Positions 1 to 64,000 of a DNA stretch of 64,000 nt are shown here, one piece after another. Both the position numbers and the translations under genes were made by a program. Origin of the DNA: Planctomycetales bacterium 10988. GTDB lineage: Bacteria > Planctomycetota > Planctomycetia > Pirellulales > Pb10988. How positions within the stretch are numbered: position 1 is the stretch's first letter; the number at the start of each line of letters is the position of its first letter. The DNA lies in NCBI GenBank assembly GCA_009664345.1, contig CP043547.1:3934709-3998708 (forward strand). Direction: 5' to 3'. The notes beneath the pieces were generated by a model. The model did not search any database. It was not told the origin of the DNA and worked only from the letters and a program-made list of their open reading frames with translations.

Positions 1-330
1 GATTCTGGCGAGTGACTGCCCTCGTTTACAGGCGGTAGTTTAGGTAAACTTGGCGGTTTATCAACTATCGAAAGGAGAGCAGCCGTCGACGAAGAGAAAC
101 TCGCATTTCTCTTCCAAGGACAAGCTGGCCATTTATAGTTCAACTGAAAAGATAGTGGAAGAAAACTTCGACTATCTGTTACTTTCCAACCATCCAACCC
201 AGAGAACAGGCGTCCTCCCTCCGGAGCAAAGAACACCCACACTTTCAACAATTGACGTTGTTGAATCTCTTTGCAATTGATTATTTCCCCCAACCCACAA
301 GAAATAATCAACGGATATCTGGCAAATGGA

Positions 331-729
331 ATGTCGATCAAGGTAACAATTTCCGTTGATTTACAGGCAACCTCAGGTGGGGATGTAGGAGAAGAAGATG
401 GGACACTTTTTCTCCAAGGAAAGGATCGCATGTCAACCGTCATTACCGAAACGAAGCCCCAGGTGTCTTTACGCTTGGAAGGCGAACGGATTATTCGTAC
501 TGCTGTTGCTCACGATTGGGGAACCAACATTCGATGGAAAGTCTATCGTGATGGAAAATTGGTCCATCTTGTACCCGCTCGGGCAAAGTTCTTCTATGAT
601 CTCGCGGATCAACCCGCAGGTCATTATGAAATCTGCCTAGAAATGTGGCGCTATACCGGTTCTCATTCCGAAGACCTCGGCAAGTACTTGGAAATCTCCA
701 ACCGCATCAGCTACGAATTGCAACGTTAA
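331..729 (+). CDS. Hypothetical protein (about 132 aa)
   Basis: I do not recognise this protein. The frame is open back to a TTG at 271, but the ATG at 331 gives a protein starting MSIKVTISVD, and no strong ribosome binding site decides between them. It has no signal peptide or membrane segment. The second half (WKVYRDGKLVHLVPARAKFF, then DLADQPAGHYEICLEMW) alternates hydrophobic and polar residues like a small beta-sandwich domain, which is only an impression. It stops just before a strong bidirectional terminator that it shares with the convergent DUF1569 gene, which supports a real transcript ending here. The 330 bases upstream hold no convincing gene. Confidence 0.6.
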   Translation: MSIKVTISVDLQATSGGDVGEEDGTLFLQGKDRMSTVITETKPQVSLRLEGERIIRTAVAHDWGTNIRWKVYRDGKLVHLVPARAKFFYDLADQPAGHYEICLEMWRYTGSHSEDLGKYLEISNRISYELQR

Positions 730-756
730 GCGAACGCACGCTCGAAAAAAATAGAA

Positions 757-790
757 AAGGAACCGTGAGCTTCTTCACGGTTCCTTTTTT
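757..790. terminator. Bidirectional Rho-independent terminator
   Basis: A perfect 12-bp stem, AAGGAACCGTGA pairing with TCACGGTTCCTT, encloses a 6-base loop. An A-run lies before it and a T-run after it, so it can end transcription from both convergent genes (the unknown protein ending at 729 and the DUF1569 gene ending at 806). Confidence 0.9.
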
Positions 791-805
791 GGATCTTGGC
801 AAAAG

Positions 806-1309
806 TTAAGTTGCCGCCGATTTTTCTTTTTGGCTCGCTGACGTTTCGGCTTCTGACTTTGGAATCAAATGGCTTAAATGTAAACCTGCATGAATCCACT
901 GGAGTTGCTTGAATTCCTCGACGGTCATTTTTCCAAAGATCGGATGCACGAACGGGGGCCCCTCCATCGCTTCGATTTGGCGAACCGATTTGATGCAATC
1001 GGCGATCTTTTCCGAGTCGTCCCCTTCATGTCCTTCGGGCACAAGGCTCTTGATCGTGCTGTAACCTGTTGGCATTTGCCGGGTTTTCATCAGTTTGCGA
1101 AGATAATACGGCCCAATCGTCCAGCGAAGAAGTGGCGTAACACGGAAGTTCTGAAAACCGTTGAGTCCCGATTGCATCACCCGGTGGAGATGATCGCAAT
1201 TCTCGGACAAATTCCAATTGCCTAACTTCTGATAGCCGACTGTTTGTAGGTGCTGAATGTCCTCAATGACTTCCTGACCTGTACCGAAATCGAGTGTTCG
1301 ACGTTGCAT
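806..1309 (-). CDS. DUF1569 domain protein (DinB-like fold)
   Basis: A cytoplasmic protein of 167 residues. The C-terminal motif (VHPIFGKMTVEEFKQLQWIH followed by AGLHL) matches the DUF1569 pattern, in which a P-x-FG-x-(L/M)T segment precedes a histidine-bearing helix. GNWNLSENCDHLHRVM near the N-terminus is the other conserved block. The family is common in Planctomycetota and resembles the four-helix DinB/YfiT metal-binding fold; its function is unknown. The frame opens 12 codons earlier, but the ATG at 1309 has AAAGGAG five bases upstream and gives MQRRTLDFG, so I chose it. The gene stands alone, convergent with the small gene to its left. Confidence 0.85.
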   Translation of the reverse strand: MQRRTLDFGTGQEVIEDIQHLQTVGYQKLGNWNLSENCDHLHRVMQSGLNGFQNFRVTPLLRWTIGPYYLRKLMKTRQMPTGYSTIKSLVPEGHEGDDSEKIADCIKSVRQIEAMEGPPFVHPIFGKMTVEEFKQLQWIHAGLHLSHLIPKSEAETSASQKEKSAAT

Positions 1310-1453
1310 GGAATCTCCTTTGGGAAGATATTTGCCAAAAACCAATCGAAACCACCATGATATCCTACCGGTAAGTTAGGCGATCAGGCACTCTAACTCG
1401 ATAGAAAAAATGTCGCACCACTGAAATAATTGAAAAATTATTCAGAAATTCAA

Positions 1454-4255
1454 TTATTCTTCTTCATCGCCTGCGGTGGTTTCTGGGGTTTCGGTGGAAC
1501 CTTCGATTTGTTTGACAGGTTCTTTCTCTTCAGCAGTTCCATTTTCCTCAGAGCCATTTGCTCCATTGGTATCTTTGGGAATGCGGACAATGCCGACCAA
1601 GAAATCTTCGCTATCCATGCTCATGATGCGGACACCTTGGGTATTTCTCCCGACGACGCTGATTTCGCGAGCGGCCATCCGTTGAAGTTTTCCGCTGGAA
1701 GTGATCATCATCACTTCATCATCTTCCCGAACCGCGACGGCATCGACGACCGGCCCATTTCGCTTGGTGGTCTTGATGTCTCGCAGACCTTTTCCACCAC
1801 GGCGTTGCGTGCGATAGCGGAAGTTGGAAGAGACCGGGGCATCGGCAGCTTCCGTAACTTCTTCACTCTCTTCGATTTCCGTTTCTGTCTCTGTTTCGAG
1901 GTCCGCAGGTTCATCGAGCGTACTCGGGCCAAAAGGCGTCCGCTTGCCATAACCATTTTGACAAATCGTGAGCAAAGTCGCCTCGGGATCGGCAATCACC
2001 ATGCTGACCAATTTATCTTTCTTGCTAAGATTGATCCCTTTTACCCCGGTGGTATTTCGGCCCATCGGGCGGGCATCGCTCTCATTGAAACGAATCGCCA
2101 TCCCGTCGGAAGTCGCGAGGACGACCTCCTCTTTTTCGCTACAGATAATGACATCCACGAGTTCGTCATCATCTCGCAATTTGATGGCAATAATCCCTCC
2201 CCGCATCGGTCGGCTATAGGCATCGAGATTCGTTTTCTTCGTAATCCCACCTCGGGTTGCCATGAGGAGGAATCGGCCTGGCTCGCTGAAGTCCCGTACC
2301 GGCAGGCAAGCCATAATGCGTTCGTTCGGGTCGAGACGCAAGAGGTTGACAATCGCCCGGCCTTTACTGTCGCGTGCGAGTTGTGGCAAGTCGTAAACCT
2401 TTTGCCAGTAGACCTTTCCGCGATTCGTAAAGAAGAGGAGATAGGCGTGCGTGCTGGCGACGAAGAGGTGTTCGATAGGGTCTTCTTCGTCCCGTTTGGC
2501 TCCCATCAAACCTTTCCCGCCACGGTGCTGAGCACGATAGGCGGTGGCCGGCGTTCGCTTGATATAGCCCCGGTGGCTGATCGTGACGACCATATTTTCT
2601 TCAACGATCAACTCTTCCAGGTCGATATTGCCCAGCTCTTCGGTGCTGATATCGGTGCGGCGATTGTCGGCATGTTTCTCGCGAATCTCGGCCAGTTCTT
2701 CCTTGATGATGGCGTAGATATTCTGCTCATCAGAAAGAATTCGGAGATATTCAGTGATTTCTTCCAGCAAGCTGCCGTATTCGTTGGCATAGCGTTCGGC
2801 TTCCAGATTCACCAACTGCCCGAGCCGCATGGCCAAAATCGCCTCGGCTTGAACCGGCGAAAGATGGTAGAAAGGCTGGATGCCGCGTTCGTCTTGGAAG
2901 TTGGAAAAGCCATCGTCTCCCAAAGCCCGTTGCATCATCGAAGCGGGGCATTCGACCCCCATCAAGCCGATTTTCGCTTCCGCCTGGGTGGGTGAAGAAC
3001 GGATGATGCGAATGATTTCATCGAGATTCGCCAGGGCCAGCAAAATCCCTTCGACGACATGCTTTCGCTTGCGGGCTTTCGCCAAGAGGAATTGCGTGCG
3101 TCGTCGAATGACCGTAACTCGATGGCGGAGAAACTCTTGCAACAATTCCTTGAGATTGAGTGCCCGAGGTTTGCCATCGACGAGGGCCAAAAGGATGATC
3201 GAAAAGGTGTCTTGCAGCGGCGAGAATTGATAAAGCTGCGCTTGGACGACATCGGGATCGGCGCGATTCTTTAATTCCAGCACCAGCCGGACGGGGTTTT
3301 CCAGATCGCTTTCGTCACGGATTTCGCGAATGTCTTTGATTTTGTCATCATTGACAAGTTGAGCAATCCGCTGAACGAGGCGGTCCCGCGTTTGTTGATA
3401 AGGAATCTCGGAAACGATGATCCGATATTGATTGTTTTTGACTTCTTCAATGCGAGTGCGGGCACGTAGGACAACCGTGCCGCGTCCGGTGAGATACGAT
3501 CGCAGAATGCCGGCCCGACCGCAGATTGTTCCCCCCGTGGGGAAATCGGGGCCGGGAATATGTTCCATGAGGTCGTGAATGCCAGCACCGGGGTTATCAA
3601 TCAGATGAACCAGCGCGTCACAAACTTCGCCCAGATTATGCGGTGGAATCGAGGTGGCCATCCCGACCGCGATCCCCCCCGTCCCATTGACGAGCATGTT
3701 GGGGAATTTCGATGGCAAGACCGTTGGTTCTTCACGCTCTTCGTCGTAGGTCGGAACGAAATCAACGGTATCTTTTTCCAAGTCTTCCAGCATTAACGCG
3801 GCGACTTGCGAGAGCCGGGCTTCGGTATAACGCATAGCCGCGGCAGGCAACCCAGCGATCGAACCCCAGTTCCCTTGTTTATCGACCAGGACCGCTCGCA
3901 TGTTCCATTCTTGGGCCATCCGGACGAGTGTCGGATAGATGACACTTTCCCCGTGAGGGTGATAGTTACCGCTGGTGTCACCGGAAATCTTGGCCGATTT
4001 GACGAATCTTCCACCGGGGCGAAGATTTAAGTCATTCATGGCAACCAAGATACGACGCTGCGACGGCTTCAAGCCATCGCGGACATCAGGCAAGGCCCGA
4101 CTGACGATCACGCTCATCGCGTACGTCATATAGGCATTACGGAGTTCATCTTCAATCGGAAGCGGCACAATCAAGCCGGCATTGTGGCCATTTCCGTTTC
4201 CCGAATTGTTCGCCGGGAGTTTCGGGTCCTTCGGGGGATCGGAATCAGTAGACAA
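1454..4255 (-). CDS. gyrA: DNA gyrase subunit A
   Basis: The breakage-reunion subunit of gyrase, which introduces negative supercoils with GyrB (not in this window). The N-terminal topoisomerase domain has [18 protein letters not shown] at 53-70 and the catalytic tyrosine at about 143 in [10 protein letters not shown]. The C-terminal beta-pinwheel carries two GyrA-box-like motifs, QHRGGKG at about 576-582 and a canonical QRRGGKG at about 817-823. At 933 residues it is longer than most GyrA proteins because of an acidic insert before the second box and an acidic tail. The start is a TTG supported by GAGGAG eight bases upstream. In the quinolone region, [17 protein letters not shown] keeps the Ser equivalent to E. 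coli Ser83 but has Pro where Asp87 would be. The gene is divergent from the next gene across a 1-kb spacer. Confidence 0.97.
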
Positions 4256-5279
4256 GTTGAACGCTCCTCGAAAGAACAGACCTTTGGGACGGCAGCAAAC
4301 GCGGGGCTACCTCTGGGGGCCAAAGGGTCGAATTGTGTGGGTGAAAGGAGAGAGTGAAGGGGCCAAGGGCCACCTTGAGAGAGTAATTCGCTTTCGTTTA
4401 CTTCCCTAAATTACCCAGACTGACGGTGAAAAAATCTCATGAAACGAGGGAAGATTTTGGGAACAAATTAACACTGACTCCTCTTCAAAGTATTCCCCTT
4501 ATTTTAGTCGATTTTTTCGCAAAATTCAACGGGCAATTGAAGGATTTGAGAAAATGTAAATCCTTATAAAAACTAAATTTAGGGAATGAATTCTTCCTTC
4601 TAAAAATTGGCGAGATGATCCTGTGGCAAGGCGTCTCTCATTCCTCCGTTTTACTCATTTCAAAGATGAAGAAACGCCGGCATTGATGCAAAAGTTTGCG
4701 GAGAATTCAAAGAATTTCGCGATTTTCTCCAAGAAAGCTCGCCGTTTACAAGGAAAACTGCCGATAACTTCACCGAACATTCTAGAGAAAGCGTTCTCGG
4801 ATGGACTTCACCTGGGGATCGGATGGCCTAGTCGCCATGGACCGGGCGTGATTCCAGCCATTGGAATAAAGCTTTAAAAGGCTTTTGCCGCTACCAATTT
4901 TGGCGAATTCCTGCGAATGGCCCGCCCTGGGATCGCCTTTCACTAGCCAGCAAGAAGGTCCGATCTCGCTCACCACTCCGTTGTGCCGGCTCTCCTCCAG
5001 CTTCGGAAAGCGAACGACCGGGGGACCTCAAGGATAAAAAACAGCCGATTCCAGGCTTTTGCTGCGTTTTGACGGCAGCGAATCCGATTATTCTTGAAAA
5101 CAGAAGTTCTTAGTGGCTCGGACAAAACCTCCTGATTTTGGGGCAACCTCGCTCGCGTTTGCGTGTTTTGGCATCCTCAAATCAGTTTTGTTAGAGCTTC
5201 TTACGTACCCATGATTTAACAGATGAACTCATCTTTTCACCGCACTCCCCAGGCTCGATTCAAGCAGGGAGGGGATTTC
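4256..5279. other. Intergenic region, divergent promoters
   Basis: A spacer of about 1 kb between the divergent gyrA and glycosyltransferase genes. It is AT-rich near 4430-4620 and must hold the promoter and leader of gyrA. An open frame at 4623-4877 (84 codons, GTG start, no ribosome binding site, no recognisable motif) is probably chance. I see no RNA gene, clear hairpin terminator or repeat array. Confidence 0.5.
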
Positions 5280-6215
5280 GTGCCCAAGCTCTCAATTATC
5301 ATCCATTCGGTTCATTCGACTTCGCGGCTGGAAGAGACGCTTGTCTCGGTACTCGAAAACAGCCCCGAAGAGAGTGAGATTCTAGTGCTGGATCGTTTGG
5401 ATTACGAAGATCCTTACGAACTGCAGGACGAGGTCCAGTTTCTTCCGATCACCGGCAAGTCCGATTTACAAGAAGAATTGACCGCCGGAGTCGAAGCCGC
5501 TTCCGGCAAGTTCTTGCACTGGTTGGCCGCTGGCGTGGAAGTGATGCCCGGTTGGGCAGATTCCGCGTTGGAACAACTTGCCTCTCCCGAGGTGGTCGCG
5601 GTTGCCCCGCTGATTCTCTCGAAGGAACATCCCGAACAGGTCGTCGCGGCCGGGTTTGATTATCATCCTGCCGGAAAATGCAATAAACGGGCGGCGAACC
5701 GCGAATATTTCGAAGAGCTGGATTATCTCGATCAAGTCGATGGCAGCCTGCTGGAAGCGATTTTTGTCAAGAAGGCTCCCTTTGCGGCACAACTTCCGAC
5801 CCAGCCTTCGCTGACATCTGAAGTCTTGATGACCGACATCGCCCTCGCTTGGAAGGCGGAAGGTTGGCATACCATCTACGATCCCGGTTGTGTCGTGCAG
5901 ATGGCTTCATCGAAGAAGGCCCCGGCCTCGTCGTTCCAAACGGCTTGCCAATGGGAACGCCTCTTCTGGCGGCATCGCAAGTCCGGCATCGGCTCGACGA
6001 TTCGCCATGGAATGCACCTCTTAGGGGAATGCCTCACGAGGCCATCGCCTGCCCGCCTCTTAGGCCGAGCGATCGGGTGGCTTTCCGCAGGGCCAGAGAT
6101 TCAACGGTCGTTGGCTCGCTCGGGTCAAGAAGATTCGATCTTCTCCATCCAAGACGCGGCAACTTCGGAAAAAACAGATCAACAAGATCGCGATTCCTAC
6201 TCCGAAGCGGCTTAA
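5280..6215 (+). CDS. Family 2-like glycosyltransferase, degenerate
   Basis: The N-terminus (PKLSIIIHSVHSTSRLEETL, then SVLENSPEESEILVLD) is the beta-alpha-beta nucleotide-sugar binding start of a GT-A fold, family 2 glycosyltransferase. The region where the metal-binding DxD normally sits reads HWLAAGVEVMPGW, so the acidic residues are missing while the following EV-PGW block is kept. The enzyme may use a different metal site or be inactive. There is no membrane segment. I use the GTG at 5280 because GGAGGGG sits five bases upstream; an ATG at 5223 lacks a ribosome binding site. The protein is 311 residues. It is a single gene followed by a bidirectional terminator. Confidence 0.75.
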   Translation: MPKLSIIIHSVHSTSRLEETLVSVLENSPEESEILVLDRLDYEDPYELQDEVQFLPITGKSDLQEELTAGVEAASGKFLHWLAAGVEVMPGWADSALEQLASPEVVAVAPLILSKEHPEQVVAAGFDYHPAGKCNKRAANREYFEELDYLDQVDGSLLEAIFVKKAPFAAQLPTQPSLTSEVLMTDIALAWKAEGWHTIYDPGCVVQMASSKKAPASSFQTACQWERLFWRHRKSGIGSTIRHGMHLLGECLTRPSPARLLGRAIGWLSAGPEIQRSLARSGQEDSIFSIQDAATSEKTDQQDRDSYSEAA

Positions 6216-6217
6216 AT

Positions 6218-6235
6218 ATAAAAAGTACTTTTTAT
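6218..6235. repeat. AAAAGTACTTTT palindrome, copy 1
   Basis: A perfect 18-bp palindrome (ATAAAAAGTACTTTTTAT) immediately after the glycosyltransferase stop codon. Close relatives lie at 8726-8747, 38877-38897 and 38927-38948, all in gaps between genes. Confidence 0.6.
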
Positions 6236-6254
6236 CTGTTTTCGAAGAGCACAA

Positions 6255-6290
6255 AAAAAGCCTTTCCGATGTGGAAAGGCTTTTTGCGTT
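6255..6290. terminator. Bidirectional Rho-independent terminator
   Basis: A 13-bp stem, AAAAAGCCTTTCC pairing with GGAAAGGCTTTTT, with a 5-base loop. It lies between the glycosyltransferase gene (plus) and the DUF4340 gene (minus) and can serve both. Confidence 0.9.
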
Positions 6291-6305
6291 TGATCAAAGG
6301 AAGGA

Positions 6306-8675
6306 TTATTCAGAATCGCTTTCCTCTGAACTCTCTTCTTCTTTAGACTCTTCTTCCTCACTCGATTCTTTGTCAGAAGATTCTTTCGCTTCAGGCTTTT
6401 CCTCAGCGGATTTCTCTTCTGAAGACGCTTTTGAATCATCCTTGGATTTTTCTTCAGCAGCTTTTTCCTTGGTGGATTCCGGCTTCGTTTGTTTATCCTC
6501 GGACTTTTTTTCCTTGGCATCGCCTTCGTTCTTTGAATCGTCTTCGGAGGCTTTCTTCTTCTCTTCCGGCTTTGAAGTTTCTTCCTTCTTCATCTCGGCA
6601 GGAGCTGATTTTTCCTCGGCGGAAGGCTGTTCTTTTTTCTTCTCGGAAGGTTTCTTCTTTTCTTCCTTCGGCTGGTCCTTCCCTTTGTCCTCGGCTTTCT
6701 CCGCCGACTTTTCGGAAGTCTCCTCTTTCATCTCCGGTTTGGAAGAGGACTCTTCGGGCTGTTTGGAGGCTTTCTCTTTCGGTTCTTCCTTGGGCTGAGG
6801 AGTTTCTTTCTTCTCCTCTTTCATTGCTTCGGAAGGTTTTTCCTCTTTCGGAGCTTCCTTGGTCTCCTCCTTCATTTGCTCCGGCTCTTTTGGTTCGGGC
6901 TTGCTTTCAGGCTCCTGCGGAGTTTCTTTCTTTTCCGGAGTTTCCGCCGGCTTGGAGGCTTCCTCTTCTTTCATGGCCGGTTTTCCCGAGGAAGATTCTT
7001 CCGGCTTTGATTCGGATTTAGGAGCGGTTTCCTCTTTGGCTTCTTCTTCCGCAGGCATGGCGGGGGATTCCGTCGTCGAGGATTCTTCGGTTTCCGGAGT
7101 GACCGCCGGCGGGGTTTGCATGTTCGGCGGAATCAAGCCGGGCGGCAAAGCGGGGAGGTTGTTGCTATCCGGAGAGGTATTTTCCGGATCGTTGGCGGCG
7201 ATCTCTTGAATGACGTCGGTTTCTTCGAGCTTGATTTTCTCGTAGACTTCATCCGAGATAATATAGTACCAGCGGGCGAATCGTTCGTTGAGTTCCTCGG
7301 CACGCTCGCGGCCTTCGGCAAGTTCGCTTTCGTATTCTTGCTTGAGCCGGGCGTTGAGTTCTTCGATCCGTTTCTTTTCCGGGTCTTCCGCGGATGCTTC
7401 CTCTTCGGTCTTCTCTTCTGGGTCGTTTTCTTCGGAATCGGCGGCCTCTTCTTCGCCGGGGACTTTTTCGTAGTTCGGCTTGGCGATCAGGTCCGGATTG
7501 AAGCGAGCGCTGGCCATTAGGAAGCGGTTGACGCCACCTTGTGCGCCGGAGGCCGAATCATCTTGCCCGGCGATTTCGCCGAATCGCAACGTGTATTCGA
7601 CGCCATCTTTCATCGAGACGACAATATCCCCCTGTTTACTCAACAGTTCACCATCTTCGCCGACCGGGTAAAAACCCTTGGAGCCAAGCTCTTGAAAGCT
7701 TTGCATGAACTCTTGCTGGCTTTGAAAGGCTTTCTTTTCCACCTTGAGGTCTTCGCGAAGCCAGCTCGGTTTGCTCAAGACATCGACAATTTCCAGATCA
7801 TCGAAGGCCTCGGCCATCTCGCGGAGCTTGTCGGAGTTGAGTTCTTCCGTCTCGGGGTTGAAGGGCTGATCGTTCCAAGTCCCCTCGGCGGGGTTCGATT
7901 CGCTCGGCTTCCACACGCTGAGGGTCCACTTGCTCTCTTCGTTGTCGTAATCAAGACGGATTTTATCCTCTTGGGTTTTGGTCCGGTTGAGGATATCGAT
8001 GCGATAGTTGTCGATCAGTACCTCGTGAATATCGAAGCGGTCGAGCTTTAAAAGGTCCGTCTCGATCCAATCTGAAAAATCGGTCGTATATTCATCGAGG
8101 TCGACTTTGGCGAGATAGACACGATCCTGGTCGGGCATTCGCACGTAGCGATATTCGGAATTGTTGGGGTCTTCGTCGCCGATGATCAGTTCGGCCAGTT
8201 CGTTGCGGCCTTTGCCGATCTTGATTTTCGTTCCAATGCCGCGGGCCCCGGCGCGGACATCGTCATCGACATCGACCACGCCGTATTGTTCGTGATCGCT
8301 TTTCTTTTCGGAAACGAGCGAGCCTTTTCGCAAGAAACGAATCGACGAGGCGACCTTTCCGAGTTTGTCCTCGGCATCGGTCGGGTAGCTATCGCGAGCA
8401 CGTCGAATCAGCCACAGGCCGAAATCCGGGCTACTCTTGTCGGTGACTTTTTCGACCGTCAACTGTCGCGAGGTCCGCGAGTCTTCATTGGTCGCGGTAA
8501 TTTCCAAACTGGTCGCATCGTCGATATCGAAGGCGAAAAACTGCTGGCCGATGTCATCGACCGAGGCATCGAAATTCACATCGTTCAACGAAGCATAATA
8601 ATAGCTGGTGGTCGCCAGGCCGGCGGCGATCAGCACGAACAGGCCTGTCTTTCCTAATTCCCAAAATTGATACAT
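6306..8675 (-). CDS. DUF4340 membrane protein with long charged tail
   Basis: The last gene of a Gld-type transporter cluster. One membrane segment (TGLFVLIAAGLATTSYYYA, about 10-28) is followed by an extracytoplasmic DUF4340-type domain over roughly residues 30-500, rich in beta strand. DUF4340 proteins usually accompany GldG/ABC-2 genes, as here, and their role is unknown. From about residue 510 to the C-terminus (789) the protein is almost only Glu, Lys, Pro, Ser and Ala, much of it in Pro-Lys-Glu and Lys-Glu-Glu repeats, ending in an acidic Ser/Glu stretch. The start ATG has AAGGA upstream. The gene follows the gldFG-like gene after a 100-bp spacer carrying a palindromic element. Confidence 0.85.
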   Translation of the reverse strand: MYQFWELGKTGLFVLIAAGLATTSYYYASLNDVNFDASVDDIGQQFFAFDIDDATSLEITATNEDSRTSRQLTVEKVTDKSSPDFGLWLIRRARDSYPTDAEDKLGKVASSIRFLRKGSLVSEKKSDHEQYGVVDVDDDVRAGARGIGTKIKIGKGRNELAELIIGDEDPNNSEYRYVRMPDQDRVYLAKVDLDEYTTDFSDWIETDLLKLDRFDIHEVLIDNYRIDILNRTKTQEDKIRLDYDNEESKWTLSVWKPSESNPAEGTWNDQPFNPETEELNSDKLREMAEAFDDLEIVDVLSKPSWLREDLKVEKKAFQSQQEFMQSFQELGSKGFYPVGEDGELLSKQGDIVVSMKDGVEYTLRFGEIAGQDDSASGAQGGVNRFLMASARFNPDLIAKPNYEKVPGEEEAADSEENDPEEKTEEEASAEDPEKKRIEELNARLKQEYESELAEGRERAEELNERFARWYYIISDEVYEKIKLEETDVIQEIAANDPENTSPDSNNLPALPPGLIPPNMQTPPAVTPETEESSTTESPAMPAEEEAKEETAPKSESKPEESSSGKPAMKEEEASKPAETPEKKETPQEPESKPEPKEPEQMKEETKEAPKEEKPSEAMKEEKKETPQPKEEPKEKASKQPEESSSKPEMKEETSEKSAEKAEDKGKDQPKEEKKKPSEKKKEQPSAEEKSAPAEMKKEETSKPEEKKKASEDDSKNEGDAKEKKSEDKQTKPESTKEKAAEEKSKDDSKASSEEKSAEEKPEAKESSDKESSEEEESKEEESSEESDSE

Positions 8676-8725
8676 GATCTTGATCCTTGCCTAAGAGGTT
8701 GTCCTAGAGCATTGGTTTTTATCGT

Positions 8726-8747
8726 AAATTCTAAAAGTGCTTTTTAT
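8726..8747. repeat. AAAAGTACTTTT-type element, copy 2
   Basis: AAATTCTAAAAGTGCTTTTT followed by AT, inside the spacer between the gldFG-like gene and the DUF4340 gene. It shares the flank GTAAATTC with the copy at 38877. The near-palindromic core would form a weak A/U-rich hairpin in the operon mRNA. Confidence 0.55.
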
Positions 8748-8775
8748 AAGTTGCGAATCGACAATCACGAATCGA

Positions 8776-11700
8776 CTAACGGAGGCGGCTGCTGGAGACC
8801 CCTTGCGTTTCGCGAATGCGGCGAATCAGGAAGACAAGCAACCCGAGTGCCAAGGGGAAGATCGGCAAGATCGAAAGTGCCCGCAATTTGAATTGGCTTT
8901 GCAGCTTTCGTGTTTGCAGGGCCAGATCGCGTTCGATCTTTTCGACTTCGCGTTGGAGTTCGCGTTCGAGTCGTTCCTTTTCTTCTTCAAGCTGATTCTG
9001 CCCGGTTTGCTGCATCAGGTTGATGCGTTGCATTTTTTCCAGGTCGCTGAGGTCCGTTCGTTTGCGGATGTCCTCGAGTTGCTCGTTGAAGTTCGATTGC
9101 AGTTCTTGTTGCTTGACTTGGAACTCTTGGTTGTAGTCCAAGATTTGCGATTCCGCCTCCAAGCGGGCTTGTTCGGTCCGCTTTTCGAAAGCCTCCAAGG
9201 TACGGTGGGCACGGCGGCGGCTACGGATTTCGAAGAAGCGTTCATCGCCGGCGAGGGAATCAAGCACGTTCAGCACGAAGGGGACATTGTCGAAATCCAT
9301 CGCGATCGGGGCGTTCGGGTCTTGCCCACGGGCCCGCATGTCGAAGAACTCCCGGTAAAGCAGATCGATATCGGAAACCAAGACGACGTTGATTTCATCC
9401 GATTTCTTTTCGAGGTCTTTTTTCTCCTCGGTTTCTTCCCCTTCTTCAGAACCTTCTTCGTTCTCGGTGGAGGTGGGAGGCGTGATCTCGTCTACTTTTC
9501 CGGTGATCTTGGTGGCGAGGATATATTCCTGGCCGACAGGATTATATTCTTCAATGCGGCGAGGGTTGATCGATTGCCCGCCGAATTGCGTTTGCACGAC
9601 GACATCATCGTACATCACGTATCCGCTTCGATCTCCGGTGCGAACGAGCGGAGAGAACTCCATCTTGGAATCATTTCGCTGATTGAGATAACCAGGAAAG
9701 ACAAAAAGTACATTTTGCAATCCCTTGGTGATTTTGGAATCGGCATTGAAGCTATCCTTCCGCTCTTCGCCACTGTTGGTGACAAAGACGAACTCATCGG
9801 GGAGTTGGGCGAACATCGGGAAAGGATTGTACTTTTCATAGACGATATCTTGCGGATCGTAATAGATTCCCAAGAGGTCCCACAGTTTCGTGATATCCCC
9901 TTTTTCCGGCGGCGGGCCGCCTTGGTTCATCATGCCCATCATGCCGCCAGCGTTGGGGGCGCGGCGCGGTTGGCTACTGGCCGGAACGCTGGTGTCGATG
10001 AACGGGAAAGGGTCTTCGAAGAGGGCCGTCGGAATGCCTCGCTCGATGGCATTGATGAGGTTATTCATTTCATCCGGGCCGAGCGAAGACGGTTGCACAA
10101 CCAACAGGGCATCGTATTCACTACTGATCGGTTCGGTCGGCGAGACCTGTTCGACCTCGTATTGCTTTTCAAGTTCTTCAATGATGGCCTGATCGGGGGT
10201 GGCCCCTTGCATGGAGAATTGGCCATACATCGAGACATCCGTATCGACGACGCCGATCTTGCGACGCGTTTGTTGACTGACGGTGGCAATGGAGCGAGCG
10301 AGTTCATATTCGACCGGAATTCCGCGATCGAAGAAAGGAATCTCCACCCGTTCGGTTCCGCTGTGGATGGCCACGCCAAGGAACATTTCCTCTACGGTCA
10401 CGGTGCCGCGATTCGACGATTGGACATTCCGCGGAGCGATGCCATATTGATCTTCTGCCTGAGCGGCTTCTTCACTGAGTGGCAAGGTCGGATGAATGTT
10501 GAGGATCAATTGATTGCCGGCGCGGGCTTTAAGTTCTTGCAGCGTGGTGATCAAGTTGAGCCGCGTTTGCACGTATTGTTCGGGAACTTCCGGACTGATG
10601 AAGGCTTCGACGCGGACCGGCGGGCGTTCGATCACAAAGCGATCTCCCCGCTTCGGTACGGCATCAAAGGCATTATCAAAGGCGAATCGCTGCTCTTTGC
10701 CATCATAGGAAGTAATGCGACGGGACTTGTCTTTCAAGCCTCCGGAGGTAAATCGCAAGCGTGCTCCGACATAGGCTCCGTTGTCATCGGACAGAGTTTT
10801 ATCGCCACTGAAAGATTCCTCGGAACGATCACCAGGGCCGACGAGGCTTGGGTGCGGCTTGAGGGTGTCGATCAGTTGCAAAGACTGCGGGCTGAGCGAA
10901 CTCAGCTGTTCTTGCGAAATATCCCAGCGCCAAGTGAGTTGGTTGCTCAAGACCATCACATTGACAGCGATCACAATCAGGGCGACGGTTCGCACGAAGA
11001 AGTGTTCCCCTTTTTGCTGAATAAACCAGCTGACAATCAGGGTCAGCATCAACCAAGCGAGGAAGATCCCTGCGTGCTGAAGCCAAAAGATTTGATTCGC
11101 CTGACCGGCCCAAACGGCATCGAGAACGACCTTGGCTTGCCAAACAATCAACGCGATCAGGCCGATAATCAATACCGTGGAGATCAGCCAATTCGTGATC
11201 AATCCGCCGGAGGTTTTATTGCGTCCAGACCAGTGACGGCGACCGATCATTACCATGCACAGATAAAGGCTCACCAAAATGATCGAGATGAAATAGACGA
11301 AGCTGGAGAAAGTCAGCACCCCGCGGCCAAAGGGTTCAAATTGCTGGGCGATGCTGAATTCTTGAATCTGTCGGGCGAAGAGCGGGTCTTGAAAAATGAC
11401 ATCCGAATACGCCAAGAAGACCAGCGGGGCATTGAAGACGACGCCTAAAATAAAGGCCACCGTCAAGTTGGCGGTCAAGAACGAGGCAACCATCCCTACG
11501 GCCAACATCGCCAGTCCGACGATCCAATAGCCGATAAAATTCCCTAAGAGTAAATAAGGGTCCGGCGTGCCGAGTTCGCTGAGGGTATAAACCAGCGGAG
11601 TCGAGAACAGCAAGGCCACGGTGAAAATCGCCACGGAGGCCAAATACTTTCCCAGCACCACATCGACATCGGCGGCCGGCAGGGTCAGGATCAATTCATC

Positions 11701-11949
11701 GGTTCCTTGGCGACGTTCTTCCGACCAAATCCCCATACTGATCGCCGGAATGAAAATCAGCATCAGCATCGGCAGGACTTGATTGAGTTGATCGAAGTTG
11801 GCCAAGTTGGCATTAAAAAATTCATTCGGCCAAAAGGCGGCAAACCCCGCCAACAGGACGAACAAACAGATAAAGACATAGCCAGTTGGATTGCTGAAGT
11901 AACTGGTGAAGTTGCGTTTGAAAATCGCAAACGTCGTATTCAAATTCAT
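8776..11949 (-). CDS. ABC-2 permease fused to GldG-like domain
   Basis: A two-part membrane protein of 1,057 residues. Residues 1-250 form a six-helix ABC-2 permease (GldF type; SMGIWSEERRQGTDELILTL is the conserved cytoplasmic loop). Further hydrophobic segments at about 262-280, 302-321 and 331-346 lead into a large extracytoplasmic GldG/ABC_transp_aux domain. A charged coiled coil rich in Gln and Glu spans about 900-1010, and a final helix (LPIFPLALGLLVFLI) precedes a basic C-terminus. In Bacteroidota gliding systems GldF and GldG are separate proteins; here they are one chain. With the ATPase at 12135-12878 it should form a complete exporter or membrane-remodelling complex, substrate unknown. 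Outside gliding bacteria such clusters are widespread, so gliding cannot be inferred. Confidence 0.9.
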   Translation of the reverse strand: MNLNTTFAIFKRNFTSYFSNPTGYVFICLFVLLAGFAAFWPNEFFNANLANFDQLNQVLPMLMLIFIPAISMGIWSEERRQGTDELILTLPAADVDVVLGKYLASVAIFTVALLFSTPLVYTLSELGTPDPYLLLGNFIGYWIVGLAMLAVGMVASFLTANLTVAFILGVVFNAPLVFLAYSDVIFQDPLFARQIQEFSIAQQFEPFGRGVLTFSSFVYFISIILVSLYLCMVMIGRRHWSGRNKTSGGLITNWLISTVLIIGLIALIVWQAKVVLDAVWAGQANQIFWLQHAGIFLAWLMLTLIVSWFIQQKGEHFFVRTVALIVIAVNVMVLSNQLTWRWDISQEQLSSLSPQSLQLIDTLKPHPSLVGPGDRSEESFSGDKTLSDDNGAYVGARLRFTSGGLKDKSRRITSYDGKEQRFAFDNAFDAVPKRGDRFVIERPPVRVEAFISPEVPEQYVQTRLNLITTLQELKARAGNQLILNIHPTLPLSEEAAQAEDQYGIAPRNVQSSNRGTVTVEEMFLGVAIHSGTERVEIPFFDRGIPVEYELARSIATVSQQTRRKIGVVDTDVSMYGQFSMQGATPDQAIIEELEKQYEVEQVSPTEPISSEYDALLVVQPSSLGPDEMNNLINAIERGIPTALFEDPFPFIDTSVPASSQPRRAPNAGGMMGMMNQGGPPPEKGDITKLWDLLGIYYDPQDIVYEKYNPFPMFAQLPDEFVFVTNSGEERKDSFNADSKITKGLQNVLFVFPGYLNQRNDSKMEFSPLVRTGDRSGYVMYDDVVVQTQFGGQSINPRRIEEYNPVGQEYILATKITGKVDEITPPTSTENEEGSEEGEETEEKKDLEKKSDEINVVLVSDIDLLYREFFDMRARGQDPNAPIAMDFDNVPFVLNVLDSLAGDERFFEIRSRRRAHRTLEAFEKRTEQARLEAESQILDYNQEFQVKQQELQSNFNEQLEDIRKRTDLSDLEKMQRINLMQQTGQNQLEEEKERLERELQREVEKIERDLALQTRKLQSQFKLRALSILPIFPLALGLLVFLIRRIRETQGVSSSRLR

Positions 11950-11976
11950 CGTTGATACTGCTCGATATCCAAAGGT

Positions 11977-12134
11977 TTAAGTTGATTCAAGGTTAGATGC
12001 AAAAGGATTTTCTTTTGATTCTTTTCTGCCAAGGGAAACGATTTCGTCTCCCGGAAAATCCTTGGTTCTCACGAAGTAGAACAGGGCGGCAACAATAAGG
12101 GGGAGAAGCCAAAGCGGGCTTTTCTCAAGAAACG
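11977..12134 (-). other. Start-less membrane ORF after the ABC ATPase; possible -1 frameshift tail
   Basis: The gap between the ATPase and permease genes is not empty. In the -1 frame relative to the ATPase, an open frame runs from inside that gene (12186) to TAA at 11977. It encodes SLAFLEKSPLWLLPLIVAAL then FYFVRTKDFPGDE, a plausible single membrane helix with a charged tail. It has no ATG, GTG or TTG before the helix. The ATPase ends GAA AAA GTA GCC TAG, so a slip on the A-run would join the ATPase to this helix. It could instead be the remnant of a small gene, a leaderless frame using a rare start, or a sequencing indel. Confidence 0.35.
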
Positions 12135-12878
12135 CTAGGCTACTTTTTCCGGCGTTGCCGATGGATCGGTCAATTCGGCAAAGTGATCATCCAGCGTTTT
12201 GCCATCTTTTTGTAGCTCCGCCGGGGTTCCATCAAAAGCCAAGCGGCCTTCGCTGATGAACACCACGCGATCGCACATCGCATCGACTTCTTGCAGAATG
12301 TGGGTAGAAAGCAGAATCGTTTTGCTTTGGCCCAAGTGGCGGATTAAGTCGCGAACTTCGCGAATTTGATTCGGGTCCAGCCCGGCGGTAGGTTCGTCAA
12401 GAATGAGGACATCGGGTTCATGCAGCAAGGCCTGAGCCATGCCCACCCGTTGCCGATACCCTTTGGAAAGCTTGCCGATCGGCTTGCCCAGGACTTGCTT
12501 TAAAGCACATCGCTGGATCACATCGGCGATTCGCTTGCGGCGGTAGGCACCCGAGAGCCCTCGGGCATCCGCAAAGAAATGCAGGGAATTGAGCGGCGTC
12601 ATATCGGGATAAAGAGGGCCGTTTTCCGGCAGATAGCCCAAGTGTTTCGAGCCTTGAAGTCGCTGGGTTGTCATTTCGTAGCCGGCCAACCGGGCGGAAC
12701 CACGCGATGGTCGCAGATAACCCGTGAGGAGCTTCATGGTCGTACTCTTCCCGGCCCCGTTCGGACCGAGGAAGGCGACGACTTGCCCTCGCGGAATCTG
12801 GAAAGTCACATTCTGAATGGCGGCGAATTTCCCGTAAAATTTACTAAGGCCTTGGGCCTCGATCATCAGATCACTCAT
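12135..12878 (-). CDS. ABC transporter ATP-binding protein (GldA-like)
   Basis: The ATPase of the ABC-2 exporter encoded downstream. It is 247 residues, the usual length of a stand-alone ABC-2 ATPase. Visible motifs are Walker A GPNGAGKST (about 38-46), the Q-loop region LPENGPLYPDMTP, the signature LSKGYRQRVG, Walker B VLILDEPTAGLD and the switch histidine in LLSTHILQEVD. It binds ATP at the membrane and should pair with the permease half of the GldFG-like protein. It is the first gene of the cluster. The C-terminal codons lie on an A-run after which a membrane-helix frame continues (see 11977-12134). Confidence 0.92.
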   Translation of the reverse strand: MSDLMIEAQGLSKFYGKFAAIQNVTFQIPRGQVVAFLGPNGAGKSTTMKLLTGYLRPSRGSARLAGYEMTTQRLQGSKHLGYLPENGPLYPDMTPLNSLHFFADARGLSGAYRRKRIADVIQRCALKQVLGKPIGKLSKGYRQRVGMAQALLHEPDVLILDEPTAGLDPNQIREVRDLIRHLGQSKTILLSTHILQEVDAMCDRVVFISEGRLAFDGTPAELQKDGKTLDDHFAELTDPSATPEKVA

Positions 12879-13340
12879 CGGTTATTTCTTTCTAACAAAG
12901 GGATCCTTTTCGCAATGGGGGGTGCGTTTCCCCTCGTCATCGGCCTTTTGAAAAGGCAATCGTTAATAGATGGATCTCCGTGAACGTCGCTCGGGCCTTG
13001 GCTCCCTTGCCAAGGGACCGCGAGGATTCTCGCTCACGGGTGATGCTTGGAACTCTCTCAACAGGAGGGTTGCCAAAGATTCTCGTGTCTTGCATCCGAA
13101 GGAGAAATTATTTCGGATTTGAGCGGCAGACTCAAGTAGGTCGGAGTCGTAGAGGCGTTTCTTTCGGTCTTTCCCTTCCGATCCTTAGCAGAAAGGTTTC
13201 TCATGAAAAGAATGAGAAAACGAACCGATCCGATAATAAGGATTGATCCTTCCGACCATAGGATGATCGCGAGAGGAGGTCAAGGGGATGGGGAATGGGA
13301 AGGGGCGAGAGGTGAGGGTCGTGGGGCGAGAGAGGGATTA

Positions 13341-13370
13341 GGTTTCGGGTTTCAGGGTTCAGGTTTCGGG
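13341..13370 (+). repeat. 30-bp GGTTTC-rich repeat, copy 1
   Basis: A 30-base sequence made of variants of GGGTTTC/GGGTTCA, identical base for base to 62514-62543. An inverted, partly matching unit lies about 100 bases on at 13472-13490. It is non-coding. Confidence 0.8.
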
Positions 13371-13471
13371 ATAGGAAGTGAGAATCTGCTCGGTCTTTAA
13401 TTCAAAAAGGTTTTTTCGTTGATTGCGGGCTCTTTGAATAAAACCGAAAAGCGCCTTTTAGGATATGCTGG

Positions 13472-13490
13472 CCCTGAACCCTGAACCCGA
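13472..13490 (-). repeat. Partial inverted copy of the GGTTTC repeat
   Basis: CCCTGAACCCTGAACCCGA reads, on the minus strand, as the GGGTTCAGGGTTCAGGG type of unit seen in the 30-bp repeat. With 13341-13370 it makes an inverted pair around 100 bases that contain no gene. Confidence 0.55.
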
Positions 13491-13539
13491 TTCGTTACCC
13501 TGGGGTTCGTGCAACCCCGCTTTGCGGTGTTTCCCTGCC

Positions 13540-14346
13540 TTAAAATCCGATTTTTCGCATGACGAAGCGGGGGAGGCGGCGAATGACGCCGAGAATCCAA
13601 CCCCAAATGCGAGGGCTATAGATCATTGGTTTTTTCTTTTGAATGGCCGCCAAGACATCGCGGGCGACGCGATCGGGGTCCCCGGCGAAGGGTGGAGGCT
13701 TGAGTTCGGAAGTCATCGACGTTTTGACGAAGCCCGGCTTGACGCAGATCGTTACCAGGCCTTCGCTGCGATAACGGTGATCAAGTCCTTCAAGATAATG
13801 ACTGAGCCCGGCCTTCGTGGCCCCATAAAGAATGACTGGCTTGCGGCCACGATCGCCAGCGACCGAACTGAAGACGCAAAGCGTGCCGCCTCCTTTGCGG
13901 GCCAAAAGTCGCTTGCGAACTTCTTCACAGAAAAGAATGGTTCCGGTGAAATTGGCAAAAAGCACTTTTTGGAGAAGGGCGGAATCTTTTTCTAGTTCCT
14001 CCTGCGTTCCAAAGAGTCCGGCCGTCACGATCACCGTGTTGAAGCCTTCCATGTGCCGATCCGCGGCATCGATCGCCCGGGAAAAACCTTCCGGGTCCAG
14101 CAGATCGCATTTGGCGGTGCCGACTTCTCCGAGTGCCCCGCGGGTTTCCAAATCGCGGGCGCTGGCTTTCAATTCTTCTTCGTTTCGGCCCAATAAAAAA
14201 ATTTGTGCATGCTTGGCGGCCAAGAGCCGAGCCAATGAACGCCCCATTCCCCGAGTTGCCCCGAAACAAATTACTTTCACCGCGGACGCCTTTAGTTTGT
14301 GTGCTGGGCTTTCTTCGAGCTGGCCCTGGTCTTCGGCTCGAATCAT
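13540..14346 (-). CDS. Short-chain dehydrogenase/reductase, DprE2-like
   Basis: An NAD(P)-dependent SDR. The Rossmann glycine motif is GATRGMG, with CDLLDPEG after the third strand, NTVIVTAGLFG (NAG-like motif), a catalytic Ser in CVFSSVAGDRG, and the YxxxK pair in LYGATKAGL. KPGFVKTSM is the typical segment after the active site. It lies directly downstream of a DprE1-like oxidase on the same strand. In Mycobacterium, DprE1 and DprE2 together epimerise decaprenylphosphoryl-ribose to the arabinose form, and this pairing is the main reason for the assignment. The ATG at 14346 has a weak ribosome binding site; a GTG at 14280 preceded by AAAGG would remove 22 residues and start right at the Rossmann strand, which may be the true start. 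The C-terminal region is basic and hydrophobic, suggesting membrane association. Confidence 0.8.
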   Translation of the reverse strand: MIRAEDQGQLEESPAHKLKASAVKVICFGATRGMGRSLARLLAAKHAQIFLLGRNEEELKASARDLETRGALGEVGTAKCDLLDPEGFSRAIDAADRHMEGFNTVIVTAGLFGTQEELEKDSALLQKVLFANFTGTILFCEEVRKRLLARKGGGTLCVFSSVAGDRGRKPVILYGATKAGLSHYLEGLDHRYRSEGLVTICVKPGFVKTSMTSELKPPPFAGDPDRVARDVLAAIQKKKPMIYSPRIWGWILGVIRRLPRFVMRKIGF

Positions 14347-14433
14347 GGAAACTTTTCGTTTGAGGAACGACGAGTTAAGATTTCTTGGTACAACTTTTTA
14401 AACGGAATAGAGACAGACTTCTTCGAGGACGCT

Positions 14434-15774
14434 CTAAGATTGACAAGGTTTTAATAATCGTTCGCTTTGGGCACTGCGGAGTTTTCCTTCCGGGTCCCAC
14501 TTTTGTCGAATGGCCTGAAAGCGGGCAAGTCGCGGTTCCATCTGTTGAAAATCTTCGCAACGCGTGAGGGCATCTTTCGCTAGATAAATGCGACCTCCGT
14601 ACTCTAATACGATATCGTTCATTTTATCGATAAGAGATTGCGATTTCTTTTCGATAAATGGTAAATCAAGGGCCAACGAGAGTCCGGGTTTGGGGAAAGA
14701 AAGGATTCCGCGGCCTTCTTCTCCACAATCTTTGATCACGGCTAAAAAGGAAGGATTTCCTTCCTTGGCCAGAAGTTCCAGCAGGCGACGCATGCCTTCC
14801 GCCGCTCGTTCCTTCGGCAAGACGCACTGATGTTGCAAGAAGCCCCGTTTGCCATAGAGCCGATTCCAGCTTTCAACCGCATCGAGCGGATAGAAGAAAG
14901 TCATCGGATCGACGACCCCTTGTTGGAACTTGGGCATCTGCTTCCAGTAATAAACAAAGTTAAAGGCCCGAATGCTGAAACGATTCAAGGCGAAGCCCGG
15001 CAGATTAAAAGGAAAGACATAGCGGGGCTTTTCCGCTGGCGGCAGCTTCGGGGCTTCTTCCAAACTTGCCCAGCGGCCTTTCATCAGAATGCCTCGACCG
15101 AGGTTCTTGCCTTGGCTCAAGCAATCAATCCAACCAACGGTGTAGGGCCACTTGTCTGCACCTTCAGCCAACTTTTCGATAAAGGTTTCCAGATTGGGAA
15201 TCCGTTCGCTTTCCTGCCAAATCCAACTCGTGGGGATCTTTTGCAGATAACAACTTACTTCCAGCAGATGCCCGGTGAGGCCCATCCCTCCGACCGTTGC
15301 CCAAAAGAGTTCTTGAAGCTCGGGGTCTGTTTCCTCAGGGGTAATCTTCAGCCTTTCGCCGGATGCCAATTGCAGGCGAATGGAATCAATATGATTGCCA
15401 AAGGTTCCCGCCACGTGGTGATTTTTGCCATGCACATCCGCGGCCACCATGCCGCCGAGCGTGACGAACTGCGTGCCGGGCGTGACGGGGCTGAACCATT
15501 TTCTTCTTAGAAAGAGGTGATTAAGTTCTCTGAGCGAAAAGCCGGCCTCTGCTCGAAAGTAGCCCGTATCCGGTTCGAATTGCAAAACGCGATTCGCGAG
15601 AACACTCGAAGCCACCTGATCTTCAGCATCCGCCGGCAGCGAACTATCCCCGTACGATCTTCCCAGCCCGCGGCTAAGCGAGGCTTCTGCAAGCGTAGCG
15701 GCATAATCTTCTTGTTGAAGTTCAAAACCTTCCACAACAGGGTGGCGACCCCATCCAGAAATCGATTTCCGCAT
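14434..15774 (-). CDS. dprE1: FAD-linked oxidoreductase, DprE1-like
   Basis: A flavoprotein of 446 residues in the decaprenylphosphoryl-ribose 2-oxidase family. FAD-binding blocks are GLGRSYGDSSL and GGMVAADVHGKNHH, the latter almost identical to the mycobacterial DprE1 motif. The C-terminal GGRIYLAKDALT carries the Tyr and Lys that match the DprE1 active site. It should oxidise the 2'-hydroxyl of a polyprenyl-phosphate ribose, with the adjacent SDR reducing the keto product, to supply arabinose-type sugars for envelope glycans. The segment equivalent to the benzothiazinone-target cysteine region reads SFPKPGLSLALDLPF, with Ala where mycobacterial DprE1 has Cys387. A short spacer of about 90 bases separates it from the SDR gene. 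The polyprenyl substrate here is inferred. Confidence 0.82.
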   Translation of the reverse strand: MRKSISGWGRHPVVEGFELQQEDYAATLAEASLSRGLGRSYGDSSLPADAEDQVASSVLANRVLQFEPDTGYFRAEAGFSLRELNHLFLRRKWFSPVTPGTQFVTLGGMVAADVHGKNHHVAGTFGNHIDSIRLQLASGERLKITPEETDPELQELFWATVGGMGLTGHLLEVSCYLQKIPTSWIWQESERIPNLETFIEKLAEGADKWPYTVGWIDCLSQGKNLGRGILMKGRWASLEEAPKLPPAEKPRYVFPFNLPGFALNRFSIRAFNFVYYWKQMPKFQQGVVDPMTFFYPLDAVESWNRLYGKRGFLQHQCVLPKERAAEGMRRLLELLAKEGNPSFLAVIKDCGEEGRGILSFPKPGLSLALDLPFIEKKSQSLIDKMNDIVLEYGGRIYLAKDALTRCEDFQQMEPRLARFQAIRQKWDPEGKLRSAQSERLLKPCQS

Positions 15775-15989
15775 CGCGATTCTTTTCTTATGGGAAAGAA
15801 GGAGAAACCAAAATCGGCAAGGAAGAAGATTTTTACTTTTTCCTCGATGAAGGGAGTAACTCGGTTTCGTGAATCTCTTTTCGGTTGTACCTTAACATTA
15901 CCGAACGAGTCGAGTTGGCAACCCCGTAAAGATAAGTGGTAGCTCTCAAACCCTTTTTATCATAGAAGTTTTTGTAGCGTGGGGAAAGC

Positions 15990-17408
15990 ATGAAGAACTA
16001 TCAAAGTGAAAGTCTGACCTTTGACCCGCTGCACCGGTATATCCCTTTTCTCTCAGATCACGGGTTGGCGGAAGGGGAAGTCGCCGAACAGCATATCCTT
16101 GACAATCCTTGGCTTCAGCGACTGCGGCAAATCCATCAATTGCAAACCGCTTGGTACGTTTATCCCAGTGCCGAACATTCACGGTTTGAACATATTCTCG
16201 GCGTCATGCACCTCGCCAGCCGTGTAACGCAGGCCCTTTATCCTAGTTTAAAGGAAGTTTGTCCAGATGCGCCGAGCCGCGGGTATGTGGAAACCTTGAT
16301 GAGGATGGCGGGGCTGTTGCACGATGTCGGCCATGGTCCGTTTGGACACTTCTTCGACGATCAATTTTTATCCAGCTTCGGACTCACGCATGAAACCCTT
16401 GGCTCGCTGATCATTCAGCAAGAACTCGGCGAGATGCTCTCCCGAATTCGCCGCAATCCCTATAGCCAAATGGAAGAAGGCGAACGGCTTGATCCAGAAC
16501 ATATTTGCTATTTGATTACTCGACCGAATGCCACTTCGGAAAAATCGGAAGAGGCCCAGCAAACGCCGACTTGGTTGAGAATGCTCCGCTCTCTCTTCTG
16601 TGGATTATATACGGTCGATAACCTCGACTTCGTGCTGCGAGATAGTTATATGGCCGGCTATAGTGCCGAAGCTTATGACCTCGATCGGCTATTGCATTAC
16701 ACTTTCTTTACCGAAGCGGGCCTGACGATTCATGAACGAGGGCTTTCGGCCTTGCTCCGTTTTATCTCGGTTCGGGCGGAACTCTTCCGTACGATCTACT
16801 TTCACCGCACGGTCCGTGCGATCGACTTGACGCTCTCAGAGCTTTTTCAACAGAGCAAAGACCTGCTCTTCCCCGGCAATCCCGCCGAGCATCTTGACGA
16901 ATATCTCCTCTTTACCGAATGGTCCTTGATGGTGGAAGTCTGCCGCTGGTCGACAAGTGATGATCCCCGCAAACAAAAACTCGGCGACGCGTGGCGACAG
17001 CTCTTTTGGTATCGCAAAACCCGGTGGAAGATGGCCTGCGAGCGAACCTTGGTTTTCGGGCAAGGCGATTCCGAACGGACGAGCATCTTCCAAAAGCCGC
17101 AGTTTATTGAAGGAGCCCTGCGTGATTTTCTGCCGGAAGAACTAAAAGACTTACCTCTCAAGATCGACGTCGCCCGGCATGTGCATCGCCCTTGGACGCA
17201 AGGTCCGGCGACCGGGCAAAACTTTCTCTATGAACAAGCGACTGGCCGCGTCCGCCCGCTGACCGATAGCGAACTCTTCCGCCGACTCCCGATTAGCTAT
17301 CGTATTTGCCGCGTTTATGCCCCTTCTCATGAACACGATCAAGCCCTCGCTGCGGCCCTCAATCAACTAGTTTCGCCCAGTGGCGACGACGATCTAACCA
17401 ACATGTAG
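15990..17408 (+). CDS. HD-domain phosphohydrolase
   Basis: A cytoplasmic metal-dependent phosphohydrolase of 472 residues, of the class that includes dGTPase-like and SAMHD1-like enzymes. Metal-binding signatures are HSRFEHILGVMHLASRV (first His), LLHDVGHGPFGH (HD motif and following His) and DNLDFVLRDSYMAG (last Asp). The layout matches YdhJ-like proteins annotated as HD superfamily phosphohydrolases, some of which act on (d)NTPs; the substrate here cannot be read from the sequence. The start ATG has GGGGAAAG upstream. The gene is divergent from the DprE1-like gene across 215 bases. Confidence 0.9.
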   Translation: MKNYQSESLTFDPLHRYIPFLSDHGLAEGEVAEQHILDNPWLQRLRQIHQLQTAWYVYPSAEHSRFEHILGVMHLASRVTQALYPSLKEVCPDAPSRGYVETLMRMAGLLHDVGHGPFGHFFDDQFLSSFGLTHETLGSLIIQQELGEMLSRIRRNPYSQMEEGERLDPEHICYLITRPNATSEKSEEAQQTPTWLRMLRSLFCGLYTVDNLDFVLRDSYMAGYSAEAYDLDRLLHYTFFTEAGLTIHERGLSALLRFISVRAELFRTIYFHRTVRAIDLTLSELFQQSKDLLFPGNPAEHLDEYLLFTEWSLMVEVCRWSTSDDPRKQKLGDAWRQLFWYRKTRWKMACERTLVFGQGDSERTSIFQKPQFIEGALRDFLPEELKDLPLKIDVARHVHRPWTQGPATGQNFLYEQATGRVRPLTDSELFRRLPISYRICRVYAPSHEHDQALAAALNQLVSPSGDDDLTNM

Positions 17409-17526
17409 ATCTCTAAAGGAAACGGGGAAAGTATGGAAAAGGATTGAACTATCTAGCTTATGGATCTGGTAAAAAATTGGAGAATTGAAAGAATGATTTG
17501 TTTTGGATAAAGGGGTTCTTGGACGC

Positions 17527-17554
17527 TTGACCTAGCAGTATGGCCGTTTATAAC
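17527..17554 (+). promoter_or_regulatory. Sigma70-type promoter of the first ELWxxDGT gene
   Basis: TTGACC at 17527, 16 bases of spacer, then TATAAC at 17549. The same two hexamers with the same spacing occur before the paralog at 21386, also preceded by CGC. A common leader end, GAGG then AAGCTC, sits just before the ATG of both genes. Confidence 0.7.
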
Positions 17555-17599
17555 AACTGACGTACTTGTGAATACTTTTTAGTTGCGAGGCCTAAGCTC

Positions 17600-20500
17600 A
17601 TGTGGAACCGCCCGTTCTTTCAATCCTCAACCTCCCCCGCCTACATCGACCGTGATACCGTTTTGCATTTGGAGAGTTTAGAAGACCGTTACCTGCTCGC
17701 GGCGGACTTCACGATCATTGACATTAACCAAACCCCTTTTGGTTCGAGCCCAAGCGAAGTTACCCAAGTCAATGGGAGCTTCTTCTTTGCGGCCAACGAC
17801 GGTCTCAATGGAAGAGAGCTTTGGGTTAGCGACGGGACTTCGGCAGGGACTCAGATTGTCAAAGATATCGAGACGGGGAATTCTGGGTCGTATCCTGGGG
17901 ACTTAACAAACGTCAATGGGACACTTTTCTTCACGGCGGATGAGAGTACTTATGGCTTTTCGCTTTGGAAAAGTGATGGCACCTCCGTCGGCACGCAGCA
18001 TGTCTATACGATTAATTCCGGCTACAGCAATTTTCCCAACAGTGTCTTAGAGAATGTGAATGGGACGCTCTTTTTCGAAGGTCGTTCCGATAGCGAAGGC
18101 TATGAGCTTTGGAAGAGTGACGGAACTTCCGCCGGCACGATGCTGGTGAAGGAGATTCGCCCCGGTTCAGCTAGTGCCTATATCGATCAGATGCAAAATG
18201 TGAACGGGACCCTCTTCTTCGGAGCTACCGATGGCAGCTCTGGGAACGAACTTTGGAAGAGTGATGGCACTTCCGCCGGGACAGAATTCGTCGCGGAGAT
18301 TCGTCCAGGTGCTCCTGGTTCCTACCCGAGTCAATTTGTCAATATGAATGGGACCCTCTTTTTTAGTGCTAGCGATGGGAGCTTCGGTTCGCAACTTTGG
18401 AAAAGTGACGGGACCTCGGGCGGTACGGAGACGGTCGCGATTATCAATCTAACCGGGGCCTATCCCTACTCCTTGGAAAATGTGAATGGGACTCTCTTCT
18501 TTGCGGCGAACAATGGGACGCACGGTTCGGAACTGTGGATGAGTAACGGTTCTAGTGCCGGAACGTTCCTGGTGGCCGATATTCAAAGTGGAAGCGGTTC
18601 TTCTTCTCCCTCTTTTTTGACCAATGTCGATGGCACCCTCTTTTTTGTCGCCAATGATGGCAATTCCGGGGATGAACTTTGGAAAAGCGATGGCACTTCC
18701 GTCGGTACGGTCTTGGTAGAAGACCTGAACCCTGGTTCAGAAAGCTCCGGACCTTCCAGCTTGTCCAACTTTGATGGTACCCTGTTCTTCAGTATTGTCT
18801 CGGAAAGTTATGGGCGAGAACTCTGGACGACCAATGGAAATTCTGGAGGGGCTGAACTTTTTAAAGAGATCAATGAAGGGACCAGTGGATCGTTTCCTGA
18901 TGAGCTGGTGAATGTGAATGGCACACTCTTCTTCGAAGCAAACGGTGGAAGTTACGGCAATGAACTCTGGATGACGGATGGAACAACGGTTGGAACCGTC
19001 TTAGTGAAGGATATTCGCCCAGGCACAAGTAGTTCCAGCCCCGAACGGCTTGCGAATGTGAACGGGACGCTCTTCTTTGAGGCCAATGATGGAAGTTATG
19101 GTAGAGAGCTTTGGATGAGTAACGGGACTTCTGCCGGGACCATGTTGGTGGCCGATATCCGTGCCGGTAGCACTGGCTCTTTTCCAGATTTCCTTGTGAA
19201 TGTGAATGGGACGCTCTTTTTTGAAGCGAATAATGGGAGCTACGGCAGTGAACTCTGGATGAGTAACGGCACTTCCGCCGGGACCATGCTGGTGGCCGAT
19301 ATTCGAGCGGGTAGCGGCAGTTCCTTTCCCGATCAACTTGTGAATGTGAATGGGACGCTCTTCTTCGAGGCCAATGATGGAAGCTACGGCAATGAACTTT
19401 GGATGAGTAACGGCACATCCGCCGGGACCGTGCTGGTCAAGGATATTCGTGCCGGTAGCCTCAGCTCTTTTCCCAATCAACTTATGAATGTGAATGGGAC
19501 ACTCTTCTTTGGAGCATCTGATGGTAGCTCCGGCAGTGAACTCTGGATGAGTAACGGCACTTCCGCCGGGACCATGCTGGTGGCCGATATTCGAGCGGGT
19601 AGCGGCAGTTCTAATCCCGATCAACTTGTGAATGTAAATGGGACGCTCTTCTTCGAAGCGAATGGTGGAACCTACGGCTATGAGCTTTGGATGAGTGATG
19701 GGACCTCCGCCGGCACGGTCCTCGTGAAAGATATCGAGCCAGGAAGCTACAGTTCCTATCCTTCAGACTTGGCGAATGTGAATGGAACGCTCTTCTTCAG
19801 CGCGAATACCGAAGAGCTCGGCAGAGAACTCTGGACCAGCGATGGCACTTCCACTGGCACAATACTTGTCCGAGATATCTTTGGAGGGCCACAAAGTTCC
19901 TATCCTGCTAATTTGACAAACATGAATGAGGCGCTCTTCTTTAGGGCCACCGATTCCCTACGGGGGGGTGAACTCTTCCTCTTGGACCTGACGCTTACGC
20001 CGCTCTTGGTAACCGGATCGGATCAAGGTTCCGGCGAAGTGAAAGTCTTTGATTCCAGCGGCACGGAACTTTACAACTTCTTCCCCTTCACCGAACCGTT
20101 CACCGGCGGGATTCGCGTTGCCACCGGAGATATTAACGGGGACGGAGTGATGGACATCGTCACCGGAGCCGGACCCGGTGGTGGGCCGCGGGTGAGTGTC
20201 TTTGATAGTGAAACCGGACTCTTGATCACCGGCGGACTAGCGGACTTCTTCGCCTATGATCCTTCGATTACCGTCGGGGTTTTTGTGGCCGTTGGTGATG
20301 TGAATAACGACGGCTTCGATGACATCATCACCTCCGCCGATGCCGGGGGCGGTCCGCATATCAAGGTCTTCAATGGTCAAGACGGTTCGATCATCACCGA
20401 GTTCTATGCCTATGCCCCGACCATCACCGTCGGGGTTCGCATTGCTTCCGGGGATGTCGATGGCGATGGCTTCGCGGAAGTGATTACCGCACCGGGGCCG

Positions 20501-21121
20501 GGTGGCGGTCCGCACGTTCGTGTCTTCGATGGCATGACCGGCTTGCAGAAAGAAGGAGCCGCGACGAACTTCTTCGCCTATGACCCGGCCTTCGTGGGCG
20601 GCGTTTATATTGCCTCAGGTGATGTGAATAACGACGGCTTCGATGACATCATCACCGGGGCGGGAGCCAGCGGCGGTCCACATGTGAAGGTGTTTGATTC
20701 AACGGATTTCTCGCTGATTCAGAACTTCTTCGCCTATGATCCCAGCTTCACCGGCGGAGTGCGGGTTGGCTCGACCGATGTGAATGGTGATTTCTTTGAC
20801 GACATCCTCACGACGCCGGGACCGACCGGCGGTCCACATACGCGGGCCTTTAGCGGCGTGGATTTGGCGGACTTGTCGAACTTCTTTGCCGGTTCCCCGA
20901 CGAACTTCGATGGGCTGTTTGTCGCTGGTGGCTTGACCCCGGAGGCAGACCTTCCCCCTGGTCCAGCTTCAAGCCCCTTTTCTTCCGCGGTCGTGGTGAC
21001 GCCCGAGGATACAACCTTGGAAGAGATCGCTCCGAAGAAATCATGGTATGACGAAGTCGACGAGTTCTATCAATCGGCTGAAGAGATCGACAAGCTCTTC
21101 AGCGGTCTCGGCATCGAATAA
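17600..21121 (+). CDS. ELWxxDGT repeat protein with VCBS-like domain (paralog 1)
   Basis: A 1,173-residue, probably secreted or surface protein. Residues 21-36 (VLHLESLEDRYLLAAD) match the LEPR-XLL-type N-terminal motif common in large planctomycete extracellular proteins. From about residue 62 there are 15 repeats of about 48 residues, each with the core ELWxSDGTSAGTxLVxDI and ending NVNGTLFF, then a degenerate sixteenth. Residues about 800-1110 contain five GDxNxDGxxDI(I/V)T...GGPHVxVF(D/N) units with calcium-type Asp loops, like VCBS/FG-GAP beta-propellers. The C-terminus ends with SWYDEVDEFYQSAEE and IDKLFSGLGIE, shared with both paralogs. There is no classical cleavable signal peptide. 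It is the first of three tandem paralogs, with its own promoter and terminator. An adhesive or sensing surface role is only a guess. Confidence 0.9.
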   Translation: MWNRPFFQSSTSPAYIDRDTVLHLESLEDRYLLAADFTIIDINQTPFGSSPSEVTQVNGSFFFAANDGLNGRELWVSDGTSAGTQIVKDIETGNSGSYPGDLTNVNGTLFFTADESTYGFSLWKSDGTSVGTQHVYTINSGYSNFPNSVLENVNGTLFFEGRSDSEGYELWKSDGTSAGTMLVKEIRPGSASAYIDQMQNVNGTLFFGATDGSSGNELWKSDGTSAGTEFVAEIRPGAPGSYPSQFVNMNGTLFFSASDGSFGSQLWKSDGTSGGTETVAIINLTGAYPYSLENVNGTLFFAANNGTHGSELWMSNGSSAGTFLVADIQSGSGSSSPSFLTNVDGTLFFVANDGNSGDELWKSDGTSVGTVLVEDLNPGSESSGPSSLSNFDGTLFFSIVSESYGRELWTTNGNSGGAELFKEINEGTSGSFPDELVNVNGTLFFEANGGSYGNELWMTDGTTVGTVLVKDIRPGTSSSSPERLANVNGTLFFEANDGSYGRELWMSNGTSAGTMLVADIRAGSTGSFPDFLVNVNGTLFFEANNGSYGSELWMSNGTSAGTMLVADIRAGSGSSFPDQLVNVNGTLFFEANDGSYGNELWMSNGTSAGTVLVKDIRAGSLSSFPNQLMNVNGTLFFGASDGSSGSELWMSNGTSAGTMLVADIRAGSGSSNPDQLVNVNGTLFFEANGGTYGYELWMSDGTSAGTVLVKDIEPGSYSSYPSDLANVNGTLFFSANTEELGRELWTSDGTSTGTILVRDIFGGPQSSYPANLTNMNEALFFRATDSLRGGELFLLDLTLTPLLVTGSDQGSGEVKVFDSSGTELYNFFPFTEPFTGGIRVATGDINGDGVMDIVTGAGPGGGPRVSVFDSETGLLITGGLADFFAYDPSITVGVFVAVGDVNNDGFDDIITSADAGGGPHIKVFNGQDGSIITEFYAYAPTITVGVRIASGDVDGDGFAEVITAPGPGGGPHVRVFDGMTGLQKEGAATNFFAYDPAFVGGVYIASGDVNNDGFDDIITGAGASGGPHVKVFDSTDFSLIQNFFAYDPSFTGGVRVGSTDVNGDFFDDILTTPGPTGGPHTRAFSGVDLADLSNFFAGSPTNFDGLFVAGGLTPEADLPPGPASSPFSSAVVVTPEDTTLEEIAPKKSWYDEVDEFYQSAEEIDKLFSGLGIE
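17783..19931 (+). repeat. Fifteen tandem coding repeats of about 144 bp
   Basis: DNA repeats encoding the ELWxxDGT units. Units 10-13 are the most alike and share long stretches such as GTGAATGTGAATGGGACGCT, suggesting recent internal duplication. Outer units are more diverged. Comparable arrays occupy about 21569-23714 and 25322-27570 in the two paralogous genes. Confidence 0.85.
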
Positions 21122-21148
21122 GCCCTCTTCAAATCATTTCAACCATTC

Positions 21149-21187
21149 AAGGGACAAGGTACTTCTAGAGTATTTTGTCCCTTTTTT
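21149..21187 (+). terminator. Terminator after ELWxxDGT paralog 1
   Basis: A stem AAGGGACAA pairing with TTGTCCCTT, extended by an inner GTACT/AGTAT pairing, followed by a T-run. The same GGGACAA...TTGTCCC stem ends the next paralog. Confidence 0.85.
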
Positions 21188-21312
21188 ACCTTTGAGAGCT
21201 TGAAAGGGAAGGAAATTCTGTTGAGAAAGACCATTCTAAAGGCTACAAAATTCTGTTTGTTTAAGCCGTTTCCTTTGTATTTTGGATGCGCAGGAAAGAG
21301 AGGGTTTGCCGC

Positions 21313-21340
21313 TTGACCTAAAACCAAGGAGGGATATAAC
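21313..21340 (+). promoter_or_regulatory. Sigma70-type promoter of the second ELWxxDGT gene
   Basis: TTGACC at 21313, a 16-base spacer, then TATAAC at 21335: the same arrangement as at 17527-17554. The spacer sequences differ, so the hexamers look selected and not merely inherited. Confidence 0.7.
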
Positions 21341-21385
21341 GACTAGCATGCCAGTGTTTTCTTTTCAATTACGAGGTCAAAGCTC

Positions 21386-24300
21386 ATGTGGAATCGTCCG
21401 TTCTTCCAATCCTCCACCTCCCCCTCCAAAATCGACCTTGACACCCATTTACATCTAGAAACTCTCGAAGACCGTTACTTGCTCGCGTCGGACTTCACGA
21501 TCATTGACATCAATCAAACTCCTTTTGGTTCGAGCCCAACCGAAATCACCCAAGTCAATGGGAGTTTCTTCTTCGCGGCCAACAATGGTCTCGATGGAAG
21601 AGAGCTTTGGGTGAGCGACGGGACTTTGGCAGGGACTCAGATTGTCAAGGATATCGGGCCGGGGAATACGGGGTCGTATCCTGAATACTTGACCAATGTG
21701 AATGGGACACTCTTCTTCACGGCTTTGGAGAGTTCGTATGGCATCTCACTTTGGAAAAGTGATGGGACTTCCGCCGGCACGCAACGTATCCAAACGGTTA
21801 CTAGTGGCTACGCTTGTGCTCCCTCGATTGAAATTGCGAATGTGAATGGCACGGTCTTCTTTGGGGCAAACAGTGGAAGTTACGGCTTTGAACTCTGGAA
21901 GAGTGATGGAACTTCCGCCGGTACGATGCTGGTGAAAGATATTCGAGCTGGGAGCAGTAGCTCCTACCCGAGGGATTTTGAGAATGTGAATGGGACGCTC
22001 TTCTTCGAAGCATTCGAAAGTAGCTACGGTCGAGAACTTTGGAAGAGTGATGGCACTTCCGCTGGGACCGTATTGGTCAAGGATATTCGAGCGGGAACCA
22101 GTAGTTCTAGCCTTTCCTATCTTACGAACATGAATGGCACGCTCTTCTTCGCAGCAAACGATGGAAGCTCCGGTTCGCAACTTTGGAAGAGTGATGGGAC
22201 CTCGGGCGGTACAGAGACGGTTGTTTTGATCCAGCCATTCGATCCCGATCCCGAATTCTTGGAAAATGTAAACGGAACCTTATTCTTTGCGGCGAACAAT
22301 GGGACACACGGTACGGAACTGTGGATGACTGACGGTTCTAGTGCCGGAACGTTCATGGTGTCCGATATTCGTAGTGGTAGCAGCTCTTCTTATCCAGAAT
22401 TTTTGACCAATGTCGATGGCACCCTCTTTTTTGTCGCCAGTGATGGCAGTTCTGGGTATGAGCTTTGGAAAAGCGATGGGACTTCCGTCGGCACGGTCTT
22501 GGTAGAAGACCTGAACCCTGGTTCCGAAAGCTCCGAACCTACCGACCTGGCCAACTTCAATGGCACTCTGTTCTTCAGCTTGTTCACGGAAAATTATGGG
22601 GAAGAGTTATGGACCAGCAATGGAAATTCTGGAGGGACAGAACTCTTTAAAAATATCAACGAGGGGACCAGGGGATCGTTTCCTGATGATCTAGCGAATG
22701 TGAATGGGACGCTCTTCTTTGCTGCAAACGATGGATCTTATGGCAATGAACTCTGGATGACCGATGGAACCACGGCCGGAACCATGTTGGTGAAGGACAT
22801 TCGATCTGGTCCTGCCAATGCATACCCCGATCAGCTGGTGAATGTGAACGGGACGCTCTTCTTCGAAGCAAACGATGGAAGCAATGGCCCAGAACTTTGG
22901 ATGAGTGATGGGACTTCCGCCGGCACGGTCCTGGTGAAAGACATTCGAGCTGGGGGCAGTGGTTCCTTTCCTAATGATCTAGCGAATGTGAATGGGACGC
23001 TCTTCTTTGAAGCGAGGGAAGGGAGCACTGGCCAAGAACTTTGGATGAGTGACGGGACTTCCGCCGGCACGGTCCTGGTGAAAGACATTCGATCTGGCAG
23101 CCTTAGTTCCTATCCTAGTCAGCTGGTGAATGTGAATGGGACGCTCTTCTTCTCTGCATTCGAAAGTAGCTACGGTCGAGAACTTTGGAAGAGTGATGGA
23201 ACTTCCGCCGGCACGGTCCTGGTGGCGAATATTCAGGCCGGCTCCTCTAGCTCCAGCCCCGATGATTTCGCGAATGTGAATGGCACGCTCTTCTTCGCAG
23301 CGAGTATTAGCAGCACTGGGCAAGAGCTTTGGAAGAGTGACGGGACTTCCGCCGGGACCGTCTTGGTTAAGGATATTCGAGCCGGAAGCTACGGTTCTTT
23401 TCCTGACTCGCTTACGAATGTGAACGGCACGCTCTTCTTCGAGGCGAACGATGGAACCAGTGGCGATGCACTTTGGATGAGTGATGGGACCTCCGCTGGG
23501 ACAGTCAAGGTGGCAGATTTCGAGGAAGCAAACTATGGGGTCTATCTGGATCTGGCCAATGTGAATGGGACGCTCTTCTTCGGGGCATCTACCGAGGGGT
23601 TCGGTAAGGAACTCTGGACCAGTGATGGGACCTCGGCGGGTACGAGACTTGTCCGAGATATCTTCGGAGGGCCACGAGGTTCCTATCCTGCTGATTTCAC
23701 AAACATGAATGGAACTCTCTTCTTTAGGGCCACCGATTCCCTACGGGGGGGTGAACTCTTCCTCTTGGACCTGACGCTTACGCCGCTCTTGGTGACCGGG
23801 TCGGATCAAGGTTCCGGCGAAGTGAAAGTCTTCGATTCCAGCGGGACGGAACTCTATAATCTCTTCCCCTTCACTGAACCCTTTACGGGCGGGATTCGCG
23901 TTGCCACCGGAGATATTAACGGGGACGGAGTCATGGACATCGTCACTGCGGCCGGACCCGGCGGCGGGCCGCGGGTGAGTGTCTTCGATAGCGAAACCGG
24001 ACTCTTGATCACCGGTGGACTGGCGGACTTCTTTGCCTATGATCCTTCGATTACTGTCGGGGTCTTCGTCGCCGTTGGTGATGTGAATAACGATGGCTTC
24101 GATGACATCATCACTTCCGCCGATGCCGGTGGCGGTCCGCATATCAAGGTCTTCAACGGTCAAGACGGTTCGATCATCACCGAGTTCTATGCTTATGCCC
24201 CCACGATCACCGTCGGGGTTCGCATTGCTTCCGGGGATGTCGATGGCGATGGCTTCGCGGAAGTAATCACCGCACCGGGGCCGGGTGGCGGTCCGCACGT

Positions 24301-24904
24301 TCGTGTCTTCGATGGCATGACCGGCCTTCAAAAAGAAGGAGCCGCGACGAACTTCTTTGCCTACGATCCGGCCTTCGTGGGCGGCGTTTATATTGCCTCA
24401 GGTGATGTGAATAACGACGGCTTCGATGACATCATCACCGGGGCAGGAGCCAGCGGTGGCCCGCATGTGAAGGTGTTTGATTCAACCGATTTCTCGCTGA
24501 TTCAGAACTTCTTCGCGTACGATCCCAGCTTCACCGGCGGGGTGCGTGTCGGTTCCGCCGATGTGAATGGTGACTTCTTTGATGACATCATCACCACCCC
24601 AGGACCAACGGGCGGTCCTCATACACGGGCCTTTAGCGGCGTGGATTTGGCGGACTTGTCGAACTTCTTCGCCGGATCGCCGACGAACTTCGATGGGCTG
24701 TTTGTCGCTGGTGGCTTGACCCCAGAAGCAGACCTTCCCCCCGGTCCAGCTTCGAGCCCCTTCTCTTCTTCGGTCGTAGTAACTCCTGAGGATACAACCT
24801 TGGAAGAACTCGCTCCGAAGAAATCTTGGTACGACGAAGTAGACGAATTCTATCAATCCGCGGAAGAGATCGACAAACTCTTCAGTGGACTCGGCATCGA
24901 ATAA
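21386..24904 (+). CDS. ELWxxDGT repeat protein with VCBS-like domain (paralog 2)
   Basis: A tandem duplicate of the gene at 17600, 1,172 residues. It has the same N-terminal MWNRPFFQSSTSP block and LHLETLEDRYLLAS motif, again exactly 15 ELWxSDGT repeats plus a degenerate last one, then the VCBS/FG-GAP-like domain and the same C-terminal SWYDEVDEFYQSAEE tail. The VCBS half is nearly identical in DNA and protein to paralog 1, whereas most ELWxxDGT units differ, which points to recent gene conversion or domain-specific diversification. It probably sits at the cell surface; its ligand is unknown. It has its own promoter and a terminator with the same stem as paralog 1, so it is likely transcribed alone. 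Confidence 0.9.
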   Translation: MWNRPFFQSSTSPSKIDLDTHLHLETLEDRYLLASDFTIIDINQTPFGSSPTEITQVNGSFFFAANNGLDGRELWVSDGTLAGTQIVKDIGPGNTGSYPEYLTNVNGTLFFTALESSYGISLWKSDGTSAGTQRIQTVTSGYACAPSIEIANVNGTVFFGANSGSYGFELWKSDGTSAGTMLVKDIRAGSSSSYPRDFENVNGTLFFEAFESSYGRELWKSDGTSAGTVLVKDIRAGTSSSSLSYLTNMNGTLFFAANDGSSGSQLWKSDGTSGGTETVVLIQPFDPDPEFLENVNGTLFFAANNGTHGTELWMTDGSSAGTFMVSDIRSGSSSSYPEFLTNVDGTLFFVASDGSSGYELWKSDGTSVGTVLVEDLNPGSESSEPTDLANFNGTLFFSLFTENYGEELWTSNGNSGGTELFKNINEGTRGSFPDDLANVNGTLFFAANDGSYGNELWMTDGTTAGTMLVKDIRSGPANAYPDQLVNVNGTLFFEANDGSNGPELWMSDGTSAGTVLVKDIRAGGSGSFPNDLANVNGTLFFEAREGSTGQELWMSDGTSAGTVLVKDIRSGSLSSYPSQLVNVNGTLFFSAFESSYGRELWKSDGTSAGTVLVANIQAGSSSSSPDDFANVNGTLFFAASISSTGQELWKSDGTSAGTVLVKDIRAGSYGSFPDSLTNVNGTLFFEANDGTSGDALWMSDGTSAGTVKVADFEEANYGVYLDLANVNGTLFFGASTEGFGKELWTSDGTSAGTRLVRDIFGGPRGSYPADFTNMNGTLFFRATDSLRGGELFLLDLTLTPLLVTGSDQGSGEVKVFDSSGTELYNLFPFTEPFTGGIRVATGDINGDGVMDIVTAAGPGGGPRVSVFDSETGLLITGGLADFFAYDPSITVGVFVAVGDVNNDGFDDIITSADAGGGPHIKVFNGQDGSIITEFYAYAPTITVGVRIASGDVDGDGFAEVITAPGPGGGPHVRVFDGMTGLQKEGAATNFFAYDPAFVGGVYIASGDVNNDGFDDIITGAGASGGPHVKVFDSTDFSLIQNFFAYDPSFTGGVRVGSADVNGDFFDDIITTPGPTGGPHTRAFSGVDLADLSNFFAGSPTNFDGLFVAGGLTPEADLPPGPASSPFSSSVVVTPEDTTLEELAPKKSWYDEVDEFYQSAEEIDKLFSGLGIE

Positions 24905-24935
24905 GCCGTTATTACATTTAGACGAACCCATTTGG

Positions 24936-24972
24936 AGGGACAAAATGCTGCAAGCGTCTTGTCCCTTTTTTA
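24936..24972 (+). terminator. Terminator after ELWxxDGT paralog 2
   Basis: AGGGACAA pairs with TTGTCCCT around a loop of about 15 bases, followed by a T-run. It uses the same stem as the terminator at 21149. Confidence 0.85.
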
Positions 24973-25153
24973 TTGTTTTCAAGATCTAGGCTGGCTAAAT
25001 ACCATAAAGCGGATGTTTCAATAAGGGAGATGAAGAATCGAAGTGCTTCTCAAAGAAGGCTTTACCTCGTATCGGGGAAAGACTAACTTAAGTTCCATTC
25101 TCGCTTATTTTCCGACCCTATCCAAACTTTGCGGGCTGCAAGGAAGAATTGTC

Positions 25154-28100
25154 ATGGCATGGACCAACTGGTTTACGGAACGGAATGAACGTCGCGAACA
25201 ACCGACTCCCCTTCAACTCGAACAGCTTGAGAGCCGCTATCTGCTCACGGCGGAGCTCTCGATGATTGATATCAATCTGGTTGGTCGCCATTCCGATCCA
25301 GAGAATTTTGTCGAGGTCGGGGGAAAGTTTTTCTTTTCCGCCAATGATGGACAAAATGGAGATGAACTGTGGTTTAGTGATGGCACTTCCTTCGGGACAT
25401 TCATGGTCAAAGATATTCGAGCCGGAGCCACGAGTTCGAATCCGTCCAATCTTACCAATGTCAATGGGACCGTCTTCTTTTCCGCGAACGACGGAAGCTA
25501 CGGATACGAACTCTGGAAAACAGATGGCAGTTCGGCGGGCACGCAACTCGTGAAAGACCTCCTTCCCGGAAGCAGCGGCTCCAGCCCGAGCGATATGGAG
25601 AATTTGAACGGCACGCTCATGTTCCGCGCGTACAACGCTTCGGTTGGGTTTGAACTTTGGTCAAGTGATGGAACCTCGGGCGGGACGCAGCTCGTCGCGG
25701 ATATCAATCCAGGCTCGTCGAGTTCTTCGATCACCGACACCTTCAACATGGATGGGACGCTCTTTTTCGGAGCCAATGACGGTTCAGATGGCAATGAACT
25801 GTGGATGAGTGATGGAACCAGCGGCGGTACCAAGATGGTCGTTGATCTCAATCCTGGCAGTTTCAACGCGTTTCCGGATGGCTTTGCCAATGTGAATGGC
25901 ACCCTCTTTTTCAGTGCCACCGTATCCGGCTACGGACAAGAATTGTGGAAGTCGGATGGTACCTCCAGCGGGACCGAGCTGGTGAAAGATATTCGCGCCG
26001 GCGGTTCCGGTTCCGAGACGGAGGAGTTGGTGAATGTCAATGGTACCCTCTTCTTTGCCGCCAACGGGGGAACCTACGGACAAGAACTCTGGAAGTCGGA
26101 TGGCACTTCCGGCGGGACGGGACTCGTCAAGGACATTCGAGCCGGAAGCCTAGGTTCGTCGATTGATCACATGGTGAATTTCGATGGGACCCTCTTTTTC
26201 ACGGCCTATACCGAATCCTATGGGACCGAGCTATGGGCGAGTCAAGGCGATTCGGCCAGCACGCAACTTATCAAGGATATTCTCCCTGGCGAAACAAGTT
26301 CGCAGGTTGGCTATCTTCTCGTGGCCAGTGGGACGCTCTTCTTCCGAGCGAATGGGGGAACCTTCGGGCGGGAGCTTTGGCAGTCAGATGGGACTTCCGG
26401 GGGAACCGAAATTTTCAAGGATATCAACAGTCTGGGAAGTCTGGGTTCGGACGCCTCCTCGTTCGTGGACTACAGTGGAACCGTCTTCTTCGCTGCTAAC
26501 AAAGACCTCTTAGGCAAAGAGCTTTGGATGACCGATGGCACAACGCTCGGCACAAAACTTGTCAAAGACATCCGCCCCGGCGCTTACGGGAGTTCCCCCG
26601 ATGATCTGATCGTCATGAACGGGACCATTTTCTTCAGAGCCAATGACGGAATCAACGGCAGTGAACTCTGGATGACCGATGGAACTTCCGCCGGAACGCA
26701 ACTCGTCAAGGATATTCGAAGCGGAAGTGAAAGTTCCTCTCCAAGTGAATTCGCGACCTTGAATGGAACGCTCTTCTTTGCCGCCAATGATGGAACTTAT
26801 GGGAGCGAGCTGTGGAAGAGTGACGGCACCTCCGCGGGAACCATGCTGGTGAAGGATATACGTCCGGGAAGTACCGGCAGTTCTCTCTTTGGATTGGTGG
26901 AAATCAACGGAACGCTCTTCTTCCGAGCAACCGATGGAGCAACGGGAACGGAAATGTGGAAGAGTGATGGCACCTCCGCAGGTACGGAGCTCGTCAAAGA
27001 CATCCGATCGGGAGGGAGTAGCTCCTTTGCAGGCTCCTTTGCAAACTTAAATGGTACCATTTTCTTCGCTGCCGATGACGGATCAGACGGAAGTGAACTC
27101 TGGACGAGCGATGGAACCTCCGCCGGAACGCAACTCTTCGCCGACCTTTACCCTGGTTCGGGTTCCTCAAGTCCAAACGGAATGACCGAGGTGAATGGAA
27201 CGCTCTTCTTCCGGGCAAATAATTTGACCAACGGGTCAGAGCTTTGGATGACCGATGGCACCTCGATGGGAACGACGCTTGTCAAAGATATCAACACCCT
27301 TTCCAAAGGGGCAGGCTCGTTTCCAAGCGAGTTTACCAATGTCAACGGCACCCTCCTCTTCCGAGCGGGGACCAATAGCAGTAGCTATGGCGTCGAGCTT
27401 TGGGCCAGCGATGGCACTTCTTCGGGTACGCAACTCGTCAAAGATTTACGTCCAGGCAATAACAGCAGTTTCTCTTATGGCTCGTATCCGAATTACCTGA
27501 CGAATATCAATGGAACTCTCTTCTTCGCCGCGAACGATGGCGTCAATGGGAATGAACTTTGGATGTTCGATCTAATGGACGAGACGCCGAAGATCGTGAC
27601 CGGGTCGGATAGCGGTTCGGGAATTGTCCGCGTTTTCGACGGAACCGGCAGCGAGCTGCTCAATTTCTTCCCTTATACCCCAGCCTTTACCGGAGGCGTT
27701 CGCGTCGCGACTGGGGATATCAATGGCGACGGCGTTCTTGATATCGTCACGGCGGCAGGACCCGGAGGCGGCCCGCATGTCCAGGTCTTCGATAGTGAGA
27801 CCGGGGCCTTGATCACCGGGGGAACCAATAACTTTTATGCCTATGCCCCGAATATTACCGTCGGCGTCTTTGTGGCAGTCGGTGATGTAAACAAGGATGG
27901 CTTTGATGACATTATCACCTCGGTTGATGCCGGTGGCGGTCCGCATATCAAAGTCTTCAACGGTCAGACCGGCGCGGTTATTGTCGAGTTTTATGCGTAT
28001 GCCCCCAATGTCACCGTCGGCGTTCGCGTCGCAGCCGGGGATATCGATGGCGACGGGGCTGCCGAAATCATCACCGCTCCCGGAGCCGGTGGCGGTCCGC

Positions 28101-28732
28101 ACATTCGCGTCTTCGAGGGAATGACCGGCGCTCAGGCTTCCGGCCCGGCGACGAACTTTTATGCGTATGCTCCGAATGTCTTCACCGGGGTTTACGTGGC
28201 GGCGGGCGATGTGAATAACGACGGCTACGACGATATCATCACGGCACCAGGTACCGGTGGTGGTCCGCATATTCAGGTCTTTAGTTCCGCCGATGCGAGT
28301 CTTTTGCAAAACTTCTATGCTTATGATCCGGCCTTCACCGGAGGCGTTCGCGTTGGAGCGGCGGATATCAACCTCGATGGCTTTGCCGACATCCTCACCG
28401 TGCCGGGACCGTCGGGCGGTCCGCATACGCGGGCCTTCAGCGGGGTCGACTTGGCCGATCTTTCGAACTTCTATTCCGGTTCCCCGAGCAGTGTCGATGG
28501 CCTGTTCATTGCTGGAGGAGTCAGCCGCCTGCCGACTTCCAGCATCGGCGCGCTTCCGCTGTCGGCACCCTTCGCAGGTCCAACTTCCAGCATGATCGTC
28601 TCTTCGACTTCGGAAGAAACGCCAGCGGAGCCAATCTTCGAAGCGAAGAAAAAATCGTGGTACGAAGATGCCGATGAGTTCTATCAATCCGCCGAAGAAA
28701 TTGACAAGCTCTTTAGTGGGCTAGGGATTTAG
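25154..28732 (+). CDS. ELWxxDGT repeat protein with VCBS-like domain (paralog 3)
   Basis: The third and most diverged member, 1,192 residues from the ATG at 25154. The frame opens 37 codons earlier, but this ATG has AAGGA nine bases upstream and starts MAWTNWFTERNE, giving a length like its paralogs. It has the LEPR-XLL-type motif LEQLESRYLLTAE, again 15 full ELWxxDGT repeats plus a degenerate one, and the VCBS/FG-GAP-like domain in which the linker reads FYAYAPN where the others have FFAYDP. The C-terminal tail SWYEDADEFYQSAEE then IDKLFSGLGI is kept. I do not see the TTGACC/TATAAC promoter here. The stop codon is only two bases from the convergent phosphoesterase stop, so no separate terminator fits. 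Confidence 0.9.
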   Translation: MAWTNWFTERNERREQPTPLQLEQLESRYLLTAELSMIDINLVGRHSDPENFVEVGGKFFFSANDGQNGDELWFSDGTSFGTFMVKDIRAGATSSNPSNLTNVNGTVFFSANDGSYGYELWKTDGSSAGTQLVKDLLPGSSGSSPSDMENLNGTLMFRAYNASVGFELWSSDGTSGGTQLVADINPGSSSSSITDTFNMDGTLFFGANDGSDGNELWMSDGTSGGTKMVVDLNPGSFNAFPDGFANVNGTLFFSATVSGYGQELWKSDGTSSGTELVKDIRAGGSGSETEELVNVNGTLFFAANGGTYGQELWKSDGTSGGTGLVKDIRAGSLGSSIDHMVNFDGTLFFTAYTESYGTELWASQGDSASTQLIKDILPGETSSQVGYLLVASGTLFFRANGGTFGRELWQSDGTSGGTEIFKDINSLGSLGSDASSFVDYSGTVFFAANKDLLGKELWMTDGTTLGTKLVKDIRPGAYGSSPDDLIVMNGTIFFRANDGINGSELWMTDGTSAGTQLVKDIRSGSESSSPSEFATLNGTLFFAANDGTYGSELWKSDGTSAGTMLVKDIRPGSTGSSLFGLVEINGTLFFRATDGATGTEMWKSDGTSAGTELVKDIRSGGSSSFAGSFANLNGTIFFAADDGSDGSELWTSDGTSAGTQLFADLYPGSGSSSPNGMTEVNGTLFFRANNLTNGSELWMTDGTSMGTTLVKDINTLSKGAGSFPSEFTNVNGTLLFRAGTNSSSYGVELWASDGTSSGTQLVKDLRPGNNSSFSYGSYPNYLTNINGTLFFAANDGVNGNELWMFDLMDETPKIVTGSDSGSGIVRVFDGTGSELLNFFPYTPAFTGGVRVATGDINGDGVLDIVTAAGPGGGPHVQVFDSETGALITGGTNNFYAYAPNITVGVFVAVGDVNKDGFDDIITSVDAGGGPHIKVFNGQTGAVIVEFYAYAPNVTVGVRVAAGDIDGDGAAEIITAPGAGGGPHIRVFEGMTGAQASGPATNFYAYAPNVFTGVYVAAGDVNNDGYDDIITAPGTGGGPHIQVFSSADASLLQNFYAYDPAFTGGVRVGAADINLDGFADILTVPGPSGGPHTRAFSGVDLADLSNFYSGSPSSVDGLFIAGGVSRLPTSSIGALPLSAPFAGPTSSMIVSSTSEETPAEPIFEAKKKSWYEDADEFYQSAEEIDKLFSGLGI

Positions 28733-28734
28733 AC

Positions 28735-29496
28735 TCAGAGGTCTTGCGGAAGGGAAGTAAGAAAGTCGACGGGCTGGCCGGTCTTCTGTTGCATGAATTG
28801 AGCGAGTTCCACGAAGCTCCAAGGGCGGTAATCGCCGGGGACTTGGTTTCGCTTGCCTTGTAACAAAAGATTCCGGGCGTCGATCCCGACATCGAGCTGC
28901 AGGGCATTTGGAAGGTTTGCCTTTCGCCACGGTTCAAGATTGCCGTGCGAATGCCCATAGAGTTGCCATGCCCCTTTGCTATTGCCATTCCAGGTCAGCA
29001 TGGCGTAATGGTTCAGGGTGATCCGTTGCTCCTCGATGGTGATTTCCTTTTGCTCATGAACCTCCTCAAAGAGCGAGAAAAACTCCTTCTTGGAAATCTT
29101 CGGCTTTTCACTTTCAAAGCGGAGTTGGTAATCGTGGTTTCCCCAAATCAGCCGCAAGTGCTTGCAAACGATGCGATCGCGGTACGATTTCAAACGATCG
29201 TAAAGGGAAACATCCGACGACTTTCGCCGCCAAAAAAGCACATCGCCGAGGTTCCATAAGATATCGTCCGGCCCCACGACGGCATTGATATTGTCAATGA
29301 TCGCGGAATTCATCCGGTCGATGGAAGCCCGAGAGTATTCAACTTTCACCCGTTTGCGGCCCTCGGATTCGACATTCGCCCGATGGGCCGCCAGGGTGAG
29401 TTCTTGCTCCGTCGGCGTCATAAAAGCCAAACGGAGCGAATAGTTCATAATGTTGGCATGATCCAAATGCCAGTCGCTTGTAAAAAAATGTGCCAT
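28735..29496 (-). CDS. Metallophosphoesterase
   Basis: A calcineurin-like phosphoesterase of 253 residues. All metal-binding blocks are present: FTSDWHLDH (D and H), WNLGDVLFW (GD), WGNHDYQL (GNHD), a lone His in LNHYAMLTW, and YGHSHGN. The two dinuclear metal sites therefore look intact. The substrate is unknown; related proteins of this length are often found in phage or mobile contexts, but nothing phage-like surrounds this one. It ends back to back with the third ELWxxDGT gene. The ribosome binding site is weak. Confidence 0.88.
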   Translation of the reverse strand: MAHFFTSDWHLDHANIMNYSLRLAFMTPTEQELTLAAHRANVESEGRKRVKVEYSRASIDRMNSAIIDNINAVVGPDDILWNLGDVLFWRRKSSDVSLYDRLKSYRDRIVCKHLRLIWGNHDYQLRFESEKPKISKKEFFSLFEEVHEQKEITIEEQRITLNHYAMLTWNGNSKGAWQLYGHSHGNLEPWRKANLPNALQLDVGIDARNLLLQGKRNQVPGDYRPWSFVELAQFMQQKTGQPVDFLTSLPQDL

Positions 29497-29614
29497 CGTT
29501 CTTTTTCTAATTGTGATTCAGTTTATTTCATTTTTTATCTATCAATTATAGAAAGACGGCTGAGAGCGGCTTGTGGTTCTCTCGATTTTCTTTTTACAGG
29601 CTAAGGAAAACGCT

Positions 29615-30847
29615 TTAAACAATCCCGCCGAGGTGCATCGCGCGGGCGACGCGTTCGATGGCGACCAAGTAGCAGGCTTGCCGCAGGCTGATGTTTTCAT
29701 CTTTCGAACGATTCCAGATCGTTTCAAAGGCCTGATCCAACACGCGGTCGAGTTCTTGGCGAACGCGGTTGTGGGCCCATTGGAAAATCTGGCGGTTTTG
29801 CACCCATTCGAAATAACTGACCGTCACCCCGCCCGCGTTGGCGAGCAAATCGGGAAGGACCAAGATGCCGCGTTCCTCGAAGAGATCATCCGCTTCAGGG
29901 CGAATCGGTTCGTTGGCTGCTTCGATAATGATCGAGGCTTTCACCTTTCCGGCGTTCTCTTCGGTCAAGACTCCCCCGATCGCTGCGGGAATGAGAACAT
30001 CGACCTCCAGGGTGAGCAGGTCTTCATTGGTAATATGCTCGGCTTTGGGAAACCCCGAGAGGCTTCCATGTTTGATAATATGCGATTCGAGTTCACGGAC
30101 GTTTAAACCAGCAGGGGCATAATAGGCCCCGGTGACATCGCTCACTGCGACGAGTTTACAATCGGCGGCCCGCAGAAACTCCGCAGTATGCGTCCCGACA
30201 TTTCCAAACCCTTGAATGGCCACCGTCGTCTGCGACGGCAAGCGACCTAAGCGGGAAAGTAGCTTCAATGTGAAGATCCCTACGCCGCGACCAGTCGCCT
30301 CTTCCCGACCCGGCGAGCCGTACATTTCCACTGGCTTTCCGGTAATACAGGCCGGGCTAAAGCCGTGATAGCGGGCGTAATGATTCATGAACCAGGCCAT
30401 CACTTCGGCATTCGTTCCCATGTCCGGAGCGGGGATATCGGTATCCGGGCCAATGACTTCATGAATCCCATCCACGAACTTTCGCGTCAGGCGTTCTTTT
30501 TCCTTGGTGGAAAGATGACGCGGATCAACGGCAATTCCCCCTTTAGCCCCGCCGAAAGGAATGTTGACGACTGCACATTTCCAAGTCATCAACGCCGCCA
30601 GCGAGCGAACTTCATCCAAATCGACCTGGGGATGAAATCGCAAACCCCCCTTCATCGGGCCGCGGGCGTTATTATGTTGAACACGATAGCCAACAAAGGG
30701 GCGAACCGTGCCGTCATCCATTTCCACCGGGACTTGTACCTGAATTTCCCGGTACGGAATCATCATCAATTCCCGAATCGCCGGATCGAGTCCCAACCGA
30801 TCGGCCGCCTGATTAAAATAGCGTTCTACCGCTGCAAAAGATTTCAT
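29615..30847 (-). CDS. gdhA: Glu/Leu/Phe/Val dehydrogenase (glutamate dehydrogenase)
   Basis: An NAD(P)-dependent amino-acid dehydrogenase of 410 residues, the size of the hexameric bacterial and archaeal glutamate dehydrogenases. It carries RGPMKGGLRFHP with the substrate Lys, the catalytic block FGGAKGGIAVDP, PAPDMGTN, and the Rossmann motif IQGFGNVGTH. It reversibly deaminates glutamate to 2-oxoglutarate, linking nitrogen and carbon metabolism. The frame opens with a TTG at 30862, but the ATG at 30847 (MKSFAAVERYF) is the more likely start. The choice of glutamate over leucine or phenylalanine rests on overall similarity, including KGGLRFHP-type spacing, and is not certain. Confidence 0.88.
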   Translation of the reverse strand: MKSFAAVERYFNQAADRLGLDPAIRELMMIPYREIQVQVPVEMDDGTVRPFVGYRVQHNNARGPMKGGLRFHPQVDLDEVRSLAALMTWKCAVVNIPFGGAKGGIAVDPRHLSTKEKERLTRKFVDGIHEVIGPDTDIPAPDMGTNAEVMAWFMNHYARYHGFSPACITGKPVEMYGSPGREEATGRGVGIFTLKLLSRLGRLPSQTTVAIQGFGNVGTHTAEFLRAADCKLVAVSDVTGAYYAPAGLNVRELESHIIKHGSLSGFPKAEHITNEDLLTLEVDVLIPAAIGGVLTEENAGKVKASIIIEAANEPIRPEADDLFEERGILVLPDLLANAGGVTVSYFEWVQNRQIFQWAHNRVRQELDRVLDQAFETIWNRSKDENISLRQACYLVAIERVARAMHLGGIV

Positions 30848-31359
30848 GCGATCTACTTTCAAATCAAGGAGTCGAGTGAACCCTGAAAGTGAGTTCTGGC
30901 TTGCCAGCTTCCGAAGTGATTGATTCGCCTCTCAAATCACCTTAAAGTCGGCTTGTTCCTAAGCTTGCGTGTGGCAGCTTCTTGACGATCAGGGAAAAAA
31001 TAAAAAACCAAGTAAGATGGATAGAACGTACCATTATCCGAAAAGGTTCAGAAAATTGATATGGGGACCACTCCGAAAAATCCGAAATTCTCGGAACCTC
31101 GGGCTTTCTGCCGCATCCAAGAGACAGGAGTTAGCAGCAAGAAACTCCAGAAGTGTCCCCTTCTTTCTCTTCGAAAGGTTTGCAATTTCTTCCTGGGGAA
31201 GAGTACATTAGAATGAAGAGATCCATTAGAATAGACCCAAGGTGTTTTTCTCTCTCCGACGCAGAAAAACAGAGCGATTCGGTCGACAAAAGACTTGGAG
31301 AGCGGACCCTCTTTGAACCATAACGCACTGCGATCAAGCACATTCCACAGGAAATCCGA
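30848..31359. other. Intergenic region, divergent promoters
   Basis: About 510 bases between the divergent dehydrogenase and pseudokinase genes. Overlapping short frames (30969-31211 and antisense 31048-31341) lack ribosome binding sites and any recognisable motif. I see no RNA gene or repeat. Confidence 0.45.
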
Positions 31360-34338
31360 ATGAGTCAGGCAGCAGCGGCCAACGATATCTGGCAGTTATT
31401 GCAAGAAAGTGGGCTAATGACCCACGAACAGGCCCAATATTATTACCAAGAATTTCAACAGCAACATCCCGGTTCCAACTCTAAGAAAGAGCTGGCGATT
31501 TGGCTGATTAAGGCGAACTTGGTCAGCCGATTTCAGATGAAAGTGCTGCTTTCCGGGCAGACGGGGCCGTTCGATTTCCATGGCTATCGACTTTACGACA
31601 AGCTGGAAGAAGGGGCCTTGGCGGATACCTACCGGGCCGTTCATTTGCAAACCGGGCATGTAGTCGGCTTACAATTCCTTGATGGAGACGTGAGCAACGA
31701 CTCCGGCCAAGTTCAAGAGATCGAACGTAAAGTCCGACTTCTCAGTAACTTACGAACGGATCATCTTTCGCGATGCTATCATTTCTTGGATTTAGAAGCT
31801 TATAAACTCATCGCGTTCGAGAATCTGGAAGGGCAAACCTTGGCGGATGCCTTGGAGGAACACGGCCCTTATTCCATGACTGAAGCGAGTCATTGGGTCT
31901 GGCAGATTGCCAAAGGTCTCGATGAAATGCTGCCGGTGGCCGGAGCGAGTGGAGAAATCCGCCCCGAAACGATTTGGATCGACGATCAAGGAAATGCCAA
32001 ATTGATGCTCTTTCCGCTTGATCGTGCCCCTGGTGAACCGCTGGTGCGGACGACTCCGAAGGAAATTCTCGAGGCCCATCCGGACCAAATCCCTTACATG
32101 GCCCCGGAAACCATTCGCGGCAAGGCCGATGATGCCCGTAGCGATCTCTATAGTCTGGGCTGTGTTTTTTATGAACTGTTGACTGGCGAACCGCCCTTTG
32201 GCTGGGAACCTTTGCAAGAAGTCGCCAAGCAACACGTCAAGCAGAAACCGACCTTGGCCCATGAAAAACATGGCGACGTTCCCCCGGCGATTTCGCAGTT
32301 GATCGACTACTTGCTGGCGAAAGACCCCTCGCAACGCTACCAAGAACCGGAGCATTTCGCCGAGGCCCTGGTTCCTTACATGCAAGCGTCGATGCTGCAT
32401 GCTCCGCCGCAAGCACCGACCGAAGCCAGCATGGCCTACGATGAATGGATCGCCGTGTCTTATCCTCCGCTGACGCCGGGGACTTTGGAAACCGGCATGT
32501 TCCCGCCCTCGCCCACCGCGGATGAACCCGCTTTTGCCCCAGCGGCCCCTGCGAATAACGGAGGGGTTCAGCTAACGAACGCCCCTGCCGGCACCTCCGG
32601 CGGTTCGTCGTTTGTGAGTGAAGATGAAGAGTTCCAACGTCGTCGTCAGGAGCAAATCAAAAAGAAGAAGCAAGGGCAACTCTACTCGGCTATCGGGGCC
32701 GGCGTCGTCCTCTTCTTGATTGCTGGCTATTTTCTCTTTGGAACAGGAAGTTCACCGGAACCGACTGATCCCACGCAAGTCGCCGAAAACGACTCGACTC
32801 CAGAAACAACGCAGACCAGCGATAGTACTTCTACCGAAACGGCCGAACCCAAGGAAACCGGGCCGGAGATCGAACAAGTCGCCCTTTACGAAGAAATCTT
32901 CGAGCCGGAAAAGCCACAGTGGGAATCGCCCACCCGGGGAACGCCGCTCGATTTGACCTATCTTCCCAATGGCGTGCAACTCATCCTGGCGGTGCGGCCT
33001 GCCGAGATCATGGCCGAGCCGGAAGCCGAACTGACTTGGCGAGCCTTGGGGCCGTTTGGGATGGTCGCTCGCAGCTACTTGGAAGCTTACAGCGGCACGG
33101 CGTTGGAAAACATCGACCAAGCCCTGATCGGTTTGATGCCCAACGGGGCGATGCCCCCCAGCATTTCCTTGGTCATCAAAACCATCGCTCCGGTGCCGAA
33201 CTCCGTACTCTTGGCCAGTTGGGGAAATCCAGAACCGACTGAGATCGGCAGCAATCCGGCTTACCAAGCGAATGGAAAAGTCTTCTTTCTTCCGCCGGGC
33301 AAGGCGGGCAAAGTGATCGCCATCACCCCGCAAACGTATGCTTCCGATTTGGAGATGGGGGCTCCGCCGCTGTTGCGAAAAGAGCTGGAGCAACTCCTCG
33401 AAACGACCGATTCCAAGCGACAATTCACGATGCTCTTCGCCCCGAACTTTCCGTTTTCTTCAGGGAAAGCTCTCTTCTCTGGACCGATGACGAAGATCAA
33501 AGACAGCTTTGATCGGCTGATGCGTTTGCCCAACAATCAATTCGCTCAAGCGGGGCTCATAAGTCTGCACGTCGATGAAATGGGTTTCTATACCGAGATT
33601 CGCATGCATGGCGGCTCTGCCATTCAACCGAACGAACTGGCCGATTATCTCCGTGAGTCGCTGGTCGATCTGCCGAATGAACTCTTGATGTTCTACGATC
33701 CGCCGGAGGGCAGCGACGCCGCCAAGGTCCGTACGATTCCGACGAAGTTCACGCAACCGATTGTCGGGCGTTATCCGCGAATGCTCTTTGCTTGGACCGC
33801 CTATCTCCGCTCTGGCACTGCTGGTCGGCATGTGAAGCTTTCTAGTTTGCTGCCAGGCAAGGCCGCTCATAATCTCGTCTTGGCCTCTCAACTGGCTTTG
33901 CGAGACCCAGGTATCGTCGTGCAAACGCAGCCGGTCGAAGTCGATCCGATGGAACAATGGAAGAGCCGCTCGTTGGTCGAACGCCTCGAAGGAATGCCCT
34001 ACAAATTGGTCATTGGTCGGGATTCGCTCGATCGCGTGATGGCTCAAATCTCGGAGGATACCGAAATCCCGATCCGCCTCGAAGGGGGCGATTTGCAATT
34101 GGAAGGGATCACGCAAAACCAATCTTTCGGCCTCGAGATGGAAGAGCCCAAGCCGCTCGGCGAAGTGATCACCGAAATCATGATGCGGTGTAATCCCGAC
34201 AAGACGACGACCGCCCCTTCGCAAGATACCCAAAAACTGGTTTTTGCGGTTGCTCCCGATCAGAAGACAATCGTGATCACCACGCGGGGCAAAGCCAAGG
34301 AACGTGGAACCCCGTGGCCGGTCTTCGACGTCCAGTAA
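31360..34338 (+). CDS. Membrane pseudokinase (serine/threonine kinase-like)
   Basis: A 992-residue membrane protein with an N-terminal helical region, a Ser/Thr-kinase fold at about 75-340, one membrane helix (AIGAGVVLFLIAGYFLFG, about 444-461) after a Lys-rich stop, and a large extracytoplasmic part. The kinase fold keeps the APE motif (YMAPE, 246-250) and DARSDLYSLGCVFYELLTG, but every catalytic signature is changed: the VAIK Lys is Leu (VVGLQFL), HRDLKPEN reads SGEIRPET, and DFG reads LFP. It should not phosphorylate and may act as a sensor or scaffold. The extracytoplasmic end (GRDSLDRVMAQI to the C-terminus) resembles a secretin/TonB short domain, also found in the next gene. Start ATG with AGGAAA upstream. 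Confidence 0.85.
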   Translation: MSQAAAANDIWQLLQESGLMTHEQAQYYYQEFQQQHPGSNSKKELAIWLIKANLVSRFQMKVLLSGQTGPFDFHGYRLYDKLEEGALADTYRAVHLQTGHVVGLQFLDGDVSNDSGQVQEIERKVRLLSNLRTDHLSRCYHFLDLEAYKLIAFENLEGQTLADALEEHGPYSMTEASHWVWQIAKGLDEMLPVAGASGEIRPETIWIDDQGNAKLMLFPLDRAPGEPLVRTTPKEILEAHPDQIPYMAPETIRGKADDARSDLYSLGCVFYELLTGEPPFGWEPLQEVAKQHVKQKPTLAHEKHGDVPPAISQLIDYLLAKDPSQRYQEPEHFAEALVPYMQASMLHAPPQAPTEASMAYDEWIAVSYPPLTPGTLETGMFPPSPTADEPAFAPAAPANNGGVQLTNAPAGTSGGSSFVSEDEEFQRRRQEQIKKKKQGQLYSAIGAGVVLFLIAGYFLFGTGSSPEPTDPTQVAENDSTPETTQTSDSTSTETAEPKETGPEIEQVALYEEIFEPEKPQWESPTRGTPLDLTYLPNGVQLILAVRPAEIMAEPEAELTWRALGPFGMVARSYLEAYSGTALENIDQALIGLMPNGAMPPSISLVIKTIAPVPNSVLLASWGNPEPTEIGSNPAYQANGKVFFLPPGKAGKVIAITPQTYASDLEMGAPPLLRKELEQLLETTDSKRQFTMLFAPNFPFSSGKALFSGPMTKIKDSFDRLMRLPNNQFAQAGLISLHVDEMGFYTEIRMHGGSAIQPNELADYLRESLVDLPNELLMFYDPPEGSDAAKVRTIPTKFTQPIVGRYPRMLFAWTAYLRSGTAGRHVKLSSLLPGKAAHNLVLASQLALRDPGIVVQTQPVEVDPMEQWKSRSLVERLEGMPYKLVIGRDSLDRVMAQISEDTEIPIRLEGGDLQLEGITQNQSFGLEMEEPKPLGEVITEIMMRCNPDKTTTAPSQDTQKLVFAVAPDQKTIVITTRGKAKERGTPWPVFDVQ

Positions 34339-34416
34339 GAGCCAGTGGTCGAAACTTAACAGAAGCGGAGAAACACTTGGTAGAAGTGATTCTCAAGACC
34401 TTTTGACCACAAACTC
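34339..34416. repeat. MITE-like element, copy A
   Basis: A segment of about 78 bp with ends GAGCCAGTGGTCGAAAC and CTTTTGACCACAAACTC. Its inner inverted ends (GTGGTC.../...TTTTGACCAC) and flanks match copies at 52426-52500 and 55288-55366, whereas the middle differs. It sits between the pseudokinase and zinc-ribbon genes. Confidence 0.7.
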
Positions 34417-34494
34417 GAAGTAACGCGACATTTCGCATCGATGCAGGGCTGCTTCGAACGAAACATCCGCTCATTTGAAATAGCGAAGGATCGT

Positions 34495-36408
34495 ATGAGT
34501 ACCACGGGCAAACGACCGCTCTTCTTTGTCACCTGCACGACTTGCCAGGCTCGGATCAAGGTTTTGAATCACTCCGCCGTGGGCGAGATTCATAGCTGTC
34601 CGAAGTGTGGAAGCATGGTGCAACTCAGCCCTCCGCCTGGTTGGCAGCCCGGCCAAACCGTCGAGCCGGAAACCGCTTCACAGCCGGAAGCTCAACTTCA
34701 AACAAAGCAGCCCGCTCCGCATTCCTTGCCACCCTTGGAACAACCGGCGGAGATTCCCCGTTATCAAAAGATTCTCCTCGGCGTCGTCTCGGTCGGAGCG
34801 GCCGGCTTGGCCATCTGGGTGCTTGGCTATATTGTCATTACTCTCAACCGAGAACCGACTGTCACGCCGATCGCTTTGGAAGAAGCCTCCGTCGAGAACG
34901 AGTCAACGGAAGCGGAAACGTCCTCTTCTTCAGAGCCGGACGCTATGCCCAGCGTCGAGCAACTCGAAACGATCGCTCCTGAAGAAAAGACAGAAAGCGA
35001 GCCAATCCCCGCGAGTCTGGAATCAGCAGAACCTTCTGTAGCCACGGAGGTCGTAACCACGGAACCGGAAGAAACCCCAACTCCGACTAAACCGGCCAAT
35101 CCGCAGCAGATGTCGCTTGATGAGTTCCTTGAAAAACAGCAAGAGACGCCCACCGATCCGACCATGGAAACCGCCGAACAGCCGAGCGGCCCGCGTGTCT
35201 CTTTCCCACTGATGCCAACCTTACCCGAACAGCAGCAAGCCGAGGCGGAGGAAGCGGGAGATGCCGAAACGATTCAACTCTTGACTCGGGAGGAAGTCGA
35301 GCAACGGTTGAGCTTCGCGGTCGTCGGGTTGAAGTTTCGCCAGGTGCCGTTGATTGATGCGGTCGAGACTTTGTCGGCCATGGGCGGAGTCGCTTCGACT
35401 TTCGATCTTCCCGCGATGACCGAGTTAGGTGTGCCGCTGGATACACCGGTTTCCCTGCAAGTCAAAGGCGAGACAATCGCCGAAGCCCTCACGCAATTGC
35501 TGGAAGAGCAACGCCTCGGCTACGACATTCGTTCCGGCCAACTGGTGGTTACCAGCCGTGATCTGATTGAAACGGAACTTCAACAGCAAACGTATATGGT
35601 CGAAGACCTGCTCCCTTCCGGCTCGAACGGGACGCCTCTGGTCGAATGGCTCAAGGGTTTTCTTGCCCCGAATAGTTGGCAGAATGATCCCGAGGTCAGC
35701 ATGGAATTGTCGGGCATTCAACTCCTGGTCACGCATCGCCCTGCCGTGCATCGCGAGCTAGTCGAAACCTTGGCGAAGCTGCGACTTAGCCGAGATACGA
35801 CGGCCGTTGATCTTGAAATGAAGAAAAATTTCCCCCTCACGCCGCGTTTGCAACAGGCATCGGATGCCCTCTTGAAACCGTTGCGAATTAACTTCAGTGC
35901 CGTTCCGTTTAAACGCATTGTCGAGTATATCCAGGAGAAAACGGAATTCCGCGTTCTGGTCGATACGGTTGCCCTGGCGAAGTTGGGCCTCACGCCCGAT
36001 GCCGAGGCCAATATTCACACGCAACAACCTCAACCTTTGGCGGAAGTTTTGATTCAACTCCTTTCGCCGCTGGAGTGTGCCTATGTCGTCGTTGATGCGA
36101 AAACCATTCTGATCACCACGCAACAAGCCTTGCAAACTCGCACCGAAATTGAAGTCTATCCCTTGCGTTCCCTGCAACTTTCCGATCAGCAGCGGCAAGC
36201 AATCCTCGGGCGGCTGCGAGCGAGGATCTTTCCCGAGACTTGGTTCCCCACTGGCGATGCTTCACTGGCTTGGGATGAACCGAGTCAGACCCTCTTTGTG
36301 CGGAATCATCAACCTGCCCAAGCCCAAATCCTCCAGCTTTTCGAACAGGAAGAAGCCGCCCGCTCCGCCGAATCCACGGCTCTTTCGGAGGCCAGCGTCC
36401 CGCAGTAA
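34495..36408 (+). CDS. Zinc-ribbon membrane protein with STN-like domains
   Basis: A 637-residue protein with CTTC at 14-17 and CPKC at 35-38, forming a four-Cys zinc ribbon. One membrane helix follows (ILLGVVSVGAAGLAIWVL, about 93-117), then a Glu/Thr/Pro-rich linker and a C-terminal region with two repeats resembling secretin/TonB short N-terminal (STN) domains, for example LTREEVEQRLSFAVVGLKF and LRINFSAVPFKRIVEYIQ. The shared STN-like theme and position right after the pseudokinase suggest the two act together at the membrane, with a cytoplasmic ribbon and an extracytoplasmic sensor or docking domain. The frame opens 18 codons earlier, inside the repeat element region, but GAAGGA precedes the ATG at 34495. 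Function unknown. Confidence 0.75.
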   Translation: MSTTGKRPLFFVTCTTCQARIKVLNHSAVGEIHSCPKCGSMVQLSPPPGWQPGQTVEPETASQPEAQLQTKQPAPHSLPPLEQPAEIPRYQKILLGVVSVGAAGLAIWVLGYIVITLNREPTVTPIALEEASVENESTEAETSSSSEPDAMPSVEQLETIAPEEKTESEPIPASLESAEPSVATEVVTTEPEETPTPTKPANPQQMSLDEFLEKQQETPTDPTMETAEQPSGPRVSFPLMPTLPEQQQAEAEEAGDAETIQLLTREEVEQRLSFAVVGLKFRQVPLIDAVETLSAMGGVASTFDLPAMTELGVPLDTPVSLQVKGETIAEALTQLLEEQRLGYDIRSGQLVVTSRDLIETELQQQTYMVEDLLPSGSNGTPLVEWLKGFLAPNSWQNDPEVSMELSGIQLLVTHRPAVHRELVETLAKLRLSRDTTAVDLEMKKNFPLTPRLQQASDALLKPLRINFSAVPFKRIVEYIQEKTEFRVLVDTVALAKLGLTPDAEANIHTQQPQPLAEVLIQLLSPLECAYVVVDAKTILITTQQALQTRTEIEVYPLRSLQLSDQQRQAILGRLRARIFPETWFPTGDASLAWDEPSQTLFVRNHQPAQAQILQLFEQEEAARSAESTALSEASVPQ

Positions 36409-36652
36409 GACCCTTTTAATCCTTAGTAAGGGTTCGCAGCTTCTCAATCTCTTCGAAAATCTTTCCTTTTCCGGTGGTCCAATCTCTCCTTCTTTCCGTT
36501 TCTATTCAGGGTTGCTCTGTTTTGCGGCTGCGTTAAATTGGCCTAGGCCAACCGTACGGAGGGCGATAGGATGCCTATAGCTGCATCTTTTTGCCGACGT
36601 TTGACTTGTCGCAGGCCGAGTTCCCATTGCCTTTTACGATGACCGGATAGTT

Positions 36653-37528
36653 ATGATCGAGTTGCCCGATGTCACCAATGAACGAGAATACCGCGTTTTT
36701 GCGATGAAACGCTCGGGGCATCACGCCGTGATGAACTGGCTGATTGGGCATTTTTCCGGACCGATCTACTTTCTCAATAATGGCAGTTTTGAACAGCAGA
36801 TCGAATTTTGCTCCACCCGCGTCGGGCGAATGCAGCGGACGGGCCTCTTTTCCGGACGCGTGAGTATCTTTTGCAATCGCGGCGAAAACATGCAACTCGT
36901 CGAGCATATTCACAAAAAAGAATACCTCGATGATCCCCCTCGCCGACTCCGGGCGATGCTGGCCAGTGAAAAGAAAACGCTCGAAGAGACCCCGTTTCCG
37001 ACCGAGCGTGAAGCCTATCTTTTTAACTTGGAGGACTTCCACCTCGACGACCTTCCGCTGGTTCCTTGGGAGGCAACCGCACGCGGCAACAGTGCCAAGA
37101 GTCGCGGGTTGATCGTTCTTCGCGATCCTTATAATTGGCTGGCCAGCCGGAAGAAGGGAAATTTTCCCATTAGCCAGGAGGTGCTTTCCGCTTGGAAGAG
37201 CCATGCCCGCGAGGCCGTGAAGCCGGAGAAGCTCGATCAACCGCTAGTGATCAATTACAACCTTTGGTTTCAATCGCAGGACTATCGCGAGTCGATCGCC
37301 GATTGCTTGCAACTCACGCCGACCGATGAGGGGATCGACTACATCGCCGACTTCGGAGGCGGCAGCAGTTTCACCGGGTTTGAATATCAGCATCGTGCCC
37401 GCGAGATGGGCGTCTTGACCCGCTATAAAGAATTCAAGCACGATGCCGAATACCGCCGTTACTTCGAAGAAGACCCCGAACTCGTCGCCCTCGGCAAGGA
37501 AGTTTTTGCCATGTCCCCGCTGCGATAA
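36653..37528 (+). CDS. Sulfotransferase-like P-loop protein
   Basis: A 291-residue cytoplasmic protein. Near the N-terminus, VFAMKRSGHHAVMNWLIGHF resembles the 5'-phosphosulfate binding loop of PAPS-dependent sulfotransferases, in the KRSGHH variant. The later SRGLIVLRDPYNWLASRKK matches the 3'-phosphate binding block (R...S). It would transfer sulfate from PAPS to a carbohydrate or similar acceptor; the acceptor is unknown. The RSGHHA variant loop is what I recall from atypical bacterial sulfotransferase-family members, so an unrelated nucleotide-binding role cannot be excluded. It ends 12 bases from the convergent DUF1501 gene. Confidence 0.7.
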   Translation: MIELPDVTNEREYRVFAMKRSGHHAVMNWLIGHFSGPIYFLNNGSFEQQIEFCSTRVGRMQRTGLFSGRVSIFCNRGENMQLVEHIHKKEYLDDPPRRLRAMLASEKKTLEETPFPTEREAYLFNLEDFHLDDLPLVPWEATARGNSAKSRGLIVLRDPYNWLASRKKGNFPISQEVLSAWKSHAREAVKPEKLDQPLVINYNLWFQSQDYRESIADCLQLTPTDEGIDYIADFGGGSSFTGFEYQHRAREMGVLTRYKEFKHDAEYRRYFEEDPELVALGKEVFAMSPLR

Positions 37529-37540
37529 CACTAAAAGTCG

Positions 37541-38842
37541 CTAAGCAATCAAGGAATGGATCGGCGTTCCGGAGTCGGAAATGCGAATCGGTCGGCCTTG
37601 AGGACTATAAACTTCTTTGTCCGGGTCCATTCCTAAGAGCGTTGCTACGGTGGCGAAGAAGTTCGGCACGGTGACCGCATCGCGAACGACCTTGGCCCCG
37701 ATTTCGTCGGTTGCCCCATAGGCTTGTCCTGCCCGAACCCCTCCGCCAGCCAGCACCGCCGACCAGGCTGCCGGGTAATGATCACGCCCATCGTTGGCAC
37801 TAATTCGCGGGGTGCGGCCAAACTCTCCCATCCAAATCACCAAGGTATCGTCGAGCAAATCCCGCTGATCGAGGTCTTCCAACAAGGTGGACATCGCCGG
37901 ATCGAGCAACCCGAGCAAGTGTTCAATCGCGGCGAAATTATCATAGTGCGTATCCCAACCATCGAGCATCACTTCGACGAAAGGCACGCCGGACTCGATC
38001 AATCGCCGGGCCATCAGGCAACCGCGGCCAAAGTCATGTTCGCCATATTTGGCCCGCATCTGCGAAGTTTCTTCCTCCAGATCGAAGGCCGAAACGAGCG
38101 GCGAATGCATCAGCGAAGTCGCCTGTTGATAGACCTTGTTCTGCGAGGCCACCGCCGGAAGTTGGGTCTGTTGTTGAAATTGTCCTTGCAGGAAAGCGAA
38201 CGCTTCTTGCCGTCGCGAGAAACGCGAGGCATTCAGGTCCTTAGGATAAGCGACGTTATTCATCCCATTCTTCGGATCAAGCACGGTATACGGTTGATGC
38301 TCGACTCCCAAAAATCCCGCCCCGATGCTCGGGCCATTGATACTGACAAAGTGTGGCAAGTCCAACGCAACGTCGGTCCGTTCGTGGCTGACCCAAGCCC
38401 CGAGGCTCGGATGGCGAAAACTCCCCGCCGGAATGTATCCGGTGTGCATTAAATACTGCCCGCGATCGTGATTCCCTTCTTTACTCGTCATGGACCGAAG
38501 GATCGCCATCTGATGGGCTTGCTCCGCCACTCGCGGCAGATGCTCCGAAATCTCGACGCCAGGAATCCGGGTCTTGATGGAGCGGAAAGGGCCGCCTTCC
38601 CGCGTGCCAGGTTTCGGATCGAACGTGTCAAGGTGACTCGGGCCGCCATTCATCCACAGCAAGATACATTGTTTATAAGGACGCGATGGCGAAACTCCCG
38701 CTTGCAAACGACTTCGCTGTTGCCAAAACGGAATCGAGAGCGAAAGCCCCGCTCCGAGACCTCCTTGCAACAATTGACGACGCGAACAAATCCCCGCAAA
38801 GTGAGAACCTTGGCAAGAAGAAGGTTGTTGTGTAGCCGACAT
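37541..38842 (-). CDS. DUF1501 protein, Tat-exported (first pair)
   Basis: A member of the alkaline-phosphatase-like DUF1501 family, expanded in Planctomycetota. CSRRQLLQGGLGAGLSLSIP near the N-terminus is a twin-arginine signal. Family blocks include LWMNGGPSHLDTFDPKPG, NHDRGQYLMHTGY, VMLDGWDTHYDNF and WMGEFGRTPRI. The frame opens earlier, but the ATG at 38842 has GAGGGG upstream, giving 433 residues. It follows the DUF1549 gene on the same strand, the standard arrangement, and the two are thought to act together in the periplasm on an unknown substrate, perhaps sulfated polysaccharides; that role is inferred from genomic association in the phylum, not from this sequence. Confidence 0.92.
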   Translation of the reverse strand: MSATQQPSSCQGSHFAGICSRRQLLQGGLGAGLSLSIPFWQQRSRLQAGVSPSRPYKQCILLWMNGGPSHLDTFDPKPGTREGGPFRSIKTRIPGVEISEHLPRVAEQAHQMAILRSMTSKEGNHDRGQYLMHTGYIPAGSFRHPSLGAWVSHERTDVALDLPHFVSINGPSIGAGFLGVEHQPYTVLDPKNGMNNVAYPKDLNASRFSRRQEAFAFLQGQFQQQTQLPAVASQNKVYQQATSLMHSPLVSAFDLEEETSQMRAKYGEHDFGRGCLMARRLIESGVPFVEVMLDGWDTHYDNFAAIEHLLGLLDPAMSTLLEDLDQRDLLDDTLVIWMGEFGRTPRISANDGRDHYPAAWSAVLAGGGVRAGQAYGATDEIGAKVVRDAVTVPNFFATVATLLGMDPDKEVYSPQGRPIRISDSGTPIHSLIA

Positions 38843-38876
38843 GAGAAAACCCCTCGATGATTTCAATGTTCGCTGT

Positions 38877-38897
38877 AAATTCAAAAGTACTTTTTAT
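38877..38897. repeat. AAAAGTACTTTT element, copy 3
   Basis: AAATTCAAAAGTACTTTTTAT with a near-palindromic core, preceded by GT as in the copy at 8726. It lies in the spacer between the DUF1549 and DUF1501 genes. Confidence 0.6.
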
Positions 38898-38926
38898 GTT
38901 AAATCAAAAAATCAGTTTTTGCCTTT

Positions 38927-38948
38927 AAATTCAAAAAGTACTTTTAAT
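38927..38948. repeat. AAAAGTACTTTT element, copy 4
   Basis: AAATTCAAAAAGTACTTTTA then AT, a second copy in the same spacer 50 bases from copy 3. It overlaps the stop codon of the DUF1549 gene, which supplies part of the palindrome. Confidence 0.55.
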
Positions 38949-40884
38949 GATTGTGATTGAATTCGCTACTGTTGAGTAAAGCCCAGAAAAGGTCTTCATA
39001 GGCTTGGGCTTCAGGCGTGTCACCACTGGAGTACGTTGCCAGGATGCGGAAAGGCTCTTTCGCAGCAAAGTCCTCTAAGGCAGTAACATAGAGGCCGGCG
39101 TCGGCATTGTTCTTCATCTTTCCGGCCACTTCGCGGAAGTCCGCGGCGGTCTCGGCCATATCGATCAACTGTTTGAAATCAGCATCGTCAGGGGCATTGC
39201 GAATCCCGGCGGAAACACTCATTCTTGATCGAGCTGTTTGGATACGTGCCCAAAAGCCGGTGGGTTCCTCGGACTTCGTCTTCACCACTTGCCGAGGGGC
39301 ATGGATAAACTGGAGCCAATGACTCATCTCGGAGGCAGTCGGCTCTCGCGAAAGCGTTTGCAGGTACAAAGCCTCGATCCGTTCGCGGTCCGAAGTGACT
39401 TCTTCCAGCAAGCGATCTAGATACAACCCTTCCGTTTTTCGCGTCAGCCCACTCACGAGCGGTCCATTCATCGCGGTAAGTGCCCCGGCGATGGTGAGAG
39501 ATTCGCCCCCGACTTCGGCCATTTCATCGGTTCCCAAAGCAACCACCGTTTGCCGCAAGACCGCCGTGCGAATGAGGTCCGATTTGCCTTGGGTGATACG
39601 GTCGAGCAGTCCGCTCCCCTCCGTCGCCTGCAAAACAATATTGAGCGAGACTTCGACATCCAGCGGTTTGAGCGGATAGGCACTCCACAAATTCCCTTCG
39701 TTTTGAGAAGTCTCCGCACAGGCGAGTTGATAGGCTTCGCTCTGACAGATTACGCGGAACAGATGCCGCACGTCGTGATCATGGTCCTTGAAATCTTCCG
39801 CCAACCGCTCGAACAGCTCGGGCATTTCCGCAGGATTGCCGGGCCGCAAGTCGTCGATCGGCTCGACAAGGCCGCGACCCAGTAGTAACCCCCACATCCG
39901 ATTGACGTACGCTTTGGCAAAATAAGGATTGTTCTTCGAAGTGATCCAATCGGCCAACGAGACCCGGCGGCTCTGCCATTTCGAAACCGATTTGCCATCG
40001 AGGGTTCGCGGATCGACCGAGGCATATTCAGCATAAGAGCCGAAGAGTTGCTCCAAGCGGCCGGTCGTCGGCGGCGAGAACCAACGGTCCTTCGTATCCA
40101 TCCGCAAGAGGCCTGTCACATAAATGCCGTCGATACTATTGGGCCAAGTCTTGGTGAAGTTGGCGGCGAAGGCATTGAAGTCGGCCTGCTTCCACGACTC
40201 GCTGGGGTGGTCGTGGCACTGGGCACATTGAATGCGAACGCCGAGGAAGAGTTCACTTGTCTTCCCGGTAAGTTCGGGAATCGATTGAAAATGCCGCAAG
40301 AAAAAGTTCGTCGCCGGGTTGTATCTCGCTTCCCAATCATCGGGGTCGCGGCGAGCCCCTTGCGGAGTCCGCAGCGTATTCCAACCCTCCGCGGTCAGCA
40401 ACTCGGTGGTGATTTCCTCCCAGCTCCGGTTTTCCGCAAAACTTTCTTGCAGCCAATCGCGGAAGGCATCTTTATCAATGATCGCCGAACGGAACAGCCG
40501 CCCCATGAGTTGCGTATTCCAATAACCGGCCCAATGCTCGGCATAGGCTTCGCTGGCTAGCAGCTCTTCGATTTTCTCCGCCCGCTTGTCGCTTGATGGG
40601 TCTTGTTGGAAGGAGCAAATGGCTTCCGGCGTTGGGAGTTTTCCGGTTAAATCTAAGTGAATCCGCCGCAAGAACGCTTCCTCGGATGCCGGCGGAGCAG
40701 GCTCCAACTCGGCGTTTTGCCAAGCCTCCCGCAAATGTTGATCGATCTCGGCCACCACCGAAGGCACTTCCGCTGCCAGCGAGATCGAGATCATTCCGCC
40801 CAAACAACTCACGATCGCCAGACCGAGGCATCGACTTCGCGCCAGCCTCGTTGCTGATTTCGAATGAGTAAGCAACCCCAACAT
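38944..40884 (-). CDS. DUF1549/DUF1553 protein with one heme motif (first pair)
   Basis: A secreted 646-residue protein. The N-terminal signal peptide (RCLGLAIVSCLGGMISISLA, ending near residue 38) is followed by the DUF1549 block with FLRRIHLDLTGKLPTPEAIC, the CxxCH motif in CAQCHDHPSESWKQADFNAF, and the DUF1553 block with YFAKAYVNRMWGLLLGRGLV. It belongs to the lineage-specific family paired with DUF1501 proteins, which have periplasmic roles not yet assigned. The start ATG has AGGGAG eight bases upstream. The next gene on the same strand is its DUF1501 partner; the 100-base spacer holds two palindromic elements. Confidence 0.92.
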   Translation of the reverse strand: MLGLLTHSKSATRLARSRCLGLAIVSCLGGMISISLAAEVPSVVAEIDQHLREAWQNAELEPAPPASEEAFLRRIHLDLTGKLPTPEAICSFQQDPSSDKRAEKIEELLASEAYAEHWAGYWNTQLMGRLFRSAIIDKDAFRDWLQESFAENRSWEEITTELLTAEGWNTLRTPQGARRDPDDWEARYNPATNFFLRHFQSIPELTGKTSELFLGVRIQCAQCHDHPSESWKQADFNAFAANFTKTWPNSIDGIYVTGLLRMDTKDRWFSPPTTGRLEQLFGSYAEYASVDPRTLDGKSVSKWQSRRVSLADWITSKNNPYFAKAYVNRMWGLLLGRGLVEPIDDLRPGNPAEMPELFERLAEDFKDHDHDVRHLFRVICQSEAYQLACAETSQNEGNLWSAYPLKPLDVEVSLNIVLQATEGSGLLDRITQGKSDLIRTAVLRQTVVALGTDEMAEVGGESLTIAGALTAMNGPLVSGLTRKTEGLYLDRLLEEVTSDRERIEALYLQTLSREPTASEMSHWLQFIHAPRQVVKTKSEEPTGFWARIQTARSRMSVSAGIRNAPDDADFKQLIDMAETAADFREVAGKMKNNADAGLYVTALEDFAAKEPFRILATYSSGDTPEAQAYEDLFWALLNSSEFNHNH

Positions 40885-41181
40885 GATGAATTCTCCCTGA
40901 ATTTCGACAAACGGAGCCAGCCGGCACCCCCTCGGTCCTTGCTGGTCTACGCTTTTTCCAATGGGTGTCGATGCACCTCGATCGTGATAGGGATACCGAT
41001 CCTTCCGTTTGGCAGTTTCAAGTTTTTCAAAAAAGGAAAAAGGATGATTTTGAATTGGATCAAAAGAGGAGTTTTCTAGAGGTTGGCCAAAATTCGCTTG
41101 TACGATGGTGCATCGCGCCTACGATTTCACAACTGCGACCAAACGGAAGTATCGCTACTCCATCAAATTTTAAGTGAAATC

Positions 41182-42597
41182 ATGTACCTAACATTACGAA
41201 AGACCTGGACGTTTGCCTTGGTGGTTACTCTTCTGGCCGGGGTGGCCTCCTCATCACTTCAAGCGAGAGAAAAGGAGGAGGAGACCTCGAAGACCGAGCT
41301 AAAATATCCTGCCTATGTGACGGAATATGACATTGCCACGCGGGATGCCCTTTATTATGACCGGATGGTCCGACCTTTGATTCAAGGTGATGACCCCGGC
41401 GAATGGGAGGTCCTATATGGCTTGGCGGATCAGGTCGGGGGTTGGGTGGATTCCGCCATCAATCCTCAAGAAATTGCCGCGGTGATAACTCAGGCGATGT
41501 CCATTGAAGGGCAACCGCTCGATAAACTCGATCATCTGGTGGCCGATTGTGCGAAGATTCTTCATGTGCCGAAGCCAGCGGTCTTTATCAAAAACGACTA
41601 CGCTCCGCGGATTTATTTGGCCAATACCCCCAACCTCACTGAGGAGGCCGACGATCGAATCCTCGTGATGACGTCGGAACTCTTAAAGCTTTTTGAAGAA
41701 CGACCTCATGAATTGCGGTTTCTCATCGGGCGAGAACTAGCCCATATCAAATGCGATACGGAGCAAACTCGCTTTGTTTTTTATGGCTTGTTTACGACGA
41801 TCCGCGGCATCGATTTGAACCTGATCCCTGCCGATTATCGCGGAGTGTTGCCGACCTTGGCCTTGGGAAGGTTCTTTAGTTGGGCTCGTGAGATGGAGAT
41901 TTCGGCGGATCGGGCTGGCCTGCTCTGTTGCCAAGACCCCCAAGTGGCTTACCAAGCCTTGGCCCGTTTGCTGCATGGCCTGCAAGCCGATAGTGATTGG
42001 ATCGATCCAGAAAATCCTGACTTCAATACCGACAAGATCGTGAAGGAGTACCGGCAGTGGGAGGATCAAACCTTCGTGTCCATGGTCAAGGAGTTCAAGG
42101 AAAGCTCGCGTGAAACGCCCTTTATTCCCGAACGCTTGGCCGCTTTGAAAATGTGGGCAGACACTGGGAGCTATCAGAAAATTCTCGATCGCGAGTCTGG
42201 AGAGGTCACGCGTTCGACATTTGAAATTCAGGCAATCTCCATTGATGGAATGGCTGCGGAGGAAGACCCGGTCGATGCCTATTTGATCGGATATACAAAG
42301 GGGAACAAGATTTTCGAATCCGTCATGGTGGAAGACGCGACGGAAGCCACCTGGCGAGAGATGGCGATCCTGCGTGCCTTTACCGATGGGCAACCGCTAT
42401 TTGTGGAAATTTGGGATAGCAATTATACTTTTGATTCGTTAGTCGCCGGGTTTGTTGTCTATCCGGAGAAAGGAAAGAACCTTTATACCACCCAATTGGT
42501 TTGGGATTGGCAAGAGCGGACCAATAAAGTCCGTTCGAATGTCGTGAAGGTTCGGCTCAAGTTCGAAGGGGACGACTCAGAGAAAGAGCAACCATGA
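41182..42597 (+). CDS. M48-like protein lacking a zinc-binding histidine
   Basis: A secreted protein of 471 residues. KTWTFALVVTLLAGVASSSL is a signal peptide when the ATG at 41182 is used; the frame opens 33 codons earlier without one. The fold appears to be M48 (HtpX/Ste24-type) metallopeptidase: the helix that normally carries HExxH reads LIGRELAHIKC (R184-E-L-A-H188), and the downstream EISADRAGLL keeps the third ligand Glu and the following Asp. The first zinc His is thus replaced by Arg, and activity is doubtful. The C-terminal quarter is a separate beta-rich domain. The stop codon overlaps the start of a small lipoprotein gene by ATGA, so the two are translationally coupled. Confidence 0.8.
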   Translation: MYLTLRKTWTFALVVTLLAGVASSSLQAREKEEETSKTELKYPAYVTEYDIATRDALYYDRMVRPLIQGDDPGEWEVLYGLADQVGGWVDSAINPQEIAAVITQAMSIEGQPLDKLDHLVADCAKILHVPKPAVFIKNDYAPRIYLANTPNLTEEADDRILVMTSELLKLFEERPHELRFLIGRELAHIKCDTEQTRFVFYGLFTTIRGIDLNLIPADYRGVLPTLALGRFFSWAREMEISADRAGLLCCQDPQVAYQALARLLHGLQADSDWIDPENPDFNTDKIVKEYRQWEDQTFVSMVKEFKESSRETPFIPERLAALKMWADTGSYQKILDRESGEVTRSTFEIQAISIDGMAAEEDPVDAYLIGYTKGNKIFESVMVEDATEATWREMAILRAFTDGQPLFVEIWDSNYTFDSLVAGFVVYPEKGKNLYTTQLVWDWQERTNKVRSNVVKVRLKFEGDDSEKEQP

Positions 42598-42755
42598 ATG
42601 TTCTAAAAACCACTTTTTATCTTCTGGTGATGTTCGTGATCGGGTTCGCCTTGACCTTTACGCTCGGTTGCGGAGATTCCGACACCGCCGAGGAAACGAA
42701 TCCCGTCGAAACCGAAGTCGGCGAAGGTGAAGATCAATTCGATACCGAGCTATAG
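42594..42755 (+). CDS. Small lipoprotein, 53 aa
   Basis: The ATG lies in an ATGA overlap with the stop of the M48-like gene. The product has a hydrophobic N-terminal segment (FYLLVMFVIGFALTFTLG) ending in a lipobox-like TLGC (Cys26), then an acidic tail (GDSDTAEETNPVETEVGEGE). It is probably a membrane-anchored lipoprotein partner of the protein encoded before it. A terminator hairpin follows closely, supporting a real operon end. Confidence 0.75.
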   Translation: MNVLKTTFYLLVMFVIGFALTFTLGCGDSDTAEETNPVETEVGEGEDQFDTEL

Positions 42756-42769
42756 GAATCAATAAAATT

Positions 42770-42816
42770 AAAAAGCGCCTTTTGGAAAAATCATCAAAAG
42801 GCGCTTTTTGTTTTTT
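42770..42816. terminator. Bidirectional Rho-independent terminator
   Basis: A 15-bp stem, AAAAAGCGCCTTTTG pairing with CAAAAGGCGCTTTTT, around a 10-base loop with a T-run. It separates the lipoprotein gene from the convergent DUF1501 gene and can serve both. Confidence 0.92.
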
Positions 42817-42835
42817 GTTACGGAATTGAAAGTAT

Positions 42836-44332
42836 TTAGCCGACGATTTTGTGGTAGGCTTCGCCTTCGTTGAGGGTGGGGCGTTCGGGACGGCCTTTGT
42901 GGTTGTAGACAACTCGCATGTGATCGAGGCCGAGCAAGTGAAGAATCGTCGCGTGGAAGTCATGCACGTGCAGACGATCTTCAATCGCATGCAGGCCGAT
43001 TTCATCCGTCGCTCCGAGCATTCGTCCGCCTTGGATTCCCGCTCCGGCCATGAACATGGTGAAGCCGTAAGGATTGTGATCGCGACCATCGCCCTTTTCG
43101 CTCATCGGCGTGCGGCCAAATTCTCCCCCCCAGACAACGAGCGTTTCATCGAGCAGGCCACGTTGTTTGAGGTCCTTGAGAAGACCCGCCACCGGCTTGT
43201 CCATCGATTGGCAAAGCTCGGCGTGCCGCTTTTCCAGACCACTATGCGAGTCCCACCGGCTACCGGCTCCGTGGAAGAGTTGCACGAAGCGAACGCCGCG
43301 TTCGACTAACCGCCGGGCCAAGAGACATTGCTGGCCGAACTCGGCGGTTGCCTTTTGATCCATGCCGTAGAGTTGCTTCGTCTTTTCCGTTTCCTCGGAC
43401 AACTCGACGGCCTCGGGGGCTTCGGCTTGCATCCGGAAGGCAAGTTCATAACTGCGAATGCGGGCATCGAGTTCGGTTTGGGCTTCGCGGGAGATTTGAT
43501 GTTCGCGATTGAGTTGATCGAGGAACGTGAGCTTTGCTTCTTGTTGTTCCGCTGAAATCATCGAAGGAGTTTCCAAGTCGCGAATCGGCGTTGGCCCGGA
43601 CTGGAACGGGGTCCCTTGGTAGAGGGCCGGCATGAATCCGGTGCCCCAGTTACGGACGCCATTAACCGGAGTACGGCCGCCTGTATTCATCACGACAAAC
43701 GCGGGAAGGGATTGATTTTCGGTCCCCAGGCCATAAGTTACCCAACTTCCCAGCGAGGGCCGCCCCGCCAACGTCGAGCCGGTCACCATCTGACAAACTC
43801 CGCCAGCGTGGTTGAGTCCGTTACTCCAGCAAGAACGAATCACCGAGATATCATCGGCACAGGTGGCGATCTCCGGCAGCCAGTCGGACACCCAAACGCC
43901 CCCTTTACCGTGGCGTTTCCACTTTCGCGGCGAGGCCATGATCGGGGCGTTCTGCTCGCCCATTGCAAGAAGAACCTTGCCGAAACTTTCCGGTTGCGGT
44001 TTGCCATGGAGTTTTTCCAAGGCAGGTTTTGGATCAAAGAGGTCGATGTGACTCGGGCCGCCTTCCATGAAAAGGAAGATGACGTTCTTGGCTTTCGCCG
44101 GGAAATGCGTTGGCTTCGGAGCGAGCGGAGAATCCCCCATCGCCGGGGAAGCGGCCTGTTCGCCAGTGTGGGATTCTTTAGCCAGCAGCTTTCGCGCGAA
44201 GTCGTCTTGACCCAAAAGAAAAGAAAGTGCCAGGCCCCCGAACGCCCCGCCCCCTTTGAGGAGCATGTCGCGGCGGGTGATGGCTTGGGCTTCTTCCGGG
44301 GAAGGAAACGCATTCGGTGCAGGAAGTTTCAT
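42836..44332 (-). CDS. DUF1501 protein (second pair)
   Basis: A second DUF1501 family member, 498 residues from the ATG at 44332. The frame continues upstream into the end of the preceding gene, so the longer start is unlikely. The N-terminus has TRRDMLLKGGGAFGGLALSF, a twin-arginine type export signal. Family blocks include FLFMEGGPSHIDLFDPKPAL, LLARRLVERGVRFVQLF and WGGEFGRTPMSEKGDGRDHN. It starts 11 bases after the stop of the PSD1-type gene, forming a tight operon with it. The substrate is unknown. Confidence 0.92.
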   Translation of the reverse strand: MKLPAPNAFPSPEEAQAITRRDMLLKGGGAFGGLALSFLLGQDDFARKLLAKESHTGEQAASPAMGDSPLAPKPTHFPAKAKNVIFLFMEGGPSHIDLFDPKPALEKLHGKPQPESFGKVLLAMGEQNAPIMASPRKWKRHGKGGVWVSDWLPEIATCADDISVIRSCWSNGLNHAGGVCQMVTGSTLAGRPSLGSWVTYGLGTENQSLPAFVVMNTGGRTPVNGVRNWGTGFMPALYQGTPFQSGPTPIRDLETPSMISAEQQEAKLTFLDQLNREHQISREAQTELDARIRSYELAFRMQAEAPEAVELSEETEKTKQLYGMDQKATAEFGQQCLLARRLVERGVRFVQLFHGAGSRWDSHSGLEKRHAELCQSMDKPVAGLLKDLKQRGLLDETLVVWGGEFGRTPMSEKGDGRDHNPYGFTMFMAGAGIQGGRMLGATDEIGLHAIEDRLHVHDFHATILHLLGLDHMRVVYNHKGRPERPTLNEGEAYHKIVG

Positions 44333-44343
44333 CGGCTTCGCTC

Positions 44344-46935
44344 TTAATCGCAATAAAGGAAGGCGTTGGAATTCAGGAGGACATGGCAGAAATCGGTCCA
44401 GGCCGTCAGCTCGGATTTGTCCTGATCGGTGGCCAGGGTTTGTTGCTTTTCGAGGAATCCCTCGGTGGCGGCAATTTCTTGCGGCGAAGCGGCACGTCCC
44501 CAAAGCAGACGATAGGCCAAATCGATCCGTTCCGCCGACGAGCGATCTTTCTCTTTCAACAATCGCTCCGCCATTTTCTTGGCTCGCCCGAGGACATAAT
44601 CCCCATTGATCATTAACAGTGCTTGATTCGCGGTGGTCGTGGTATTTCGTTTCGCGGTGGAAGTCAGCCCATCGGGCCAGTCGAAAACCTCAAGGAAGTA
44701 GTCGCGGCGATTGCGTTTGATTTGCAGATAGACCGAACGACGAGGAGTAGCCACCGAGACGCTCGGACCGCCGAACTCTTGGCGTAATTCGCCGGAAGCG
44801 ATGAGCATCGTATCGCGGATCTGCTCTGCATCGAGGCGGCGAATGGGTTGTTTCCACAAAAGTCGATTCGCAGGGTCAAGCTCTTCCGCCAAGGCAACAT
44901 CCACACGCAGGGCCGTTTGGCGATAGGTAGCCGAGGTCATCATTCGGCGGTGCATCGCCTTGAGACTCCAACCGTCTTCCACAAACTTTCGGGCCAGCCA
45001 GTCCAAAAGCTCCGGGTGGGACGGCGGTTCGCCCAGTCGGCCAAAATCACTCGTTGTTGCCACCAAGCCGGTGCCGAAGTGACATTGCCACAGCCGATTC
45101 ACAATGACGCGGGTGGTCAGGGGATGTTCTTCTTGGGTAATCCATTCGGCCAATCGCGAACGCCGCCCGGTCGATTGCGGAAGCGGAGTGATTTTACCGG
45201 GAGAAGTCAGGTATTCCGGGAAGCGATCACCTTGCATGACCGCCAGGAAACCCGGTTCGACCGGCTCGGAAGCTCGCGCTCCGGGGATCACCGTTTGCGG
45301 GGCTTTGGGTAGAACCTCTTGAATCACCCGAGCGGTCGGCAGTGGCTTCGGCTTCTCTTTATCAAACTTCGCCAGCTCCGCTTTGAGCGTTTTCCATTGC
45401 TCCAGCTTTTCTCCTTTGAGAGTGCTGGCAAATTTGGATTTCACTTTATTCCGGCCATCGAGCACCTGACGATGGATCAAATCAGCCATTTGATGTTCGT
45501 AAGCCGTCCGATCTTCCGGGGCTTTGAAGTACATCGCTTGAAGGTCAGGCGTGAACTTGATGATGCTCGCCTTATCCGACTTTTCTAGTTGAGCAGTTTC
45601 CAGTTCATCAATTTTCGCCTGGATATCAGCAGTCTTTTCTTCCCAAACGGCCAGTGCTTCGCGATAGGTTGTGAGTTCTTCTTCGGTGGCGAGTGGGTAA
45701 TCATCGACCCCGTACACTCCACTGAAGAACGATTGGAGTTGATAGTAATCTTTTTGCAGAAGCGGATCGAATTTGTGGTCGTGGCAGCGGGCACATCCCA
45801 TCCCCAGCCCCAAAAAGACGTCCGCCGTGACATCGGTCATTTCATTGAGAATTTCCGACCAGTGGTTTTTGATATCTCGCTGATTGTATTCATAGATGCC
45901 CGCTCGCAAGAATCCGGTCGCGGCCAAGGCATCGAGATCGTCGGGGGCCAACTCATCGCCAGCAAGCTGTTCGCGGACGAATTGATCATACGGCTTGTCT
46001 TCGTTGAACGACTTGATGACATAGTCGCGATAGTGCCAAGCATTGGGCCGATAGGCATCTTGATTGAAGCCATCCGATTCGGCATAGCGAACGATATCGA
46101 GCCAATGCCGTGCCCAGCGTTCGCCGTATTGAGGACTCGCCAGCAAGCGATCGATCAGCCGTTCGTAGGCATCGTCGGAATCATCCGCCAGAAATTCTTC
46201 CATCTCTTCAGGAGTCGGCGGAAGCCCGGTCAAATCGTATTTTGCTCGTCGCAAAAGCGTCAGCTTCTCGGCAACCGGAGCCGGGGTCAGCCCGACTTCG
46301 AACTGTTTCTCTAAGATAAAGGCATCAATATCATTCTTCGGCCAAGTCGGATCGATGCCGCGGCGGTTCAATTCTTGCGAGGGGATCTTCGGAACCGCAG
46401 GGTGAGCAATCGGTTGAAAGGACCAGAAGTCCCGATCTTCGTCGGTGATTTTTTCTTTTCGTTGTGCAACAGGGTGGTCGGCGGAGTGTGCCCCTGGCCA
46501 AGGTGCTCCCATCTCGACCCATTTCACAAAGTCTTCGATTTGCTCCTCTTTCAGCTTCCCATTGGGCGGCATTTCATACGATTCATAACGAATCGCTTCA
46601 ATGAGAAGGCTTTCATCGGGACTACCGGGCACAATGGCAGGGAGTGTCGATTCCCCGCCAAGGAGCAACGTTGCCAAGCCATCCACGCGCAACTCGCCCT
46701 TTTGTTTCTCCTCGCCGTGGCACTTGTAGCAGCTTTCGGCCAAGATCGGGCGGATACGTTCTTCGAAGAACTTCGCGGCTTCCGGGGAAATCTTTTCTGC
46801 TTCCGCCGCTGGTTTTTCCGAGCAAAAGGCAGGAAGTGGGAGCAAAAGACAGAATAGACTTGCTACAAAAATCTTCCCAATCGAGCGCAAGGACCAGGAA
46901 AGGCAGTGATGTGCGGAGATAGGCTCTAATTCCAT
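44344..46935 (-). CDS. PSD1-type cytochrome, DUF1549 and DUF1553 protein (second pair)
   Basis: A secreted 863-residue protein. A signal peptide (IFVASLFCLLLPLPAFC) is followed by the planctomycete cytochrome c-type domain with CYKCHGEEKQKGELRVDG (CxxCH). DUF1549 follows with LLRRAKYDLTGLPPTPEEME and the second CxxCH in CARCHDHKFDPLLQKDYYQL. The DUF1553 part has LTTRVIVNRLWQCHFGTGLV. The cytochrome region suggests heme-dependent redox chemistry in the periplasm, a lineage hallmark of unknown function. It is the first gene of the operon with the DUF1501 gene downstream. Confidence 0.93.
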   Translation of the reverse strand: MELEPISAHHCLSWSLRSIGKIFVASLFCLLLPLPAFCSEKPAAEAEKISPEAAKFFEERIRPILAESCYKCHGEEKQKGELRVDGLATLLLGGESTLPAIVPGSPDESLLIEAIRYESYEMPPNGKLKEEQIEDFVKWVEMGAPWPGAHSADHPVAQRKEKITDEDRDFWSFQPIAHPAVPKIPSQELNRRGIDPTWPKNDIDAFILEKQFEVGLTPAPVAEKLTLLRRAKYDLTGLPPTPEEMEEFLADDSDDAYERLIDRLLASPQYGERWARHWLDIVRYAESDGFNQDAYRPNAWHYRDYVIKSFNEDKPYDQFVREQLAGDELAPDDLDALAATGFLRAGIYEYNQRDIKNHWSEILNEMTDVTADVFLGLGMGCARCHDHKFDPLLQKDYYQLQSFFSGVYGVDDYPLATEEELTTYREALAVWEEKTADIQAKIDELETAQLEKSDKASIIKFTPDLQAMYFKAPEDRTAYEHQMADLIHRQVLDGRNKVKSKFASTLKGEKLEQWKTLKAELAKFDKEKPKPLPTARVIQEVLPKAPQTVIPGARASEPVEPGFLAVMQGDRFPEYLTSPGKITPLPQSTGRRSRLAEWITQEEHPLTTRVIVNRLWQCHFGTGLVATTSDFGRLGEPPSHPELLDWLARKFVEDGWSLKAMHRRMMTSATYRQTALRVDVALAEELDPANRLLWKQPIRRLDAEQIRDTMLIASGELRQEFGGPSVSVATPRRSVYLQIKRNRRDYFLEVFDWPDGLTSTAKRNTTTTANQALLMINGDYVLGRAKKMAERLLKEKDRSSAERIDLAYRLLWGRAASPQEIAATEGFLEKQQTLATDQDKSELTAWTDFCHVLLNSNAFLYCD

Positions 46936-47072
46936 AAGACGACTCGCTTAACGAATCAACATGTGTTAATGGGTGGTAGAGCTAATGTACGGGATGGACC
47001 AGAGCAGGTCAAGCAAAATTACCAGCAAAATCCCCCCTAAGAATCCACTTTTCCGAAAGGAGGCGTTTCAAG

Positions 47073-49607
47073 TTACGGGGAAGTTGCGTTAAGGTGTTGC
47101 ATTACTTGAAGATAGAGCTGGCGGGCGTTTGGGTCTTGCGGATTTTGGGAAAGCAGATATTCGGCGAATTCTCGCACTCGCTGCCAATTTCCTTGGGCCT
47201 GATAGACCAATGCCAGGGCGTAGATGACTTCTGAATTCTGCGGATCGAGCCGAACGGCCTCCTTCATTTGCTCCTCGGCTTCGCTCAATTCCTGCAATTT
47301 GAGCAAGGCCAGCCCATAATTATAACGATAGCGGGGATGGTCCGGAGCCAGCTCGACGGCTTTGCCCAGGTTCTCGGCGGCTTCGGCCAGCTTCTCGGGG
47401 TCCTCGGCCAGCATCAACCCAAGATCATAGTAGGCACTTGCCGAAAAACTATCCTCATTCACTTGTGGCAGAATATCGATTCCCTCTCGCAGGACCTTCA
47501 AGGCTTCACGGCGTTGTCCTTCTTGCTGATAGATCACCGCCAGGTGATGCCGGGCGACTTGCGAAATCGGATCAAGTTCAATCGCTTGAAGGTAAGCCTC
47601 TTTGGCTTCTTGCCGATAACCTTGATTTTGAGCCAAAATTCCCAAGGCAATATGCGAACCGGCCAAGTCGCTATTGGCATCCAGCCCTTCCTTGAACTCT
47701 GCGACGGCTTTGCGGAACGGTTCTTGAGCATCTCTGGGTAGCTGATTCGCCGGGATGCTTGCCAGGACCTGCACCGCTCCGACGCGAACGGCACGGATAG
47801 GATCACTCAACAATGGAATCGCTGCTGACCGGTTTTCGCTTCGTCCTTCGAGAGCTTGAACGGCAGCTAAACGGACGAGCGGTTCGCGATCGAGCAAGGC
47901 CCGTTCGATGGCCCGATCGACTTCCCGACCGGGGAAATGTCCCAACAGGGCCGCTGCGGAAGCCCGCACGAGTGGCCCCACTTGCTTGGTTTTATCGAGC
48001 TGAATCTTCAGAAGTTCCGCCAGTGCCTCAATCGCTTCGGGATCACCCGCCCGGCCAGCCGCGATTGCTTCACCATAATGCGGAGAGTTGGAAGTCTTCG
48101 GGCCATACCATTCCGTCACCTTTTCGGTGGCCCATTCGGCGGTCTCTTCTTCCTTTGTATGACAACGATTGCAGGCGTTCGGCACGCCGAGCTTCACCGT
48201 CAAATCCGGCCGCGGCACCCGAATACTATGATCGCGGCGGGGATCGACGTGCATATAAGTCGTTTCCGGCATGTGGCATTCGACGCAACTCGCCCCCGTC
48301 GAGCCGACCGGGTGATGGTGATGCGTCGGGGTATCGTACTTCGCCGGTTGATGGCAGCGGTTACAAAGATTGTTTCCCTCCGCCCACAACTTGGTGGTAT
48401 GCGGATTATGGCAATCGCTACAGCGGACGCCTTCACGATACATCCGACTTTGCAGAAACGAGCCATAGACATACCCCTCGAACTCCGGCTTCACTTGACC
48501 ATCGGGATGATAGATATCCGTGTCGAGCAATTCCGGTTCGAAATGATCCAAATAGCGATCGCCCCCTTGAAAGCCGGGGTAAACGACATGCCGCAACGAA
48601 TGGCACGGGGCACAGGTTTCGATTTGCGTCAGTTGGGAAGGATCGTGCGGATCGAGGTCACGCGGCTCGGAGTTTTCCTTTTTCCGCTTCAAACGCGGCA
48701 AGCCATAGCCCAAGTTGCGATCCCAAAAGAGACTGGGAGCCTTGGCCAAATCGATATGCGTACTGCCGGGGCCGTGGCAACTTTCGCAACTGACGTCGAT
48801 TTCATGAAAATTCGTGTGAAACTGCCCGCTGGCAACATCGAAGTCCTTTTTCACATCGGTGCTGTGGCAATTCGCACACATGTGATTCCAGTTCATCGCC
48901 CGACCGGTCCAGTGCATCACATCGCCGGCGGGAATGTAATGCCCTTCCAAATCGAGCAAAAACCAGGTCTTCTTTTCGGTATCCCAAGCGAGCGGCAGGG
49001 CTTGCAATCGCGGCTCGAGCCAGCGTTTCTCATCCTCTTGATAACCGCCTTCGACCGCTTCTTCTTCCGGCAGGGCCACCAAATATTGCTGAAGCGGTTC
49101 GACGCCGAAGGTGTAGCGAATGCGATACGTTTGCATGTCGCCTTCGGCCCCTTCGGTCTCGACATAGAAGTTGCCATCTTTGCGATAAAACCGCGAAGTA
49201 ACGCCATAATGTTCAAAGACGGCGTCGTTGAAATCGCCCAGCACGGTCTGTTCGGTGGCGACTTCCATCGCTTGATCGTGTTGCGAACCTTCCCACGCTT
49301 GATTGATCTCCGCATGGCACTCGACGCAACTCTTCCGTCCGACGAATTGGGCCTGCGTTTGCGGAGGCATGGCGATCCACCAATCGGCAAAAACGACTCC
49401 TCCCAGCAAAAGAAACAAACCAAAAAAAGGGATGAGCTTGATCAATGTCCGCACCGGCAGCGGTCCCCACTTTGAACCAGTTGCTTGAGGGGAAGCAGAG
49501 TTCGTTTCCGAAGCCGCAACGGTCGACTTGACCGAAGGAGAGGAAGCGGCGGAGCGATTAGATTTTTTACCACGGCGAGAACGTTTGGACACGACACACT
49601 TCAACAA
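47073..49607 (-). CDS. Octaheme cytochrome c with HEAT-like and TPR repeats
   Basis: An 844-residue membrane-anchored, periplasmic cytochrome. A Lys/Arg/Ser-rich N-terminus is followed by one membrane helix (IPFFGLFLLLGGVVFADWW). Eight CxxCH heme motifs follow (CVECH, CANCH, CESCH, CAPCH, CSDCH, CNRCH, CVECH, CNRCH), in a cytochrome c554-like arrangement. After them come HEAT-like repeats and then TPR units such as YRQEAKEAYLQAIELDPIS. It should carry electrons or reduce a small substrate, with the TPR part docking a partner. The start is uncertain: TTG at 49607 or GTG at 49592. It stands alone. Confidence 0.9.
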   Translation of the reverse strand: MLKCVVSKRSRRGKKSNRSAASSPSVKSTVAASETNSASPQATGSKWGPLPVRTLIKLIPFFGLFLLLGGVVFADWWIAMPPQTQAQFVGRKSCVECHAEINQAWEGSQHDQAMEVATEQTVLGDFNDAVFEHYGVTSRFYRKDGNFYVETEGAEGDMQTYRIRYTFGVEPLQQYLVALPEEEAVEGGYQEDEKRWLEPRLQALPLAWDTEKKTWFLLDLEGHYIPAGDVMHWTGRAMNWNHMCANCHSTDVKKDFDVASGQFHTNFHEIDVSCESCHGPGSTHIDLAKAPSLFWDRNLGYGLPRLKRKKENSEPRDLDPHDPSQLTQIETCAPCHSLRHVVYPGFQGGDRYLDHFEPELLDTDIYHPDGQVKPEFEGYVYGSFLQSRMYREGVRCSDCHNPHTTKLWAEGNNLCNRCHQPAKYDTPTHHHHPVGSTGASCVECHMPETTYMHVDPRRDHSIRVPRPDLTVKLGVPNACNRCHTKEEETAEWATEKVTEWYGPKTSNSPHYGEAIAAGRAGDPEAIEALAELLKIQLDKTKQVGPLVRASAAALLGHFPGREVDRAIERALLDREPLVRLAAVQALEGRSENRSAAIPLLSDPIRAVRVGAVQVLASIPANQLPRDAQEPFRKAVAEFKEGLDANSDLAGSHIALGILAQNQGYRQEAKEAYLQAIELDPISQVARHHLAVIYQQEGQRREALKVLREGIDILPQVNEDSFSASAYYDLGLMLAEDPEKLAEAAENLGKAVELAPDHPRYRYNYGLALLKLQELSEAEEQMKEAVRLDPQNSEVIYALALVYQAQGNWQRVREFAEYLLSQNPQDPNARQLYLQVMQHLNATSP

Positions 49608-49746
49608 TGCGAGAATAGAAAGAGCAAGGAGGACGCTTTACCAAACCTTTATTATCATCTGCCGAGATATTCGTTGCAACCAGTGGACATGCTTTTTTAA
49701 GAAATAGAAAGAAGTGGCCATTTTCAACAAGAGTGTCAACTTAACA

Positions 49747-50259
49747 TCAAACAACCTCATCATATTTATTTAAAAACTTGAGAGGCTTTAATTGAAATTG
49801 TTCAAGGATAATATCTTCTTCCGCATAAACAAAAATTCGATCTTTTTCAATCAATATATAAAAGTCAGGCCCATCTTTGCCTGGTTCAATCTCGAAGAAA
49901 CCTCGCGCGCTGCAAACATCGATTGCATAAGAAGGGTTATAGCTCTTAATGATTGAGTGTATTCTACGGAGAACTCCTCTGTCTAACATTCTTGATGAGA
50001 TGACTTCAACGCAAAGTAATCTACTTGGGTCCGGCTCCCAGAACATATAAAAAGTTTGTTCTTCTTCTGTAGATTTAATAGGAACATTCAATTCGCGTGC
50101 TAGATTCTGCCGGATGATCTCATAAAGTAGAAGCCACTCGTCGATATTATCCTCTTCTGTATAATTGTCTGTATAAACAGGATTCCAATAGCCTGTATCT
50201 ATATATCGTTCGGCCTCTTCTTTACTGATACGGTAACAAGGCAAAGATTCATATTCCAT
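49747..50259 (-). CDS. AT-rich hypothetical protein, 170 aa
   Basis: I do not recognise this protein. It is acidic, with no membrane segment, and contains TFYMFWEPDPSRLLCVEVIS and YAIDVCSARGFFEIEPGKDG, which look like a compact alpha/beta fold. It is clearly more AT-rich than most of the window, like mutL's linker and the YezG-like genes, which suggests horizontal acquisition. The start ATG has AAGGAAG upstream. An immunity-type role is possible from its size and acidity only. It sits downstream of mutL on the same strand. Confidence 0.6.
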   Translation of the reverse strand: MEYESLPCYRISKEEAERYIDTGYWNPVYTDNYTEEDNIDEWLLLYEIIRQNLARELNVPIKSTEEEQTFYMFWEPDPSRLLCVEVISSRMLDRGVLRRIHSIIKSYNPSYAIDVCSARGFFEIEPGKDGPDFYILIEKDRIFVYAEEDIILEQFQLKPLKFLNKYDEVV

Positions 50260-50326
50260 CTTTAATCACTTCCTTGACAAGCTATCGTAATACTTATCAC
50301 TCTTCACTCCCCACACTCCACCCCCA

Positions 50327-52321
50327 TCAAGTCCGTTTAAATTGTTTATCGAGTTCGGCGCGCGTAAATACTAAAGCGGTGGGGCGACCGTGAGGGCAAT
50401 GGTGAGCGTCTTGGGCAAGATGGCGTTGATTGAGTAAGGCTTGAACTTCTTCGTGGGTTAAATGGTCACCGGCTTTAACCGCAGCTTTACAAGACATTTG
50501 ATGAAGTAAATCATCGATTAAATCGCGGACCGCCAGTTGTTTTCCTTCTTTTTGAAGTTGAGCCAGGGCATCTCTTAACAATTCTTCAATCTTGACCTCT
50601 TTTAAAATTGCCGGATAGCTAGAGACTAATAATGTATTGTCTCCGAAGGATTCCACTTCGAGGCCGACTTGATTTAAAAGTTCTTGGTGTTCTAAAGCGA
50701 GGGCGGCTTCTTCCGCGGTGACTTCGACAGGTTCAGGAATTAACAAGCGTTGTTTCGCTAAATTTCCTGCCAATACCCGTTCGCGAAGCTGTTCGTAAAG
50801 GACTCGCTCGTGTAAGGCATGTTGATCGATGATCACCACGCCGTCGCCTTCTTCCGCAATTAAATAACGATTACAAACTTGAATCGCTTTCGTATCCGCC
50901 GCTAAACGTATCGAAGGAGCAAGCTCGGGATCATTATTGATGAAGTCTTTTGTAAAGTTGTTTTTTTCAATAGTTGATGTATTTAATCTTTCTGCAGTTG
51001 GCGAGAAGGAAGTGTCAGATTCTTCTATGTCAACCGAGTTTGTTTCATCTGCGATACTATTTAATTCATTATTGATAGAAGTAAATTGTTTGCTTTTAGA
51101 TTCTACAATCTGTTCTTCTTGTAATTCCGAATCAAATGAGTTTTCTTTTGTTTGTTGAAGTTGCTCGGTAGCCCAATTCGAAAGGGTTTGCCTGGCGTCT
51201 TCTGTTCGTGATTGCCAACTATTTTCTTCTGAAGTCGCAATTTCTTGAGTATCAGATTCTTCTGTCTTCTTTGTTTCAACCTTTGAATCGCTTGTCTTTT
51301 TTTCTTCTTTAACTTGTCCGCGATGATTTAAATCGGAAGATAAAAATTTACCGCGAATGGTGCCGAGCATTTGACTATAGTGCCGACCGCCATCTTGAAA
51401 GCGGACTTCAAGCTTCGTCGGATGAACATTGACATCGACGTTCTCCGGCGGCATATCCAGACAAAGAAAAGAAATCGGATATCGCCCAGTCAATAGCAGG
51501 CCGCGATAGGCTTCGCTGAGGGCATGTTGCAAGGCCCGATCGCGGATGAAACGGCCATTGAGAAACAAGTATTGCATCCGGGCATGGCTGCGGCTTTCGC
51601 TGGGATGGGCGATATAACCGCGGAGGAGATTTTCCCCTTCTTCGCTTTCAACCCAGATCAGCTTTTCCGCCAAATCTTGACCATAAAGGGCGGCGATGCG
51701 TTCATTCCAGCGATTCGTCGGGGGCAAATCGTGAATCAGCCGATCATTATGCCGCAAGGTGAAATGTAATTGCGGATGAGCCAACGCTAGCCGAGAGAAG
51801 AATTCCGTCACGTGGCCCATCTCGGTTTGGACCGTTTTCAGAAACTTTCGCCGCACCGGAGTATTGAAGAAAAGGCTTTGCACCTCAATCACGGTCCCGA
51901 CCGGACAACCGCAAGGGGCTGGCTCTGCGGAACTTTCGCCATTGACACGGAGTTCGTGCCCGCCTTCGGCTTCGGCGGTTCGGCTACGGATCAGAAAGCG
52001 GCTGACCGAAGCAATCGAGGCGAGGGCCTCTCCGCGAAAACCGAGCGTTTGGACTTTGAAGAGGTCGTCAGCGGATTGAATTTTACTTGTCGCATGGCTG
52101 GTGACGGCCAGCTTGAGCTGTTCCGGAGCGATCCCGCAGCCATTGTCGGCGATGCGTATTCGCTCGCGTCCCCCTTTTTCAATGGAAACATCGATCCGCG
52201 TCGCCCCGGCATCGACGGAGTTTTCCATCAACTCCTTGACGACACTGGCCGGGCGTTCGATGACTTCACCGGCGGCAATTTGATTGACAACATGAGCGGG
52301 TAATTGCCGAATTTCGGGCAT
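50327..52321 (-). CDS. mutL: DNA mismatch repair protein MutL
   Basis: The GHKL ATPase of mismatch repair, 664 residues. The N-terminal ATPase has IAAGEVIERPASVVKELMEN (catalytic Glu), SVDAGATRIDV, DNGCGI and the TLGFRGEAL block. The C-terminal dimer domain keeps the endonuclease set: DQHALHERVLYEQ (about 499), SCKAAVKAGD and CPHGRPT (about 642), so it is a nicking-type MutL as in most bacteria without MutH. The linker (about 320-450) is AT-rich and full of Ser, Glu and Lys, unlike the conserved ends. No mutS is in the window. Confidence 0.96.
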   Translation of the reverse strand: MPEIRQLPAHVVNQIAAGEVIERPASVVKELMENSVDAGATRIDVSIEKGGRERIRIADNGCGIAPEQLKLAVTSHATSKIQSADDLFKVQTLGFRGEALASIASVSRFLIRSRTAEAEGGHELRVNGESSAEPAPCGCPVGTVIEVQSLFFNTPVRRKFLKTVQTEMGHVTEFFSRLALAHPQLHFTLRHNDRLIHDLPPTNRWNERIAALYGQDLAEKLIWVESEEGENLLRGYIAHPSESRSHARMQYLFLNGRFIRDRALQHALSEAYRGLLLTGRYPISFLCLDMPPENVDVNVHPTKLEVRFQDGGRHYSQMLGTIRGKFLSSDLNHRGQVKEEKKTSDSKVETKKTEESDTQEIATSEENSWQSRTEDARQTLSNWATEQLQQTKENSFDSELQEEQIVESKSKQFTSINNELNSIADETNSVDIEESDTSFSPTAERLNTSTIEKNNFTKDFINNDPELAPSIRLAADTKAIQVCNRYLIAEEGDGVVIIDQHALHERVLYEQLRERVLAGNLAKQRLLIPEPVEVTAEEAALALEHQELLNQVGLEVESFGDNTLLVSSYPAILKEVKIEELLRDALAQLQKEGKQLAVRDLIDDLLHQMSCKAAVKAGDHLTHEEVQALLNQRHLAQDAHHCPHGRPTALVFTRAELDKQFKRT

Positions 52322-52425
52322 CCCACGACCTCCCTGTTCGAATTCGATTCACAAACGTCGGGCCTTTGGCTGCCTCAAAACCTCTTGATGAGTGCCAAGG
52401 GACGAAATATGAGTGAATCTTTTTA

Positions 52426-52500
52426 GAGTTTGTGGTCAAAAGAAGCCGGGAGTCACCTTTCCCAGGCATTAACTCGGTTCTGAATGGTTTTGACCACCAA
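52426..52500. repeat. MITE-like element, copy B
   Basis: Bounded by GAGTTTGTGGTCAAAAG and TGGTTTTGACCACCAA, with perfect 10-base inverted ends at 52432-52441 and 52488-52497. In the opposite orientation it matches copy C over nearly its full length, including CGGTTCTGAATGGTTTTGAC. It lies in the spacer upstream of mutL. Confidence 0.8.
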
Positions 52501-52524
52501 CTTTTATTCTACTCGATCGGCCGC

Positions 52525-53721
52525 TCAACGCGAAGGTGCCTCTTCTTGTTTCGTCGAGTGGGGCACATTTTCTGTGGCGGATTTTTGCTCCTTTGCGGAC
52601 TCTTCGGCTGGGTCGGGAAGCGGATCGGGCAAGGGATGCCGCTTGGCTTCGCTGGTGAAAGACCCATGCTGGAGGAAGTTCGCCGTGCGTTCGATGGCCC
52701 CTTTGTGAGCCGCCATGAAGGTATGTAAGATCGGCATGATGATAAAATCGTGGGCGCCAGGGAGCTTGGTCTCTTCCACCGTGACAATGCCGTCATCATC
52801 GCCGGAAAGGACCCAACTGTATCCTTTTCCATTCCCGCGACCACCAGCGATGATGCCAAATTCGCAGGGCGGAACCGCCAAGCTCCCGGAAACATCGAAC
52901 CATTCGCTTCCCAGTTGCTGCCCGGCTGGTCCCATCAACATCCGAAAGGCGGGAGAAAGCGGACTTCCCGACAGGCGTTTGGCCAAGTCGGCCCCTTGGT
53001 TGGGAGGCCCGATCATGACAAAGCGGTGAATACGTGGATCGAGACCGGTTTGGGACTCGTCGGCCAGCCGATCGGCCATGTAGTGCCGCACGACGATATT
53101 CCCCATGCTATGCCCGACGAAATTGATTTCGGTCACCTCTTCGCCGAGGGCCTCGATGATGTGATGGAGCGAACTTGCAAAGCCATCGATCGTCCCTTGT
53201 GTACTTGGATAAGTCATCGCCAGGGCAATATATCCCTGTTCTTCCAGGGTTTTCTTCAGCCGATGCATCGAATTTGAGGTTCGGATCAGCCCATGTAGGA
53301 GAAGGACAACTTTCCCTTTCATGGGAGGAAGCAGCCGCTGTTGCTTGATTTCCTCTAATTTGGCGACGCAGGCATCCCAATCACCCTGCTGATGCAAAAT
53401 ACCTTGGGGATCGATGAGGCGGTATTTTTCCGAGAAGGATGACTTTTGAATCCGCCAATCCCAGAAAAATCGCTCGTCGGACCAGAATTGTAAGCCGCCC
53501 AACGTCGGGCGTTTGATGGTTGGATTCGTTCCCATAGAAGGGTCCTCCGACGATGAGGGCGAGTTGTTTTCAGAAGGCAAAAGTTGAGGAGGAAGCGGGA
53601 GTTGCGGAAATTGGCCCCATGCAGAAGGGGGAAAGAGGGCCATGATCCCCCCGAAAAGCCATCCGAGATGGAGAACTCTTCGGGAAGAACTTCCTCGATT
53701 TTGCTGCTTCAATCCATTCAC
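52525..53721 (-). CDS. Alpha/beta hydrolase, lipase-like
   Basis: A 398-residue secreted or membrane-anchored hydrolase. The N-terminus has a signal-like segment (HLGWLFGGIMALFPPSAWG). The fold is alpha/beta hydrolase: VVLLLHGLIRTSNSM (oxyanion loop), nucleophile elbow NFVGHSMGNIVV (GHSMG), LSGDDDGIVTVEETKL (acidic residue) and a later conserved His in LHTFMA. It probably cleaves carboxyl esters such as lipids. The C-terminal 40 residues are Pro/Glu/Lys-rich. The GTG start at 53721 has a weak ribosome binding site. It stands upstream of mutL on the same strand, with repeat copy B between them. Confidence 0.85.
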   Translation of the reverse strand: MNGLKQQNRGSSSRRVLHLGWLFGGIMALFPPSAWGQFPQLPLPPQLLPSENNSPSSSEDPSMGTNPTIKRPTLGGLQFWSDERFFWDWRIQKSSFSEKYRLIDPQGILHQQGDWDACVAKLEEIKQQRLLPPMKGKVVLLLHGLIRTSNSMHRLKKTLEEQGYIALAMTYPSTQGTIDGFASSLHHIIEALGEEVTEINFVGHSMGNIVVRHYMADRLADESQTGLDPRIHRFVMIGPPNQGADLAKRLSGSPLSPAFRMLMGPAGQQLGSEWFDVSGSLAVPPCEFGIIAGGRGNGKGYSWVLSGDDDGIVTVEETKLPGAHDFIIMPILHTFMAAHKGAIERTANFLQHGSFTSEAKRHPLPDPLPDPAEESAKEQKSATENVPHSTKQEEAPSR

Positions 53722-53777
53722 TGCGCGTCTCGACCGTCGTTTGAGTATCTTTTTCTATCTAGCAGAAGACAGAGTTA

Positions 53778-55247
53778 CTAAATTTTGTACTCTTTAATTC
53801 TTCGATAAAGTGTGCGTTCGGCAATCCCTAAGATTCTCGCGGCGTCCTCGCGATTGCCCCCGGTGATCTTGAGAGTCTCTTGAATGTAGTACTTTTCGAT
53901 CTCGCTGAGCGATTTGCCGACGAGGTGATTTTCTCCATTTTCTCCCGGAGCAGGGAGCGGGACGTTTACTTCTTGCAACTCCGGCGGCAGATCGTCGAGG
54001 TCGAGAAAGCCATCAGTATCAAAAATGACCATCTCTTCAATTTTATTGCGAAGCTGACGAATATTGCCTGGCCATTGATAGAGCATCAGCCGCCGGCGTA
54101 ACAACATCGAAGCCCCGCGAATCGGCTTGCCATGTTCTTGGGCAAAGCGGCGAATAAAGACATCCGCCAACAGTGGAATATCTTCGACTCGCTCTCGTAG
54201 CGGCGGCACGCGAACCGTGACGACATTCAAGCGATAATAAAGGTCTTCGCGGAAATCCCCGTTGGCAACGGCCTCTTCCAAGTTCTTATTCGTCGCAGCA
54301 ATGATGCGAACATCGACCTTGATCGGCTCATTGGAACCGACGCGGACAATCTCTTTGGTTTCCAAAACGCGGAGGAGTTTGACTTGAATGCTCAGCGGCA
54401 TATCGCCAAGTTCATCGAGAAAAAGCGTGCCGCCGTGGGCATATTCGAACTTCCCGATCCGATCACTGGTCGCGTCCGTAAAAGCCCCTTTGACATGGCC
54501 GAAGAGTTCGCTTTCGAGAATCTGCGAACTGAGGGCCGCACAGTTTAAATCGACAAATCGCTTGTTTTTGCGGCGGCTGTTCTGATGAATCGCCTGGGCG
54601 ACGGGTTCCTTTCCCGAGCCATTTTCGCCCAAGATCAGCACTGTGGCATTCGTGGTCGCGACCCGTCTGAGTTGCTCGATCAAGTGGTGCATCGCAGGGC
54701 TGGCCCCGATGACTCCTTCGAAACCGAACTTTTCATCGAGACGACGTTGCAGATCAATGTTCGCCCGACGAAGCTGAATGTTCTCGACCGCCCGAGCGGC
54801 GACGGTGCGTAACTGCTTGAGATCAAGGGGTTTCTGTAAATACCAAAAGGCCCCTTGCGACATCGCCGCGACCGCCGAGGGGATATCGCCATGACCGGTC
54901 ACCAGAAAGACCTCGGCCTCGGGTTGCTCCATTTTGGCCTTTTCGAGAATATCCAAGCCATCGACATCGTTCATCACCAAATCGGTGAAAATCAAGTCAA
55001 ACGGCTCTTGCTCGATCAGTTGAGCCCCCCCTTTTCCGGAAAAAGCCAAGGTGCATTCGTAGAGTTCGCTGGCACTTCGCAGACCTTCGGCGATCGTTTC
55101 GGCATGCGATTGATCATTGTCGATAATCAACACCCGAATCGTCGTTTGCGGCTGGCGGACCTCCGCGGCATTCCCGGCAGGAACCAGTTCGAAACTGGGA
55201 CCACGAGCCACCAAGGCGGATTGTTTTTCGTCGTCTTGCGAAGTCAT
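53778..55247 (-). CDS. NtrC-family response regulator (sigma54 activator)
   Basis: A two-component transcription activator, 489 residues from the ATG at 55247. The receiver domain has [10 protein letters not shown], phospho-acceptor Asp89 in [22 protein letters not shown] and YLQKPLDL. The AAA+ domain has Walker A GENGSGKE, Walker [14 protein letters not shown], and the sigma54-contact loop [13 protein letters not shown]. The C-terminus is a Fis-type helix-turn-helix ([20 protein letters not shown]). The loop has Asp where GAFTGA has its second Gly. The longer frame (start 55301) runs into repeat copy C, so the internal start is preferred. It is paired with the kinase gene just upstream. Confidence 0.9.
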
Positions 55248-55287
55248 AGCGGTTGAGTAGAGAGTGGTTGGTGAAGTGGAGAACGAA

Positions 55288-55366
55288 GAGCCAGTGGTCA
55301 AAACCCTTCAGAACCAGGTAAATGTCTGGAAAAGGGAACACTCAATTTGCTTTTGACCACAAACTC
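55288..55366. repeat. MITE-like element, copy C
   Basis: Bounded by GAGCCAGTGGTCAAAAC and GCTTTTGACCACAAACTC, with perfect 10-base inverted ends at 55294-55303 and 55351-55360. It is the reverse-orientation partner of copy B and shares both flanks with copy A. It lies between the kinase and response-regulator genes. Confidence 0.8.
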
Positions 55367-55406
55367 TAAAACTATTCTCGGTGTTCAGTGCATAAATGCA
55401 ACGGGC

Positions 55407-56183
55407 TTAGCCGGTTTCTTCGCCCTGTTGGTTCTGAGATTCTTGCGCGGCATCGACCGGGAGATAAATCGAGAAGCAGGTCCCTTTGCCGAGTTCGGTT
55501 TGTAGGTCCATCCTTCCTCCATGTTGTTCGATGATTTTCTTGGCAAAAGGCAATCCTAAACCAGTCCCCCCGGCTCGATACGAAAAAAAGGGTTTGAAGA
55601 TCTTCTCGCGAATTTGCGGTTCAATGCCGGGGCCGGTGTCGATGAGTTCCAGGCGAACTTCTTCCCCAAGCACTTGGGTGCGGAACATCAACTGCCCGCC
55701 GTTGGGCATCGCTTGCTGGGCATTGAGGACCAAATTCAACAAGGCCGCAAAGAACGATTCTTGATCGAGCCACACCGGCGGCAGATCGTTTCCCAAATAG
55801 GGAATCAAATCAATCTTCGCCTCCGCGGCTTGCAGGCGAAAAAAGTCGATCACCTTTTGCACTTGTTGATTAAGGCTCGTTTCCTCAAGTTCGAGTTCTT
55901 TTCCCCGTACAAAGTTGAGAAAGTCGTCCAAAATATCTTGCAAGCGTTGGCATTCTCGCTGCAAGAGATCGAGTTTTTTCAAGGCCCGCTTGGCCACCGG
56001 CAAGTCCTCGCGAGAGAAATCCTCTTTCAGCAATTCAAGATTCAAGCGAATCGTTGAGAGGGGATTTTTAATTTCATGCGCAAGCCCACCTGTCAAGGTC
56101 GCCACATCCTCCGCCGTGGGCGGGGTCTCAGCAGATTTGGGAGGCTCCGCAGAATCAGGCTTTGAGAAATCAATGTCCGACAT
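55407..56183 (-). CDS. Sensor histidine kinase, NtrB-like, soluble
   Basis: A 258-residue cytoplasmic kinase without membrane segments. The H-box is GLAHEIKNPLSTIRLNLELL (His36), followed by the N-box NLVLNAQQAMPNGGQ, G1 DTGPGI, and GTGLGLPFAKK. The N-terminal 30 residues carry no recognisable sensor domain, so the input must come from a partner. It should phosphorylate the adjacent NtrC-family regulator. Repeat copy C lies in the spacer between them. Confidence 0.9.
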   Translation of the reverse strand: MSDIDFSKPDSAEPPKSAETPPTAEDVATLTGGLAHEIKNPLSTIRLNLELLKEDFSREDLPVAKRALKKLDLLQRECQRLQDILDDFLNFVRGKELELEETSLNQQVQKVIDFFRLQAAEAKIDLIPYLGNDLPPVWLDQESFFAALLNLVLNAQQAMPNGGQLMFRTQVLGEEVRLELIDTGPGIEPQIREKIFKPFFSYRAGGTGLGLPFAKKIIEQHGGRMDLQTELGKGTCFSIYLPVDAAQESQNQQGEETG

Positions 56184-56459
56184 CGTGTTAATTTTGCTAC
56201 TTTTTAAGAGAAGGGGATAAACCAGCCTGAAATCCCGGAACGAACCAGATAGCTTTAATTTATCGGCAGGGAACGGAATTGCCTAGGCGATCCCAAACGC
56301 CCCTCGACCCACGCAAAGATAAAAACAGTTGACGAGTGAAAGATATCGTCAATAGGATAGATGGAAATTGCTGTTTCTATTCACTACATTTGGAGTTAGC
56401 ACCACTAGGGCGTAGTCTTTTCGACTTTGAATCGTTTTTTACTTACCGGGGCGACTGAC

Positions 56460-57611
56460 ATGGCTTTGACTTACACGACGCTTACGATCTCTACAGACAT
56501 TGATCAGATTTTAAATCAGCATCAACCTCTCATTCAACAGGCTGAGCAAGACGCTCAGAATCAGGGGAATAACTCGATTCTATCGAGGGCACGAGGTGCC
56601 GCTCGAAATGATCTTTACAATGAAATTCGCAGGCAGGGAATCATCTTTACCAATGAAGAAGAAGCCGCTTTCGATCATATCGATCAGATCCACGAGACCT
56701 CGAAGACCTATGCGAAAGAGACGGACAACTTATTAAAAAAGATCGAGGGGATGAAAACGAATGATTCGGTCAAAATAAAAGCCGCTCTCGATACCGCCAA
56801 TAAAATGCTCGCCGATGTGAAAGGGTTTCTAGATGAATTCACAGGTGTCCGGCGAGGGCTGACACGCCATCAAGGGTTCCGGGGAAATATCTTCAAGGGT
56901 ACGCAAAAGACCTTGTGCGACGACCTGCTAGGCGCGCAGGCGACGAAGGAATTGAATAATGTCTTCACCGGTTATCGGGAACCCATGATTCAACGTTCCT
57001 CTTCGATCAACGATCGCGAAGTCAAAATGAAGGAGCATGCCAAACGGATCGAAGATTGTATCAAAACCATGTTCAATGTCCGTCGTCAACTGGAAGATGA
57101 AGCGGCTTCCCAGGGGGAAGTTTTGCAGATGCTGAGTCAGCTGCATGAAGATATTATGGAGGCTTATGACGATTCGAAAGACGATACCCAGGGGAGTAGC
57201 CTCGGCGCTGCCAATCGGAAAGCCCAGGGGATGATCGATGAAATCAAGAACAAGGCAAAGGGCTTGAATCCCAAAAAAGTGACGCCTCAAAAGCTCAAAA
57301 CAAACCTAACTACCGCGGAGGTCTATATCACCGCGGTAAAAAAGAAATCGCTCCCTACCGTTGCCCAAATCATTAAGGCCTGGCGCTCTCAATTCAAAAC
57401 CTGTGACAAGAAACAAACTCACGCCTTTAAAATAGCCTCTCCCTATCAAAAGAACAAAGTCGTCAAAAAGCAGCTTAATGATATTAAAGGAGCGGTCAAA
57501 CAGCTTGCCGTCGATCTCAAAGTGACACAAAAGTTGTATGCTCAAGTGCAAAAAGACATTGCCAAGATTGAAAGCAAGGAATTGAAAGCGGCTCAAAAAG
57601 TCGCCGTATAA
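56460..57611 (+). CDS. Unrecognised all-helical protein (tandem paralog 1)
   Basis: I do not recognise this 383-residue protein. It is almost entirely helical, rich in Lys, Gln, Glu and Ala with no signal peptide or membrane segment, and closely related along its whole length to the protein at 58053. Shared blocks include the N-terminal TLTI, then LYNEIRRQGI, TNEE-AAFD-I, KGF-DEF, GLT-HQGFRG, EVKMKEH-KR, and LNPKKV near the end. The two conserved Cys in the second half (DCIKTM here, KTCDKK) are not in a metal-site pattern. The ATG at 56460 is preferred to an upstream TTG because its paralog starts at the equivalent residue. A strong terminator follows. Confidence 0.8.
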   Translation: MALTYTTLTISTDIDQILNQHQPLIQQAEQDAQNQGNNSILSRARGAARNDLYNEIRRQGIIFTNEEEAAFDHIDQIHETSKTYAKETDNLLKKIEGMKTNDSVKIKAALDTANKMLADVKGFLDEFTGVRRGLTRHQGFRGNIFKGTQKTLCDDLLGAQATKELNNVFTGYREPMIQRSSSINDREVKMKEHAKRIEDCIKTMFNVRRQLEDEAASQGEVLQMLSQLHEDIMEAYDDSKDDTQGSSLGAANRKAQGMIDEIKNKAKGLNPKKVTPQKLKTNLTTAEVYITAVKKKSLPTVAQIIKAWRSQFKTCDKKQTHAFKIASPYQKNKVVKKQLNDIKGAVKQLAVDLKVTQKLYAQVQKDIAKIESKELKAAQKVAV

Positions 57612-57637
57612 AAATCATCCAACCTTGTGATTCCCTG

Positions 57638-57680
57638 ATCGGCTACACTTTGGAGCTAGAAGTGTAGCCGATTTCATTTT
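57638..57680 (+). terminator. Terminator after helical paralog 1
   Basis: A 13-bp stem, ATCGGCTACACTT pairing with AAGTGTAGCCGAT, around a 9-base loop, followed by a T-rich stretch. Each helical paralog therefore ends its own transcript. Confidence 0.85.
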
Positions 57681-58052
57681 CCTACCCAGAGATTCGCTTC
57701 CCCAAGGAGATGACAAAAAAATAAAAAACAAGGAAAAACATGCTTGCTTCTTTCCCCATCTATCAAGCAGAATGAAAGTGGTCAATTTCTAGGGCATTTT
57801 TGCACTGAGATCGATAGCCTCCTACTTTCCGCCATTTACTTTTATTGATTATCCAGGGCCTGACTTCTGTTTCGCCTTCTCTTTTTTGCCAGGATTTTTG
57901 AAAGACCCCTGCAATACATTAGCAGCCGCTTGGGGCAGAAATTGCTTTTTTTCTCCCCAATTTCCCCGTGAGTTCACTGGTCGGAGCTATCGAACAAGAT
58001 GGTTTTATCGACCTTTTTATAGCTGTATCATTCCTTCTCGGAGACCTACACG
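57681..58052. other. Intergenic region with promoter for paralog 2
   Basis: About 370 bases between the terminator of the first helical paralog and the start of the second. An A-rich block (57715-57740) lies at its beginning. A short frame at 57886-58080 lacks a ribosome binding site. The promoter of the second paralog must be here, but I cannot place it. Confidence 0.5.
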
Positions 58053-59207
58053 ATGCCACGCCTTAACTTTACGACCCTGACGATCGGACCGGACTGCGAC
58101 CAGCTCTTGAATACTCACAAACCGCTTGTTGCCCAAGCGAAGCAGGATTCAGAAGATCAAAATAACGGGGCCATTCTTGCCAAAGCGGTCGGCACCGCCA
58201 AAACTGCAATCTATAACGAAATCCGTCGTCAGGGGATTCTCTACACGAATGAAGAAACAGCGGCCTTTGATCGCATCAACGTTATGCATGAAACGACGAA
58301 ACAGTACGCCAAACAGGTTGATCAGTTCCTCAGCGAAGTCGAAGGCATGGACGAACTGAACGATCGCCGCTGGAAAGCGATCAAAGATACCTGCGATAAA
58401 ATGTATCTAGATTCCAAAGGGTTTGTCGATGAATTTGGGGATATTCGCTCAGGACTAACCGAGCATCAAGGATTTCGTGGAGATTTGATGGCTGGGAATC
58501 GAGAAAAACTCTCGAACGAAGTCCTCGGTGAGCGAAATACCAAGGAACTCAACAAACAATTCCTTGACTATCGGGGGCCGATGATTAAAGCCTCCGCGGA
58601 TATCAATAACAGCGAAGTCAAAATGAAAGAGCATTGCAAACGCATGAAAGATAGCATTGCTCAGATGCTCAAAGCGAAGGAACGTCTGGAAGGCATTGGC
58701 GAAAGTAAGGAAGAGGCCATCGAAAAGCTGACCAAATTTGAACAAGAGGTCAGCACCACGCTGTCAGACCTTGAAGCAGACTCTTCCAAAGTTGGCTTTA
58801 AGGCGGTGTTGTCCCAAGCCCAAAAGTCACTTGACGCGATTAAGCCTTATCAAAAAGACCTCAATCCGAAAAAAGTGAGTGCGAATAAATTTCAGTACAC
58901 GCTCGAGACTTCTACCAAGTGGGCGGACATGATTCAGAAAAAGACGATTCCTCACTATCTGAATCTGATCAAAGGTTGGCGATCCCAAATCAAAACCTGT
59001 GAAAAGAAGTATGCCATCGCCCAGAAAGAAGGGGCTCCTTACAGCAAAGACAACACCGTGAAACAAGCGTTGTCTTCCATGAAGTCGAATCTCAAAACCA
59101 TGAATTCAAAAGTCGACGATGGGATCAAGATCGTCAAAAAGCTGGACAAGGAAGTCGGGAAGTTTGTCGATAAAGACCTCAAGAAAGCACAGCAAGTCAA
59201 CGTCTAG
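58053..59207 (+). CDS. Unrecognised all-helical protein (tandem paralog 2)
   Basis: A 384-residue protein, a diverged duplicate of the gene at 56460 and collinear with it. It starts MPRLNFTTLTIGPDCDQLLN and ends KKAQQVNV (the paralog ends KAAQKVAV). It is strongly helical, Lys- and Glu-rich, without a signal or membrane segment. GGAG lies about 10 bases upstream of the ATG. Conserved points between the copies (LYNEIRRQGI-like, GFRG, VKMKEH-KR, LNPKKV) are the best candidates for function. Helical-bundle scaffolding, toxin-like and cytoskeletal roles are all possible, and none is shown. Confidence 0.8.
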   Translation: MPRLNFTTLTIGPDCDQLLNTHKPLVAQAKQDSEDQNNGAILAKAVGTAKTAIYNEIRRQGILYTNEETAAFDRINVMHETTKQYAKQVDQFLSEVEGMDELNDRRWKAIKDTCDKMYLDSKGFVDEFGDIRSGLTEHQGFRGDLMAGNREKLSNEVLGERNTKELNKQFLDYRGPMIKASADINNSEVKMKEHCKRMKDSIAQMLKAKERLEGIGESKEEAIEKLTKFEQEVSTTLSDLEADSSKVGFKAVLSQAQKSLDAIKPYQKDLNPKKVSANKFQYTLETSTKWADMIQKKTIPHYLNLIKGWRSQIKTCEKKYAIAQKEGAPYSKDNTVKQALSSMKSNLKTMNSKVDDGIKIVKKLDKEVGKFVDKDLKKAQQVNV

Positions 59208-59249
59208 GAACTTGTCGGATTCTTTCTAGATGTTGAACGCCTTCCATTA

Positions 59250-59285
59250 AAAAAGCCTTCACTCGCGGTTGAGTGAAGGCTTTTT
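59250..59285. terminator. Bidirectional Rho-independent terminator
   Basis: A 15-bp stem, AAAAAGCCTTCACTC pairing with GAGTGAAGGCTTTTT, with a 6-base loop. It separates helical paralog 2 from the convergent pnp gene. Confidence 0.92.
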
Positions 59286-59324
59286 CTTTTATCGTTAAAG
59301 GATAGTGAACGGAGATTTCAGCGA

Positions 59325-61667
59325 TTAATGCTTGTCGTCTTCGTCGTCATCCTCTTCGTCATCGAAGTCGTCGTCATCATCGAGATCGTCGTCGAAGTCA
59401 TCGTCGTCATCCTCGAAGTCATCGTCTTCGTCGTAGTCATCGTCCTCTTCGTCATCGAAGTCGTCGTCGCTGTCATCGTTGTCGTCCATTTGATCAACGA
59501 CTTCCGCTTCGAACTCCTCTTCTTCCGAGGTGACTTCTTCGACGTCTTCCTCTTCACCTTCGGGTTTCTCTTCTTCGAGAATCGCGGCCCGGCGGCTGAG
59601 TTTGACGCGGTCTTGTTCGTCGATCGCGATGACTTTCACCTTCATCACATCGCCAACTTTGCAGATGTCCGCGACGTTGCGAGTGTAGCCATCTGAGAGT
59701 TCGCTGATGTGACAGAGGCCATCTTTGCCGGGGAGAATTTCCACAAAGGCCCCGAAGTCTTTGACACTGGTGACGCGGCCTTCGTAGATGCGACCGACTT
59801 CGACATTGCCGGTCATGGCTTCGATATGAAGCAGGGCTCGCTTGCTTCCTTCGGGATCGTTTCCGGCGACCGTGACGGTTCCGTCGTCCTGCACTTCGAT
59901 GACCGTATCGGTTTCTTCTTGCAAGGCACGGATATGTTTTCCACCCGGTCCGATGAGGAGACCGATCTTTTCGGGATCGATCTTCGTGCGGGCCAAACGC
60001 GGGGCGTATTGGGAAATATCCGGTCGTGGTCGCGAGATCGTGCCGAGCATCGTTCGCATGATATTGAGGCGAGCTTCCTTCGCTTGGGTCAAAGCCCCGC
60101 GGACGATCGCTTCGTTGATGCCGTCGATTTTGAGATCGAGTTGAATCCCGGTGATGCCGTTTTGTGTCCCGGCAACTTTGAAGTCCATATCGCCGCAGTG
60201 ATCTTCTTCACCGAGGATATCGGTCAAGAGAACCCATTGATCGGGGCCATCTTTGACCAAGCCGATCGAAATCCCCGCGACCGGATTCAAGATCGGAACG
60301 CCGGCAGCCATCAGGCCGAGGGTTGCCCCACAGACGGAAGCCATCGAACTGGAACCATTCGATTCGGTGATGTCCGAAACGACACGGATGGTATAAGGGA
60401 AGTCTTCGGGATCGGGGAGGACCGACTTGACGGAACGTTCGGCGAGGGCTCCGTGGCCGATTTCACGACGACCCGGTCCACGAATCGGGCGGCATTCACC
60501 GACCGAGAAGGGCGGGAAGTTGTAATCGAGCATGAACTTTTTGGAATATTCATCCATCAGCCCATCGACGCGTTGTTCGTCGCGGCTGGTTCCCAACGTC
60601 ACGGTGATGAAAGCTTGGGTTTCACCTCGTTGAAAAATCGCCGAGCCATGCACGCGAGGCAGGACATCGACGCGGCATTCCACATGACGCAAGTCCCCTT
60701 GGGCACGTCCATCAGGTCGCTTTCCTTCAAGGATCAGTTGGCGAACGACTTTCTTTTCCAAAGTGCTGAAGGCACTGCTGATATCACCGGGATTGTAGGC
60801 CCCTTCCGCTTCGGGATCGGGGATCAATTCGGCAATGATCTTGTCTTTGAGTTCACGACGGGCTTCGCCGCGGTCTTGCTTGCCTTCAATTCCCTTGACG
60901 TCTTTGAGGGATTGGGTATAGCGTTCGGCCAGCAGATCGAAGACAGGGTTCGGCCCGGCATCTTCGGGAGCGGCCGTCTTTACCACTTCAAACTGAGCGG
61001 CAACTTCTTCCTGCATTTCGCAGAGTTGCACAATGTATTCATGGGCCTTGAGAATCGCCTCGACCATCCGCTCTTCTTCCATTTCGCGAGCGAAGCCTTC
61101 GATCATCAAGACATTTTCTTTATTCCCGGCCACGACCAAATCGAGATCGCTGGCTTCCAATTCGGTATTGGTGGGGAAAGCGATGAACTCGCCATCAACT
61201 TGGCCTAAGCGGACGGCCCCGATCGGACCTTCAAAGGGACAAGTCGAGAGGCAAAGGGCCATGCTGGCACTGTTGATCCCCAGCACATCGGCATCGTTTT
61301 CCCGATCGCTGGCCATCACGATGGTTTGGATTTGCACTTCATCGCGGAACCAATCGGGAAAGAGCGGTCGCAATGGGCGATCCGTCAACCGAGCGGTGAG
61401 GATTTCCTTGGTGGTAGGGCGACCTTCTCGCTTGATGAAACCACCAGGGAATTTACCGGCGGCGGAGATTCGTTCGCGATAATCGACCGTTAAGGGGAAG
61501 AAATCGATTCCCGGTCGAGGAGGGCCGGTGGTGACTGCGGTGAGGACCACGGTGTCCCCAAGTCGCATCATACAAGAACCGGATGCTTGTTTGGCGATGT
61601 AACCTGTTTCGATGGAGAGAGTTACGTCACCAATTTCTTTTTCTACCTTCACTTCTTTCACTGACAC
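59325..61667 (-). CDS. pnp: Polyribonucleotide nucleotidyltransferase (PNPase)
   Basis: The 3'-5' phosphorolytic exoribonuclease. It has 780 residues, longer than the usual ~700 because of an extreme acidic tail. Visible parts are two RNase PH-like halves (DFFPLTVDYRERISAAGKFP; LDYNFPPFSVGECRPIRGPG), KH-domain KIGLLIGPGGKHIRALQEET and an S1 domain starting EVGRIYEGRVTSVKDFGAFV. After the S1 domain the last 75 or so residues are mainly Asp and Glu, encoded by a simple GTC/ATC-type repeat on the plus strand (about 59337-59487). The start is a GTG with AGGA upstream. The gene lies downstream of rpsO, the common bacterial order, with a terminator between them. Confidence 0.96.
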   Translation of the reverse strand: MSVKEVKVEKEIGDVTLSIETGYIAKQASGSCMMRLGDTVVLTAVTTGPPRPGIDFFPLTVDYRERISAAGKFPGGFIKREGRPTTKEILTARLTDRPLRPLFPDWFRDEVQIQTIVMASDRENDADVLGINSASMALCLSTCPFEGPIGAVRLGQVDGEFIAFPTNTELEASDLDLVVAGNKENVLMIEGFAREMEEERMVEAILKAHEYIVQLCEMQEEVAAQFEVVKTAAPEDAGPNPVFDLLAERYTQSLKDVKGIEGKQDRGEARRELKDKIIAELIPDPEAEGAYNPGDISSAFSTLEKKVVRQLILEGKRPDGRAQGDLRHVECRVDVLPRVHGSAIFQRGETQAFITVTLGTSRDEQRVDGLMDEYSKKFMLDYNFPPFSVGECRPIRGPGRREIGHGALAERSVKSVLPDPEDFPYTIRVVSDITESNGSSSMASVCGATLGLMAAGVPILNPVAGISIGLVKDGPDQWVLLTDILGEEDHCGDMDFKVAGTQNGITGIQLDLKIDGINEAIVRGALTQAKEARLNIMRTMLGTISRPRPDISQYAPRLARTKIDPEKIGLLIGPGGKHIRALQEETDTVIEVQDDGTVTVAGNDPEGSKRALLHIEAMTGNVEVGRIYEGRVTSVKDFGAFVEILPGKDGLCHISELSDGYTRNVADICKVGDVMKVKVIAIDEQDRVKLSRRAAILEEEKPEGEEEDVEEVTSEEEEFEAEVVDQMDDNDDSDDDFDDEEDDDYDEDDDFEDDDDDFDDDLDDDDDFDDEEDDDEDDKH

Positions 61668-61965
61668 AGTAATTCCTATTTTCCTTCACAATCAATCAAC
61701 CGGGGCATCCTGCTTCATTTGTGTCCGTATCTTGTGTTATCCTTAACCTCTTTGGGGAGAAGAGTTTACTCTTCCTTGACGGAATAAATAGCAAAGGTTC
61801 TTCCACCGAGAGGACCTCGGAGAGCATCAAGAAAACGGAGAGACAAGCGAGAACCGCGCAGGGTTCTCGAAGCGGAGTGCCGCACACTTACATTCGACCA
61901 AGCCAGAGGAGGTCGCGGTACGGAAGCAAAGCGATATCCTTGGTTCGTTTTCTTCCAGCATAGGA

Positions 61966-61999
61966 AGTAAAATGGCCGCTTCTAAAGAAAAAGCGGCCA
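61966..61999 (-). terminator. Terminator after rpsO
   Basis: TGGCCGCTT pairs with AAGCGGCCA around a 9-base loop, with a TTTT-type run after it on the minus strand. It ends the rpsO transcript, so pnp probably has its own promoter in the remaining 300 bases before 61667, in which I see no gene. Confidence 0.8.
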
Positions 62000-62005
62000 C
62001 AAAAC

Positions 62006-62275
62006 CTATTTACGGATATCCAATTTCTGAATGACATCGAGGTATCGTTGGGGGCTGACTCGACGGAGATAGTCGAGCAATCGGCGACGACGGCCGACCA
62101 TGCCGAGCAGACCACGACGACTTCCATGGTCTTTTTGATGGATTTTCAGATGTTCAGTCAGTTCATTGATCCGCGTCGTCAGAATGGCAATTTGGACCTC
62201 GGGCGAACCGGTGTCCTCGTCATTTCGCTTAAACTGATCGATAAGTTCTTGCTTTTTTTCGTTCGTGATAACCAT
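62006..62275 (-). CDS. rpsO: Ribosomal protein S15
   Basis: The 30S subunit protein of 89 residues, the normal length. [20 protein letters not shown], then [20 protein letters not shown] and [20 protein letters not shown] are diagnostic. It binds 16S rRNA early in 30S assembly. The frame opens 28 codons earlier, but the ATG at 62275, with AAGGA upstream, gives the standard N-terminus. S15 often represses its own mRNA by binding the leader, and a leader hairpin is visible (62366-62384). Confidence 0.97.
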
Positions 62276-62365
62276 TTGAGACCGTGATCCTTCGCCGTAT
62301 GTACCTACCTGGCTTGTGCCAAATCCAAGCGTGTGGAGGATTGACATTCCTAAAAACAAAGTTGT

Positions 62366-62384
62366 CTGCCCCTGTGGCAGACCG
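62366..62384 (-). promoter_or_regulatory. Hairpin in the rpsO leader
   Basis: GTCTGCC pairs with GGCAGAC around a 5-base loop, about 90 bases upstream of the rpsO start. It could be part of an S15-binding leader or a weak upstream terminator (AACTTTGTTTTT follows on the minus strand). Confidence 0.4.
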
Positions 62385-62513
62385 TTGAGTCCAATTATTT
62401 ACTATCAAGCAATCCACGTATGGTAGCAATTCCTCTAACAATTACAAGCACCCTAATCCAAGTTTTAGGAAAATGGAGGGGAATCGGCCTCGATGGTGCG
62501 ACGTGGGAGGAGA

Positions 62514-62543
62514 GGTTTCGGGTTTCAGGGTTCAGGTTTCGGG
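62514..62543 (+). repeat. 30-bp GGTTTC-rich repeat, copy 2
   Basis: Identical to 13341-13370 over all 30 bases. It lies just downstream of the YezG-like gene pair and an inverted relative lies just upstream of the pair (63470-63500). Confidence 0.8.
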
Positions 62544-62584
62544 CTTGGAGTGAATGTTTTCGAAGAAGGGGGCATGCTTGGTTT

Positions 62585-62974
62585 TTAGTCTTCGAAGAAT
62601 TCTTGAAAGAATTGAGGATCGTTGAAGCAATCTGGATCGTCATTCAAATTGACTTGAGAGGACCCATCAGGGTAGATGGTAAGTAAAACCCCATGCCAAT
62701 GGTCGGTCGGGGAAGTTTCTTTGGCATCACAAAGGTCTAAAATTAAAGGCACTAAGTCGGATCGCTTACTAATATTACCTGTATTTAGATACGCTGATTC
62801 TTTAGAGTCATAGATTCTAATTTTGTGTATAGCAGTGCCACTCTCTTCTTCGTAACGAAGGTCTAGGATGGCATATTTCCAATCTTCTATTTCAGAATAC
62901 TCAATAACAGTGTAAATCCGCTTTGCCATCTCTTGAAAAATTTCTTCCACTCCAGGCAAATCTGATTGACTCAT
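62585..62974 (-). CDS. YezG/DUF600-like immunity protein (paralog 1)
   Basis: An acidic cytoplasmic protein of 129 residues. An N-terminal helix is followed by WKYAILDLRYEEES, and the C-terminal block WHGVLLTIYPDGSSQVNLND then DPDC resembles YezG-type (DUF600) immunity proteins, where W-x-x-x-x-L-x-x-x-x-DG precedes acidic residues. Such proteins neutralise partner toxins of contact or LXG-type systems. The ATG has AAGGAAG upstream. The AT-rich composition and flanking GGTTTC repeats suggest acquisition. No toxin gene is visible nearby, so the pair may be orphan immunity genes. The family assignment is by motif only. Confidence 0.6.
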   Translation of the reverse strand: MSQSDLPGVEEIFQEMAKRIYTVIEYSEIEDWKYAILDLRYEEESGTAIHKIRIYDSKESAYLNTGNISKRSDLVPLILDLCDAKETSPTDHWHGVLLTIYPDGSSQVNLNDDPDCFNDPQFFQEFFED

Positions 62975-63021
62975 GATGCTTCCTTTATCAACGGATTCCC
63001 CTTCCCGTGCAGATTAAAATT

Positions 63022-63399
63022 TCACTCGTCATAGAAAGTCGGGTCTTCGGAGCAGTCAGGATCGTAATCTAATTCAATTTTATTGGTTCCATCGGGGTAA
63101 ACCGTTAGGACAAAACCGTACCACTCCGCCGCCCCTGATGTAGCCTTCAACTCGCATAAATCAGACAAGAGTAGTATATCGTCCAGGTTTAATTGAATTT
63201 CCTTAGTATTCGTAATTAGAGTATCACACATCTTGCGGACTCGAAGTCGCCCACACCACGAACCTCCATCAGGACGATAGCGGATATCGCAGTAAACATA
63301 TTTCCATTCGTCGGAATATTTATAATTTACAATGGAATATAGCCTAGAGGAAAGTTCGCGAAAGATTTCATCACAGCTATTCAATCCACTCTCGGTCAT
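63022..63399 (-). CDS. YezG/DUF600-like immunity protein (paralog 2)
   Basis: A paralog of the gene at 62585, 125 residues from the ATG at 63399, which has AAGGGG upstream; the frame opens six codons earlier. Shared features are WKYVYCDIRY and the block WYGFVLTVYPDGTNKIELDY then DPDC, followed by EDP-F near the end. It precedes paralog 1 on the same strand, separated by 47 bases, so both are probably co-transcribed. Tandem diverged immunity genes usually answer different toxin variants; that is inference. Confidence 0.6.
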   Translation of the reverse strand: MTESGLNSCDEIFRELSSRLYSIVNYKYSDEWKYVYCDIRYRPDGGSWCGRLRVRKMCDTLITNTKEIQLNLDDILLLSDLCELKATSGAAEWYGFVLTVYPDGTNKIELDYDPDCSEDPTFYDE

Positions 63400-63469
63400 T
63401 TTTGCCCCTTCGTTCAAAGCTCTTTTCCATGAAGTTTTGAAGCAGCCTCCGGGTTTCTTCGTATTCAGA

Positions 63470-63500
63470 CCTGAATCCTGAAACCCGAACCCTGAAACCT
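63470..63500 (-). repeat. Inverted relative of the GGTTTC repeat
   Basis: CCTGAATCCTGAAACCCGAA then CCCTGAAACC on the plus strand, an inverted and partly diverged copy of the repeat at 62514-62543. Together they bracket the YezG-like pair. Confidence 0.6.
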
Positions 63501-63502
63501 AG

Positions 63503-64000
63503 TTAACCCTGCACCACCGAATTAAAGAGGGTCCCAATCCCATCAATCGTGATGGCGACTTCGTCTTTGGAAAGGAGGGTGAAATCGCTCGGCGGGACGA
63601 TGCCGGTGCCGGTCAGGAGGAAGGCTCCGCAAGGAAAAGAGGAATCGCGGCCCAGGTAATGAATCAGGTCCGCGAAGGTCCGGGCCATTTGGTCGAGGCT
63701 GGTGGTTCCTTCGACGGCGAGTTCGCCATTGCGGAAGATTTCAAGCTGAATGGTGACTTCTTCCAGGTCCGGCATCGAATCGGCCAACGTGATGCACGGG
63801 CCTAGGCTACAGCATTGGTCGTAGACCTTGGCTTGAGGGAGATAGAGGGGATTGTCGCCTTCGATGTCTCGGGCGCTGACATCATTGCCCACGGTATAGC
63901 CGACGAGTTGCAAGCGAGAATTCAAAACGAGGGCCAGCTCCGGCTCCGGGACAGACCATTCGGAATCTTGCCGAATGCGAATCGTGCCCTCGGGGCCGAC
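63503..64000 (-). CDS. Fumarylacetoacetate hydrolase family protein (5' end beyond window)
   Basis: Only the last 165 codons are visible; the frame stays open to the window edge. The family motifs are present: PEPELALVLN (metal-binding E-x-E), VGYTVGNDVSARDIEGDNP, LPQAKVYDQCCSLGPCI, and GTGIVPPSDFTLLSKDEVAI near the end. Enzymes of this family cleave or isomerise 2-oxo acids such as fumarylpyruvate, acylpyruvate or 2-hydroxyhepta-2,4-dienedioate, using Mg2+ or Mn2+; the substrate cannot be told here. The N-terminal part, including any other domain, lies outside the window. Confidence 0.85.
   Translation of the reverse strand, partial: VGPEGTIRIRQDSEWSVPEPELALVLNSRLQLVGYTVGNDVSARDIEGDNPLYLPQAKVYDQCCSLGPCITLADSMPDLEEVTIQLEIFRNGELAVEGTTSLDQMARTFADLIHYLGRDSSFPCGAFLLTGTGIVPPSDFTLLSKDEVAITIDGIGTLFNSVVQG

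Follow-up and report, generated by a model that had tools for sequence, protein, structure and literature searches.

What does the conserved sequence that ends three neighboring ELWxxDGT proteins do for them? The genes lie in tandem in a window of 64,000 nucleotides (the whole stretch of DNA analyzed; CP043547.1, positions 3,934,709 to 3,998,708) from Planctomycetales bacterium 10988. Their open reading frames (ORFs; window positions 17600-21121, 21386-24904, and 25043-28732, plus strand) all end SWY[DE][ED][VA]DEFYQSAEEIDKLFSGLGI(E) directly before the stop, and a linker rich in Pro, Ser, and Glu precedes this tail in each; a common tail behind a variable Pro/Ser linker, as described in a first-pass annotation of the locus, is thus present in all three. 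The features of the genes, in window coordinates, are as follows.

17600..21121, plus strand: paralog 1 (LEPR-XLL, ELWxxDGT repeats, propeller, linker, tail)
17651..17710, plus strand: paralog 1, N-terminal LEPR-XLL / Planc_extracel export-type motif
19997..20932, plus strand: paralog 1, FG-GAP beta-propeller
20933..21034, plus strand: paralog 1, variable Pro/Ser/Glu-rich linker, 34 aa
21035..21118, plus strand: paralog 1, tail, KKSWYDEVDEFYQSAEEIDKLFSGLGIE (stop 21119-21121)
21386..24904, plus strand: paralog 2 (LEPR-XLL, ELWxxDGT repeats, propeller, linker, tail)
21440..21487, plus strand: paralog 2, N-terminal LEPR-XLL motif
23780..24715, plus strand: paralog 2, FG-GAP beta-propeller
24716..24817, plus strand: paralog 2, variable linker, 34 aa
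24818..24901, plus strand: paralog 2, tail, identical in sequence to that of paralog 1 (KKSWYDEVDEFYQSAEEIDKLFSGLGIE; stop 24902-24904)
25154..28732, plus strand: paralog 3 from its likely start, ATG 25154 (LEPR-XLL, ELWxxDGT repeats, propeller, linker, tail)
25202..25261, plus strand: paralog 3, N-terminal LEPR-XLL motif
27584..28519, plus strand: paralog 3, FG-GAP beta-propeller
28520..28645, plus strand: paralog 3, variable linker, 42 aa
28646..28729, plus strand: paralog 3, tail, KKKSWYEDADEFYQSAEEIDKLFSGLGI (stop 28730-28732)

Paralog 3 probably begins at the ATG at 25154 (MAWTNWF...), which matches the other tail-bearing proteins, and not at the GTG at 25043; the mechanically called ORF includes 37 extra codons upstream (window 25043-25154).

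The tail is far commoner than the three copies from which it was first described. The genome of the organism, a single contig of 6.65 Mb, was searched with the 29-residue tail and contains it at 56 places (matches better than E = 2e-4); a profile built from 46 tails finds the identical 56 places, each with E of about 1e-13 or lower, before E jumps to 0.012 for the next match, a gap that rules out chance similarity. The copies comprise 55 large ORFs with the tail at their end and one pseudogene (genome position 6259815, minus strand) with an in-frame TAG. The tail, 28 residues long with the consensus KKSWxDEVDEFYQSAEEIDKLFSGLGI, is situated at the C-terminus of the host ORFs; the stop lies 0-2 residues past GLGI in most of these, exactly one residue past being itself the rule in most, and the last residues are damaged in a few (2576684, 3065934, and 3069839). 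Together the 55 host ORFs sum to about 200 kb, such that 3% of the genome is given over to proteins with the same end. Many hosts stand in tandem: for 32 of the 55, another host is less than 6 kb away. At five loci, identical insertion-sequence-like ORFs lie close to tail genes, and two tail loci have identical flanks, indicating a recent segmental duplication.

An FG-GAP propeller of ~312 residues is found directly before the linker in all 55 tail ORFs, and the unit common to the hosts is propeller, linker, and tail. The linker is about 35-119 aa long and rich in Ser, Pro, and Glu (43 of the 55 hosts measured). The bodies ahead of this unit differ: most contain ELWxxDGT repeats (TIGR04534, over cut-off with 912 bits in paralog 1 and 922 bits in paralog 3); in some, Big_12 Ig-like domains replace or accompany these repeats; and in two intact hosts (1659659 and 4755350) no domain besides the propeller is recognized, the body of the latter giving a sub-threshold pectinesterase-like match. 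Restriction of the tail to the ELWxxDGT family is ruled out by the Big_12 bodies and by those without recognized domains. The idea that the tail might occur on unrelated secreted proteins is therefore half right, since the bodies are different and not bound to ELWxxDGT but every host has the same FG-GAP propeller. The opposite possibility, that it belongs to one paralog family alone, likewise applies in part; the tail is free of ELWxxDGT and tied to the propeller.

Sequence identity along the C-terminal module drops in the linker and rises again in the tail. Mean pairwise identity is about 0.70-0.71 in the tail, 0.84 in its 11-column core (the last columns), and about 0.3-0.36 in the linker, compared with 0.22 when the linker is shuffled. 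Where tail residues are identical, 47% of codon pairs differ (57% would be expected at saturation); within the IDKLFSGLGI core, the codons for D, F, G, L, and I have reached or almost reached synonymous saturation. Such codon change around fixed residues indicates that the tail is held by selection on the protein, and it rules out a DNA-level repeat. We consider it very improbable that the tail is the mere end of a recently amplified gene, with no function of its own. Plain common descent would fit the presence of all copies in one genome, the propeller common to them, and the recent duplicates with identical flanks among them; the codon data contradict its neutral form, the residues being fixed despite near-saturated synonymous change, and the linker has diverged between two conserved parts.

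The propeller and tail are conserved to a comparable degree and co-occur strictly (55/55 ORFs), as expected if the tail were to pack on or close its own FG-GAP propeller and were conserved for folding. Several observations make this intramolecular role unlikely: the linker of about 35-119 residues aligns at close to random; propeller identity is barely tracked by tail identity, which is still 0.69 between hosts whose propellers are only ~50% identical; and a propeller 55% identical to those of the hosts exists without a tail in a giant LEPR protein (ORF start near 438998, minus strand; 7563-aa frame), where it sits at the N-terminus, right behind the LEPR motif. The helix is not a requirement of the propeller, given this tail-less example. 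The N-terminus of the same giant protein is common to several other giant LEPR proteins (frames of 3500-7700 aa).

The tail is acidic (net about -3) and amphipathic, with no hydrophobic stretch; its helical hydrophobic moment is 0.445 at 100 degrees, compared with 0.18 for shuffled sequence. In the AlphaFold model of the last 48 residues, a single helix extends from the W as far as the SG pair, with a pLDDT of about 72-84; for the propeller-linker-tail module, modeled from three sequences, the pLDDT is 35, too low to be informative. A fixed aromatic and aliphatic face on an amphipathic helix, carried by abundant and in many cases tandem paralogs (32/55), could allow the helix to bind its own copies in a bundle or coiled coil, so that the surface proteins would assemble as oligomers or a lattice; such a scheme does not require a separate partner. 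The strong acidity disfavors self-association of like helices, and we regard this homotypic role as quite unlikely. The tail has no match at useful significance in Pfam, NCBIfam, or the PDB, in agreement with the first-pass annotation, which recognized in it no described sorting signal, and the tail string has no occurrence in the open literature searched.

Short C-terminal homologies on many exported proteins, in a many-to-one arrangement, are also characteristic of the PEP-CTERM/exosortase, LPXTG/sortase, and GlyGly-CTERM/rhombosortase systems. C-terminal sorting signals are defined by a membrane helix and a terminal basic cluster (PMC3237569). In contrast, the tail does not have the order of signature, transmembrane helix, and basic cluster, its KK lying before an acidic amphipathic helix; it is always attached to one propeller, and no processing enzyme was identified. 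A signal of the cleaved-and-anchored type is disfavored because the tail has neither the membrane helix nor the terminal basic cluster. For homology confined to the C-terminal region, a criterion for sorting signals, the picture is mixed: the bodies differ, and every host has the 312-aa propeller next to the tail.

Dockerin-cohesin pairs have a C-terminal docking slot in common with the tail hosts, and some LEPR/ELW proteins of relatives have dockerin-like repeats below cut-off in that slot. The tail differs from dockerin in being a single helix of about 21 residues without Ca-binding loops; a Pfam search gave no match to dockerin (PF00404) in the tail, and two hosts give weak dockerin matches under the threshold, which fall inside the propeller or before it. 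The C-terminal domain of the T9SS (Por secretion) is likewise a C-terminal address on many surface proteins; the tail, by comparison, matches nothing in Pfam or NCBIfam. The T9SS domain is larger and built differently. Its different architecture has been remarked upon (PMC3237569).

All 49 readable host N-termini contain LExLExR, a LExLExRxLL-type motif (PF07595 / NF012209); paralog 1 scores 16.0 against the curated LEPR-XLL model, just below the cut-off of 17. This motif has been proposed as a planctomycete signal for export; in Tuwongella it occurs on proteins of the envelope fraction, and 8 of the 20 motif-bearing proteins detected in that organism were solely in the SDS-soluble fraction (PMC8567305). 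The tail hosts are probably exported, and by analogy with the Tuwongella proteome (PMC8567305) they may reside in the cell envelope or on the surface. The motif is on all readable tail proteins but is N-terminal, and it also occurs on at least 19 further ORFs of the same genome that do not have the tail, and in 12 of the 12 relatives searched, which are likewise tail-less. One of the tail-less LEPR ORFs ends in DUF4214 (Pfam), and several others appear similar by eye. Three tail-less LEPR proteins of this genome have at their ends a hydrophobic segment and basic residues, together with a short helix containing W/F (NWESEVEDFMAG, CWNSSVESLMQKL, and FARVENWLN), loosely like the first half of the tail.

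A C-terminal secretion signal of a type I-like kind, in which the helix would be required for translocation rather than anchoring, merits consideration. The HlyA type I signal depends on extreme C-terminal amphipathic helices on large proteins, as seen in the tail hosts (PMC8870123); the hosts are large beta-rich repeat proteins, and by eye they have no hydrophobic N-terminal signal peptide. However, type I signals are described as needing no defined sequence (PMC8870123), and the tail is strongly sequence-conserved; the hosts already bear an N-terminal export-type motif, and the motif-bearing ORFs without a tail (at least 19) would need a different route. No RTX repeats were seen in the hosts, the sole RTX match belonging to a relative and not to a tail protein, and a search of the genome for the type I adaptor (HlyD type, TIGR01843), which covered the adaptor only, gave a best score of 44.8 bits versus a cut-off of 208.65. 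We therefore consider a secretion signal improbable.

Our preferred reading, to which we give an even chance, is that the tail stays uncleaved and that a single lineage-specific partner recognizes this C-terminal helix in trans, so that the exported surface proteins are anchored or docked. Export would proceed by way of the N-terminal LEPR-XLL motif, the disordered linker would keep the helix off the FG-GAP propeller, and the helix would plug into an anchor or scaffold on the surface; one attachment point would thus serve dozens of adhesin-like bodies of different kinds. We prefer docking in trans because of the variable linker, the separable propeller, the conserved short amphipathic helix, the many bodies, and the N-terminal motif that already accounts for export. 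Against it, every tail comes with the propeller, and the two may therefore act together as a single functional unit. The sorting, anchoring, or docking role suggested in the first-pass annotation is accordingly favored by the many bodies, the position at the extreme C-terminus, the variable linker, the selection, and the export motif, and is weakened by the constant company of the propeller.

It is possible, though rather doubtful, that the tail represents a new class of address, a membrane-free, uncleaved amphipathic C-terminal helix directing 55 exported proteins of one planctomycete lineage to a single dedicated receptor for modular surface display; on this tentative reading, the surface-display system would be analogous but unrelated to the cohesin-dockerin or sortase systems. 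A lineage-specific address of this kind would be overlooked by searches built on the membrane-helix pattern. A conserved 28-residue tag on dozens of the very large LEPR-XLL surface proteins offers a small handle for fishing out the machinery with which planctomycetes transport and attach them.

Among the genomes sampled, the tail is in one genome only. It was not found among 38 mixed relatives or in 395 other genomes of the order; 391 genomes of the phylum gave no tail besides two weak matches, judged spurious and rejected as true tails, as they are not at a protein C-terminus; and a degenerate-pattern scan of 84,980 GTDB species, from which this genome is perhaps absent, gave none. The relatives drawn include no other member of its family, and the tail may thus range across that one family. 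The propeller is nearly private as well, with a weak partial match in one further genome of 149 from the phylum. ELWxxDGT proteins (TIGR04534), the repeats of which are present in most tail hosts, occur in 43 of 146 genomes of the order, and those of other genomes do not have the tail.

The C-terminal slot of the relatives' LEPR/ELW proteins is occupied by DUF4214, RTX repeats, dockerin-like repeats below the Pfam cut-off, or nothing recognizable. A wider C-terminal motif on the relatives' LEPR proteins, [DEH].[AVLIY]F[AGSTND].[LIFM], was found in 16 of 68 proteins of a first set (1.0 by shuffling) and was not upheld on held-out proteins (1 of 20; 0.25 by shuffling); a loose D-x-[AVL]-F-x-x-[LI]-like motif at these ends is a lead only. 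Of 196 genomes of the order, 35 encode a mostly single-copy LEPR family whose members often end in [AV]DY[VIL]F..[VI]G.W, a sequence that resembles the tail core. These ends were rejected as tail homologs (hhalign probability 17.7% over 11 columns, no profile support), and the likeness may reflect convergence or distant kinship.

No recurrent transport, processing, or partner gene was found among the neighbors of the tail genes, where only sulfatases and insertion sequences recur. With the tail in a single genome and neighbors of this kind, no co-occurring protease or transporter was found. The sulfatase genes are near tail-bearing genes at six loci. Within the window, an ABC ATPase precedes a protein in which ABC-2 membrane and ABC_transp_aux (GldG-like) parts are fused, at 8779-12878 on the minus strand, with no evidence tying these genes to the tail genes. 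At 31360-36408 on the plus strand, a Ser/Thr kinase (992 aa) precedes a 655-aa protein that contains a secretin/TonB short N-terminal domain.
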